From NCBI RefSeq assembly GCF_026151205.1, contig NC_087074.1:15002667-15066666 (forward strand): a stretch of DNA of 64,000 nucleotides. Reading direction: 5' to 3'. This DNA is from Bolinopsis microptera (taxonomy: Eukaryota > Ctenophora > Tentaculata > Lobata > Bolinopsidae). The notes under the pieces are model-generated. The model was not told where the DNA came from. It did no database searches and saw nothing but the letters and a program-made list of their open reading frames with translations. A program made the position numbers and the translations under genes. Shown here in pieces: positions 1 through 64,000 of this stretch; position 1 is the first letter of the stretch, and each line of letters begins with the position of its first letter.

Positions 1-1476
1 AGAATTTAACTCTTTCGAATCGAAAGTTAATTAATTTTTTCAGTCCCATGGACTGGTTTTTATTTTTGACAATGATGATATTCATTATATATAACCTGTA
101 ATACTATTCTGTATATATCTAATTTCGTTTTCCAAAAAAAAAGTTTTAAAATGCTGGTTATACCTTACATTTCAGTTATCTCTCACAAATTCGTTTCAAA
201 ACTCATCTTTTCGCAAATTTGTATCCTTTCGAAATTTTCTTCGAAAAAATGTCAAAATCTGGCATATCAGACGAAATGAGAGTAGACATGGTCAAGCTTT
301 TCTATGTCAACGGAAGTAGTTGGACTGCTGCTAGGAGGGCACTTTCAAAGAAATACGGTAATGCAGGCAGGAAAATTCATCTTAGGACTATTCAGCGACA
401 AGTGACGAAATTTGAGAGAGAATTGACTCTCAGAAGGAAACCAACAGGTGGGGTGCAAAAACGGCAGTTAATGAGAAAAACATCAAAAAAGTCGACCAAA
501 TCCTTGACAAAAGCCCTCGACGTTCTGTAAGGAACATCGCTAAGAGAACTAAGCTATCTACCACAACCGTTTGGAGGATCTTGAGAAAGGAGTTAGGCAA
601 ATACCCATACAAAATTCAGATGTTGCAAGAACAGACGGCAGCCAACAAGCAGCAAAGAGTGGACTTTGCCAAGCAATTTGCTAGCAAAATTGAGTCTGAT
701 CAAAACTTTTTGAAGAACCTTATTGTCTCCGATGAAGCTCACTTCCAACTATCAGGGTGGGTTAATACTCAGAATGCCCGAATCTGGTCAGATAAGCAAC
801 CCTATGCCACCGTGGAAGGTCCAAAAACCAGAGAAAAGGTGACTGTTTGGATGGGCCTCAGTTACCATGGTGTCTTCGGACCCCACTTTTTCGAGAATGA
901 AGAAGAGAAGGCAGAGACGATAAGGACAGCAAATTACATTGCTATGTTGCGTGGAAAAGTAATCCCAGTACTTAAAAGGAAAAAAATACTTGATTCCTGT
1001 ATATTCCAACAAGACGGGGCCCCTCCACACTGTTCGCACGAAAGTTTGGCTTGGCTGAAGGAGCATTTTGGGGAAAGACTGATATCGAGGAAAGCTGAGT
1101 TCAGCTGGCCTCCCTACAGCCCTGACCTGAATCCGGCTGATTTCTTTTTGTGGGGCTATCTGAAAGAACGTGTCTATTCAGACCCAGTCCCACAAACAGT
1201 AGATGAGCTAAAAAACAATATCAGAAGGGAGGCTAAAAAGTTAAAAATTGACATGGTAAAACGTGCAATAGACAATATGCTTCCGAGGGTTCAAAACCTT
1301 CTATGCAGAAAGGGGGCTTGGTTCGAAAAATTGTTAAAATATTAGATTTATTTTTGTTATGTATTTTAAAATGTAATAATTTGTCTAGAATTTAAAACAA
1401 AAATTATACCGTTTGTCTCATTTTTAGATTTTGAGAGCCATTCAAAATTTGGACACGAGTCTCGAAACACCCTGTA
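1..1476 (+). mobile_element. Tc1/mariner-superfamily transposon, left end outside window
   Basis: A mariner-type DNA transposon whose right end is visible: the sequence ends ...TCGAAACACCCTGTA at 1462-1476, the usual inverted-terminal-repeat ending next to a TA target site. The matching left end (it should begin TACAGGGTG) is not present, so the element probably starts before base 1. It carries a transposase frame (219-1345) with one frameshift. It lies about 460 bases beyond the stop codon of the minus-strand phospholipase D-like gene. Confidence 0.75.
219..1345 (+). pseudogene. mariner-like transposase (DD41D, rosa-like), one frameshift
   Basis: DNA transposase that would cut and paste the flanking element. 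The first part (219-530) carries an N-terminal helix-turn-helix; the second (581-1345) carries the DDE/D catalytic core. Catalytic residues visible are Asp in SDEAHF, Asp in QQDGAPPH and Asp in NPADFFLW; I count 41 residues between the last two, the spacing known for the rosa/Visitor DD41D group. The two parts are in different frames: the downstream frame is open back through 440-530, and the shift falls in the A-run of gcaaaaacgg near 457-466, where one missing A explains it. Otherwise the frame is intact, so the copy is young or the break is an assembly error. Family placement rests on spacing only. Confidence 0.8.
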
Positions 1477-1842
1477 AGAACTGAACGTATCTTGCTGTAA
1501 CATGAGAATTGAGAAATGATACACGTTGTTAGTTAGAAGATATATTACTCACTTTACCATACGCTAATGATTGAAATAGCTTTAATTTCAACGAAAATTA
1601 GTGAAAATTCATGTCGATTTTTAGCAGAATCTTGAAAAAGCAACAATTTTTCGAACGTTAAATCCACAGTTAAGTCTGGTGTGACCTGTGAAGTAATAGA
1701 AATGTGTTTAATTGTTTGTCAAACTAACATTATTAGCTGAACAGAACAAACGCGTAAATAAATCAATATGGACGAACAGAAGTGTCAATAGGTACGAAGA
1801 GCCAGCAAAATTTGTCGCTAACTAGTAACTGTTTTAAATTTC

Positions 1843-1902
1843 TCAGTCAGTTGGTCAGTCAGTCACTCTGTCACTCGGTCGGTCAGTCGGTCAGTCAGTC
1901 AG
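1843..1902. repeat. degenerate (CAGT/CGGT)n tetranucleotide tract
   Basis: Short imperfect run of CAGT and CGGT units in the 3' flank of the phospholipase D-like gene. The rest of 1477-1934 shows no gene. Confidence 0.7.
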
Positions 1903-1934
1903 CTCTAAAAGTTACCTATCGATTAGAAGATGGC

Positions 1935-4900
1935 TCAGGAGGTGAGCTTCTCTGCTGGACACCTCATCTGTCTGCCGAGAGTTCTGGCCTTGGTGTCAGG
2001 TAGGAACTTTGCATCGTCACGGTTTACAACCTGAAAACCCAAAACATATTTAAAACAACAATTTTGTGATCAGAATCTTTCGACTTCAATAAAAGCTGGA
2101 TCTAGATACAAATATACGATGATTACTGTTAAAATTCCATTGCCATTCTGGTGTTATAGCCTATAGGTGAGCTACCTGACCGGAAGGCTGTATAGCGATG
2201 GGGTACTTTATAAGATGTGAAGTAGTTGAGAAGTTGTCGCTGATAAACAACTTCCAGTTTCTATTCGCTATCTTATTCATCTCACGTACACATCCTGTAA
2301 TAAAGGTGATATCGATACGGCAACTTTATAAGTTTATAATATTATGGAGTATACAATTAACCAATTCTCGTTAATTTCATTCTCTAAACCACCATTTCAT
2401 CGACAAAACAAGTTATGTTTCCTTATCAGAGCCTCTAGAATCTGATCTATTATAAATATCAACTCTTACCAATGCGGTGTGGACGTCTAAAGGAAGGGTT
2501 AGATGTACCCGTATGCTCGGCCCACAGCGACAATCGGAAATTGTGCACTTTGCCTTGTAAGTGTGGTTTGTCTTCTATATTTTCCTGCAGTGCAAGATAT
2601 CATCAAGTTCGTTAGAACAGGCAGATAGTCTTGGGGTGATCCAGAAGGAAAATTGATTTATTTTGGGCTAAAAGCCATCAACTATTCCATTTTCATTACT
2701 TCATTATAAGATTATACTCCGGCAACCGAAAAATGGCCTCTAAATTTCGATATTTGAGTGTATTTCTACAGTGATTTAGAGTATAGTGACGACAAAAGTA
2801 AGTTAACTATTCCAAACCTGGGTATGATGGGGCTGCCAGGCTCCTATCGCTAGCTCGGTGTTCCTTCTACCACTCAATGACCCCTGGGACACACCGCCAC
2901 TACTCAGTAAGATATACTCATCATCTACCACCAGTACACTCCCACAGATACTGATCATACCCCTGAAAGGAGTTGTCACGTGAAATGAGGAGAGGAGTTA
3001 CGAAGTGTAGTCAAGAGAGGAAAAGTCACCAGTAGTGAAGCTTCTAGGTTATAATTGTTTTTTCGTTCAGTAATTAGTGTAAACCGTCAAAGTACATCTT
3101 GTAATACTACACTAACCGTCTTGTCTTTGCTGCCGACGGTACATTTATATCAGTCAGATTCACCCTGGAGCCAGGTTCATATCTAACTTTTGATGCCAGA
3201 GAGTAGAAGTTAAGGTAGTCCGTCACTTTAGCTCCCACGGGACCCTTCTTAGAGATAGCCTTAGCTATCATCTTGTACATCATATCGATCGTTTGGGACT
3301 GAAAGATGTTCGATTTTGATAAACTGTCGAGATTTATATGATTTTCATTTTGATTTTGTAGTCTAGACTAAATCTAACAGAGGTTTTGTCATTGCTAAAC
3401 ATTTGGGTTTTATTCTCTTTATTCTCTTATTATGCACAAAATAGAAACACGATTGATAATGTTATCAAATTTATTAGACAAGTATGTATATTCGTAGTCA
3501 AAATATCAAAATGTTTAAAATAGGTAAAACGTTTAACTTGAAAGAGGTATAATATGATAATCCCTACTCAATAGGGACACCGAAAGTTTCCACCTTGAGG
3601 TACACCTGAATGACCAGCGACACAACAACAACCACTTGGTTGACCGCCAGCACCAGCCTGGGACTCATATCGTAAGCGAACTGAGTGAAGGACATGCCCA
3701 GCACAACTGTCACTCTGCCCACCATATACGCCAAATGGAAACTAAAACCCCGGACCTTGGTGGGAAAGTGTTCTCTGATCAGTACAAGCGGAACACAGGT
3801 CAGCATGTTGCTGAGCCCCTTCAGACACATCAGTAGGACCACGAGGTAACCTCTACTCCCACAGATGTGCAGACATGACAGCACGATAAAAGTTGAAACT
3901 GTTATAAACGCGTTCGCTCCTCGTCTGCCCATTGAGTCCAGGATATATGCTAAAATCAAGCTACTGATGGGCTCGCTCAGACCAACCATCCCCATGTCTA
4001 ACAAAACATTCTTTTCAAAGACACAGCTCTGATTCCGAGACACGGTCACGGGTCCGCAGTACTGCTCGTTCAGGAACCTGGGAGACGAGAAAGATACACT
4101 GTTGTACACGAAACATGAAAGCGCTAAAAGGTTTATTATCAGTATCAAGTCGCTGGTTTTTCCGGTCTGTTTTAGAGTTTTGAAAAGTCCACGTATTGAA
4201 GTTTCGTCTGGTTGTTTCCATTTGTTTGATTCCAGAGCTGTGTCTGCAATATTTAATCTCCCACTCATTTTCGTACCACGGCCGTTCCATCTATGAAGAA
4301 AATTAATGGTATTTTCTGCGCTTTCCAATCTGTTGCGATAAAAATCGTAACGAGGTGACTCCTTAGCGAGAACCACCAAAAGAATAACAGGTGAGCAAAC
4401 AAGAGCAGAAAAAGAAAGGAACCCCCTCCAACCGAATACCTCCAGAGTACAATAAGCTATGAGACTAGTAAGGACGGACCCCACTCCCCACGCTACCCCA
4501 ATACCAGACTGAGCCATGGTCCGGTGGGAGATGGGAGCTACCTCCACTGGGTATATAGCAGCTGCTGGGGTGCACAGTGCGATGGTAGCACCTACCAGTA
4601 CCCTACACAGAAAAAGTTGGTAAAAGTGCTGGGACCACAGCCCGGAGAGGAGACCAAACCCTGTCATACCCACAACTCCAGCTAACATAACGGGTTTCCG
4701 GCCGTACTTCTCAGCAACATTAGAGAAGTTAAGCGCAACTAGGAACTGTCCCACAACGCTGGAAATCTGGAGGCAGGTCATGCTGGCTGTGGAGAGGTTC
4801 CACTCGCATCTTAATATCAGTCCGACTACAGCTAGAACTGTTACTTCAACTGCTTCCAGGGATATTATAGCATATGATGTGATTAGGAGAAATCCAGTGC

Positions 4901-7900
4901 CAAGACCGCATCCTGCTTCTTCAATTGCTTCGTTAATGTCCAAATCGTTATTGACGCCTTCTTTTGCTACATCAATAAGATGATGCTGAGAATTGTCTCT
5001 CATATCATCAGATGAAAATGAGTTACTGCGAGTGTGGCCATCACTGCAGCTGTGCATCCTCAGGATTACTTCAGTAAAGTTTGAAGTTTTTAAAAGACGT
5101 TCAGACTTCTGATAAGTTTCATGACCTTCTAATGTAATGTATCTTAATTTAAAGTACTAGCATAATAATAATACATATAATATATGAATAATGTATGTAT
5201 AATGATATGATACCCAGAGAAAGTAATTAGTAAGAAGTGGTTTAAGATCATGTTCAAATGCAGTTTTACGGAAGAAGTAAAAATTTGCCTCTCCAAACAT
5301 AAAGATATTTCACGGTAGAAAATATCGACAAAATCACATCAAACATAACAGTACTTTCTTATATCTTATGGACGACAGTTCACTATACACTATACAGTAT
5401 ACAAGGCACGACTCCAAAGCAATGTTGAGGCAACCTCACTGAATAAAGTTATGTCATGTGACACAGGCTTAATTATAATAAAGAACTTAATAAAAACTGT
5501 GTACAATGTGTACAATGTGTACAATCTTACAATGTGAACAATGTGTACAATTTATACAATGTGTACAATGTGTACAATGTGTACAATGCGTACAATGTGT
5601 ACAATGTGTACAATGTGTACAATGTGTACAATATATACAATGTGTGCAATGTGTACAATGTGTACAATGTGTACAATGTGTACAATGTGTACATGGTACT
5701 TACTGTAAGTTTACACTTTACATGTCCCACTATATTACATAAAGTGAACGTCCGGATTCCGGAAATACCTAAATTGGTGATAAACAACTGAAACGAGGCC
5801 GAAATTTGTATCTGTACCAGATACAACTAAACCAAAACAAAACCCAAAATAATTATGATAAGTTATTGGCGTACCCGTCCTTATGCGCGGCGCTCTTTTC
5901 GATATCCTGCATTATACGTAAGATAAGCGAGCAATAGACTAGTAAGCTAGGTAAGTGAAATGGTAGCTCCTACCTGCCAGAACAACATCTCCTGAACCTC
6001 GCTGCTAGCCGGATCCCCAGAGGGATGGAGGGGTAGGACTATGTACACTGCGTACCTGTTACCGTTCAATATCTGCTCACATATCTGCAGAGTACAGTGT
6101 CAATATTTACATATGTACTACCATTATTTTATTGTAAATTATTAAAAATTAATACCTTGTCAAATATCTTGAATTAAAATCTCGCGTTTATTAATATAAT
6201 ACACTAAAACTTCTCTATACCAGGTTCTTCGCATTTTGAGAGTTTGAGGAAACGACAAATGCACTGCATAGAAACAAAACCGGTATCGAGAGGTTTGCAT
6301 AATTTCGATCCCGCTTCTAATTCCCATGGGATATTAGCTTTAAAGAAAGCGAACTATAAGAACATCATAAACAAGGAACTGAAACCGAGGGGTATGACCA
6401 GCACAGCGACAATATAGGTGTCCTGTTACAATTTAGTGAACATAATGGAGGGACGCAAATAGTCTACCTAGATATACTGCTTCCAGTACCTTGATGGCGA
6501 CCTGTTTCACTCTCACCGATCTCACTGATTTGTCACTGGTAAAAATTTCAGTCAAAACCGCGAAATTTCGGTCAAGGGGACGGCAGAAAAGCTCCTCTTC
6601 AAAAATCTTCGAAATTTTTTTAAAATATTCTGATGATTTTCCGTTTATCAAAGCTTTCTTTGGGAATAGAACTTTGAGTACCTCAATCGTGTCTTGTGCC
6701 ATCCTCAGTGACCTAATAAGATCATTCAAGAAAAAGTCAATCACAACAGTGAAATTTGGGTCGCGGAAAGCTGAAACTCAAAATGTTCATCGCATCAAAG
6801 TTTTCTCCGGATATACTGCTTCCGGTACCTTGATGGCGACTCATGTGTCACTCTCACCGATCTCACTGATTGGTCAATAGTAATATAACAATTTCAGTCA
6901 AAACCGCGAAATTTCGGTAAAGGGGACGGCAGAAAAGCTCCTATTCAAAAATCTTCGAAAATCTCTTTTTTATTCTGATGATTTTCCGTTTATCAAATTA
7001 TCTCATAAATCATGAATATAAAGAACCCAGCTTGTTGATAGAAATATAGAAAATGTCTGAACCGACCTTGCTGACAATCTCCAGAGCTACAAGGTGTCTG
7101 TCTTTTGGGGTGTCTCCTCTCCAGCTCCGTCCCATGAACTGGCTGGTTTCCAGGTACAGAAACACGTACGACCTTCTGATATGGTGTACTAGCGCTCTGA
7201 AACACAATGTCGATGAAAACAGGAACCCAATTCTCAAAACAGTAACTCAAAACAGATTTATCAATCTACCGTATATAGTATCTACGTGTTACTTTAGCAT
7301 ACAGAAATATTATAAATCATATATCATAGTTCTGTAGGTATGAGTTCTTTTACAACATGATTTTTATTGTTACTAAATTTATGGTCTCCTTATTTATGAG
7401 TCACGTTTTAGCCGTACTAACTTTAGCCGATAAGATATCACAAGATAATCCATATGGTCTGTGATTTTGTTTATACTGTAATTTCTGATACCAAACAATA
7501 ATTACCGGATGGCAAAATCATAGAATTATAACATGCCTTGTTGTAAATATTTAACAATAACTGCTATACGCTTATATGTTAACCCATTAGGGACGATAGG
7601 GTCGTTTACGACCCACCTTTTCTAGAGGCTATAGAGGACAAACCATAATACTAAACGCAACGAATCTTTCGCACATATGCTCAAAATTTATTGGGCTACA
7701 TTATTGACTTTCCAGTCGAGACCCAATTAATCACTAACAACTAAATAATTAGGCTAATTAGTCGTCATAATTGGAAAATATTTCACTTTACTTCTTGCCT
7801 TGATTGGGACATTAAAACTTTATGTAGGCTTATTTTGTTGAGGACAAAATAGTTGCGGGCAACGATTTCCTTGAGACATATGAAAAGCCCGTGATAATCA

Positions 7901-10900
7901 GATGTTCACAAACAGAGCTAGACGCTGTTTACTAACTGCGGTCGCATACGACCCACTCGTCCGGGTCGCAAACGACCCATCACGGTTTTTCGGCTTTAAC
8001 TTCTGAAACAAAGACGTTAGGATAAAATAAAATAAAAAGCATAAGTTAAAAACATATGGTCAATACTGTGTAACTCTAACTTTTTAAAAATAAAGAATTT
8101 GGGTCATTAACGACCCACTCGGCTCACTTGCTTATTACTACATATGTCCATGTAACTTCTTGAATTCAGCCTAAAGCATGACATCATAAGTTCAAAATCG
8201 CCTCTCAGCAAGTGATAATCATCATAAACTGCGAAAAATCGGTTAAATGGGTCATTAGCGACCCACTAGGACCACAAAATTGATTAATTAAATATAATGT
8301 TGTCAAACTTTTACAAATATTAGTATAAAAACATGTTATATCTTGGTCATTACTCCTGTACGTTGATTTAACTTTTAAAATCGATCAACTGGGTCAATAA
8401 CGACCCACTCGGAAGTTGAACCACCTCATCAATTATTATCAGTATCATGCTGTTCCACCATCAAGAAAGACACTCGTAGGTCTTAATTCCACGCAAACCA
8501 CGGGTGGCTGACTACTAGCCCTTCTAAGATCCAGGGCCAACTGAAGGGCCGTCATCACTCATCAAAGAGCTGCGAGAATAACACTACTGCATATGCCTGG
8601 AGTTGCGTCCTGACTAATACTATGGTGCGTGGAAATCTGTACCGAAAGGACCGTGGCCGTGCCGCAAAAGAAAAGGAATCGGCCCTCGTTCCTAACTTGC
8701 TAAGTAATAGCCATGCTGTTGTTGTTGCTTATTAGATTCTGTTACCTTTTTCGTCAATTTCGAATCTTGGTAAACGACCTGCTACAACCCACCGCTTGAG
8801 ACCCAGGGTCCCACGGTGATCAGATCATGTCACTCAAGAAAAATCCCCTGAACGAAGTATACGAGATATCATGTAACCTTGGGTAAATACTGAAAGACGA
8901 GTGGTCAAATTGCATATTCTAATCCAACATGCCAATCTGTTTTTTTTTCATTCCTAGAAAGTACGAGAATAACTAAACAACTGTTGCATTCAGATGGCTA
9001 CATCTACAGCTCTGTGAAGAAGGACAAGGTAAAAGCCCCCCCCCCTCCCCCATTTGGCTGGCGGTGCTGCAACCTGCAATCTCTCAGACAACTACCTCGT
9101 TGTGGGTAACAAACCCCGCAACAACGAGGCAGCTTTCAAAACGAAAACAAGTATTACGTAATCGGCCGAGAGGGAGGGGAGTTTCCAAATGATTACGCTT
9201 GTGTAATTTTGACATAATAGCTATGTGGTGGGGGGGGGGGCGTAAAAATTGTCCAATAAATGATTACGTTATATATGAACGGCCCCTAAGAAGTAAAGAA
9301 AGGGAGCTGCGAAGAGAGTAGATGCAGCCATCTGAAATCTGAATCCAGCAGTTGTATAGTTCTTCTTGGACTTTTTAGGTATCGGGAAAAGATAGGCACG
9401 TTGTTTGCTGTCTCACGACATTACGGTCGTATACTAACAGCTGATAAACTCACCTACCTATCAATCCAATTCTGCCCATTATTCGTCAGTCATTGGGTGA
9501 CGTGATCTGCAGATTACCGTGAGACTCCAGATTTCAGAAGGGCTAGTAGTCAGCCACCCGTGGTTTGCGTGGAATTAAGACCTACGAGTGTCTTTCTTGA
9601 TGGTAGAACAACATGATACTGATAATTAATGTCGTGGTTCAACTTCCGAGTGGGTCGTTATTGACCCAGTTGATCGATTTTAAAAGTTAAATCAACGTAC
9701 AGGAGTAATGACCAAGATATAACATGTTTTTATACTAATATTTGTAAAAGTTTGACAACATTATATTTAATTAATCAATTTTGTGGTCCTAGTGGGTCGC
9801 TAATGACCCATTTAACCGATTTTTCGCAGTTTATGATGATTATCACTTGCTGAGAGGCGATTTTGAACTTATGATGTCATGCTTTAGGCTGAATTCAAGA
9901 AGTTACATGGACATATGTAGTAATAAGCAAGTGAGCCGAGTGGGTCGTTAATGACCCAAATTCTTTATTTAAAAAAAGTTAGAGTCACACAGTATTGACC
10001 ATATGTTTTTAACTTATGCTTTTTATTTTATTTTATCCTAACGTCTTTGTTTCAGAAGTTAAAGCCGAAAAACCGTGATGGGTCGTTTGCGACCCGGACG
10101 AGTGGGTCGCATGCGACCATAGCTGTATCTTTTAAAGTAAACGAGATACAGATTAGCTTTTTTGGATATCTCATTTTTGCTGTAAAGTGACCTAGTGTGT
10201 TAAACGGCATCAAAATCGACAAACTTTAAAACTCGTCGTCCCTAATGGGTTAAACGTTATTAAAACAATTGTTTACAACATGTCATGTGCCTTACAACTT
10301 TATAAACCACGGAATCATAATCAGCCGAAATTATTTTGATATTGTGTTATCAATCTCTGATGATGTTGCTAATTTTTGTCTCCTGCCTCATTGCTACGTT
10401 GACAAGTGGAACAGTCTACCTATCTAACCGTGATGCGTTAGAGCACTTGAAAAAAATGGGATTCCTATCCAAATACGTCAAAGATATCACACTTGGATTT
10501 GGGGAAAGGAGCGCGGGTAATTTAACCATGCCCATCAATGCAACCCTAGATCCCAACGAAATTTTGTTCTTTTCTAGGAGTCTGATTCATGATGAACTGA
10601 ACAACTGCAGAACTGTCCTTAACTACTTAAATGATTTTGGGTACCTGGACGGGTACACACGTCTCAGAGACGTGCCAGACTCAGCAGCATTGTCCATGAT
10701 AAGCACTAAAGATCTTCAAGGAGCCTTGATCTTGTTCCAGTCCGTTAACTCAATGGCTAAAACAGGGAGGGTTGATGATGAGGTCCTAGCGAAGATGAAA
10801 ATCCCTAGATGTGGGGTCCCAGATGTTGATCCAAAAGATCCGGGTTACAAGACTTACCAAGGAATGGAAACGTTCCAACTGAACGACATCAAACCATCGA

Positions 10901-13900
10901 ACAATGTTATAGATACACACACCATGACGCATAGAGGGAGTAATGGCAATTCTTTCAATAACCAGTCCACCAACAAAGACTTAAAAAATAACTTCATAGC
11001 CTTGGACAAACGCTATGAGACCACGAAAGAAAACTGGGCAGGAAACAAACTTACTTTCTATTTCGAGAACTTTAGCGACACACTCGAGCATCACTCATAT
11101 ACCGAAATTATAAACGCATTTGAAGTTTGGACTTCAAGTATTGAACTCTTCCTCTACGAAGTGACCGACACCAGGATCGCAGACGTCAGGATTAACTTTG
11201 TGAGTAGGGACCACGGTGACAATTACCCATTTGACGGTCCTATTGGGGTATTAGCCCACGCTTTCTATCCTCCTAACGGAGAGATACACTTCGATAATGA
11301 CGAGGAATTCACTAGATTCTCCACCCGAGGAGTGAATCTACGGTCTACAGCGATCCACGAGTTTGGACACACTTTGGGCTTGCGACATTCCATGGAAAGG
11401 GACTCGCTGATGTCGCCATATCATACTGAGTACAAAAGGGAAATTAATCTTCAAGAAGATGACTTAGCTGGAATATCGAGGCTATTTAAATTAGGAAAAG
11501 GAGCTGTTTACACTGCTGATATGCTAGAAGCAAAACAATATCAAAAGGTATTAATGAAACAATTCGACAACCCGCAGGACCATCAACCTTTTGCTGGAAA
11601 CTCATCCTGTATCGAGCGAATTGATGCGGTGATTAAGCACCCTTGTGCACAGACTCTTTTCATGTTCGCAAAAGACCTTTATTACAAAATAGAATCGGAT
11701 AAACTTGGTGATTTAGTTGTTGCGGAGGGCTATCCAAAGCACATATCTGTATGCTGGGATGGATTGGAGGACAAAATAGATGCTGCTTATGTAAACGTAT
11801 CTATATCAGCAGCGTTTTTCTTTAAAGGTGATAGGTATTGGAAATATGATTTCACCAACAATACAATGTATCCCGGTTTTCCAAGAGAGAACTTACCAGA
11901 TGTTCCCAAAAATCTCCGTGCCACCATGATGATGGAAAACACCGTATATTTCTTCACAGAAGATAAGATTGTAACACAAAATATGACAAATGGCTCTATA
12001 AAGACGATCACAGATAAGAAGTTTAATGTTGACGCAGCCTTTCCCCTCTTGGCAAACGGCTACTTCGGAACCACACACGGGAGCAGCTACTCTGTCTACA
12101 GTTCTAAGGATATGGGAGCAGTTCGAGTGTATCATGGCCGGCCTCTGTCATGGGACTACGGTTTACCAATGTGTGTGGACGACTCGCAAAGTCGCAATTT
12201 AAATCCCAAGATGAAGCCTTTCTGCGATGCGTACGCCTTGCTCGCGTACACCGACGCAAACTTGGACATCCCACCAGAGTGCTACAGTCTTCTGAGGCAA
12301 TTCCCTGTAATTCCACCGGAGAAGATAACGGAATATTATCATTCTTTGGAATAGAATTATTGAGTAAGGGCTGAAATAAAAATGAGTTGTTTGAACTAAT
12401 TTGAAACTCGTAATTAGTGTAATTTCTTTACCCACTTTATGGAAGTGATTGTACGATTTATTATTTACGATTTAAAATATACTTAACCATGACATAGCTA
12501 CTTAGTACTTATATTGTGTATTATCCTTTAAATATTTGGGTATCATTGCAGTTATCATCATGCAGTTTATGTTTTCTATTTTTATAAGATTATCCAGATT
12601 AGTTTTAAAACTTCGACCATTCTAGCACTATAATAACACTTTAGTTGTGTGTTTTATTTGTCCCAAATCATCTAACTTATTAAGTAACAAAATTAATAGT
12701 ATATAAAACAGGATGGGCAAGAATTCTCTAACCAGGCTCAATCCTTGAACAACTCGCTGATTTTTGTCAGAATTACAAAATAGTTATAGATATGGGTGTA
12801 ACTTAGTATCCTAAGAATGCTGTACATAATAAGCTGTCTGTGTACAGTGTACAGTGTACAGTGTACAGTGTACAGTGTACAGTGTACAGTGTACAGTGTA
12901 CAGTGTACAGTGTACAGTGTACAGTGTACACGGAGATGAATGATAGGCTTGTTCAACGGATGTCGGATATGAAATATTAATGTTTATAAAGCTTCAGGTG
13001 CCAACAAATTATCGCATCACTTCTATGTTTCAAAGCTTTAAATTATATTAGCTTTCTTGTCCCCCTTATATTATTAGTTTGAGAAGCTGTAGAATTACAA
13101 ACAGCCGATATTGTTCCACATTACCACTGTCAATTAATTGCAACCCAGGGGAGACTTGAGGAATTCAAGTGTTACACAATTTAAACGTGCATTCCTGAGA
13201 TGCCAAAAATGTCAAGTCTAAGAACAATAGCCCTCCATGGACCTTACATCAATCTTCTCGTGAGTGTCATTTAGCATTTCTTGATGATGTTTTTGATGTT
13301 GTTAATTTTATATAACGAGAGTAAAACATAATTTTTTCTCATTTTCTTTTTATATGAGCTGCAGAAACTTTAGATGCAGTTTGAATAGCAGTTGTAGAAT
13401 CGACCTTCTTGTTGCTAATATTGGTGTATTATGCAGTTCTGGATAAACCTCCGTTACAAAAGAGAAAAATTTACTCGATTTTTTAAATCAATTTTCTCGA
13501 AGCACATAAATTGTTTCATTTGCAATTAATACTTAATCCTTCTTGTACAATAAGCGCTTTTATCTTATCCATCTTTCGATTGATTTTACACGCGTTTTTT
13601 TTTGAGAACTTAGTCCATGTTGCAGTCCTGAAACCGGCATGATAAAGATCCAGTCGTGGCAAGAGGCCATTTCGGTTTTCTCTGAGACATCAAAATTTGA
13701 CAATCTTGTCATGGTGATTCCCTTCAGGATTTGATTTTGATACATATCTGACTAATCTAGTAATTTCGTTTGCATCTTATGACTTGCTTATTTCTGAGAT
13801 ATCGTAGATTTTAACGAACAAACAATCACACCTATTTATTACAAATAACATTAATCCCAGTTTATTAACTCGATCAATTATGATAGGTTAATAGGTTAAG

Positions 13901-16900
13901 GTTGCCTCGAGAAGTTTGCAAGATGGGAAGGTTAACTATATAGTGCCTATACTCCTTCTTTGCATCCTGATGGAACCTGTGGAGGCCGAGGGAGACTGTC
14001 TCACTATAATTGCAAAAGACTTGGAACGCAACAGACTTGGAACCTGTTTAGAGCACGGTTAGATTTAGAGTTTTTTGGGTAAATTTGTTAAATCTAATTA
14101 AATGAATTTTATGATGTGTTACGGAGGATGTCTGCCGCAACTGAAGAACCAGATATTTCAAACTAAAATAAAGTTTTACAGAAATTCAAATCATTATGAC
14201 GTGACCGGATATAATTCCTTCCAGGATTCAAGACACAGTTGGAAGGATGTGTAACAGCTGATACAAATTACCAAATGAAAGAAGGAGAAAAAGATAGATG
14301 CGAAAGGATCGAAAAAAGACTAATAATATGTAATTTTGTCTGCAAGAGAAAACCAACACTACCAAATACGAAACCACCAAAACCAACAACACCAAAGCCA
14401 ATACAACCAATGCCAACGAAATCTCCTACAAAACCAAAGCAACCAACACCAACCCAACCTAAGCCAACACAACCTAAGCCAACACAACCTAAACCAACAC
14501 AAGCTCCAGCAATACCAAAGCAACCAACACCAACACAACCAAAGCCAACGCAAGCTCCAGCAATACCAAAGCAACCAACGCCAACACAACCAAAGCCAAC
14601 ACAAGCTCCAGCAATACCAAAGCAACCAACACCAACACAACCTAAACCAACACAACCAAAGCCAACACAAGCTCCTGCAATACCAAAGCAACCAACACCA
14701 ACACAACCTAAACCAACACAACCAAAGCCAACACAAGCTCCTGCAATACCAAAGCAACCAACACCAACACAACCTAAACCAACACAACCTAAGCAAACAC
14801 AAGCTCCAGCAATACCAAAGCAACCAACACCAACACAACCTAAACCAACACAACCAAAGCAAACACAAGCTTCAGCAATACCAAAGCAACCAACGCCAAC
14901 ACAACCAAAGCCAACACAACCAAAGCCAACACAAGCTCCTGCAATACCAAAGCAACCAACGCCAACACAACCAAAGCCAACACAAGCTCCTGCAATACCA
15001 AAGCAACCAACACCAACACAACCAAAGCCAACACAACCAAAGCCAACACAACCAAATCCAACACAAGCTCCAGCAATACCAAAGCAACCAACACCAACAC
15101 AACCTAAACCAACACAACCAAAGCCAACACAAGCTCCTGCAATACCAAAGCAACCAATACCAACACAACCTAAGCCAACACAACCAAAGCCATCACAAGC
15201 TCCTGCAATACCAAAGCAACCAACACCAACACAACCAAAGCCAACACAACCAAAGCCAACACAAGCTCCTGCAATACCTAAGCAACCAATACCAACACAA
15301 CCTAAGCCAACACAACCAAAGCCATCACAAGCTCCTGCAATACCAAAGCAACCAACGCCAACACAACCAAAGCCAACACAAGCTCCAGCAATACCAAAGC
15401 AACCAACACCAACACAACCTAAACCAACACAACCTAAGCCAACACAAGCTCCAGCAATACCAAAGAAACCAACGCCAACACAACCAAAGCCAACGCAAGC
15501 TCCAGCAATACCAAAGCAACCAACACCAACACAACCTAAGCCAACACAAGCTCCTGCAATACCAAAGCAACCAACATCAACACAACCTAAACCAACACAA
15601 CCAAAGCCAACACAACCAAAGCCAACACAAGCTCCAGCAATACCAAAGCAACCAACACCAACACAACCTAAACCAACACAACCTAAGACAACACAAGCTC
15701 CAGCAATACCAAAGCAACCAACGCCAACACAACCAAAGCCAACACAACCAAAGCCAACACAAGCTCCTGCAATACCAAAGCAACCAACGCCAACACAACC
15801 AAAGCCAACACAAGCTCCTGCAATACCAAAGCAACCAACACCAACACAACCAAAGCCAACACAACCACAGTCAACACAACTAAAACCAAAGTTAAGTCTT
15901 TCCGAGGTGATAGCTGCATGTTCCCACCAGAGCACTAGTTTCCCTGGGGCTGATTTCTTCAACAGAACCTATGCAAACCTTGAAGAGTGTGCAAAGGATT
16001 GCCTAAGAACAAAATATTGCAAATCTATAACGTTCAAAACTGTTAGCAAAAACTGCTACTTGAACTCGAAGGCTGGGGGAGCCTATGGACCAATACAACA
16101 GTTAGATGCCATAAGTACGAACATGGAATGCAACAGAGATAAATTAGATCTGAGTTGTGCTAAGGAAGGTATGTCGTTTGTGGGGGCAGATCGTGGGAGT
16201 CTGGTGGTTCGTAGTATGGAGAAATGCATCAACTTTTGTCGAGATACAGAAGATTGCAAATCTTTTTCGTATAAGAGAATGGGTGGCCGATGCCTTCTCA
16301 AATCTAAACGTGGAGGTTTTAGAGGAGCAAAGATGATGGCAGGATATACCAGTATGAATATGGAATGCGACAATAGTGAGGTTACAAATCTAGATTGCTT
16401 AAGAAAGGGATTAAACTTTGATGGAGCAAATCTAAATAAGCTTGTGCAGGCTAATGAGGAAGAATGCGTAAAAGAATGTAGAGATACAGAGGGATGCGTA
16501 GCCTTGACATTCCGAGAGTCTGATAAATTGTGCTACCTCAAATCTAAGCGTGGTGGTGCAATCGGACCTACAGTAGCAGTTGGATACAACAGTATGAACA
16601 TGAAATGTGATGACAGTACCCTAACCTACTTGGATTGCTTGAGAAAAGGATTGAACTTCGCTGGAGCCAATCTAAGGAACCTCATAGTGGCTGATGTGAA
16701 AGAATGTGTTAGGCTTTGCAGAGACACTGAGGGATGCGTAGCCTTGACTTTCCAAGAATCTGGAAACAATTGCTACCTCAAATCTAAGTGGGGCGGGGAG
16801 TATAGACCTGCAGTAGCAGCCGGATACAACAGTATGAATATGAAATGTGATAACATTGACTTTACCAACTTGAGCTGCTTGAGAAAAGGATTCAATTTTG

Positions 16901-19900
16901 CTGGAGCTGATCTTAGGGAATACACAGTGGCTGATGTAGAAGAATGTGTTCGGTTATGTCCAGACAGTGAGGGATGCGTAGGCTTGACTTTCCGAGAGTC
17001 TGATAAACGGTGCAACCTTAAATCTAAGCGTGGTGGTTTCATTGGACCTATAGTGGCAGTTGGACATAGCAGCATGAATATGGTATGTGATAACAGTCCC
17101 GTAACCAACTTGGACTGCATTAGAAAAAGAATAAACTTTGCTGGAGCCGATCTAAGGAACCTCGTAGTGGCTGACGTGAAAACATGCGTTAGGCTATGTA
17201 GAGACACTGAGGGATGCGTAGCCTTGACTTTCCGAGAATCTGATAGACGCTGTTACCTTAAAGCTAATCGTGGTGGTTTCATTGGACCTATAGTGGCAGT
17301 TGGACATAGCAGCATGAATATGGTATGTGATAACAGTCCCGTAACCAACTTGGGTTGCTTGAGAAAAGGATTTAACTTCGCTGGAGCCGATCTAAGGAAC
17401 CTCGTAGTGGCTGACGTGGAAACATGTGTTAGGCTTTGTAGAGACACTGATGGCTGCGTAGGGTTGACTTTCCGAGAATCTGATAAACGGTGCAACTTTA
17501 AATCTAGGCGTGGTGGTGCAATCGGACCTATAGTGGCAGCTGGACATAACAGCATGAATATGGTATGTGATAACAGTGCCATAACCAACATGGGTTGCTT
17601 GAGAAAAGGAATAGACTTCACTGGATTCGATCTAAGGAACCTCACAGTGTCCGATGAAAGAGAGTGTGTAAAGCATTGCAGAGACACTGAGGGATGTGTA
17701 GCCTTGACCTTCGGAGAGGTTCATAAAAGATGTTACCTCAAATCTAAACGTGGTGGTGTGAATGGACCCGCAGCAGCGCCAGGATACAACAGCATGAACA
17801 TGTTTTGTGATAATAGTAAAGTTTATCTGAGATGTGTACAACTGGATTACGAATTCCCCAGGAATGATATGAAACGTCTTATCTTACAAAACCTCGTAGC
17901 TTGCATAACAATTTGCAGAGATACTCAAGATTGTCTGTCGGTGTCGTACAACGAGGACACAAATTACTGTACCCTTAAGAACAAGGAATTCGACTGGTGG
18001 GAGGAGATGTTTTCTGCAAATGTTAAAAGCATCAATCTGGCGTACTGTATTAGACCCCCCATGAGTAGAGAAGTACTTACTTGAATTACTAGACTTCGCA
18101 AAGACGACCACCGGACACCTTCACAAGTCAAAACTTTTCTTTGATATGACAGGGCCGGATAGACTTGGAAAATAACTGGAAACCCAATCAGTATATACTT
18201 CACTAGCAATCTAGAGATAATATTGCTGGGATTTTATGCAACTGCTGCTTGGCTTTTAATTTCTCTTGCAATAATTTCGGATGGCAATAGGCTGATTAGG
18301 ATTTCTTTGCTTGTGGCGTTGGATAATACTGAGAAACTTTAGTTTTAGGAGCTCCAAGTTGATTTCTGATGGACCTGTAGAATTTAGATAGGGTGTTTGA
18401 GAGGGAGCAGAGTTGAGAGATTTTGGTGAACAGCTTTTAGTTTGTTTTTCAACTTTATTCTTCTTCAAACGTGATGGGAACTGAAAATATGACTTCATCA
18501 CCGATACAACATGTAGAATTACGGAGGGCCAATCGGACGCAAAGTCGTAATTTGAATCCCAAGATGATTCCTCTCTTTTTATCGTTCATTCGACTAGAAT
18601 AATTGAGCGGGCAGAAATAAAAATATAGACATATCGCTCTTTAGGCAATTCTAGTTTTAAATGGTTGTCGTTTATAATATTAATGGATCAGTCACGTTGC
18701 TGAAGTTAAGCAGATTCGGATCATTTTAAAGTTAGGATGCGCGGCTACTGCAGCCTCCACTTAACCGACGTGTTGGATCTGTTTAGATTAAGTTGCATCT
18801 TAATAGGGTGTTTAGACATGTAATTTGTTAAATTATCATTATTCTAAATGAGACTAAAGCTGATTTTATGATTTAACTTAAATCAGACATTGCTACTCAG
18901 TGGATTATCTTTTAAATTTGAAGATTTGTTTATATTAATATGAATATTTTGATAAAAGTAGCTTTTGATATATTTTAAAAGCTGAAACATGTTAAAGAAT
19001 TCGTTTGATCACAATCTATTAGTCCAATCTCGAAATCGACCTTTTAATTGTATCTGATTGCATGTGTATGTATGGAGAATTTCAGATTTCCATTCCATTT
19101 CCATATGATTTAGCACAACAGCAGAATCTGTAGTAGGTGGTTTTCTCGTTGTCCAAGATATCAACATCCTCAGCTACTACTTCGTTGCGGATGATATTTT
19201 CGCGATCGTTCCAGCCACCATCACACTCGAAGTTGTAGAAGTTTCCAACAGTTTGAGTGTAGGATGTTGCCTTTCCAGTCAAGCCAGAAATTGCAACCTC
19301 GGCCTTGCAAGTGCTTCTGTCGGTAAGCTTGCATTGGTCGGAACACTTTGCTCCGTTTTCTTTGGCGATAACAGAGTTAGACCAGGGTCCTTTTCCTCCT
19401 TCAGGGGTGCTTCCTCGGCAGGCAGCGGCACCTGCCATATGGAGAGCTTGCCAGGCAAGATCGATATCCTTCTGTGCTTGTACTGCTTTCATGCTGTTAA
19501 TCATTCTAACTACCTCTGCGATAGTTGGAATGATCTCTCCTTTGAGGGCTTTCAGCTCGCCACCTCCTAAGGTCACGGGGACCAGGGATAAGAACAAAGC
19601 AGCTGTGAGCATCCTGATGAAAATTAAATATTTTAATTAAGATTAATTGATAAATTGAGGAGAATAGATTGTATTATTTATAAGTATAATTTTTCCTCTA
19701 GATACCCAGAGAGTTCATTATCAATAGTATCGTGTGGTGAGCTGATAATGCGGCAACTTATAACAACAAGATAGGGTGAAACGTTACTGGCACTGCAGAT
19801 GAAGAACTCATGTTGACCCAACAGATTCAAATTGAGTCACTTTAGCACATCGCAGTTAGATATTGTAATTGGCAACAGTTTGTATCATAGCTTTATACCT

Positions 19901-22900
19901 TAAGCCTGTACCCACAATGTGTTGGACAACACATTTGTGTAAGATAATAAACCTAGCAGAACTTCCATGTGTGTAGGTCACTTCAAATTTTGCGCGGTGT
20001 TTCGTTTAATTAAACCATTAGGGACGATAGGGTCGTTTACGACCCATCTTTTCTAGAGGCTATAGGCAAGGGTCGACCGAGTCCTCGGCCTCGGTTTTAC
20101 CAAGGAAAAGCGATTTTTCCTCGGCCTTGGCCTCGGTCAGGAGGACAATTTCTCGGTTTGCCTCGGCCTCGGTTAAAAATTTAGTTGCTATTCCTCGGCC
20201 TCGGCGAAATTGTCCCAGTTGCAAGGATCGACCGAGTCCTCGCCCTCGGTTTTACCGAGGAATAGCGATTTTTCCTCGGCCTCGGCCAACAAAATGAAAC
20301 CTCGGTTGTCCTCGGCCTCGGTTTTAACTTTTATCAAAGCAGAATTTTCTCTGCCTCGGCCTTGGTCGCAAATTCTGCCCTCGGTCGACCCTTGGCTATA
20401 GGTGACAAACCAAAATATTTGATTACACAAATTTTATGCACGAATGTTCAAAATCTATTGGGCTACATTATTCACTTCGGAATATGGGCCTAATGAGTGA
20501 CTAACGATTAGATAATTAAGTTAATTAGTCGTGACAATTGGAAATTATTCCAATTAACTTCTGGCCTTCATTTGGCCAGAAAGGGATCTAGTGGTCAGCC
20601 ACCATGGTTTGTGTGGGATTAAGACATACGAGTGCGTGAAGTTTTCAGTGAAGTTCTCAAATTCTCTGTGCTGAATCTTCGAAGCAAAAATTTGTTAGAC
20701 AATATTTATCAGACATTATAGGGCCCTATTATCTCAAATGATATGAGATATAGCAAATTATTTTCTATTCATAGATTTGCTTTTTGCGAAGAGGCTATCC
20801 AATTTTCTGGAATTGAGACTTTTTATTTTATTGACGTACCATACTTATTGCTGAAGTTATTTCCAAAGAGCAGTTTTCTATGATATTTGTGTGAAATTTG
20901 ATCGAAACTTAACTTTTTAGGGGTATTGAACTCTGAGCGACCACCGGCGTAACTATAACTTATAAGAGTATAAGGGTGGCCATTCACCCAAAAATGCCAT
21001 GGTCTTCCCGGTTCGCTAAAATAATGTATTCTCTGTGATTTATATAATAGCTCAATACCTGTTACAATTTGGATTCTATGGCCGAACAAAATTGCCATTT
21101 GCATTTATAATATCTCAGTCTAACATCTTGTATCATGTGTGTTCCGTTTGTTGAGTTTCGTCACAAAATATTCGAGGCTATATATTGGATACTCTTATAT
21201 TGTAAGATTTGTAACCATATTCCTTCATCAGTCTGGAGAGGAATGCGTACATAGATCTTGATCAATAAGATCATCATCTCATTTAATTGATCAGTGTGTG
21301 CATCATCTGCATCATGAAGCTGCTGCAGATATCTCTGACCACTTCAACTCCATCAGCAACTATAATGCTTTATAACTTTTAAATAAATGATTATTAAACG
21401 TTTACCGAATAGATTTAAAACGGTTACGTTCCGGTAGTTGCAGTAAAAGGTTGCCAACAAGCCGCCCGTAACCTGTGAATGGCTGTAAGGTGCCCACGTG
21501 ACTGCGCGGCTCACTCTCATTGGTCATTCCCTGACACGTGCGGACTGATCCTAGCAGTCAATTGGAGGAACCAGTCAAAAGATGCACAATATTTGTACAC
21601 GTTATTCATCGTGCAGCCGAGGAATAACTGTAAATAAATTACACCTTATTAGGTAATAGTTAAGAATCAGTTGGCGAGCGAGCCTATATGCCCATCATCT
21701 ACATGCGGAGTTGGAGGATGGGTGAATACGTCAGATTCCAACACGCACGCCTGGCGGCTTCACAGGAACTTTCGGGTCTGTTCCTGCTTCACCGCACTCA
21801 CTTTCTCCTCCTCCACCGCGTTCTTTGTTCTCGTCTTTTTCCGAGCACAAGCTTAATTAACATGCACAGTTTTCACTGCATATGTTAAAGAGCCGCAACT
21901 TGCTTATTGATCGCCAGTCCTGGCTTTTGCTTGTTTTAGCTCAGTTTCGAGTAAAATGATGAGTCTCGCAGGTTCTGTCCAGTTCATTGATTTGGAGGCT
22001 GATCAGGACGTGAATGATACTTTTGATAAGGTTCATGATGATACATCATACTCTGAAATCTCAAGTGACCACGCCAAGTCATCAGCGGAGGTCAACATCA
22101 TCAAAGATCTGACGATCAAACTGCTGACTTCTCCGGAAAACCTCGACTTCGCCCTGCAGCACCAAGCAGACAAAGTGCTGGACCTGCAAGAGAAGGTCTC
22201 CCAGATGCTATCACTAAACACCTTCTGTGCAAATACCATGTTACAACACGCGGACGAACATTTTCCCTATAATATCTTTCAGACACCTACATCAGATCTC
22301 CACGAAAAAGCAACGGATAATGAAACTATGACACATTATCCAGACCATATGATCAACTCAAATAATTCTTTCGCGTATCACCCCAGGAGCAAAAGACCTA
22401 AGTCGTCATCTTATCGTCCAAAGAATCGTCCCAGACCGAGATATGTCCAGCTTCCTCCTACTTTTAAATATCCAGAACCAATCGACATAAGGCCCGCCAG
22501 GTAGGAACTTTAAAATAATGGAGGAATCTGAACATTAATTAGATTTAGGAGGCAATTTCTCCAACCGATATCATCATTTCTAAACTTAATAAGTTGACGT
22601 GTGCTGCTAATTAGTAACCATTTCGCCAGCTAATAAATTGAACACTAGTTAACATTTCAGAGGGTTCAGCTCTCACAGTGACAGAACGGAAGTGGACTCC
22701 CCACACAACTCCCCCCTTGTCCGACCCCCACAAGATGCTCCGGTACCCAGTCTCAACACGTGTATCAGCACTCCGCTCCATGGGCCAGACAATTCCGTTA
22801 TCGGGCTCCTTGATCCTCGTTCCAAATCCGTTATCACCCAACCTGATTCTGGCTATAAGCCAATTATCTCTCAGCCTGATTCTGGCTACAAGCCAGTTAT

Positions 22901-25900
22901 CTCTCAGCCTGATTCTGGCTACGAGCCAGTTAAGGTGGCTTTACCGGAAACAGCTCGGCCGCACTCCGACAGTGCTCAGATGCTGCACACCAACAATTCT
23001 CAAGATTTACAAGAACTTTCAAAAAATCTGTCGTTTAGGGAGGAAGATAATCATAACCATTACACTGACCACTTCCCGTTTGACACCAGGGAAGGAATAT
23101 TTCGATCAGATAAAAACACTCCTAGTCTCAACCCGTCTCAAAAACTTTGCCTTAATTTGCCGCCATCGGGTAATGAGCCCCATCTTATGGCGGTGTCCTC
23201 CGCAGCTAAATCTATGTTTGAAATAGTTGTGGGTGATATGAAGGAATTGGACACTCAAATAAACGACCGTGTGTGTTGGGAAAACAGAGGCATTAATCTC
23301 GCCAAATTACCAGGTAATAATACTAGGATAAATCAATTTGTTCTCTGCTAAACTTAATTTAATCCAGCATATTTTAGTTTCTTATCCTCTACGTAAATTG
23401 CTAATATCACTCTCTGGGCCACCTTGCGATCAAAAACTTGTTCGAATTTCACACAATTTTGCCTCCCAACATAAAGCTATATTAGCTTGGCCCTAAAAAC
23501 ATATGACTAAACTAAAACTGATTTCACCATCATTAAACAGATCATATCGGACCGAGGACACCCCACAAGCGAGTCTGTCCAAAACACGCGGGACACGGCA
23601 ACAACCACAGGTTCCAGTGCGTTTGTCCAGGTATGTGTTCATTTTCACTGTAGTTCGTTTAGTACTCTGGGAGGGAGGGTACCGCTGTTTCATGATGGTT
23701 TAAAAATGCACCAATGCAAAATAAATTATCGTTTGATAAAAGTAAACTTATAGAGAATGATAACTACCTACCTATTTAATCTTAATACATGTATATACAC
23801 GTTATAAATATACACGTTATTCTAATTAATATCTAATTTCTTATTCCTGGACGGCTTCAGCTGAACTCACATTTCATCCAGTATTATCCAGAGTATTCCT
23901 TACTTCAACTTCACACCAGTTTTATAGCACCTTCCTCACAAATTCCTTTCACTAGACCTTTAAAGTAGCAACCTTCACCTATCACCATCCTAACACTAGC
24001 CAAACAACAACCAATCACAGATCATAAACACAAATCACGTGACACTTCATTCATCCCCAAAGTCGTCCGTGTTCTCACTTCCAAGTTCTGAGTTCTTCGT
24101 AGAAAATTATCATACGCAGTGATTTTGTAAAAGCGCTTTTAATACAATTTTCCTGGCTCAAACTTTTCGAATCACCAACCTAACTCTTGTATAGTAGAAA
24201 AATCGAACCAATTTGACTCTCGTGTAGTCCTCAAGATCCTACTATGACTGGCGCTGTACATTGTGCTTTAATTGTCACTGGTTCAGGAACCAGACTATCC
24301 CAGCCGTGGGGACGTCTCAAAGGAACACCAGTAGGGGACAGGTTTCAGACACCCTTCATGCACTGGAAAAACGCGATAGAGCTGAGCAGAGCTAGGAGAT
24401 GTCGGACTAAAATAGAACCAGACATGCTGGATCTTTTAGAGGTTAAGAGATGATTATGTTGATAATTATGTTAAAAAATATGTTGATAATTATGTTGATA
24501 ATTATGTTAATTTATGTTGACATTCCTCATTGGTATCCACAGCTTGATCAATGATTATCTGGTACAATATACGGAACACGTTACTTTTTTGCCCCTCCCA
24601 AAAGCTCAAAAGAAATGCGATTTATTTTCAACCATGAGCATGTTGAATTATAAAATTGAATTATATTCATACTTGTGTTGTAACTGACAAAAGTTTATTT
24701 TGACAAGTAACACCTTTTCAGATGAAGTACAACGAAAGTCACTTCGTGAGTCCATACGAGAGAAAGTCTCTGGCAGAACGACTGGGGATAACCGAGAGGG
24801 CAGTTATTTACTGGTTCCAGAACAGGCGAGAAAAGACATTAAGAATCTGAACAATATGGGACAACATAATTCCCATGAGTAGGGTATTTAGGATTAGGAC
24901 CACAAGAGGAATATTTAGTGTTCTAGAGATGATTTATTGGGTTTTTTTGGTGATATTCTTGGAGATTCGTTTAGAATCTTATCATCAGTTTAATACTGCA
25001 ATTACTGAAATTACTGCGACTGACTCGTTAGTAAATTTTATTTTGGCAATTTTTGTTATGCCTTTGTTAGTTTGTTTACCTTAATCAGTAATGTTAGTTT
25101 GAGGTTTAATTGAGGTTTTTAATTTTTTGTCCAATTTTGAATGTTTCGTTAGTTGTAGCCATGAACATTAAAAATCATGGCTCAAATCTTTCTTACTTGA
25201 TACAAACGATCGCTTGAAACTTTGCGGTCGTCGTTGTTTAACAAAACTCCAGTTAAAACTTTTTCCTAGCGCTAACTCTCAGTTTCAATGCATTTGTCAA
25301 GCTGAATGAAGTATAAATTGCCTGAGACAATATTCTGAATTGAATATTCTAATCCACGAGGATAAGTTTAGCAAGCATTGGAGCTGGTTGACATACGCAT
25401 ATGTTCCGTAACCAGCACAGCTGCTTATCACCTCTCTCATGGCGACCTATCCGGTGAATAACCGTCGTAACAAGCAGAACTCAGCAATCACGTGACTGGA
25501 GAAGCCCAGTCACGAGACGTGATCAGCCCGGTGGTGATGGTCCCGTGACCTGTAAGGAACCGGTAACAGCATGCCAACTCTGGTTCCATTCCACCACTGA
25601 CTATTGAACAGGATCCAGATCTCCGGTGAAGGTGGTTTTTAAAACCCCAGAGTTGAGCAGCTGTGTCGGTTTACAGTACTACTTACTGCATGGTTTTAGC
25701 TTGCGACTACCGGTGTCAGCCAAGTGTGGCAAATGATATGAGACTGTGGTAAAGTAGCTGCTGTAACTAAAGTAAACTAGCTACGTTGCTTGTCATCCGG
25801 CCAACAGTCTTTATAGACAGTGAGCGGAAATTTAGATTCGTGGTTTAGCAAATATCCTGTTCGGCTAGTTGCTGTAAACATTGTCCTCAGCTGAGGTTCA

Positions 25901-28900
25901 GGATTTCCACTATTAGACTTGAAGTTGATAGCAAAACTGTTTATGAAATACTAAACAATACCATAACATTGGGTAGATTATACTGTCTCTTTACAAAATC
26001 AGAGAAATGAGACAGTTTCCTAATAACCTATGCCAAAAAATTTCGATATTTGTATCATCTCCAAGCTTTTACGGGCATGGTCTCTGCTTGCAGTGCTGTG
26101 GATCGAAACTTGACCTGAAAAACCCCTTCCCTCCTGTAATAAGGATCTAATCCTTCTTTCTACGGTTATCCAACAAATTCAGTCATTGCAAAACAAATTG
26201 CATTTTTATTTTAACAGTAAACTGTTCTGTTCTGGTTACTGACCTGTGGATGCCGTCATCTACAAGTCTTCCCTTGACAGATTTGAGATTGCCCTCTTTG
26301 AGAAAGTCACACCCGTCCTCGTTAATCGATCTAAACACTTGCATGGACCATTTGTTTTGTTTTACAGTTCCTCCTCGTAACGCGTACTTACTCGAGTTAA
26401 CCTGAACAGTGGTGTAATTTAATAAAATAATTATTTTATTAAATTACTTGTATATTAATATACAAATAAAAATATAAATAACATACATTTTATATTGGCC
26501 AGTTCTATTGTGTGCGTATTTGTGTGCGCGAGTTAAAAAGTAACTAAGTTTTAAGTTGGTTAAATTATAAAAGTTAAAGGTAAAAGAAATAACGAGGCGA
26601 TATCTGGACTGCAACACGTGGACCTCCTCGTGAGCGTGCACAAATAATACAACAATTTAAACAAACTCAGCTGAGAGGATGAAATCCTGCTGCAAGAAAA
26701 TATTCAAAGAATTTGATGAAGAATCTGACCTTGCTGAGGAGAGACTTCTTGAGAGGGGCCTGCTTCCTCCAGCGCTCTTCAAAGTTCCTGAGTATGTCTA
26801 AAGCGGCTCTACCTTCAACTTTACAGTGTACACCGTGTCGGGGTAATCTTACTCCTGACAGTAACAACACATCAGATAATTGTTTATGTAAGTCCACACT
26901 CAAAATATAATGTAAGTGTATACATACTTACCTAATGGCAATGCATTGCTATGCTACTACGAAAGAACAAAAAATTAGCTGGACTCAATACTGAACGGTG
27001 GATAATAAAAACAGAAAATTCAAACATACGAAAAAACAGTAAGATAATAAACAATATCATCAATCACACATAATTCTAGTCTAAATACGATGTAAGACGT
27101 ATCCTAATTAAACAGACACATTACAGACACACATAATCAGTAATTAATTAATTATTAATTACCCGTAGTAGAAGTTGCTTCTTGTTCCCCAGTTGATAAC
27201 AAGGTATGTGAGGGTGTATCCCAGTATCCAGGGTTCAGTTCAAAGCCCCCAACATAAGCCCCCAATCCTCGCTTCTTGGCAGAGGAACTCGTCTCTGCAA
27301 TTTAGCAAATGATAATCAACCATCAGTTTACTTACTGGTAAAATCAGGGTAATGGTATACGGTGTAGTACAGAATATAGATTTATTTCAATAGCATCGAC
27401 TAACGACGACTATAAAAGTCATAACCTATTCATTTCATATCAACCCACACCAGGATTTACATATTAGACGACAGAACAGCAATCACTATAAATATAATGT
27501 GCATGCACCATTTAGTTTTTATGTGACCAATGTCCAATATATCGTATTTTTAAACAGATTTCTATGCTTTATAGACTGATAAAAGAATAAAATTGACACT
27601 ATTTCGACCAAAACTATAACCAAATTTGCGATCAAAAATCGTATTTTTTCCGAAAAAAATATCGCCTTAATTTCTTGCCGCCTTAATTTCTAGCGCCTTA
27701 TATTCTTGCCGCCTATATTTCTTGCACTAAGGTAATTTACCACTGTACCATAATGTACCAGAATGTACCATAATGTACCAGAATGTGCCAGAATGTACCA
27801 GAATGCACCATAATGAACCAGAATGTACCATAATATACCAGAATGTACCATAATGTACCATAATGTACCAGAATGTACCATAATGAACCAGAATGTACCA
27901 TAATATACCAGAATGTACCAAATGTACCAGAATGTACTTCACAATAAAACTTCTTTCCCCGAATCAGTTTAGGTCTTTAAAAATAACAAATGTTCCGTCG
28001 CCATTTTGTAATTGCAGCTAGTTTGGGCACAGGGCACCTGCAAACATTTTACAAGTTTCCAGTACTTGAGTTCTTGTTGTGACTTTCCGGACATAAGTCA
28101 CAAGTTGGTCCGGTATTAATTTTGTCCGATATTTACTGGCTGTGAGTTTGATGTTTCACATACCAGGAACGTCAAGTACGACAAAGCGCTGGTTGTGCCG
28201 GTAACAAGTTCCCGCTCTCTGCTGCTTCAGGAACCCCGGCTTAGCTTTGGTCCGGTCAGCTAACACTACTCTTACACCTGACTGAGGACGACGTGTCTTC
28301 ATTTTTAGATTAATATCTTGAAAATCATAACAGATATAATAGTGCCCTTGCGGGTTGATATAACGAAAATGTTTCAACGAGCGAAGTATCACAGTTAGAT
28401 GCAAATACCCCTTTGAAATAGTTCTTCGTATCAGCTGCAGACTGGATGAACTCTTGGAAGGAAGGAATGGTTTGTAACCGACTCTCCTCATCCCAAAGCA
28501 GCACCAAAACATTCACACCCGCCTTCACTCTACTTTTTAACAATTTCCCTATTAACGCAGATATACAAGTTAAGTTATGTTGTTTTAGACTTTAAGAAAA
28601 AATGCCAGAAAGGAATAGATAAGCCATGGCAGATTAACAAGAATCTTGGATAGTAAACTTTTAATCAATTAATTTAATTTAAAACTGACTTACCAAGAGT
28701 CTGGCTCCGTTTCTGCGTTTTTGTGAGCTTAAAATTTGGATCAACCCTGGAATTAATTTTTTTTTCAATCGTGGCGACGAAAGTCCCGAAATTTATTAAT
28801 AAAAATAACTGCCAGTTCGATCGAGTATTACCAGCTCACTCCAAAACATTAATACCCTAAATCAAGTCTATAACGAACCTTCCTGAGATGTAAATAAACT

Positions 28901-30784
28901 TTTTAGCGGTGAGTATACTGTTGTAGATGTCCTCAAAACAGTTCCTTGGACCCCGTACATTCGGCAGTTTTGCGGAGTGAGAATCTTGGTAAAGAGTCAA
29001 GGAACTGAGCTTTCGCACAGGGTAGTAACTATTCGGTACCTGATGTACAAACATTCAGTCAGAAAATGTGTTTCTGATTAGACATTATTCATGTTATAGT
29101 AACAGTACAGTTACAGTACAGTAACATACAGTAAGTTATTAATGCTTTTCATACAAGTTACAACAAAGTATTCATGTTATGTATCCTGGGTTTGGACAGG
29201 ATATTACGTCCGCTCAATAAATGTAATAGATTTGTAGTATAGTGTTGTAATTAGTTAAAATAAATAAATAATTAGTTAAAATAAATAGCTTCAAGTCTGA
29301 CCTAAGGCTAAGACTGATCGAATGACTGAAGAGTGAAGCATGATCACTGAATAAAACACTTTGGATGCCAAAGTCAGTAATATCAGAAATTGAATCAAAT
29401 TTAGCATGGGAAAACTCACCACAAGCCCATCGGATAACTCCTCAACAGCGGTATAAGACAAAGTGAACTTGATGTAGCTGTCCAGCGCTACATCTGATTC
29501 GTTCACCAGTGTCTTCCAGCCCGATATCATGGTCTCCTTAGCAAGCTCCTTGCAGGACACTCGGACCTGTGCTAGCGCTCCCCCTGTCTTCATATCTTTA
29601 TCTAACACCTTCGAGGAATTAGATGAAAAACCTGTTTAGCTTTTGACGATGAAATGGGGTTATTCGTCGGTAAAATTTTTTTCCCTACTCTTGCCGAAGG
29701 CAAAAAGATCGTAGGGAATAAGCAATCGGGTTTGGATATATGAGGTGGCCCGACGGTCCTACGTTGACGACAAAAGTCTGCTCCTTCGCAATATAGACCA
29801 TTCCCCTATAATTATGTGTATTGGAAGCGTTTGTTATGCTGCGCGCGACGCTAGCCATGTGTTAATTAATTACAGTGAAGTTCCTCCTTCGCAAAGTTAT
29901 TTTCCGCAATTTTCCGGATTCATTTATTGTTGATGCGCGCGGCGCTACATTGGTCAAAAAAATCGTCAATTTTTATCATGCGTGAATCCCACTCATTTAT
30001 TAAAAACATAGTATGTAAATATGTTGCACTTTTTCCGGTCACACTTTTCACTCGAAAGAATTTATGGTACAACTACAAGATACAAGTACATCATAGGGAA
30101 AATTGATCGTGCGTGGTTTAACCGCGGCGAAATTCTTGTTTAATTAAAAAGAAGAATAAAAGCTGATTCAAATAATAAAGACCTTCAGCATGAGCTCAGC
30201 CTCAGCGCAGCAGACATCGACCCGGAAGTCCTGGTCCCACCGAGGATTCCTGGTGTTCTCGAGCACTGCACTGGTGAGAATAGTGGTGTCCCCAGTACTC
30301 AATCTCACGTAGGGATCTGAAATGGATACTGATCAAGTTGGGCAGGGCCCAAGTTGCTGATTCACTGACTGTTGTATGAAGAATAATCGAGGACTTTCTT
30401 AGGGAATTAAGAAAAAACATTATCGGTGATTGAGGAAAAATGTAACGCTCGCGTAACACAGCGACTAGTCACCATCAATACTTTTTGAAGAACGATATGA
30501 CATTTTCACGATTAGGGAATATGGATTATGGATATCTTACATCTTCATACCAAACAGACGGGTCCATAATCATGTCAGTTGTCGGCATACTATGGAAAAT
30601 CAATGCGAAGCAGCCGACGGATTAGTACTTACTTAATTATTATGTATATAGAAATATGCCTAATCGTACCAGTTGTCTTTTTCTGGAAAACACCGTGTAT
30701 AATTGGAGTTGGAGGGAGGTTTTTGGCTGTAGTGAGGGTCAGGGAGATAACGCCGTGTAGCAAGGTAGGTTTCTGACTCTTACC
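1935..30784 (-). CDS. plant-type C2-phospholipase D homologue, predicted catalytically inactive; 17 exons with nested genes
   Basis: Exons in coding order: 30784-30670 (donor could be 30694), 30316-30183, 29608-29420, 29039-28879, 28746-28694, 28548-28409, 28281-28164, 27294-27163, 26854-26730, 26401-26244, 7196-7067, 6084-5974, 3298-3117, 2962-2808 (end uncertain), 2553-2470, 2294-2176, 2030-1935 (stop). Junctions are GT-AG and phases agree. Exons 1-3 form a C2 domain (LLHGVISL, DPYVRLS, NPRWDQDF, ISGW); later exons follow plant PLD in order (YYPVRKLSSLTLYQDSH, YVGGFELNPGYWDTPSH, NFEERWRKQ, YAVYIVLPLHPSG, LSLWAEHTG, FLPDTKARTLG). Both HKD motifs are altered: motif 1 reads HNQRFVVLD, where plants have HHQK, and motif 2 reads CGSVLVVDDEY, where plants have HSK, so His and Lys are lost in both. 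About 730 residues; plant enzymes have about 800. The first coding exon is unresolved. A phospholipid-binding scaffold role is inference. Confidence 0.85.
3564..5057 (-). CDS. SVOP/SV2-like major facilitator superfamily transporter
   Basis: Single-exon gene of 497 codons predicting a 12-helix membrane transporter. The cytosolic N-tail of about 55 residues ends in an acidic stretch (DLDINEAIEEAGCG) that matches the start of the SVOP/SV2 fold. The MFS loop signature AEKYGRKPVML follows helix 2, and the mid-loop motif ESPRYDFY follows helix 6, as in SVOP and SLC22 proteins. An N-glycosylation site (NQS) lies in the loop after helix 7. The C-terminal half repeats the signature as DSMGRRG. Substrate cannot be told from sequence. 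The gene lies in an intron of the phospholipase D-like gene (3299-5973) on the same strand. It differs from most SVOP genes in lacking introns, so it could be a retrocopy. Confidence 0.85.
   Translation of the reverse strand: MHSCSDGHTRSNSFSSDDMRDNSQHHLIDVAKEGVNNDLDINEAIEEAGCGLGTGFLLITSYAIISLEAVEVTVLAVVGLILRCEWNLSTASMTCLQISSVVGQFLVALNFSNVAEKYGRKPVMLAGVVGMTGFGLLSGLWSQHFYQLFLCRVLVGATIALCTPAAAIYPVEVAPISHRTMAQSGIGVAWGVGSVLTSLIAYCTLEVFGWRGFLSFSALVCSPVILLVVLAKESPRYDFYRNRLESAENTINFLHRWNGRGTKMSGRLNIADTALESNKWKQPDETSIRGLFKTLKQTGKTSDLILIINLLALSCFVYNSVSFSSPRFLNEQYCGPVTVSRNQSCVFEKNVLLDMGMVGLSEPISSLILAYILDSMGRRGANAFITVSTFIVLSCLHICGSRGYLVVLLMCLKGLSNMLTCVPLVLIREHFPTKVRGFSFHLAYMVGRVTVVLGMSFTQFAYDMSPRLVLAVNQVVVVVSLVIQVYLKVETFGVPIE
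5498..5693. repeat. 9-bp minisatellite (TGTGTACAA)n
   Basis: About 20 near-perfect tandem copies of a 9-base unit containing the palindrome TGTACA. It is within an intron of the phospholipase D-like gene. The length being divisible by three gives long meaningless open frames on both strands. Confidence 0.97.
6471..6995. repeat. tandem duplication, about 340-bp unit
   Basis: The stretch from 6471 (GATATACTGCTTCC) recurs from 6810. The copies share the CACTCTCACCGATCTCACTG block, the AAACCGCGAAATTTCGGT block and the GGGGACGGCAGAAAAGCTCC block, with small indels. Intronic to the phospholipase D-like gene; no coding content recognised. Confidence 0.85.
7583..10249. mobile_element. piggyBac-like non-autonomous foldback element, TTAA target sites
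   Basis: Flanked by TTAA on both sides (7579-7582 and 10250-10253), with inverted termini CCCATTAGGGACGA. This is the target site and CCC-start expected of piggyBac-type elements. Large arms are inverted repeats of each other (about 7940-8526 against 9531-10120). The left part contains short palindromes of the form GGGTCRTWAACGACCC near 7600, 7945, 8103, 8250 and 8392, mirrored in the right arm; those from 7945 on are about 150 bases apart. The centre (8950-9365) holds a smaller inverted repeat with poly-C and poly-G tracts. No transposase frame is present, so movement would depend on a partner element. It sits in the 19-kb intron, just upstream of the metalloproteinase gene. Confidence 0.85.
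10336..12354 (+). CDS. matrix metalloproteinase (secreted, hemopexin-type)
   Basis: Intronless gene of 672 codons for a secreted zinc endopeptidase that cleaves extracellular matrix proteins. Residues 1-25 form a hydrophobic signal peptide. The propeptide carries the cysteine switch PRCGVPD near residue 157. The linker to the catalytic domain is unusually long (about 165-225). The zinc site HEFGHTLGLRH lies near 340-350 and is followed by the Met-turn in SLMSPYH. The C-terminal part from about 424 (CIERIDAVIKHPC) has hemopexin-like repeats. No transmembrane segment or GPI signal is evident. It lies in the long intron of the phospholipase D-like gene on the opposite strand. A poly(A) signal AATAAA follows at 12375. 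A relic of its 3' end lies at 18536-18625. Confidence 0.93.
   Translation: MILCYQSLMMLLIFVSCLIATLTSGTVYLSNRDALEHLKKMGFLSKYVKDITLGFGERSAGNLTMPINATLDPNEILFFSRSLIHDELNNCRTVLNYLNDFGYLDGYTRLRDVPDSAALSMISTKDLQGALILFQSVNSMAKTGRVDDEVLAKMKIPRCGVPDVDPKDPGYKTYQGMETFQLNDIKPSNNVIDTHTMTHRGSNGNSFNNQSTNKDLKNNFIALDKRYETTKENWAGNKLTFYFENFSDTLEHHSYTEIINAFEVWTSSIELFLYEVTDTRIADVRINFVSRDHGDNYPFDGPIGVLAHAFYPPNGEIHFDNDEEFTRFSTRGVNLRSTAIHEFGHTLGLRHSMERDSLMSPYHTEYKREINLQEDDLAGISRLFKLGKGAVYTADMLEAKQYQKVLMKQFDNPQDHQPFAGNSSCIERIDAVIKHPCAQTLFMFAKDLYYKIESDKLGDLVVAEGYPKHISVCWDGLEDKIDAAYVNVSISAAFFFKGDRYWKYDFTNNTMYPGFPRENLPDVPKNLRATMMMENTVYFFTEDKIVTQNMTNGSIKTITDKKFNVDAAFPLLANGYFGTTHGSSYSVYSSKDMGAVRVYHGRPLSWDYGLPMCVDDSQSRNLNPKMKPFCDAYALLAYTDANLDIPPECYSLLRQFPVIPPEKITEYYHSLE
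12375..12380 (+). promoter_or_regulatory. poly(A) signal of the metalloproteinase gene
   Basis: AATAAA 21 bases after the stop codon of the metalloproteinase frame. Confidence 0.6.
12381..13920. other. non-coding spacer between metalloproteinase and PAN genes
   Basis: AT-rich intronic sequence of the phospholipase D-like gene. Apart from the 7-bp minisatellite at 12841-12930 I see no gene, RNA or mobile element in it. Confidence 0.5.
12841..12930. repeat. 7-bp minisatellite (TGTACAG)n
   Basis: About 13 perfect tandem copies of TGTACAG. Because 7 is prime to 3, all frames are read in turn and a repeating TVHCTLY peptide appears; it is not a gene. Confidence 0.97.
13923..18084 (+). CDS. secreted proline-rich protein with nine PAN/apple-like domains
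   Basis: Two exons: 13923-14057 and 14225-18084, joined in phase (CACG|gt ... ag|GATTC). Exon 1 encodes a hydrophobic signal-like stretch (YIVPILLLCILMEPVEA) and Cys-containing segments. The ATG at 13923 is one base out of frame with it: ATGGGAAG would need a fourth G. Exon 2 has a short Cys-rich segment, about 510 residues of Pro/Thr/Gln/Lys repeats built from PTQPKP and APAIPKQ, then nine repeats of about 75-80 residues (roughly 555-1270). Each has conserved Cys and motifs such as LRKGLNFAGA, CRDTEGC and SMNMKCD, resembling PAN/apple adhesion domains. The Thr-rich part could be O-glycosylated, giving a mucin-like stalk. Likely extracellular adhesion or matrix protein; the ligand is unknown. 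It lies in the long phospholipase D intron on the opposite strand. Confidence 0.82.
14350..15890 (+). repeat. coding minisatellite for the PTQPKP / APAIPKQ stalk
   Basis: Nested repeats of 18-bp (CCAACACAACC-type) and longer units ending in AAGCTCC(A/T)GCAATACC. The purine/pyrimidine bias gives open frames in several readings on both strands; only the frame continuous with the PAN repeats is taken as real. Confidence 0.9.
18536..18625 (+). pseudogene. relic of the metalloproteinase 3' end
   Basis: GACGCAAAGTCGTAATTTGAATCCCAAGATGA-like sequence followed by ...GAATAATTGAGCGGGCAGAAATAAAAAT resembles 12180-12385 of the metalloproteinase gene (GCAAAGTCGCAATTTAAATCCCAAGATGA ... GAATTATTGAGTAAGGGCTGAAATAAAAAT), with about 110 bases missing between the two matching parts. 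It also brings an AATAAA (18616) that could serve the PAN gene. Confidence 0.65.
18626..19081. other. non-coding spacer with a possible 5S rRNA-like relic
   Basis: No protein gene seen. The part 18685-18760 is annotated separately as 5S-like; the remainder is AT-rich without recognised features. Confidence 0.4.
18685..18760 (+). pseudogene. 5S rRNA-like fragment (possible SINE3 head or 5S relic)
   Basis: TGAAGTTAAGCAGATTCGG followed about 15 bases later by GTTAGGATGCG matches in order the internal-promoter region of eukaryotic 5S rRNA (GAAGxTAAGCAxxxTCGG ... TTxGATGGG). The start and the 3' arm of 5S are not recognisable, so it is a degraded copy or the head of a 5S-derived SINE. Confidence 0.4.
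19082..19612 (-). CDS. small Cys-rich secreted protein, family unknown
   Basis: Intronless frame of 176 codons starting MLTAALFLSLVPVTLGG, a good signal peptide. A helical segment with little Cys (about 20-65) is followed by a Cys-rich part with nine Cys, including a terminal CCC triplet (YYRFCCCAKS), and a GNFYNFECDGGW segment. I do not recognise the family. The codon pattern and the signal peptide make it a likely real gene. It is on the same strand as the host phospholipase D-like gene, inside its long intron. A secreted structural, defensive or signalling role are all possible. Confidence 0.65.
   Translation of the reverse strand: MLTAALFLSLVPVTLGGGELKALKGEIIPTIAEVVRMINSMKAVQAQKDIDLAWQALHMAGAAACRGSTPEGGKGPWSNSVIAKENGAKCSDQCKLTDRSTCKAEVAISGLTGKATSYTQTVGNFYNFECDGGWNDRENIIRNEVVAEDVDILDNEKTTYYRFCCCAKSYGNGMEI
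19640..20009. other. upstream flank of the small secreted gene
   Basis: No gene seen. As the 5' flank of a minus-strand gene it may hold its promoter, but I found no clear motif. Confidence 0.3.
20014..20640. mobile_element. second piggyBac-like copy, internally deleted and interrupted
   Basis: Starts at a TTAA (20010-20013) with ACCATTAGGGACGATAGGGTCGTTTACGACCC, the same terminus as the element at 7583. It continues with matching sequence (TTGGGCTACATTATT, TTAGTCGTGACAATTGG) and then jumps to sequence matching 9535-9590 (AGTGGTCAGCCACC ... GGATTAAGACATACGAGTG). The right terminus is absent. A hAT-like element is inserted at 20067. Confidence 0.75.
20067..20394. mobile_element. hAT-like MITE built of CCTCGG repeats, 8-bp target duplication
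   Basis: Begins CAAGGGTCGACCGAG and ends with its inverse CTCGGTCGACCCTTG. Flanked by GCTATAGG on both sides (20059-20066 and 20395-20402), the 8-bp duplication typical of hAT elements; removing it and one target copy restores the piggyBac-like sequence. The interior is mostly CCTCGG-type repeats with a second CAAGGATCGACCGAG near 20221. No transposase. Confidence 0.8.
20641..21955. other. non-coding region upstream of the homeobox gene
   Basis: Contains no recognised gene. The part from about 21430 is richer in GC and probably holds the promoter and 5' UTR of the homeobox gene. Confidence 0.4.
21490..21545 (+). promoter_or_regulatory. possible promoter cluster: two CACGTG boxes and a CCAAT box
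   Basis: CACGTG at 21495-21500 and 21535-21540 with ATTGG (CCAAT on the other strand) at 21519-21523, about 450 bases before the homeobox start codon. Motif matches only. Confidence 0.3.
21956..24850 (+). CDS. divergent homeobox transcription factor, C-terminal homeodomain
   Basis: Five exons with matching phases: 21956-22500, 22661-23313, 23541-23630, 24287-24441, 24722-24850; predicted 523 residues. The ATGATG start follows AAA. The homeodomain is encoded by the last two exons, split after residue 17. Numbering from RARRCRTK gives R5, L16, Y20, F25, R31, L34, L38, W48, F49, Q50, N51, R53, a complete homeodomain fold with the DNA-contacting WFQNRR helix. The protein ends one residue after the domain (KTLRI). 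The N-terminal part is low-complexity and acidic, with three copies of an ISQPDSGYKPV repeat encoded near 22843-22933. Class (ANTP, PRD or other) is not decided by eye. It lies in the long intron of the phospholipase D-like gene, opposite strand. Confidence 0.88.
24451..24524. repeat. short tandem repeat (TTATGTTGATAA-like)
   Basis: Four to five imperfect copies of a 12-13 base AT-rich unit in the last intron of the homeobox gene. Confidence 0.7.
24851..26243. other. non-coding, end of the 19-kb intron
   Basis: No exon, RNA or mobile element recognised. The part 25440-25700 is less AT-rich and carries CACGTG (25490) and several CGTGAC motifs, so a regulatory element is possible but unproven. 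Confidence 0.35.
27744..27937. repeat. 10-bp minisatellite (AATGTACCAK)n
   Basis: About 19 copies of a 10-base unit alternating ATAATGTACC and AGAATGTACC, in an intron of the phospholipase D-like gene. Confidence 0.95.
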
Positions 30785-32056
30785 CTGAGAGACAAACTTT
30801 GTTCACTTGATGTCCCTTTAATAAATTACCAGACTGCGTTAGATTAATCACTGTGACCAATGAACGAAATAAAGTTAGTCGATGTACGTAACAAGTCCAC
30901 TAATTGTGCTCTGATTATAATTAGCCTTACGTAATCCGCCATTTAAAAAGGTCTCTATCTTGGGGTTGCTATTGCCATTCAACACTCGAAAGATTTGTAG
31001 AGTGTAACGTACAAATGAAACTGTATCAAACCTGGTTATTACATGTAGACAATAAGATGTAGACAACAGCATCCTTTGTCAGTGATTGGATGACACAAAC
31101 CACATGACACGATCTCTGATTGGTTGATGACTGAAGGTCTCATCGTTATACTTTGAATTAAAAAGTCTCCTGGTAACTTCTTCAAAATACTAATTTTCGG
31201 TATTCATAACACTCTTGTTCATTTTTTACACATTTGCTCACATCACTCACAGTCAGCCGCTCTGACATGGTTAACCACCTTCCTTGTGTTGTTGGTTAAT
31301 CATATCATATGAGCGGGATATAAATACCTCATTTCATTTCATTAACGGTGAAGAGGATGAATTGGGTGCTGCGCAGCGTAGCCCTGCTCGCATTGAGTAT
31401 TCAGGCAAAGCAGATTCAAATTTGGGGTCTTCATTTCGATTTAATCTGGCCGGCATTCGTAAAATGGACTAAAAATTTAAAATTTTCCGTTTGGCTGGCA
31501 ATTCAACTGTCGTATGTAGTTCGTTGAATCTACAAAATTTGAGTTTTATTATTACGTGCGCGCTACAGTCATAACAAAATGTTCAATGCGCCTTACCTAC
31601 AGACTTGAAGACCCTTTGGATATTTTGTGTGACCGAAAAATGGGCCAAAAGCGATTTTATTTTCACAACTCTGAAAGCGAGTAAAACTGTTAAATCATCC
31701 GATGCCATCAAAAATGTTTTGATTAACAACTTTATAAACCAACATGGAAAAAAGTGCATCTATGCAAAATAATTTAAATTCATTAAAATCCATTTCGAAG
31801 CATGGCAAAATAAAATAGAACGCTTTTCAACCCAACCACCAGCGTTTTTATAACTTGTAAACAGCAAAATCAAACGATAATCACGAAGGAACCAGATTAT
31901 TGAAAGGTTGGTGATTGAATTCAAAATCTTCGCCTCTGAATTATATTAAGAATAAAAAATAATTTAAGTAAAAATTGTTGTCCTTATATTATTATTATAA
32001 TTATATATTATTATTATTAAGTTATTGTATTGAAGGAAGGTAAAAATTAAAATATT
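30785..32056. other. spacer upstream of the phospholipase D-like gene
   Basis: Should contain the promoter and first coding exon of the phospholipase D-like gene. A minus-strand ATG at 31072 followed after 10 codons by a GT (31043) is in a compatible phase but is too short to support. No other gene seen. Confidence 0.35.
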
Positions 32057-35000
32057 TTAGCCACTAGCTTCACCAACTCCATTCTCCTCGAGCGTGATAT
32101 CTTTCAGATCAGCGACAGCTCCGTCAATTGTAACGGCATCTTCGTCACCGTTTTCATAAGACGTAACAGCTTCTTTTGTTAAAATCTTAACACTTTCAAG
32201 GATACTTTCCTTATCGTTAAGGTTTACAGCACTTGCCCCTTGATCCCCGTTTACCACGAGGTTGGAGTTCACAACATTAGCTAGTTCTGGATCCTCAATC
32301 TTATTGATGAATGTTTTCTCCGCGGTAACCTCATACTCCATACCCGCGTCAGGTTCAGCCGGTACCGGCTCCACAACTGCCTTATCAACTAGAAGTTCTT
32401 CTGTTTCTACGATTGTTACTTCTTCTGGGACAGGCTTCTTCTTCTTCTTTCTCTTCTTCTTCTTCTTCTTAGGTGGGTTTAAAAGATCGTATTCCGCCTG
32501 CCTGGCAGCAGCCTCTTCTTTTTGTTTCTTCACCTCCTCCTCCAGTGCCCCCTTGTACTCGTTATAAGCGTCCATGGAAGCCAGCTCAGGTGGGCACGTT
32601 TCCTCTGCCGCATCCCACACTGATACTGGAGGAGGTCCGTTCAAGCCTTCTTTCTCGTGCTCCTCCTCTATCTTCTGGAAAACTGATATCATGAGATAGG
32701 ACTCTTTCTGTGCCTTGCTCAATTTGTGAGACCGCACCTTTTGAAGCAGCTTCCCTGCTTCCTTGTTACCAGGCTCTTGGTCCAGTAATGTGGTCAGATC
32801 TTTGACAGCCTCGTCATGAGAGCACAGCGCGTTATGCCCTACAGCGCGCCGGTACAGCGCTTTAACACACTTGGGCTGGGTCCAAAGAACAGTGGTGCAG
32901 TAAGACACAGCTTTAGGATAGTCCTCCATTTTCAGGTAAACTTGTGCCAGGTTGAGATTACATGCTGCCATTATCTCGGTGCACTGATCGTCTTGTTCAC
33001 TCTTAGCAACACTATCAATATACGTCATACACCGCTCGTAATACAGCTTAGCCAGTCTCAACTTATTAGCTTTATACGCGTTGTTTCCACGAACTTTCAG
33101 CTCCTGCACACTGCCCATAACTTCCTCAGTTGTCATCTTATAAAGAGCTTTCTCCTTCTCGAATGATAACAGTTTCAGTGTTATATTAGAGTCGGGGGTT
33201 TCGAGTAAACACGTTTCGTTCCGTGTCATGGTCAGAGTGCACAATTCCACAGGGTAGGGGACGTTGTAAGAGTCACCATCTCCTAAACGGAATAGGGTCT
33301 CTTTCGCTGCACTTCCCTCGCTCTCGATTGACACTGAAATTGATAAATTCGTTACATAAATTTAAGGTGATCAGTAAAAATAATATGTATGATCTACATT
33401 TTTAACAAAATAGTATATCGTACAAACCGAGTTAAGATAATGAAAATAAATAGCACCACAACTAACCTAAACATTTGCCAGTCCAGCAAGGTTTCCCCTT
33501 AGAGTTCCCCTCCTCCATTATACTCTTCCTTAGCGACTTGTTCTGAGCGGGTGAGATGTCTTGTCCTGACCAGTCCAACATTTCCACCTGAGAAGCATGG
33601 TTACTGGTGAGAGAGGATGATATAATAAATAATATATTAGTAGTATATTCAAGATCTTATACTGGGGCAGACCAGGGGTTGTTTTGTAAATAAGAGCTAT
33701 GATAAAACTGAATGTTAGTATAATAATGCTACTCATCACCCTATGTAGGTGTATCCTGTAAATTCTGTAATAACAAACAGTACCAACTACAATCTACAAA
33801 CTTTCAAATTTAACTGCCATCACACATTCTACAGGGATGCCTTGTTTCACATCCTCTCCCTCTACGGCGTCCCTGCTCCCATAACTGATGCTATCAGGCT
33901 CCTGTATGACTCATCGCACTCCAGAGTCAAAACCATTGACGGCCTTACAGACTTCTTTAGAACACTCATCGGGGTCCTTCAGGGTGATACACTCGCTCCT
34001 TTCCTCTTCATCATCGTCCTCGATTATGTCCTTAGGAACTGCATGACTCTTGACCATGGCCTAACCATCATCCCCAGGCAAAGTCGGAGAGTACCTGCGG
34101 TCAGAGTCACAGATCTTGACTTCGCTGACGACCTGGCCTTGACTGCCGATACCATAGAGCAAGTCCAGCAACTGCTCTCGGATTTAGAGACTGCAGCAGC
34201 ACATGTCGGACTTGCGATGAATGCTTCCAAGACCGAATACATGACCATCAACATTCCTGATGCTGCCCCCGTGAACTCAATATCCGGTTACCAGATCAAG
34301 CAGGTTGATGACTTCAAATACTTGGGCTCATATATTGCAGAGAGCAGGAAGGACTTCAACACCAGGAAAGGCATGGCTTGGTCAGCTTGTATCAAACTGC
34401 AGAAGGTATGGACCTCTGGCATTTCTGACCAGCTGAAAGTCAAGTTCTTCAGAGCATGCATCGAACCTGTTCTGCTGTATGGCTCAGAAACCTGGACCTT
34501 GAACAAGCAGTTTGAGAAGCGTCTCGACGGGTGCTACACCAGGCTCCTAATGAAAGCCAGGAATCTTTCATGGAAGAAGCATCCAACCCTAAAGCAAATC
34601 TATGGTGACCTCCCTTCCATCTCCACCATCGTTGCACAGAGACGTGCCAGATTTGCTGGGCATTGCATGAGAGCTTCAGACCAGGTCATCTCTACCATCC
34701 TTCCTTGGCGGCTGCCACAGTTCAGGCGTGGGAGGAGACCACTCTCTTTTCTTGACACCGTAGCCAGAGACACAGGGTTGCGGGTAGAAGATCTCCGAAC
34801 AGTTATGTGCGACAGAACCATCTGGAGACGTAGAGTGGAGGAGATTTCGATCGAGCATCGCCCAAAGTAAAGTAAGTACACATTCTACTATCAGTATTGT
34901 TCACAAATAAACTAGCTAACAAATACGTAATAACAATATCACCTCATATTACATGTACCTCAATAACTAGATCCTGACCGGAAGGGAGGTCAACAGAGAA

Positions 35001-35702
35001 AAGACCACTTTCCATGTCCTCCTGTCTACACCTGTACTGAGATATCTCACCAGGCACCATCGTCATTAACTCGTCTATCAGCGAGGACAATACGTGAGCT
35101 GAAACAATTGTACATTAATTTAAACTAATTACAACACTACAAATGTATCATATTTATTGCTCAGCATCATGTAAAGGGATGGGGGCTTTTTAATCAGGTG
35201 TTACGAAGCCAGTACACAACTTGGCTCCATAATGCAAATAGTTTGTTTTGATTGAAGATGAAAAGCTCAAATATATTTATGTGATAACGGTCTAAAGTCG
35301 ACAAGAATCTATCGTTTGTTTTCTATCTTTGCCAGCTTTAAATTTAACAACAAGAAGTTTCATTGCGATGGCAGATACTATGGATAAGATATTATTCTGA
35401 TTATAATATGCTCACTGTTGGTTAAGTCTATCTCATGCCCACTAGGATGGTTCAGGAGAGAATCTGACAGCACTTTCCCATCTGTTAGCATCTGCTTGAT
35501 GTGGATTTTAACCGTCCTGGAATAGGATCAATTTTGTTTTTCTAACTCACTTCTAAAATCAAGTCAAAAATAAAGCACGATAAATCGTGGTTGAAAAAAG
35601 CAGAAAACAGAAAATAAGAACCTACCCATTGACTGGAGGTGGTTTCCCCACAGCAGGGAGAATAACAGTTTTAGTTAGGGGAGTGTACCCTGTACAACTC
35701 AT
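32057..35702 (-). CDS. FKBP-type immunophilin-like protein with TPR repeats and Lys-rich tail
   Basis: Exons in coding order: 35702-35626, 35516-35416, 35098-34959, 33587-33467, 33333-32057; phases agree. The first four exons and the start of the fifth give two degenerate FK506-binding folds (TVKIHIKQMLTDGKVL; VEMLDWSGQDIS; GDSYNVPYPVEL). Key PPIase positions of active FKBPs (the HYTG, FDSS and EVI patterns) are not conserved, so rotamase activity is doubtful. Then come TPR motifs (NNAYKANKLRLAKLYYERC, NLNLAQVYLKMEDYPKA, KALYRRAVGHNAL), as in FKBP4/5 co-chaperones that bind Hsp90. After the TPRs a run of Lys/Arg (PPKKKKKKRKKKKK) precedes an acidic tail. The start ATG is my choice; an upstream exon is possible because the frame stays open for 11 codons behind it. 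Confidence 0.8.
33833..34877 (+). mobile_element. 5'-truncated LINE (reverse transcriptase C-terminal half), 11-bp target duplication
   Basis: Open frame through 34870 covering the end of a reverse transcriptase: VLQGDTLAPFLF, the catalytic DLDFADDLAL, then the CYTRLLMKARNLSWKKHP and RRARFAGHCMRAS region and FLDTVARDTGL tail typical of APE-type LINEs (RTE-like; clade uncertain). ACACATTCTAC occurs on both sides (33822-33832 and 34878-34888), the target-site duplication. It lies in an intron of the FKBP-TPR gene on the opposite strand. Confidence 0.85.
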
Positions 35703-36318
35703 CTCCTCTTTTTTCTTCTTTTCTTCTTGTAACTGCTACATAGGTATCTTGCGGAGGTGTAGTGTTACAACTTTACAAGTTGAAAATTATCTACAGCAAA
35801 TAGTAAATAAGCTTTTTCAAATCAATTTTGATAAGTTGTTCAAGTTATGGACAAAAGAGTCGGTGTTGAGTAACATTTAAATTGTAATTGGAAATCTGTT
35901 GACACCAGGTAATCTAAGAATATATTTAATTGATAGAACTGGTGAACATTAGTGCTGAATAAGGAATCAATAGAACTCGATGATTTTAAATTTAAATTTA
36001 ATGAATAAGTTAAAAGAATCATACAAAATTAAAAGCAGTCAAAACAACGCAGCCCATCAATAAGTGTTCTAAAGTTCGATATCAAATAATAAAATTTAAA
36101 AATGCCTCGAGTAATGAGTACCACATGTACTTAAATTATAGACTCTTATTATACTGGTATGTTCAAGAGTGAGTAACATTTGTTGTGATAGTGAACTGGG
36201 GATTTTACTGGTGGCTACTGGCTACTGAAAGCTTATTGTTTAATAGCTGATCTGTGTCAGATTGAAAAAAATTGAAATAAAAGCACAATAAATAATTATT
36301 ATTCATTAAACGTTAAAC
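35703..36318. other. intergenic spacer between FKBP-TPR and ADAT2 genes
   Basis: AT-rich, no recognised feature. It must contain the 5' UTR of the FKBP-TPR gene and the 3' UTR of ADAT2. Confidence 0.4.
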
Positions 36319-36909
36319 TCAAGATGGCTTAAATTTTCGTTTGTGTTCTGGAGCATTTTTGTTCTCGTTCTTATAAAACTGTGTGAGCAAAGACATGGCC
36401 CTCTCCGCTTGGGCACCAGATTCCACCTGATAAGCCTTCATAAGAGAAGAGTAGCTGTTATGTACTGATAAAACTGATCCATTGCCACCAAATCTGTCAT
36501 TACAGCACCCAAACACAACATTACAAATACCACACATTCTCAGTGCGGCCGCGCACATGATGCATGGTTCACAAGTTACATACACTGTGCAGTCTGCTAC
36601 TTCTCGTCTGAATGTATCCTCACAACTACATGTTGTTACAGGAGATTTCTCTTCAAATTGTATAATATTTTGGTCAGTCTTGGTACATACTTTGCAGTTC
36701 TGTTGAACTGATCTCCTGAGCTGTGCTAATGCTACCATTTCAGCATGCTTAGTGGCGTTCTTGGTTTCGTTGACTTCATTTCTTCCCCGGGAAATGATGG
36801 TATCACTTTTTACAAACACACACCCAACAGGTACCTCTTCTTCTTGCAATGCCTCTTCTGCCATGGCAAATGCTTCTTCCATCCATGGTGTATCTTTATC
36901 CATTCTCAA
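36319..36909 (-). CDS. ADAT2: tRNA-specific adenosine deaminase 2 (ADAT2/Tad2)
   Basis: Intronless 196-codon gene. It is the catalytic subunit that, with ADAT3, deaminates A34 of tRNA anticodons to inosine. The cytidine-deaminase zinc site is complete: HAEM (near residue 55, His ligand and catalytic Glu) and CEPCIMC (near 115, two Cys ligands). Compared with usual ADAT2 proteins there is an insertion of about 30 residues between these motifs (VCTKTDQNIIQFEEK). The end is rich in Lys/Arg (EHKRKFKPS), as in eukaryotic Tad2. The stretch GGNGSVLSVHNS follows the active site as in the family. An upstream in-frame Met pair (MRMD) gives the start. Confidence 0.93.
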   Translation of the reverse strand: MRMDKDTPWMEEAFAMAEEALQEEEVPVGCVFVKSDTIISRGRNEVNETKNATKHAEMVALAQLRRSVQQNCKVCTKTDQNIIQFEEKSPVTTCSCEDTFRREVADCTVYVTCEPCIMCAAALRMCGICNVVFGCCNDRFGGNGSVLSVHNSYSSLMKAYQVESGAQAERAMSLLTQFYKNENKNAPEHKRKFKPS

Positions 36910-37208
36910 GATATAGGATAAGTACTATTAATTCAGATAAATGTAGTTATGGTTTCATCCTAATCATATTATGTCATATAATTGATGACAAATTCTTAAG
37001 CTGAACTTTAAATTCGAATAGTATGTAAAATGTCAACTAATCCCGCCCAAAAATCAAAATCCCAATATTCCACAAATAGTATAGTATAATATTTACATCA
37101 ATCTTTATCTACATTATATCCAGCTACTGCAATACCTATTTAAAATATTCATGTAATAAAATTTATAATCCATAGCAGTTTTCATTGAAATATTTTAAAG
37201 GGCAAGTA

Positions 37209-38170
37209 CTATTTAGTTTGAGTTAATTGACAGATATCCCTCATTTCCTTTTCAGATAGCTTCAAGTCTGATAGCATGATGTTTTCCTTGACATGGTCAG
37301 TGTTTAATGTCTGCACGACAGGTAATGTTTGACTTTGAATTGCCCATGCCAATAAAGTTTGTGCTGGACTTGCATTGTGATTTCTAGCTATTTCAGTGAC
37401 AAAGCTATTTGTTAATAATTTCCCCTTTGAACTCAGATTATCGAGTGGAGACATTCCAATAAGGAGCAAATCATGAATTTGGCAAAACTGACTAATCTCA
37501 TTGTTTGAAGAAAATGGGTTGAAAATGTCTTGAATAGCAAATGGCTTGATAACAGCCACAGATAAAATATTTTCAATTTGTTTTCTGGGGAATCCAGATA
37601 GACCAATGTTGCGCAATAATCTAGATAAATGTAAATTTTCTAATGTCCTCCATATTTTGAGAATATTTTCCTCTACAAAAGCGGAGTTTTCGATAACAAA
37701 AAGATCAAAGTAAGTTAAGCTTCTTGCAGTCAGATGCTTTGAAATGTGCTCTTCCAACTGTCTGAGATTTTGAATTTTCGTCATCTTGAATGATATGAAA
37801 AGGTCTTGCCTGGCTATGAATCCACCTGAAATTGAAACATAAGTATTTTTTCACATTGCACAAAGGTCCTTTAATCAGATAGAGATATTCCACTGACTAA
37901 AATGCAAATTTGGTCAGAATAAATCTCACGAATATAGATGAAAATAATTGAGACGAAAAACAGGCGAAGTATCTGCATACCTGTAATAAGTGATTTTAAA
38001 GACATTCCTACAGAAGTTTCATTATTGTGTTCATCACTCATATTTAAAACTCGAAATCCACACTGAACCCCAAACTTCAGCACTTCTCCCAGTTTTTCCT
38101 TTTGATCGCTTGAAGTACCAAATGCCACAAGTGGGCAACCAGGGTTGAACAACTCTGTGTTTTTTGGCAT
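37209..38170 (-). CDS. aldo/keto reductase-like protein with lost catalytic residues
   Basis: Two exons, 38170-37981 and 37825-37209, phases agree; about 268 residues. The fold pattern follows AKR enzymes: FGTSS at the N-terminus, CGFRVLN for the GYRHID strand, LFISFKM for the catalytic Lys strand, LRNIGLSGF, MSPLDNL and ASPAQTLLAWAIQ, then HVKENIMLSDLKLSEKEM. However, the catalytic Tyr is missing (NMSDEHNNETSVG where AKRs have Y-x-N-E), the His of the D-x-x-x-x-H strand is Glu (DLFVIENSA), and the NADPH-binding IPKS is VVQT. It is therefore probably not an active reductase of the usual kind. The reading frame is clean, so it seems to be a kept gene. The true start could be in an upstream exon. 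Confidence 0.75.
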
Positions 38171-40058
38171 TCCTAAAAATAACAATCTTTTTCATTAACT
38201 TCATCAAATTTTTGTTTGACTGAACTACCACCAACTTGTATTATAAGACAAAGTGCTGAAAGTTATTAAAATGTATTAACTCGGTGAGAATTATATTTCT
38301 AAAGGAGTTGAAGAATGTCAATTGTATTTTGCATGAAATTTAATTGCTTGAAGCAGTTTAGTGAAAAACTTAATGGAGTCATAACTTTTTCATCCAACTT
38401 TAAGTTTCATGTATCTGATCCAAAAAAGTTACTGGATTCATAGATATACTCAGGTCCCGACTGAATTTAATTAAAATAAATCAAAATTTAATAAGCAGTA
38501 TATAATGTGTTTAGGTTGTGTGTTAAAACCGCTGCTCTGGCTTATCAGTTAGTCTTTCTTTTAGTTTGCTGCTACCGTGTACTTTGTATGCAGTGTGTAC
38601 GCTGTATACATTACTATTATATACATCATACAAGTGCACTATGGCGGATGAGTCATAATATCATGTATTGGAGGATGAACTGAATCTGACCCAGTCCCAG
38701 GAGAAAATTCAAAATTTCGATCTTGATGAACAGGAAGATGGGGAGGGCTGTGTAAGATAATGCCTAGTTGGTTAAAACATAATATCTTGGTGAGACACGT
38801 GCAGAGCCAAGAAGTAAAAATGAAGCTCCAACTATGTAGCCGGAATTCTCGTATATCGGTTTGTTATATCCAAATAAGGAGATAATATTGCCTGGTAGGT
38901 TGAAACATGTTTGTGAGTAGATAGTTGCCTGTAGCTGCATCACATCAATATAAAACTCGGAACACAGTCATCTGATGCTAACCTTTTTACGCTGCTTTAT
39001 AGCAAGGAGATTCAGAGGAAGGCATCATTTTTGAGTAACCATTACCCGGCTACTAATTGATTCTTCGCTCGTAACAATGTTTACTTGCAGAGACTTTTCA
39101 AAGTTTGACCACTTGACCTTTTAGGTTTTAGAGACGCTTCATCAAATGTTTATAAAAAATATGATCCTTTTACAGCTGGGTAATGAAGTGGATTGTCTCC
39201 CATGCAGAAGGTCCCAGGTTCAAATCTGATCTGATGCAAGTCGGCCAGTCACCAAGCTGCTAATTGGTACAGCTTCAGCTGCTGATTATACACACTCCCT
39301 GGCTCGTATACAAGAATATCAGTACAGTGCCTTGGCTTAGAGTTTCTGAAAAGGAGATAAGCACCTTAGTTGAGGCCATTCTAACACTGGGCCCTTGTTG
39401 TTCCTTTGTTCATTGTTTTACATATTTGCACTGAGGGTTCACAAGTGGGGTCGGTCTACGAAACAACATGCAATTTATTATTTTATCAGAGCTTTTCAGT
39501 TTTCATTTCAAATTAAAACGAAACCAAAGTTTTTTTAAATTTTACTGGGGTAAAATTTTAAGTTTTTTATTTTGTTTTAGATTTTTTGGAACGTCTTTTT
39601 TTGTTGAAAAAACACTTTAGCAGTCATGGGCCACCATAATTGGTAAATGTAGAAAGTATTATTGCAACTGATTGACACTTTATTCAGACACTTTTCTAAT
39701 ATATCTAATCAGTTAATCTATCAGTGCAAATGCTTTCTTTAAAGGCTACTGTTACTTTAAAACTCAGAATTCATAGCCAGGGCAACCTTAAGTTTTTATT
39801 ATAATTTCAATTTTTAATTTACATATTTTGATATACGTATGTATTTATGTATCAAGCATTGATTAGTTATGGTTTTCTTAAAACATCATCTATTATAAGA
39901 TTTATAACATGGTCAACTATTAATAGGTTTGACTAATAACAGAAGTTAGAGTCTGATCAAGACTGTTGGAGTGCTGTTTCAAGATTAGCCTGAGTCGCTT
40001 TATTTTGGTGACACACATCAATCTAAGTATTATCTTGACAACTCAAACCCTCTACAAC
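38171..40058. other. intergenic spacer with a SINE-like sequence
   Basis: No protein gene recognised. Contains the tRNA-derived sequence at 39175-39245. The remainder is AT-rich. Confidence 0.4.
39175..39245 (+). repeat. tRNA-derived SINE head (A and B boxes)
   Basis: GCTGGGTAATGAAGTGGAT resembles a polymerase III A box and GGTTCAAATCT, about 40 bases on, resembles a B box. The following 150 bases lack tRNA structure, as in a SINE body. Ends are not defined. Confidence 0.45.
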
Positions 40059-42637
40059 ATGCTCCTGATCTTGATCATTTTTTCTGTTATACTTTCCCAT
40101 GTCAATGCTGAGGGGGAGGAAAGTACTGCTCAGGTTATAAAGCATTCATCTCACAACTTTGGGGGTGATATGTTCAAGTTGAGCATTTATAGTAGAGTCC
40201 TCAGTTCATCTGAAATACAAAGAATGTCATCAGACATGTGCTCTTTGGAGGAGGAGCTACTCGCCCCTATTAGAATTCTAAGTTGGGAGGAGATAGTGCA
40301 AAGTGAAAAAAAAGGATCAATAACAAAGATCCCATCTGGATGTAATTATCTCGCTAAAACAGTGATCAACAACAAGCAAGAGTTAGCTGCAACAAAGACT
40401 TCCTTGGATAATCTTACGAACTCTCTTACCACTACCCAAGAGGAACTAGACAGAACAAAGCAGGAACTAGACAGAACCACACAAGATCTAGTAGCAACAA
40501 AGACCAACAAGCAAGAGTTAGCTGCAACAAAGACTTCCTTGGATAATCTTACGAACTCTCTCACCACTACTCGAGAGGAACTAGACAGAACAAAGCAGGA
40601 ACTAGACAGAACCACGCGAGATCTAGTAGCAACAAAGACCAACCTGGAAAAGCGACTAGAAATCCTGGTCACCGGTCACAAAGGTAGCAAGAGTAAGTTA
40701 AATTTACCTAGCACAGACCGTATTTATTGATAAATAATAATTGTTCTTTTTAAATCTGTGATGTACAATTTGCACTTCCATCCCACACATAAATTTAAAG
40801 TTTTTTAACGTTAACAAGAATATTCCGACTAAAATATCATTTAATTGGTTTGGTATATCAATGACCCATGTCCCAACAATATCATTCAAAAAATTAATAA
40901 ATATTGTTATATCTCTAGACACAACATTATAATCGTGTACCTGGCAAAGGTCCTGCACGCAAAGTTTTCTTCTAAATAACACTATATACTCGGGTACACT
41001 TTTTCACCAGTGGGGCATTTCTCGGAATCACGCCCCTTTTTGACCGCACCCATATCACAACCCCAGCTATAAATTATCTCAGCCTCTGATTAAGATACAG
41101 ACTTCAGGCATGAACCAAAATGCGCCTAAGATGCATTTTTATAGTAGTGCTATGAACATACTTAAGGCCTATGAAACTTAGTTTTTGAGAAATTGCCACA
41201 AATCCAATTTTACCATGCTAGTAATCTCGCGAGTTACAATTATCACACTTAATGAGATGATTCTGACAATTTTAATGTTAGACAGGTTTCTGCTAATATG
41301 ACCAATTGATAGCAAAGTTTGAATATGCAACTTAATCAATCTTGATTGCATGCCAAATGGTAAGGGTCCAAACTTTAGGGATGGAAGAAAGCTGCTAACT
41401 GAACACTGGAAGCTTCTGTATCAAACACATTGTTACTGAATACCGAATACTACCGAATACTATAGGGGATATTCAATGATTCGGAAACACAGTGACAAGC
41501 CCCAGATTATTATCTCTACTATAATTCAGAGAATTGTTTTTGTACACTGTACACTGTACGACCGCCCACGTGCAAATTAGATGAAAAATAGGAATTTAGG
41601 TAACAACCCAAAGGTTCCATAGCAACAGTGTTTTAATGCACAAATGCACGTGCAAAGGTTGTTAAAACGGAATTTTTATCGGTTTTGTTGATATCACGTT
41701 GTGTTTAGTGCGAGCCACATTTTAATCGGCTGTATCTTCGGTTGTGTAGGATATTTTTTGACGCGATTTAAACTCACTAATAAAAAATACTATTAGCTTC
41801 TTTCCTGTAGCCACGGGTTTTCTAGTTAATTATAATCTAAAGCAGGCAACTCTTATAAATTACAATAGTATAGGCTAATACGATAACAAATAAATAAATA
41901 ACATGTAATTATTTTCAGAACTGTATTTAACTCTGATAATTGTGTTCGGGACTGTCTCAGTAATCCTCCTGATTATCCTGACAGTCCTTCTCTACAAGCT
42001 GGTGGCAACAATGAACACAATCCAGCCCATTATCATGAGCAAACTTGCCAGAGCAACTCCTAGTGTTCGAGGACAAGGCCCCAGTATAGAAAATGACGCT
42101 GGAGGGAGAGTAGTAGTCAGGAATAGGAGATTGAGTGAGGGTCCGAGAACAAGTTTAACTGTTGAAGAAGTTGAATCAGTTAAGGACCAGAAGTGTGGAG
42201 GAAGAGGATGTAAAACTTGTCCTTACTTGTTTAATTCAGATGAGAAGATTTTGGTTAATGGGGAGGAACTACGCTTGGATTACAAACTCAATTGCAAAAG
42301 CAAAAGCATCACATACATTGCACAGTGTACCCTTTGTAGCAGTTTGCCCCAAGAATTGAAGGTGGACATCTATTTTGGACAGTCTGTTTCCCCCATGCAT
42401 GAGCGGATGAATGACCACAGAAATAAATTTAAGATAGACAGTTCTTTGACTTATGAGAAATCGGCCCTTTCAATACATTGTTTTTTGACCCATAGATCCT
42501 CCTTTAACATGTCAATTTATAAATTAGGAATTGTTAAGAAAGTGAAGCGACTGGATTTAAATAGAGAAGAGGCCAGATTGATTGATAAATTTAGGACTAA
42601 GATTTGGGGTTTAAATAAGATAGTAGTTGTTAGATGA
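40059..42637 (+). CDS. predicted single-pass membrane protein: coiled-coil ectodomain, TM helix, cytoplasmic GIY-YIG domain
   Basis: Two exons, 40059-40692 (donor GTAAGT; 40683 is an alternative in the same phase) and 41919-42637. The ATG at 40059 starts a signal peptide (MLLILIIFSVILSHVNAEGEE). The ectodomain has a tandem pair of 45-residue Gln/Glu/Thr/Lys-rich units (NKQELAATKTSLDNLTNSL...) of coiled-coil character with NLT glycosylation sites. Exon 2 opens with a long hydrophobic helix (TVSVILLIILTVLLYKLVA), then a basic stretch and a Cys cluster (CGGRGCKTC), followed by ITYIAQCTLC, IYFGQS, HERMNDHR, LSIHCFLTH and EEARLIDKFRT...GLN. These match in order the Cys motif and GIY-YIG nuclease of Penelope-like retroelements, including the Tyr, YxG, Arg, His and Glu positions. 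Function unknown; a captured retroelement domain is inferred. Confidence 0.78.
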
Positions 42638-42650
42638 TTTCATATTTATA

Positions 42651-43423
42651 TACAGGGTGGGCCAAAAGTCAGTGGGCATACGTTGGCCTTAATAGCTCTG
42701 CCGTGTTTTATATTTGAGAGCTGTTGCTTTGCAGATAGCGTACTGTACCTACTGGTTCGAGGATTCCATCGTCAAAATTTGAAAATTCGAATATTTTAGA
42801 CCACACCCATTCAATATTAAAACACCTATATTGTTTTTTCTGAACATGCTGAACGCCTAATTTTTTCAGAGACGGTAGATTATTAAATGTTGCATATGAT
42901 CGGAAAACATGAGGCAAAACGGATTAGAAATGACGAAGTTATCTAGCATTTTTTGTATCTCGTTAACAAAATTGACTGGGTGATTGTGTGACACCGTGAC
43001 ACGACACCTTAATTGGGCACCCTTAACAATTCCCATAATGTTTAATGGGGTGGTTAACGGGGTCACCTAATCACATGATTAGGTAAACCAATCACCTGAT
43101 CACACGTAACATGAATAAACTCGTTATTCTTCATATCTTGGTCATCCGAGAAGATACAGTTCTAATTTTTTCAGGACAAACGTAATTCGAATGGCCAAAT
43201 ACAATTCAATAAAATTTAGCACGATCCTACTATCCAAACTATCAAATAAATGCAAAAATGAACCTTCATTTGAAAAAAATGAACTCGAACATTTTTCGAT
43301 TTGACAAATTTCTCGAACCAGTGGTGGAAGTAAGTCATACCAGAAAGAATTATTTCAATTGGGCACTCAGTGACTGAGCTATTAAGGCCAACGTATGCCC
43401 ACTGACTTTTAACCCACCCTGTA
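42651..43423. mobile_element. mariner-type MITE with about 47-bp inverted termini
   Basis: Left end TACAGGGTGGGCCAAAAGTC and right end (reverse complement) TACAGGGTGGGTTAAAAGTC, both continuing AGTGGGCATACGTTGGCC and TTAATAGCTC. TA at both edges. 773 bases with no transposase. It starts 14 bases after the stop codon of the GIY-YIG gene, so that gene's 3' UTR and poly(A) site must lie inside or beyond the MITE. Confidence 0.9.
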
Positions 43424-43782
43424 GTTTCATCTTCATGTTTCTATGTGTTGTCACTGCATTTAAATATTGAGTTCTGATCCTTTGTAAATGATTTTCCCCA
43501 TTTGAATTTTGATTCCCTGTTTTGGCGAGTTTTCAGACATTGGTCTGTCTTAATTCATAAAAGTTTTCTGACTTACGTATATTCAGGTCTCATGATGTAG
43601 TTTTTCTACGAAGATTTCAACCAGAGCCTAAAACCGCCCGGAAATTATGTCGCATTAGTGGTAAAAATCCATCAATTAAGCCACTTACCACCGGCCGATT
43701 TTTTAAAAATTTGCTTATGGGCTTCATCAGTCAGTCCCGTAACTCTTACATATCGTTTTTTTATAACTGTTTGGAAATTTGA

Positions 43783-43816
<34 letters not shown>

Positions 43817-45282
43817 TATTTTTTGAGATTATTAAGGTTGATATGTATCTATGATCATAATCACTTACTATTTAATTGTATTTTATTTTTATTTAATACA
43901 GATCTTTAATTTGTAGAGTCAATTAAAATTAAATAATTAAACCAGACAAAATTTTTACTAACTAACTTTAGCGAACATATATTTGACTTGATTCACGATG
44001 TCAATCCTTCGCAGCTCGGTGAGGCACAATTAAATGGTGCATCTCGCCGATCTACCGAAGAATTATTTGATGCAAGAAGAATTATTTGATGCGCGGCGCG
44101 ACCCAGTAGTGCATCGCGTTACAAATATTTGACGCGGAATATCTTCATGTTACTTGTCTGCATTTCTTCGAAGTAACGCACACCGCCACTGCATGCGCGA
44201 CAGGCTAGGTGTATAACTGGTTGAATTTAAAATTTGAATTTTTAAATATTTTGTTTTTCTTGATTTAACTACTGCTGTCGCGCGCGCGCCATTTGCAGCA
44301 GTTAGTAGCAGTCAGCAGCAGTTAGCCTAGCAGTAGCTCTTTGCACTGTAGTCCCCCTGTGCGGTTATCCCACAGCTTACTGATAAAACAAAAACGTATA
44401 AGCATATATGTGCACAGAACACTTGATTCACGATGTCAATCTTTCTGCCTTCGCATTTTGCCGATCTGCTTAATCATATCTGTGGGTCGGCCGTTGTGAG
44501 AAGATGCACGGCGCGGCCCAATAGTACATCGCGTATATACAAACAGAACACAAACGGTCAAAATCTTATTGCATATCGTGCCCCACTTTTTTAAATGAAA
44601 ATGTATTGCAGCGTATTCTCTAAAATTAGAATATGAAGTAAATTTAGGTGGCAGCAAAATTTGATGCATGGTGGGAAAAACTACAAATAAGTTTTGTTGT
44701 CGGTTAGTTATACCATATACAAGAAATGGTCGATTTATGCAACAAAAAAAAAGAAATCGAATTGCACTGCGCATGCATATTTAAGCTGATACACTATAAA
44801 CAATGAAATAAAACACACCATGAATTTACTGGGCCGCGCTCAGCCTGTCATTGGTCATTCCGCCGAATCTCTATTATTGATTATGTTTATGAACATAATA
44901 GCCTGAGGTCCCCAGGTAAACCATGAATACACCATGAAATAAAATAAAAATTGAGTGCCACAGTTAAATCTTTCGTATTTCGAAAACTAAAAGAATTTTT
45001 CATTTTAATAGTTTTGTTTCCGTACGAACCGTTTTTTGTTTTTGTCTACACAAAACTTTGTTTTTTTTTTGTGTAAATTGATTTCTCACGATCTTTTATA
45101 TATTTTTACCAACATATTTATGTAATCCACCCTGTTAACAACTGTAGTTTGTAGGATCTAGTCAGCTTATGAGAGCTGATTTCAAACCATCTTGGATGAT
45201 GTATGATGATTTGTTTATCCAATTGTCTACTATTAGGAAAACAAATTTTAGGAAAAAGATCGTCACGGACTCCAGACCCAGG
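43424..45282. other. intergenic, repeat-rich, no gene seen
   Basis: Holds a (CA)n tract at 43782-43817, two similar blocks starting TTGATTCACGATGTCAATC (near 43989 and 44423), GC-rich CGCGCGC pieces (44280, 44090), and a single end of the AACTGCTACT-repeat family (about 44290-44370). No coding region recognised. Confidence 0.5.
43782..43817. repeat. (CA)n microsatellite
   Basis: ACACATACACAC... dinucleotide run of about 36 bases. Confidence 0.95.
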
Positions 45283-45990
45283 AGGAGCAAAGTGCAAAGA
45301 AACTGCTACTAACTGCTACTAACTGCTACTAACTGCTGCTATCTGCTACTCACTGCTGCAAACTGCTGCAAACTGCTACTGACAAATGCCTAGGTCTATC
45401 CAAATGAAATCTGGAACGAGTTTCGTGACAGAGCTTCTATCCATTTATCTCTATCACTCATGAGCCAACGTAACTTATCAGGATCCAATCCAGTATCTTC
45501 TTGTAGGACGTCCGGAAAGGTCTTATGTGGTCGTCCTCTATACCGATGGCCATAGGAGGGCCGAGGGTTGCCAGAAAAGGAGTTGCTGAGCAGGTTGGTC
45601 TTGTAGACAGGGTATATACAAGAATGCTATGAAGAGTCTTTGGTGTCTCATGGAAATCTCACACACCAAACTCCGTTCCATACGGAAAGATTCCACCGGT
45701 GACAGATACCATAAAGACACAACGACTTCGTTTTGCAGGACATGTGTAAACTGCTACTAACTGCTACTAACTGCTACTAACTGCTACTAACTGCTACTAA
45801 CTGCTGCAATCGCGCCCACGCATTGCGCGCGCCGTTTGCAGCAGTTAGTAGCAGTTAGTAGCAGTTAGTGGCAGTTAGCAGCAGTTAGTAGCAGTTATTA
45901 GCAGTTAGCAGCAGTTAGTAGCAGTTAGTAGCTGTTAGTAGCTGTTAGTAGCAGTTAGTAGCAGTTTCTTTGCACCATGGCACCCCTGTG
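45283..45990. mobile_element. foldback-type element with arrays of a 10-bp repeat (AACTGCTACT)n
   Basis: The left side starts GTGCAAAGAAACTGCTACT and runs in (AACTGCTACT)n to 45380. A second array in the same sense lies at 45747-45807. The right side is an inverted array (AGTAGCAGTT)n at 45838-45965 ending AGTTTCTTTGCACCATGG. The ends are inverted copies of one another. A related end with the CTTTGCAC...CCCCTGTGC pattern occurs at 44340-44366. Between the arrays are reverse-transcriptase scraps. Exact ends and target duplication not found. Confidence 0.65.
45400..45746. pseudogene. two LINE reverse-transcriptase C-terminal scraps in opposite orientation
   Basis: The minus strand of about 45542-45400 reads YRGRPHKTFPDVLQEDTG followed by LDPDKLRWLMSDRDKW, matching the tail of the LINE at 33833-34877 (FLDTVARDTGL...CDRTIWRRR). 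The plus strand of about 45590-45746 reads DRVYTRML, a stop, VFGVSWKSHTP, then TQRLRFAGHV, matching the region just before it (CYTRLLMKARNLSWKKHP, RRARFAGH). So adjacent parts of one LINE lie head to head. Confidence 0.75.
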
Positions 45991-46680
45991 CAGCAGAGGT
46001 CATATTCAAATAATGAACTTCATTTTGAAACCGTTCTTGATTGATTAACATTGATCACTTGGGGACCTTTTTGGGAAAACTTGTACGTTTTGAAATACTC
46101 ATTAAGTCCATATAATATATTTGTCATATTTCAAATGTGCTTGTTGCCAGATGCACTCTGCATGTTTTAAACTATTTTCACAACTACAATTAAATACATT
46201 TATTGAGGACTAGCAATGGTTATGTTAACAATGAACTAGAGACCTTGTTTGGACGATGGGGGGCTCAGGGAGGATGGATCACTGCTCCTAGAAAATGAGT
46301 TGAGTTGTCAGTTCGGTTCGTCATGTGTTCACATACCACTAGTCACTACACCTAATAAAAAACCATTGCTAGTCCAAAAAAATATATAGTAGTGTTGAAG
46401 TATTCCAAGATAGGCATTCTCTGAATACCTGTCTCAACAAATTTTTTGCCCTGAATTTATTTATTTTTACTCTGAAAATTCTGCTCAAACAATTTTACCT
46501 ACACACTTAACAATTTCAAACCAAATCACCCCATCCAAACCCAGTTTGTCCTGTTGTTGTTAGTGTGTCTGACCTTTGAATGATTTACATATTTTTGAAT
46601 ACTTCAATCACTCTTTTGAAAGTTCTTGAAAAAATTCTATTCAATCATATTCCCACTTAACCCACCTCATATCACTCACA
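45991..46680. other. flank and probable 5' UTR of the CR1-like LINE
   Basis: No gene seen. The 5' end of the LINE could not be placed. Confidence 0.35.
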
Positions 46681-46772
46681 ATGAACCGGCTGATGCTCTT
46701 CTCCTTTCAGGTGCAGGGGTCTGTCCAAGCTGGCCCCCTGGACTCCGGACATATCTCTGATATCATATCATC

Positions 46773-48854
46773 ATGGCTACTACCTCAAGTGCTAGTACCC
46801 AAAGGCGTTCCCCTAGACACACTCCTCCTCCTACCAACCCAGGATCCAGAGCTAGCATGTCACCATCCGGCAGAGGAGCTACCTCCCAAAAGAAGAAACC
46901 TCTAGCAGACAACAAAGCCCTGCGCAGGAACAGCCCTAGCGCAATGGCCCAGAAAGCTGTGCTGGGTAAACGCCCATCAAATTCACCCCAAGAACAACCA
47001 GAGACATCTGTTCTTAAACCTCCAGGTAATCTGGTTATTGAAAAGATCAGCCCAAACCTGATATCAGCTTTAGAATCATCGAACCTCAGAGAGAGCCCCA
47101 GCAGTCCAATGAGCCCTCTGTACAAGTCCTTTCCTCCATTCTCCCATGCTGAAGAGTCTGCTGAAGAACTTGAAATCCAGGATAAACCTACAGTAAAACA
47201 ACGGGCTTCAAAGAGTGATTGTCCTTGCCGATCAACATCAGATGGTAAGGAATGGAAGTTCAAGTGTACCAGATGTTTTCAGCACTGGCATGCTTCCTGT
47301 TGCAATCTCAAGGGTGCTAACAACATTCAGCACGATACACCTCTTGAAGCTTCTCTGAATATTATTCTCTCAGAATGGCTATGTCCATGGTGTTTCGATA
47401 CATCATTCCCCAGACCAGGCTCCAGCATGTCAGCCAAGATGGACAACAACCTAAAGAGCTCTGTAGACTACAGCCAGAACATACAGGCTATATCAGATGC
47501 TATTTCTAATGCTGTTGGTAACAGTATGCCTACTGTGGAGATTGTATCCCTGGAGACAAGACTGAAGAAGCTGAGTCAAGAGATTCATGAATTTCAGCAG
47601 TCCAGAAGTCCATCTGAAGCACCACCTGCTACAGAAATCCCCCTCCCTAAATGCACAGAACCTCCAGTGTGTGATTACCTGGTCGATGTGCTAAGTGCTG
47701 AGATCCTCAAAGAAGTTACAGAGTTTCTCCTGGAGAGCCAAGCTAGTAATAAGTTCATCCCGAAGAATGGAAGACAGGTCCTCAAGTTTGGGGAAGACTA
47801 CTCTTATACTGGTGATTCAGACCCACCCCTATCCCCCACAATCCCAGCACCCCTTGCCTCAGCCATAGACGCAGTTACATCAAAGTGCAGACTGACCCAT
47901 AAGCCCAACTCCATCCTAATAAACTACTACCCTCCCTCAGTTGATACCACCACTAGTAGCAAGCTCCCTTTTCACTCTGACGATGAGTCTGAGATTATTG
48001 CTAACTCAGAAATTGCTACTATCAGCATAGGCGACGTCAGGAAGGTGTGCTTTAAGTGCATCCATGAGACCGGAAACGAAGTCTCAACTGAGTATGTTCA
48101 TAGTGTGAGTCCAGAATCTAACTCAGTGTATGTGATGACACGATCGTCACAAGCCTGGTATCGTCACGGTATTGATGAAACAGGTCCTGCTGAAACTCAG
48201 TCTTCTGTGCAGACAGGAAGGTTCTCCATCACACTGAGAACTGTGAGCAAACAGTTTAGCCGGAGCTGCATCATCATGGGCGACTCTAACACCAAGCCCA
48301 TCAAGTTCGGTGTCGGTACTGGAACCCTTGGACAGTCCTTCCCAGGTGAACGTGTTAAAGCCAACAAGGTCAGTGCAATAGACCCTAAGCTCTGCATTGG
48401 TTATAGCAACGTCATCTTAGTTTGTGGGACCAACGATCTACGAGTTGAAAATGTGCAGTCACCTGGTGATATACACCAGCTGGTAGACATTCTCCACCTG
48501 AAAATCCAGCAGATCCAGAAACTGTGCCCTAAGGCGAAGTTGTTTGTCACAGCAGTTTTACCGTCTAGACTCCCTAAGATGAATAAAAACATTATGGCAT
48601 TCAACAGCTTGGTTGATGAAATGTTGTACTCTAGCTTTAACCAGACTGTATGGCACCTTGGTGTTGGCCACTTTTTAGACGGTAAAGGGTTGCTTGCTAT
48701 GAAACTCACGAGAAATGGTGATGAAATCCATCTCGGAGAGCTTGGTATTGCTAAATTTGTAAGATGTCTGAAACAGTGGGTGTATGTGAGGGAGAGACAG
48801 GAGAGAGTAAGACAAAGGAAGGCCACCCGACCAGTGGGAGTTTATCCCACTTAG
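46773..48854 (+). CDS. CR1-like LINE ORF1: PHD finger and SGNH esterase-like domain
   Basis: Intact 693-codon frame. The first 140 residues are Ser/Pro/Arg-rich. A PHD-type zinc finger follows near 150-205 (CPCRS ... FKCTRCFQHWHASCC ... WLCPWC). The C-terminal third has the SGNH hydrolase blocks: IIMGDSNTK (catalytic Ser near 503), VILVCGTND (near 545) and the D-x-x-H block GDEIHLGELG (near 649). Such esterase-like domains are known in CR1 ORF1 proteins; RNA or membrane roles have been suggested, but the substrate is not known. The ATG is taken from the first Met of the frame (MATTSS). Confidence 0.85.
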   Translation: MATTSSASTQRRSPRHTPPPTNPGSRASMSPSGRGATSQKKKPLADNKALRRNSPSAMAQKAVLGKRPSNSPQEQPETSVLKPPGNLVIEKISPNLISALESSNLRESPSSPMSPLYKSFPPFSHAEESAEELEIQDKPTVKQRASKSDCPCRSTSDGKEWKFKCTRCFQHWHASCCNLKGANNIQHDTPLEASLNIILSEWLCPWCFDTSFPRPGSSMSAKMDNNLKSSVDYSQNIQAISDAISNAVGNSMPTVEIVSLETRLKKLSQEIHEFQQSRSPSEAPPATEIPLPKCTEPPVCDYLVDVLSAEILKEVTEFLLESQASNKFIPKNGRQVLKFGEDYSYTGDSDPPLSPTIPAPLASAIDAVTSKCRLTHKPNSILINYYPPSVDTTTSSKLPFHSDDESEIIANSEIATISIGDVRKVCFKCIHETGNEVSTEYVHSVSPESNSVYVMTRSSQAWYRHGIDETGPAETQSSVQTGRFSITLRTVSKQFSRSCIIMGDSNTKPIKFGVGTGTLGQSFPGERVKANKVSAIDPKLCIGYSNVILVCGTNDLRVENVQSPGDIHQLVDILHLKIQQIQKLCPKAKLFVTAVLPSRLPKMNKNIMAFNSLVDEMLYSSFNQTVWHLGVGHFLDGKGLLAMKLTRNGDEIHLGELGIAKFVRCLKQWVYVRERQERVRQRKATRPVGVYPT

Positions 48855-48860
48855 TTTATC

Positions 48861-51800
48861 ATGATTATGAAACTTATTAAAGATGTGTGCGACCCCTGTA
48901 GTAAATACATTAATATTGGCCAGCCACTCTTAGAATGTGAAAATTGCAGCAAAGTTGTTCATACTAAGTGCTTCAGATCCGCGAAATTTACAAGCAAAAA
49001 CGGTCTATGGATGTGTAGTGATTGCTGTAGTACAATAGAAGATAGGTATTGCCCATTTCCAAGCAGCCAAAGATATGTTGATTCAGATAAATTCTATGAT
49101 ACAAACAACCAGGAAGATGTCACCATAGCTAAATTCTCTTCAATACTTGAAGACTGTAAGCGTTACACAAAACAAGAACTAGCAAACTCAATCAGCAAAC
49201 TTTTTCCTGAGAAAAATAAAAATTCTGCTTATCTGCCCGCTCTGTTTTGCAATATAGATGGGTTTGCTAGTAATTTTGACAGCTTTTTAATAGAACATAA
49301 GACCCTCCCGTGTAATTTTGATGTCATTGGATTGGCTGAGACCAACATCGATCCAAGCCAACAAGGCTTATACCAAATCCCCTCCTATACAACATTTTGT
49401 CAAGTACCATTCCCTGATAAGAAAAAAGGAACAGGAGTATCCTTATATGTCTCTGATCGCCTGAATGCTGTAGTAATCGAAAATCTATCTCACTGTACAA
49501 AAGATATTGAGTGCTTATTTGTTGAAATTACTCTTAGCTCGGGTGATAAACTGACATATGGGGTTGCTTATCGTCCTCCAAATGGCTGTAGTGAGACCTT
49601 TTGTCAAACTCTTGAGGATATATCTAAGCAGTTGGCTGGTAAAAAGTTCCATATTCTTGGCGATTTTAACTCTAACCTCCTCAATGTACAAACCTCCAGC
49701 CAGCTATTTGAGGACACGTTACTTCGTAACAATATGTATCCTACTATATCACTTGCTACCCACTTCCGTCCTAACTGTAAAAACTCATGTATTGACAATA
49801 TCCTCACATCAGAGATAGATCATGTACTTCTCTCCGGTGTATTGAATGATAGGATTGGTGACCATGCCTTTATATTCACCTTCACGTCAATTCCTACCGA
49901 AAACAGTACTGAAAAACTTAAACATGTTCGCTACTATGATTATTCAAGTTCCAAACTCACTAATTTTGTTAATGAACTCGAGGTGAAGGTGAATGACTTA
50001 ACTCCCTCGGTAAACTTCAATGAGTTCTTGGACTGCTTCAATGAAACACTTGATAAACACTGTAAGCTTGATGTACCAAAAGTTACCAAAAGGACTCCCA
50101 AACTCAACCCGTGGATTACTGATGGAATCATTGTCTCAGTTGAAAGAAAACATGAACTCTGTAGAGACTGGTCAAGCACTGTAACAAATAGAAACCCTGA
50201 GGGTAATGTACTGCTTTATAAAGTCTTCAGTGACTACCGAAGAATGCTTAAAAGTATTATCAAGGTCGCCAAACGATCGTACTACTGCAATGAAATCCAT
50301 AAAAATATAGAAAACAGCAAAAAAACGTGGCAGATAATCAATGAGCTCAGGGGCAAGAAAAAGAAGCAAACTAAGCCTCCCTTTATCATAAACAACGAAC
50401 GAATCATGAATCGTAGAGTCATAGCCAATGGATTCAACTCTTACTTTGTTTCTATTGCCCCTAAGCTCAATGAAACACTTAGTAGCAGTGAGGCCTCTGG
50501 TTTACCAATTCTCCCTATAAAAACATTCTATGATTTCCTTGGAAAGACTAATGAAAAATCGATTATGTTAGAAGACTGTACACCTTATGAGATAACGGAA
50601 ATAATAAAAGGATTGAAAATGGAAAAGCAAGTGATATTCCTGTTAGTGTAATCAAAAGATCATCTCACGTAATTACACCGATCCTTAGTCGATACATCAA
50701 CATCTTAATGTCTAATGGCACGTTCCCCGACGTTCTAAAGACTGGTAGAATAACTCCTGTATTTAAGAAGGGAAACCCTGAAGAGATAGAAAACTACCGC
50801 CCAATCTCTACTCTCTCTATATTTGGTAAAATCTTTGAAAAGATCATTTACTCAAGAATATATTCGTTTGCTAGCTCACAGGGTATAATATCTAAAACAC
50901 AATTTGGCTTCAGGCAGTCACACTCTACTTCACATGCAGTTAATCACTCAGTAAACCTTATAACTGAATCTCTAAAACTTAAGCATCATGTCTTAGGCAT
51001 ATTCATAGACCTTAGCAAAGCTTTTGATACAATAGATCATGGTACATTACTTGTCAAATTACAGGGCTATGGGATACGTGGGGTGGCAAATGATCTTATA
51101 AAAAGTTACTTAACAAATAGATCACAATATACTGAAGTTGTTGGTGAGAAATCTGACGCTCTGAAAATACAGTTTGGAGTCCCTCAGGGTTCGATTCTTG
51201 GACCTCTCTTATTTCTCCTATATATTAATGATATCGCCAACAGCTCCAGTTTGGGATCATTCGTCACTTTCGCTGATGACACCAATATATTTGTGACTGG
51301 GAAATCTAAAAAGGAGGCATATATGCGTGGTAATTCTCTTTTAGCTAGTTTATATTCCTACATGCGAGCAAACAAACTCCATGTCAACTTGTCTAAATGC
51401 TGTTTCATTCACTTTAAACCAGCATCGTCCTCCCAGACTGACAATAATTCTGAATATACTCTAACCATTGATAACTTCCCAATAAAACAAGTTGCATCTG
51501 CTAAGTTTCTGGGAGTCGTCATCGATGAAAAGCTAACCTGGGAAGAACATATAAAATCACTTAGGCGTTCTCTCAGCCATGCAACATCAACTCTCTGCCG
51601 CCTACGCTGCTCCCTCCCAGATTTCTTACACCGCCAGTTGTATTACACTCTATTTGAATCACACCTCTCCTATTGTATCACGGTTTGGGGTGGGGCAGCC
51701 AAAAATCGTATAAGTTCTGTATTCAAAGCACAAAAATATTGTCTCAGGGTACTGTTTGGCGACAGGGAGGCATACCTAGATAAATTTAAGACCTGTGCTC

Positions 51801-52255
51801 GTGCTCGACCGTTTGGCAACCAAAATCTGAACAAAAAATTTTTCTTGAAAGAACACACGAAACCTTTGTTCAAGGAACACGGAATACTTGCCGTTCAAAA
51901 CCTGTACACTTACCATTGTTTCCTTGAGCTCTATAAAATCATGAAATTCCGTGCTCCGATTTCCCTCCATGAAAATTTCACCTGCTCAAGTAGGAAACCC
52001 ACCCTTATACTAAGCCAAGCAGACCCCCCTGACAACTTCAATAGCAGAACGACTCGTATTTGGAACGTAATTGTGCCTAAGCTTGGTATACGTGACTACT
52101 GTCTAAGTGTGGCTTGCCTGAAGTCTAGGATGAAGCAATCACTGCTCGTCAACCAGCATAACCATGCTGATCTTGATTGGACAAACAAAGATTTCGAATG
52201 CTCTAATCTAAATTTTGACATTAAGTCTACCCTAGGGTCCACACATCCAAAATGA
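48861..52255 (+). pseudogene. CR1-like LINE ORF2 (PHD, endonuclease, reverse transcriptase), one frameshift
   Basis: The first part, 48861-50651, has an N-terminal PHD finger (CDPCSKY ... CENCSKVVHTKCF ... MCSDC) and an APE-type endonuclease (CNIDG, GLAETNID, ILGDFNSN, GDHAFIF). The frame then breaks at about 50620 (GGATTGAAAATGGAAAAGC), where one A is missing from an A-run in the usual GLKNGKA-type motif. The second part, to 52255, carries the reverse transcriptase (GRITPVFKKG, YRPISTLS, IDLSKAFDTID, GVPQGSILGPLLF and the catalytic FADDTNIF) and its C-terminal tail. Apart from this one base the protein is complete, so the insertion is recent or the break is an assembly artefact. Confidence 0.88.
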
Positions 52256-52440
52256 TTATCTTGAAATTGAAAATTAGCTGGGTGTGCATTTTCCTTTGTC
52301 TTACTAACGTGTGTGAGCGCAGTGTAGTGAGAAAGTGTTTTTAACAGATTTATTATTAGACTTAGGATTATGATTTTAAATATATTACATTGATATAAGA
52401 TTTATTTTTGATAGGTACTTAATAAAGTTGATGAATTTCC

Positions 52441-53040
52441 CTCCCTATTAAAATTTTAAACCCATTTAGTGAAAATTGATAAACGAAGATCTAGATATTG
52501 ATACATATTATAACCAACATTGCTTATATTCTGCCTTGTAAACAAAGAGCAAATCTTCTTAATGCCTTCTTCCTGTCCTAAAACTAAAACTTCATCCTAT
52601 TAAAGTAAAGGCCAGTTGTTACCACAAGCTATTATACCGTCCCTCTCAAAAACATGCCTCAGCCTCCATCAAAAACAATTTTAGTTTTCAGTCCTTCTAG
52701 TTTCCAAAAATCTACCGAGCTAGTGTTCTGGTGTGCACAAAAGCCCCTAAGCCCGTGCATTCCTTGCCCCGCTAGCTGCCAGTCCTTGACAAACTTCCAA
52801 TAGCAAAGATCAACTAGTCATTTACAAATTGAGCACTATACAATTTTAATTGTTTTAAATATTTGACTTTGTAAAATGAGCTAAAACATTGATTTATTAG
52901 TTTCATTGAAAAAAAACTCTTTTGATCATTCAATATACTCTTTCAGCTTTTCCTCCAATCCCTGAAAATTGAGTGGAAAATATCAATATTACTTGTCTTG
53001 AACACTAATATGCTGTAGTTTACTTTGCAATACAATTACA
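52441..53040. other. AT-rich spacer between two LINEs
   Basis: No recognised feature. Confidence 0.4.
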
Positions 53041-53339
53041 CATGAGCGCTGACCTTTGACCGGCGATAACTTTGGCTAGGAACAATATTTTTCCATAGAA
53101 TTAAGGGGGCCGGGGGGGGGGTCTTCTAAAAATAAAGGTCCAAGATTTTCAAAATCGAATTAAAAATCTTTAAAGGCCTATCTCAAAATTCTGGCTCTAG
53201 AGTTCTCTTCTAACTGATCCTAAGAACATATCCTGAAAGTTTTAGGGTGATTGCTCAAAAAATGTAGGAGAAGATAGATTTTTAGACTCGATTTTCAGAA
53301 CGTGCGATTGAAAATCGCTTGCGCAGTACAATTACACAT
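53041..53339. repeat. about 300-bp repeat unit (GCGCTGACCTTTGACCGGCG family), split by the LINE
   Basis: Starts CATGAGCGCTGACCTTTGACC and ends ...GTACAATTACACAT, the same ACAATTACA that precedes its start at 53032. A second copy begins at 61969 (CACATAAGCGCTGACCTTTGACC), immediately beyond the LINE and LTR element, so a tandem array was probably interrupted. Contains a poly-G tract near 53110-53120. Confidence 0.65.
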
Positions 53340-53533
53340 GGATACAAGGATACAAGGATACAAAAGTGATAATTATTTTATTGAGTTCACAATAGTTATA
53401 ATTCTGAAATAATTTAAGTTACACACTTCTAATCATTTACAAATGTGTAGGGATAAAATAGAAATGTTATAATATAATGCTATTTTCTTTAAGTAAATCA
53501 AATTTGTATGGTTCATGAGTTTATTTTGAGTTC

Positions 53534-56500
53534 CTAGAGCATTATGCACTTGCCAGTATTTGAGTGGAAATCTGGGCTCTTATAATAGGCTGTATATTGT
53601 TCGTTCACAGAGAGAATTGAATGGATTGCTCTTGCTGTGGCAGTAAATTTGGTAGGATCTAGATTTTTGTTGGAGAGCAGACCGGCTAGGTCAGTGATGT
53701 TTTGGGGATAAAAGTTGAATTTTTCCCTAACTGAGGAGTAAAGCAAACAGTCAATTAATACATGGCTTTCGTCCTCGATAGGTTTGAGCCCTTTACTGAA
53801 AAAGCAGTAAGTGCACCAACGTTCTTCTCTTGGTACAAGAGGGGTTTCGTATCTGCCCCTTTCAACGTAGAGGTTGTGGCAGCTGATACGAAACCTTGTC
53901 AAGCTTTTTCGAAAATCAGGTACTTTGATTATTCGTAGGTATGCCTCTGGTTCAAAATCATGTTTAATTAAGTTATAGAATTCTAGTTTTGGTGAGGAGG
54001 CCTTGGCAGATTTCCAGGTATTCACGAATTCTTCCCTCATATTATGACTGATTTGGGTGGAGAGCTTAGATTTTGATGAAGATGAGTGGGGGAAGTTGTA
54101 TTTGGTGAGAAGCTTTGAGATGTTGGTATACCAAGGAAGGCCCAGCATGATCTGCTCGTGAAATGCAGCACAAAGTAGTTCATTTTCGGTGCTTTCAAGG
54201 CGACTATAGTAATCTATTGCAAGTTTGCAGGCTTCAAAGAATAGGGGGTGGCGCCCACTTTCGCCCCAGCAACCTATATTTGATGCTTTTGAATGGACGG
54301 ACAAAGACCACTTGATAAATTTTAGGTGGAATTTCTCATAGTGGTCCTGTGCAATGTACTTCAGGGTATGCTGGGGGCTGGCTTTGTCATCTATTTTTGA
54401 AAGGTATCTCATTGTTTTAGAGTGGGGGCATAAGACTTGACAGCCATAAAGCAGGATTGGTTTGATTAAGGAATCAAATAGAATATTAAGGGCACGGTGA
54501 GAGAGGGCATCTTTAACTATATTGCCTTTAAGGCCATATAGAGCACGGAGAGCTTTGGCCCTCAGCTCAGTATTTGCTGCCGTAAAGGATCCATTTCTGT
54601 GGAATATTATGCCAAGATAGCAGTACTTTTCGGTGTGCTGGATGGGCTGACCTCCCAATGTAAATGTTACATGGGACTGCTTCTTTTTGGGAGGGCTGAA
54701 TATGACAATCTTAGTTTTCTTTATATTTACTTCAAGGCCCATGGAGTTACAGAAGTCAGATAGAATGTTGATATTGACTTGCAAGGCCTTGGGACTTAGA
54801 GCAAGAAGGACAAGATCGTCAGCCCAGAGCAGATGTGATATTAGAACGTCAGCAAGAACTGGATAATCACCAACAGATTTCAGAAGTGATGACAAGTTAT
54901 TAATATAGATTTTAAAAAGGTCTGGTGATAGGGGGTGTCCTTGCTCCGTTCCTTTGCCAATATCAATTTTAGGGGACAAGAGTTTGGAGATTTTTATATG
55001 AGCAATTGAGTTTTTGTACATATCACTTAAGCAGTTAAAGAAGTTACCGGTAATTCCGAGGCATGTTATTTTGTGCAGAAGAAGGTCCCTACATACAGTG
55101 TCAAAGGCCTTTCTTAGATCAACAAAGCATGCATAGAGACGAGCTTTTTTAACTTTAGTGTATTTATCAATGACTGTCTTAAGGGTGAAAACGTGATCAT
55201 TAGTTTGAGCACCCTTCGAGAAACCGAGCTGTTCTTTTGGATCAGGACAGTAGAGCTTTTTGAAGTATAACAGACGTTCAAGTAAAATGCTAGAGAACAG
55301 CTTACCCATACAACTGCCAACTGCTATTGCTCTGTAATTGTCTGGGCTGAAGGGGTTGCCTGATTTGTAGATAGGAGTGATAATACTGGTATGCCATGGA
55401 TAGTAACCTGAGACCAGAGAGTGGTTGAACGTTTTGAGGATGACTTGGAGACAAAGCGGAGTTAGGCTCTGAAGCATTTCGTTTGAGATCAAGTCATTTG
55501 AGCAACTTTTACCCTTTTTGAGCTTTTTGATTGCAGAAGTTAGTTCGGGTTCAGATATGAGCTTGTTTAGGATATCCAGATCTGGTGGTTCAGGGTAATG
55601 ATTGTGATTGTGGTGAGTGGGATCGGGCTCCTGGTCTGGTTTCTTATAGAGGGATGCAAAGAAATCATGAAAGCTAGCTAGATCGAATTTGTCAAGTAGG
55701 GGGCTAGTGTCATGTTCTTGTTTAAGCCTTTTAAATTTTTTCCAGTCAAGAATATGACCCTCTTCAATAGCTTCATTTAACTTCCTAAGAAAAGATAATT
55801 TCTTACTGTTAACAAGATTACTGTGCTTATTGCGCTGCTTGTAATATTCACGTCTGAGAATATTGTTGCAGTGCTTACTACCTAGCCGGTTTGCTAGCCT
55901 ATTCAGGTTTCGCCTCGAGGAGTTGATTTGTGGGTCAAACCATTTCTTGTGGGCGGAAGTTTTAGGAGGTTTTTTCACTTTTAACGCTATATCAGCAGCA
56001 CTGTGGAGACAGTTAGTAATTGCATCGTTCAGTTCATGATTGCCCTCCAAGGTGCTGCTAAATTCGTTTGCTGCAATGTTTTCCAGGTTACTAACAATTT
56101 CGGGCGAGTTAAGGGCTGTTTTAAATAGTGAGTGAGAGGTGTTGCTGTCCCACTTATAGCCACAAGGAAAATTAGAAAAGTCTGGGAGCTGGAAGTTGGC
56201 AACAAATGGTTCAAATGTGGTAAGTTTCAAGACTAATGGACAATGGTCAGAGTATGATGTAAACTCCTTCACTTGGAGAGAGTTTACATGATCCCTTGCC
56301 CATGAGGTGATTACGAAATAGTCAACCACACTGCTCCCATTGTATTTGTGACAGGTCATTTTTCCAGTGGTGTCCCCGAGGGTACGGCCATTAAGAATTT
56401 TGAGTTGGTTATTAATAACCATGTCAAGAAAATGTTGGCAGTGGGGTTCAGATATAGTCAGGTCAGAGTTGTTTCTGGGTTCTTCGATGTCATGTTCAAG

Positions 56501-57067
56501 TCCAATGTCATTGTAAATGTCATGCATGGCAGGTGCATTACAAGAGAGGATATAGTCTGGGAGTTTTCCAGTTCTTGCATTTGCATCGCCACACATGATA
56601 ACCTCTCCCTTTTGACGTAGTCTGATACAGATGGAGTCAAGAGCGGAGAAAGTATTAGCAGTATAGTCTGGATTTTTTTTGACATAGGACGAATATGCAG
56701 GGCTAATATAGTAACATACTAAAAATAGGTCAAAATCAAGCTTAAAAAAGTTTTTGTCAAGTTTGACAACAATAATATCGTCAGATTCGCTACAAGGCAC
56801 ACAAGAAACACCTTTTCTTAAATCATTTTCAGCAAGAATGCAGACCCCTCCTGAGCGAGAATTTTTGCGGTTGCTATTAAAAGAAAGGTATCCTTCAATC
56901 TTAACTTGTTTCTTTGTTTCTTGGAGACACAGAATGTTAGCTTGATTGAGGATTGAAAGAAATTCTTTATTTTCAAATTTGTTAGACCCATCTCCTGTGC
57001 TGTCCTGAATGTTCCAGGACATTACAGCGAGTTGATCTCGTGAGGCTTGTTTTTTATTGAATTTCAT
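53534..57067 (-). CDS. LINE ORF2: APE endonuclease and reverse transcriptase, 1177 codons intact
   Basis: A single uninterrupted frame. The N-terminal endonuclease has VMSWNIQD (near 15), CLQETKK (near 50), MCGDANARTG (near 160) and TSYSDHCPLV (near 272), the metal and phosphate-contacting sites of APE-type nucleases. Reverse-transcriptase blocks follow: IITPIYKSGN, YRAIAVGS, ACFVDLRKAFDTV, GTEQGHPLSPDLF and the catalytic HLLWADDLVLLA. The C-terminal part has a Cys/His segment (WCTYCFFSKG ... ESHVLIDC). No stop or frameshift anywhere, suggesting recent activity although the element is 5'-truncated in ORF1. Confidence 0.92.
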   Translation of the reverse strand: MKFNKKQASRDQLAVMSWNIQDSTGDGSNKFENKEFLSILNQANILCLQETKKQVKIEGYLSFNSNRKNSRSGGVCILAENDLRKGVSCVPCSESDDIIVVKLDKNFFKLDFDLFLVCYYISPAYSSYVKKNPDYTANTFSALDSICIRLRQKGEVIMCGDANARTGKLPDYILSCNAPAMHDIYNDIGLEHDIEEPRNNSDLTISEPHCQHFLDMVINNQLKILNGRTLGDTTGKMTCHKYNGSSVVDYFVITSWARDHVNSLQVKEFTSYSDHCPLVLKLTTFEPFVANFQLPDFSNFPCGYKWDSNTSHSLFKTALNSPEIVSNLENIAANEFSSTLEGNHELNDAITNCLHSAADIALKVKKPPKTSAHKKWFDPQINSSRRNLNRLANRLGSKHCNNILRREYYKQRNKHSNLVNSKKLSFLRKLNEAIEEGHILDWKKFKRLKQEHDTSPLLDKFDLASFHDFFASLYKKPDQEPDPTHHNHNHYPEPPDLDILNKLISEPELTSAIKKLKKGKSCSNDLISNEMLQSLTPLCLQVILKTFNHSLVSGYYPWHTSIITPIYKSGNPFSPDNYRAIAVGSCMGKLFSSILLERLLYFKKLYCPDPKEQLGFSKGAQTNDHVFTLKTVIDKYTKVKKARLYACFVDLRKAFDTVCRDLLLHKITCLGITGNFFNCLSDMYKNSIAHIKISKLLSPKIDIGKGTEQGHPLSPDLFKIYINNLSSLLKSVGDYPVLADVLISHLLWADDLVLLALSPKALQVNINILSDFCNSMGLEVNIKKTKIVIFSPPKKKQSHVTFTLGGQPIQHTEKYCYLGIIFHRNGSFTAANTELRAKALRALYGLKGNIVKDALSHRALNILFDSLIKPILLYGCQVLCPHSKTMRYLSKIDDKASPQHTLKYIAQDHYEKFHLKFIKWSLSVHSKASNIGCWGESGRHPLFFEACKLAIDYYSRLESTENELLCAAFHEQIMLGLPWYTNISKLLTKYNFPHSSSSKSKLSTQISHNMREEFVNTWKSAKASSPKLEFYNLIKHDFEPEAYLRIIKVPDFRKSLTRFRISCHNLYVERGRYETPLVPREERWCTYCFFSKGLKPIEDESHVLIDCLLYSSVREKFNFYPQNITDLAGLLSNKNLDPTKFTATARAIHSILSVNEQYTAYYKSPDFHSNTGKCIML

Positions 57068-57074
57068 GGTTATT

Positions 57075-57519
57075 CTAACGCTCTGTGGGGGGCTGCTTTC
57101 TATAGGATCTCATACCAAAGGCACGGTATAGGCCAAGTTTGATATTCATACAGAGTTTTTTTAGACCATACTCTGAGACATGAAGTTGGTCTTCCTTCAG
57201 AGGGTTAGGAGAGTCTTCAGATGACTCAGCAGCAGAGATGGCTCGGGAGAAGTTTCCAGTGTTGTTTACAGTGAAGAGGCGCCGGTATAAGTCACTAAGC
57301 TCTCTTTTAGTGGAGACAAATTGGGTGATCTCCGAAACAAATTGATTTGTTAGATCACTTATTGGGCCAGGAGTTGGAGTGGGCAGGGAGACAACAATTT
57401 TAGCACTGGAACTTGAGAGGAGTGTGTCGATGGCTTCTTTTGCATCCTTGACTGCTTTATTAACATGACGGTCATTATATCTGTAATCATTAACTCCGAG
57501 CTGAAGAATGTAGCAGTCA
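57075..57519 (-). pseudogene. LINE ORF1 fragment, SGNH esterase-like C-terminal part
   Basis: The frame ends at a TAG seven bases before the ORF2 start. It contains YILQLGVNDYRYND (the GxND block) and KEDQLHVSEYGLKKL (the D-x-x-H block) of SGNH hydrolases. The N-terminal part with the GDS block is missing because the element is truncated at 57519. Confidence 0.75.
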
Positions 57520-57524
57520 ACACA

Positions 57525-58693
57525 TGTGCGCTTAGGGGGTAATTTGGTAGAAGGAGTTAAAGTTGAGAGTTTTAGGCGAGGTCAGAGGTGTCTTTAGCTT
57601 TTCTTTATTTTCGAGATAGAGGGGGGGACAATTGAGACAAGTTCGTAAACTAATGTAAAGCGAAGTGGAGTAAAGTATAAATACTACTTGTCACAAAATG
57701 AGTCACAGTATAGGATTCTGTACCCTCAGTACTGGAACTTACAAACTTAAAAACGTCAAACATTGGGACTTAAGAGTCAAGGCCCAAGAAACAAGAACCC
57801 AGAGCTCAAAAGACAAGAACCTATAACCAAGCCCTAAGACCTAAGGGTCTGAAGCCTAAAAGTTAAGAGCCCAAAGCCACTTATTGGATGAAAATACGAC
57901 CTTATAAATAATTCCTTATCGCATTCATGACGTCATTCACGTGTCTGAATCGTAACAATATCATTATCAATGTCTCTGAATTCCGTGCAAAATTGAAATC
58001 AATTTATCTGATCTCGTTCTTAAAAGTGTTATAATTGTCTTCGTAAATCTCGTTGCTACTAAAACAATATTGCAAAACATTCTTACGTCCTTCTCTTTCA
58101 AAGGGATAACCTCCTTATCTTTCAAAGGGAAAACTCGTCTTATAAATCATATGCTACAACAATATTGCAAAACATTCTTACGTCCTTCTCTTTCAAAGGG
58201 ATAACCTCCTTATCTTTCAAAGGGAAAACTCGTCTTATAAATCACGTTGCAAATACACAAAACTCGAACAGCATAAACTTGTCTCCGTGCGAATCTCCAC
58301 AGTAACATATTTCTTCACACGATCTTATTACTTTAAAAATTCTAAAATAAGCGCACGTGAAAGTCTGATTTAAATTCCTGCAGGCTTGGATCATTAACCT
58401 GTAAATAATTCTAAAACTTTGTTAATTATCACCTTATCGTGAAACCTGGAGATGAGCCGACTGGCTCAATCAAAATACCAGTCAAGACCATTCAAAACTA
58501 ACCACTTGGAATGCTCGGAATATCAAGAACTTAAATCTAAACAGCTTAAAATAAGGGTACAGAATCCGTGGGAGGTTCCGTAGTAAATGGGCTGTAAGTT
58601 TCAAGGTCTTTACAATAATTTACGATCATATTAAAATGTGTTATTTGGACTTAAAGAAATGCTCGAATCAGGACGGATATTAAACAGCGTACA
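57525..58693 (-). repeat. 3' long terminal repeat
   Basis: Pairs with 60800-61968 at a constant offset of 3275 bases. I saw two mismatches (57746 against 61021, and 57995 against 61270). It contains an internal tandem duplication of about 95 bases (around 58061-58250) with CTTTCAAAGGGA motifs. Confidence 0.9.
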
Positions 58694-60799
58694 ACACTTC
58701 CCTCTTAAAAAATGCTAAGATTGATTGTCTCTGTACAGTCTTTCAGTTAAGATACAGCTAACAGATCTCATATCATATTACATGCAGTGTTTCTATGAAT
58801 CCTTAAAGTCTAAATCACATGCTGCGTTATTTAAGGCTTACGATCATCGATGATAATATAATTATAACATGTCATATTTATCGGGTTTATAATCACGAAA
58901 AGTTACAATGTAATATCTATTTAGTTAAGGAGGCAATGTTTATTCATAACTGCATTAGGCAGTGAGCTTCAAGTTCATATATCAAATACTGTGTCTTTAA
59001 TTCGCGGCTGAAATCTGCAGAGTTATTCGTTAGCTTTGTTTCAATCTTCCAAGCTTGTCCGATGTCTTTTCCGTGACTTTTTTCGAGGAACAGCTTGTCT
59101 AAAACTTGCTGGGGGTTGTTATAGAGTGAAGAAGAAGTAGTGAGAGGGTAGTTTCCAGAGTGGTATCGTTATACCTTCTGTAGGGTTCCTGTTACATAAA
59201 TTGTGATTCTGCAACTATAATTTGCAATATGAGATCAATTCTTTTGGATCATGTCCATGTTCGACCAGTGAGTTATCCTCTGTTGTCGAACTGAGGAGTG
59301 GGCTGGAGGATCTTTCAGGAATGATTTAATGTCAGCTTCGGCTTGAACTTTTGCACTCAGCAACATTCATTAGACCCGTTTTCTTACTTTCAAATCAGCA
59401 TTTCTATCGGAATGTCTAACTATTTATGGGTATCAAGTGCAACCTTTGTAATCAAGTTCGAAACAGTTAAAAGTTTCAGCCGTTGCAAAACTACTTATAC
59501 CAACAGGTAGATCAAATCTTCCAAGTATTTACTACATGGACTCATCAACTAATGGTAGCAACTCCTCGTCAATGAATCACTACTTGGTAGAGTTAACCAG
59601 CCAGATAGGCATTCATAGTTCTTTCCGTCGTAATATGTGTCTTTCAGTAACTTTCGGTGTCTTTCAGTGTCTTTCAGAATCTTTCAAAATTTCATGTGGA
59701 AAGGGAGACAGGACCAGTTTTGGCCAGAGTAGACTTGAGAAACGATGGAGCGAACAATGCAAATTAAAGCTTGGGCTAACCTTTGAAGAGCGAAAAATAT
59801 CCTTTTTTGGTCTGGGGTTGTACCTAAGTTGTTCAGTCTCTGAGAGGTCCGGGGCATTGTTTTCATTCATGGGTTCGCTGGTTGGTGCTTCCATTTCCAT
59901 AACAGTGCCGAACATCAGTTTCGTCCTTTCAGTTTCGTCCATCGGATCAGATATCTTGTGGTTCTCATCGTCATTGGTGATCTTTTCAGTAGCATTGCCG
60001 GTTCCTTTGCATATCAAGGTTCTTCTAATTGATATCTCTAGAGTGCTCGAATCAATTCGACAAGTCTATACTTCGCTTATTATCAACTAAAGCTAGCAAG
60101 TAGCGATCAACGTAACAACTGACAAGGGTCATCGTGATGCTAGAATGGGGTCTCTGGGAGGTAGATCACAGCTAGAGTATTTGCTGCGGGTTCATCAGCA
60201 AAAGCAGCAACTCCTTGCAATGAACCACTACTCTTAGCTGGGACCCGACCAGATGAACAATCACATTTGTTGATTTTATCACCATAAGATATCAGTCCTT
60301 GACATTTCTGTAAGTAAAAGTCATAATCCTTCAGGTGGACGAAACTAATTGGTTAGAATGTTAGATGTGGATCCTAACTTAGCTTCATCAACTTAGGCAT
60401 GTTAGTTTCATCGGGTTGTGCTTGTAAGGTATTGTTATCTAGTGTTGACTAGGAGTTTCAGCTTTGCGTTAATTTGTATGGATAAGCTTTATTGTGTCAA
60501 AATGGCACACAGTCTGCTTATTCGTTTCCAGGTGTTGTACCAGGTAGGTCCAAGAGGCTAGGACTTTGAAGATCTTCGAGGGTTCAAGGGTTCCAGGACT
60601 GTGTCAATTCTTGAATTTTGTGAAATCTGTAATGGAGAGGCTAAGAAGTTTCCACATTAGGACCAAGTCGTCTTCAACTCTAATGTAGCAAGTGGATCTC
60701 CCATGACTAATGTAGTAAATTATAACCTCGTTTGGGATCGGTTGGCTGAGTTCCAATAGACTGCAGCGTACAACTCAGTGCCCGGGTTCTCCACCAAAT
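58694..60799 (-). other. interior of the non-autonomous LTR element
   Basis: Purine tract at the left end, primer-binding site at the right end. The rest lacks recognised retroviral-type domains. Confidence 0.6.
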
Positions 60800-61968
60800 T
60801 GTGCGCTTAGGGGGTAATTTGGTAGAAGGAGTTAAAGTTGAGAGTTTTAGGCGAGGTCAGAGGTGTCTTTAGCTTTTCTTTATTTTCGAGATAGAGGGGG
60901 GGACAATTGAGACAAGTTCGTAAACTAATGTAAAGCGAAGTGGAGTAAAGTATAAATACTACTTGTCACAAAATGAGTCACAGTATAGGATTCTGTACCC
61001 TCAGTACTGGAACTTACAAAATTAAAAACGTCAAACATTGGGACTTAAGAGTCAAGGCCCAAGAAACAAGAACCCAGAGCTCAAAAGACAAGAACCTATA
61101 ACCAAGCCCTAAGACCTAAGGGTCTGAAGCCTAAAAGTTAAGAGCCCAAAGCCACTTATTGGATGAAAATACGACCTTATAAATAATTCCTTATCGCATT
61201 CATGACGTCATTCACGTGTCTGAATCGTAACAATATCATTATCAATGTCTCTGAATTCCGTGCAAAATTCAAATCAATTTATCTGATCTCGTTCTTAAAA
61301 GTGTTATAATTGTCTTCGTAAATCTCGTTGCTACTAAAACAATATTGCAAAACATTCTTACGTCCTTCTCTTTCAAAGGGATAACCTCCTTATCTTTCAA
61401 AGGGAAAACTCGTCTTATAAATCATATGCTACAACAATATTGCAAAACATTCTTACGTCCTTCTCTTTCAAAGGGATAACCTCCTTATCTTTCAAAGGGA
61501 AAACTCGTCTTATAAATCACGTTGCAAATACACAAAACTCGAACAGCATAAACTTGTCTCCGTGCGAATCTCCACAGTAACATATTTCTTCACACGATCT
61601 TATTACTTTAAAAATTCTAAAATAAGCGCACGTGAAAGTCTGATTTAAATTCCTGCAGGCTTGGATCATTAACCTGTAAATAATTCTAAAACTTTGTTAA
61701 TTATCACCTTATCGTGAAACCTGGAGATGAGCCGACTGGCTCAATCAAAATACCAGTCAAGACCATTCAAAACTAACCACTTGGAATGCTCGGAATATCA
61801 AGAACTTAAATCTAAACAGCTTAAAATAAGGGTACAGAATCCGTGGGAGGTTCCGTAGTAAATGGGCTGTAAGTTTCAAGGTCTTTACAATAATTTACGA
61901 TCATATTAAAATGTGTTATTTGGACTTAAAGAAATGCTCGAATCAGGACGGATATTAAACAGCGTACA
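60800..61968 (-). repeat. 5' long terminal repeat
   Basis: Same length as the partner at 57525-58693 and nearly identical. On the minus strand it starts TGTACGC and ends GCGCACA, followed by ATT and the primer-binding site. Confidence 0.9.
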
Positions 61969-62230
61969 CACATAAGCGCTGACCTTTGACCGGCGATAAT
62001 TTCGGCTAGGAAAAATATTTTTCTATGGGACCAAAAACAGCAGATAGATATCACTCCCCTCTATCAGAAACAACTATAAAGTCGATTTCGAGAGAATTTT
62101 GATGAAGACCCCCCCCCCCCCCCCGGCCCCCTTAAAAGCAGCAGATAGATATCACTCCCCTCTATTAGAAACAATTATAAAATCAATTTCGAGGAAAATT
62201 TTAAAAAGACCCCCCTGCCCCCTTAAGGAT
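61969..62230. repeat. second copy of the GCGCTGACCTTTGACCGGCG family plus a 100-bp tandem pair
   Basis: Begins like 53041. It then has two copies of AGCAGATAGATATCACTCCCCTCTAT... (62038 and 62138), each ending in a poly-C tract before CCCCCTTAA. The poly-C runs correspond to the poly-G region at 53110 read in the other sense. Confidence 0.7.
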
Positions 62231-62852
62231 ACTTTAAGTGGCATAAATATACAGAGGCTGCTTGTGGACCGCTCTAGCAAGCTTTGTGGGGCGTCTCTTC
62301 AAATGTGAGGAACAGCTTTTAAATTTCCTCTCTGAAAGTATTCTCTTAAACTGGACATAATGTTTATGTGGCGTTGGTGCAGCCTTGACTGAATCACAAC
62401 AAACTAGCTGTTTCCTAGATCAAACAAGGTTGTCCCACTCAGTTGTTACATGTCTGTTAGAAAGTCAAGCATCAGTGTAATTCTACTGTGTGTACAAGTT
62501 TGAACCATGAATATTATATATAGGACTTCAACTAATCATCTGATTAACAGATCAATTTCTGTTAAAATGTAGACTCTACAGTCTACATAATCAAAAAGCC
62601 ACATAACCAAAAAGCCACTTTAAGTTTAATTAAAAAAATGTTTGTTTATAAATAGAATGTGATTGAGTTTTTTAGAAAAACTCCCAAAAATTTTTATTAC
62701 GACAGATAATGTCAGTTGATCGAATTTATGTTAGCTTCACACTTTTAAAACAATGTCATAATTTGTTGATGGGATGCAAATTATAATAACTTTATCATTA
62801 TCTACTTTGACTTTGCAACCATCACCACACTATTTTATGTGAAGGCTAAAAC
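62231..62852. other. upstream flank of the FBXO36-like gene
   Basis: AT-rich, no recognised feature; probably holds the promoter. Confidence 0.35.
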
Positions 62853-63496
62853 ATGGAGCTCACAGCTGATCAACGTAAACAAGAACAGAGAAGAAGGAGG
62901 TTTATAGCCAATGCCTGGATGTTGATGGAGAAGACAGGTCAGGCTCTAGCACCGAGTAAAGACTACTGTCAGCTGCTTGTGACTACGGAGGGTGTGATCT
63001 GGAGGTGGTTATTTTGTCATACTTTGTGGTTATTACGTCACACTTTCTGGTTATTACGTCACACATCATGCTCATGCTCTGCTTATTGCAGAGCAGTTAA
63101 AATCTTATACATTCTTGTGTAGCTGTTTTTGCATATGACAAAGAAATGTAACATAGTTAAATAGTTATTTTCACAAACTTTTGCCGTGTACTTTCATTAA
63201 CTGTCAAAATCATTGAAACACTTCTAGCATAACTGCAATTACTTATCTGCTTCTAGTATGTACAAGAAAATATATCGTAAGCTTGTCTAATTAAGTTTGA
63301 AGTATCATCAAGATTCTAATTTAAATAACACCGCTAATACTGATTCCAAGTATTTCTAAGATGGTGGAAGATATCCCTGCGTCGCTCAGCAGTGGTTTAT
63401 CCTGGAGAGTGGGCTATAGCTCGGGAGGACGTGGAGGATGATGAGAGATTGATGGGGGAGATAGAGCGAACTTTTGGTTCCGATCTCAAGGACCAG
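62853..63496 (+). CDS. FBXO36: FBXO36-like protein, N-terminal exons (partial)
   Basis: Exons 62853-63004 and 63361-63496, phases agree. The combined peptide has GQALAPSKDYCQLLVTTEG followed by VIWRWWKISLR, the conserved N-terminal region of F-box only protein 36, a substrate-recognition subunit of SCF ubiquitin ligases. The region after it (AREDVEDDERLMGEIERTFG) also fits. The F-box itself should come in later exons and is not seen before the window ends. An in-phase segment at 63702-63819 ending in a TGA could be a last exon but shows no F-box, so I leave it out. Identification rests on the short RWWKISLR block. Confidence 0.6.
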
Positions 63497-64000
63497 GTCA
63501 GTTATATATTGTTATATATATATATATATACAGTTATATAGAACTTGTCGGTAATGGATCAAATAAAGAGTCTTAAATCTAGCTACTTAAAAGTTAAAGC
63601 TTAATTAAATTTTATCTGTAAATTGCAGGTTTCAAGTTAAATACACACTTTATTAATGACCAGGATGTTGATAAAGTGGCGTGTTTGTTTGTTTGTTTAT
63701 AGAACCCGTCCCCAATCTCGTATCGGAAAATGACTAAACTCAATTCTGAGTGTGAATACGGGTGGTACCTGCAAGTGTGTTCTCCAACTTTCTGCACAAT
63801 GTACTGGAATGTTTGAAAAGTTTGAAATGTTTAAAGAGTGATTTAGAAATAAAATCAACGATTTAATTTTAGGAAAGTAAAATTAATTCCCTGGTTTCTT
63901 ACGTCGGCTTTAAAGTCGGAAAATCAAAGTATGTAACGTCGATACCAAACCGATTATTGAGCGACGATAGCTAAGTAGTTGATTCCTGGGTTGCAGAGTC
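63497..64000. other. intron or 3' part of the FBXO36-like gene
   Basis: Contains a short (TA)n run near 63508-63530 and an open stretch after an AG at 63701. No F-box coding recognised. Confidence 0.35.

Follow-up and report, generated by a model that had tools for sequence, protein, structure and literature searches.

Canonical Penelope-like elements (PLEs) encode a reverse transcriptase (RT) and a C-terminal GIY-YIG endonuclease (EN) in one open reading frame, and often occur as partial tandems with 5′-truncated copies, as set out in the portions available to us of two papers (PMC11167929; PMC3846280). A survey of GIY-YIG nucleases, also available in part, lists Penelope among the GIY-YIG families, as one in which an RT precedes the domain (PMC1564403). 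In bdelloid rotifers, the accessible text of one of these studies describes host genes carried between Penelope terminal repeats, and the same portion describes no membrane-tethered fusion (PMC3846280); subscription papers on Penelope and GIY-YIG proteins lay mostly outside our literature search, and absence from print is not claimed.

The 64,000-nucleotide stretch of the ctenophore Bolinopsis microptera analyzed here (the window; C3:15002667-15066666) contains a two-exon frame that joins a receptor-like membrane protein to a PLE-type nuclease domain. An initial annotation had seen in it a possible new use of a retroelement part. With considerable confidence, we regard the fusion instead as a 5′-truncated PLE relic joined by chance to a decaying receptor paralogue. 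Any protein made from it would probably not be under selection for nuclease activity. Comparisons were made within the same genome (264.65 Mb in 232 contigs), whose loci are given L-numbers, and the features of the fused locus and its flanks all lie on the + strand.

The fused frame runs from an ATG at 40059 to a stop codon at 42635-42637 and encodes 450 amino acids. Exon 1 (40059..40692), delimited by the frame and by paralogue alignment, carries the signal peptide, a LamG/pentraxin-like stump and the coiled coil. It is followed by a GT-AG intron of phase 1 (40693..41918), parts of which align with the intron of L034. The receptor part of exon 2 (41919..42112), comprising the transmembrane (TM) helix and the start of the cytoplasmic tail, is homologous to L034 until 42112. 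With a GT donor after 40692 and an AG acceptor before 41919, the segments 40059-40692 and 41919-42637 splice at phase 1, so the two exons are in phase as first described; L034 has the same donor sequence, and all of L033-L036 have the acceptor sequence. Because the receptor half and the nuclease half each have close relatives in the genome, a chance frame is excluded. The predicted signal peptide, coiled coil and single TM helix were reproduced. In a Kyte-Doolittle scan, the N-terminus is hydrophobic and resembles a signal peptide, and a single further stretch, near residues 212-235, is strongly hydrophobic and forms the predicted TM helix. The coiled coil is called from repeats and from weak Pfam matches to coiled-coil families, those shown all falling under the cut-off. 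Two 135-bp tandem copies (96%) were found by a repeat scan inside the coiled-coil stretch (40370..40643). Reading the first 26 residues as an intron was rejected, as the corresponding exon of L034 and of L035 also starts with a signal peptide like this one. Single-sequence structure models reached mean pLDDT values of 42 (confident only at the TM helix) and 31.

Several other features of the window were recorded. A single 677-aa open frame at 10321-12354 contains HEFGHTLGLRHS and, on that account, looks to us like a matrix metalloproteinase. A 1289-aa open frame at 14215-18084 holds a long Pro/Thr/Gln-rich repeat array followed by Cys-rich repeats with a 240-bp period, which resemble PAN/apple domains. 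The frames at 416-1345, 33749-34870, 46761-52255 and 53534-57109 resemble a mariner transposase and RT-encoding LINE-type elements. A 95-bp double repeat is present at both 58059-58244 and 61334-61519, 3275 bp apart, with one consensus.

The receptor half belongs to a large paralogue family. Exon 1 has at least 152 matches in the genome (150 scored of 334 candidates), and most alignments among the matches listed begin between residues 22 and 36. In the relatives L034 and L035, a signal peptide resembling that of the window copy comes first; they continue with a Pfam Laminin_G_3 domain (PF13385; E values 6e-17 and 7e-14, respectively) and then with coiled-coil-like repeats; L034 also matches Pfam Pentaxin (E 4e-7), and TM exons come after in L033-L036. 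The short tail of L035 has several tyrosines and ends in YDTVDSYEIYENLDSLK, an ending that, in our view, resembles tyrosine signalling motifs. Some members of this LamG/pentraxin-like receptor family carry coiled-coil repeats of the ATKQDL type, and 10 of the places listed form a cluster on C5 near 13.3-13.6 Mb.

The window copy shares with L034 the upstream region and the start of the signal peptide (39839..40127; 75% identity in a DNA alignment). It tracks its paralogues to 40127 and resumes, with the frame kept, only where their lectin domain ends, some 370 bp further on, and alignment against L033-L036 places the junction of this loss, which removed most of the LamG domain, at 40126..40140. 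Exon 1 of the window gave no LamG match in Pfam, in contrast to L034 and L035. As this in-frame loss took the greater part of the lectin domain, what had been described as a coiled-coil ectodomain is the remainder of a lectin-domain receptor. Between the window copy and the receptor paralogues dN/dS is 0.43-0.76, and among the paralogues it is 0.25-1.20 (44-69 codons), with L032 left out in the TM stretch, where it is unaligned, and the nearly identical pair L033-L036 also left out. These ratios do not set the window copy apart.

The remainder of exon 2 (42113..42637; residues 277-450) comprises the PLE-derived Cys cluster, the GIY-YIG nuclease domain and the element's stop codon, as indicated by genome matches and alignment. 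It is 63, 52 and 45% identical to the EN domains of L003, L023 and L073, respectively, and their alignment bears out the Cys cluster and GIY-YIG motifs read from the frame, placing this part among PLE-type EN domains with an upstream Cys cluster. The cysteines are invariant, and Tyr344, Tyr363-Phe-Gly365, Arg374, His378, Glu428 and Asn444 are kept, which we take to be the catalytic positions of GIY-YIG/PLE nucleases. The same alignment confirms that the Tyr, Arg and Glu singled out earlier are retained. Their retention proves little, since the Tyr, YFG, Arg and Glu positions are intact in the dead copies L053 and L052 as well; the conserved Asn is lost in L052.

Pfam GIY-YIG had no match on the window sequence, and its model PF01541 matched the L073 domain under the cut-off (E 0.013). 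A Pfam GIY-YIG match above the cut-off was obtained for L077, a further PLE-like domain, and an hhalign comparison of the L077 PLE-like pair with the window group covered 46 columns at 69% probability (E 4.5e-5). A genome search with PF01541 returned at least 147 matches (150 scored of 524 candidates); among four such loci, L076-L078 resemble the nuclease domains of PLEs, and L075 resembles SLX1. Searches of PDB sequences, including one with a profile of the window EN group, gave no usable match, searches of PHROGs and NCBIfam gave nothing usable, and a pattern search of viral contigs matched 40 stretches with no relatives among them.

Copies of the element are dispersed through the genome. 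Exon 2 as a query has at least 150 matches (150 scored of 536 candidates), two of which are receptor TM exons. Among the matches listed, the nearest long ones are two fragments at 82-84%, L002 and L006, which are the loci L053 and L052, respectively; a few shorter pieces stand at 82-83%, and the long matches that follow, at 60-63% identity, lie in open frames whose length reaches 1013 aa. EN copies of the window's own family were found at C1:25.84M, C1:26.10M, C9:1.68M, C11:16.74M, C11:16.95M and C6:16.11M (86-94% DNA identity), together with more short pieces. The C1:26.10M copy lies in two pieces and duplicates C1:25.84M including the flanks, and the copies at C11:16.74M and 16.95M are identical in the part compared, their match ending at 42652. 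Starts of family copies fall at 42172, 42251, 42454 and 42516 on the window scale. In the copy at C11:1.02M, about 3 kb lies between the EN and UTR parts. Four nuclease-domain pieces of 61-90 bp (89-96% DNA identity) lie close together on one strand at C9:11.415-11.430 Mb.

No RT-bearing copy of the window's exact PLE family occurs among the matches listed. An RT-like part precedes the same EN domain in L003/L071, a single 1013-aa frame, and in L073, a 733-aa frame. As no Pfam RT was named in the L003 and L073 frames, the RT label rests on motif, order and length; it is the FIDD motif, with that order and length, that we take as the mark of an RT. In a related family, 18 of 18 compared copies share the 3′ end of the reference L003, and 14 of the 18 break at various points on the 5′ side, the other four extending beyond the DNA compared. 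Dispersed 5′-truncated copies with a common 3′ end are present for the window's own element as well as for this related family.

A second receptor-EN fusion was sought in the same genome, and none was found among the matches listed; a diverged case could escape such a search. Receptor sequence gave no match at the other window-family EN loci, taken with 1.5-kb flanks. When 148 EN places were compared with 148 receptor places, setting aside two TM exons and two more rows of the L032 gene, a single EN place of the 148, that of the window, had a receptor exon at a distance of 29 kb or less, among the matches listed. Several apparent carriers of both parts were rejected. The match of L017 to residues 4-238 has five stops, and its tblastn alignment covers only residues 274-450. 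In L023 the tblastn alignment starts at residue 213 (40%), with no clear TM match before the EN, and the locus sits behind an ORF, directly ahead of the nuclease fragment, that is presumably Copia-like. Matches on C12 and C15 that begin at residue 19 were dismissed as TM carriers, the one that was read, L073, being an RT-EN-like frame.

DNA homology between the window and L034 ends at 42112, and the match to PLE nuclease domains starts at 42113. Past this junction, L034 reaches a stop after 3 codons if read in its own frame and after 12 if read in that of the window; a difference of one base before the junction separates these frames. Comparison of the two flanks revealed no recognizable target-site duplication. 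A search of the downstream region (43601-48000) did not recover the tail of the receptor; the L034 tail scored no better than shuffled sequence. The only strong match there, to L033, was rejected as the receptor tail and read as a repeat, because that stretch is absent from L036, the near-duplicate of L033. As both a target-site duplication and a downstream receptor tail are missing, a simple insertion is not proven.

Behind the stop codon the window continues in sequence of the element. The first 15 bases of the PLE 3′ UTR (42638..42652), identified by alignment with dispersed copies, are followed by a 769-bp inserted element (42653..43421) that is flanked by TA at either end and has inverted repeats of 48 bp (95.8%, counting the TA). 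The remainder of the UTR (43422..43629) consists of the second TA and 206 bases. This 3′ UTR is common to dispersed copies at 87-94% DNA identity: in L052, L053, L057 and L058 the match continues beyond the stop codon into this UTR with 42652 joined directly to 43422, and all four lack the 769-bp element. Its inverted repeats, its flanking TA and the plain site in L053 identify it as a later insertion. All seven UTR copies read past 43629 show the same further bases, about 36 in number, and six of the seven end in AAATAAA; the window has lost these end bases. With 43423-43760 as a query, at least 41 places were returned (40 scored of 631 candidates), comprising the window, 14 UTR matches and 26 of another repeat. 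These 26 of the 41 places listed match only from query base 207, marking 43645..43730 as part of an unrelated repeat. One UTR copy, at C11:1.024M, has a receptor exon in the opposite orientation about 5.5 kb away. Taken together, the missing target-site duplication, the missing receptor tail and the lost UTR end indicate that a later deletion or rearrangement took part, or that the junction itself is a rearrangement.

An error of assembly or haplotype, joining two unrelated stretches, has in its favor that the lectin loss, the PLE junction and the lost UTR end fall close together. The fused exon nevertheless stays in frame at the junction and there is no N in 39001-44000, making this the least probable of the explanations considered. 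It is also improbable that PLE machinery carried an intron-containing receptor copy to this site in trans, by analogy with the bdelloid host genes described in the accessible part of PMC3846280. The retained intron and upstream region and the PLE 3′ sequence at the 3′ end of the receptor copy would suit such transport, but the window contains one UTR copy and one EN part, neither of them upstream of the receptor, the junction lies inside receptor coding sequence, and the flanks again lack a recognizable target-site duplication. In the origin we favor, a 5′-truncated PLE would have inserted into the last exon of one receptor paralogue, possibly by target-primed reverse transcription, or a rearrangement would have joined it there. 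The element would have met the receptor a few codons before the stop position of L034, so that the receptor TM helix is now followed in frame by the GIY-YIG domain from the C-terminus of the element, with the stop codon and 3′ UTR of the PLE after it. The 769-bp element entered the PLE UTR later.

Whether the nuclease part has since been maintained can be gauged from its substitutions, counted by three-sequence parsimony on the branches to the window, L053 and L052 over 124 shared codons; the counts are small, and the branches may partly predate insertion. The window branch carries 13 nonsynonymous and 5 synonymous changes, and the dead copies carry 5 and 4 (L053) and 5 and 3 (L052), with one ambiguous site. 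The nonsynonymous share of the window (13/18, 72%) compares with a neutral expectation of 0.72-0.79, and a count of 13 or more among 18 has a probability of 0.003 under an omega of 0.2, 0.03 under 0.3, 0.22 under 0.5 and 0.72 under 1. The window nuclease part is consistent with neutral change as far as these sequences go; with 18 changes, an omega of 0.2 or below is disfavoured, 0.3 is marginal and 0.5 is compatible. The chance of zero stops in 18 changes is 0.38-0.56. Coding sites have not changed less than UTR sites on the window branch (18/378 vs. 4/217; Fisher P 0.07), and its coding excess is not repeated in the dead copies, with 9 coding and 7 UTR changes in L053 and 8 and 8 in L052. Pairwise dN/dS between the window and eight copies is below 1 in all eight cases (0.45 for L053, 0.59 for L052, then 0.88, 0.26, 0.79 twice, 0.63 and 0.21). 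Since L053 and L052 differ from each other with a dN/dS of 0.30, part of these low pairwise values goes back to the time when the element was active. The nuclease part was examined for purifying selection as a mark of domestication, and none was found. The initial annotation had itself conceded that neutral evolution of exon 2, combined with lack of the fused architecture in other species, would speak against its reading, and the nuclease-part data are compatible with such neutrality on the basis of 18 changes.

These data bear most directly on the view that the locus is a working chimeric gene, in which a nuclease tail took the place of the lectin domain and the short tail and which encodes a membrane-tethered GIY-YIG protein. 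The signal peptide, the TM helix and the open frame agree with it, as would an omega of 0.5 (P 0.22), and the frame intact over both exons, the conserved splice sites and the kept catalytic residues count against a relic. The view is very unlikely all the same, given substitutions that fit neutrality, a single instance among the matches listed, the loss of the lectin domain and the element's UTR still attached. Moreover, 5 of the 14 amino-acid changes on the window branch fall at positions invariant in L003, L023 and L073 (T362I, T367S, G377D, D426N and R445K), and 3 of 10 do so in the dead copies, one of them at the conserved Asn. The claim of a new use for a retroelement part is thus not upheld, with the 3′ UTR attached, the copy 5′-truncated and its changes fitting neutrality. 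A slimmer chance is left to a transcribed frame whose product is anchored in the membrane and carries its Penelope-type GIY-YIG domain on the cytoplasmic side, under a weak constraint hidden from 18 substitutions.

As it stands, the locus represents one more retroelement insertion into a gene. It illustrates how a chimeric frame that looks convincing yet has no function can arise from a 5′-truncated PLE, and that, for a young insertion, an open frame and kept catalytic residues say little in favor of co-option. Should the fused frame prove to be under selection or expressed, it would constitute a new protein architecture.

Set beside LamG/pentraxin-like receptors of the L034/L035 type, the window copy has the signal peptide, coiled coil, TM helix, splice sites and upstream region in common with them; unlike them, it is without most of the LamG domain, and its short tail has been swapped for PLE sequence. 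As in the bdelloid genes described in the available text of PMC3846280, an intron-containing host gene adjoins Penelope sequence, whereas the window has no terminal repeats on both sides and its EN is fused in frame (PMC3846280). In contrast to canonical PLEs, with RT and GIY-YIG EN in one ORF, the window copy is without RT, the piece being EN only, an EN-plus-UTR remnant in the exon of another gene. With those elements, as far as the accessible portions of their descriptions go, it shares the C-terminal Cys cluster and GIY-YIG domain followed by the UTR, and a genomic setting of dispersed 5′-truncated copies (PMC11167929; PMC3846280).
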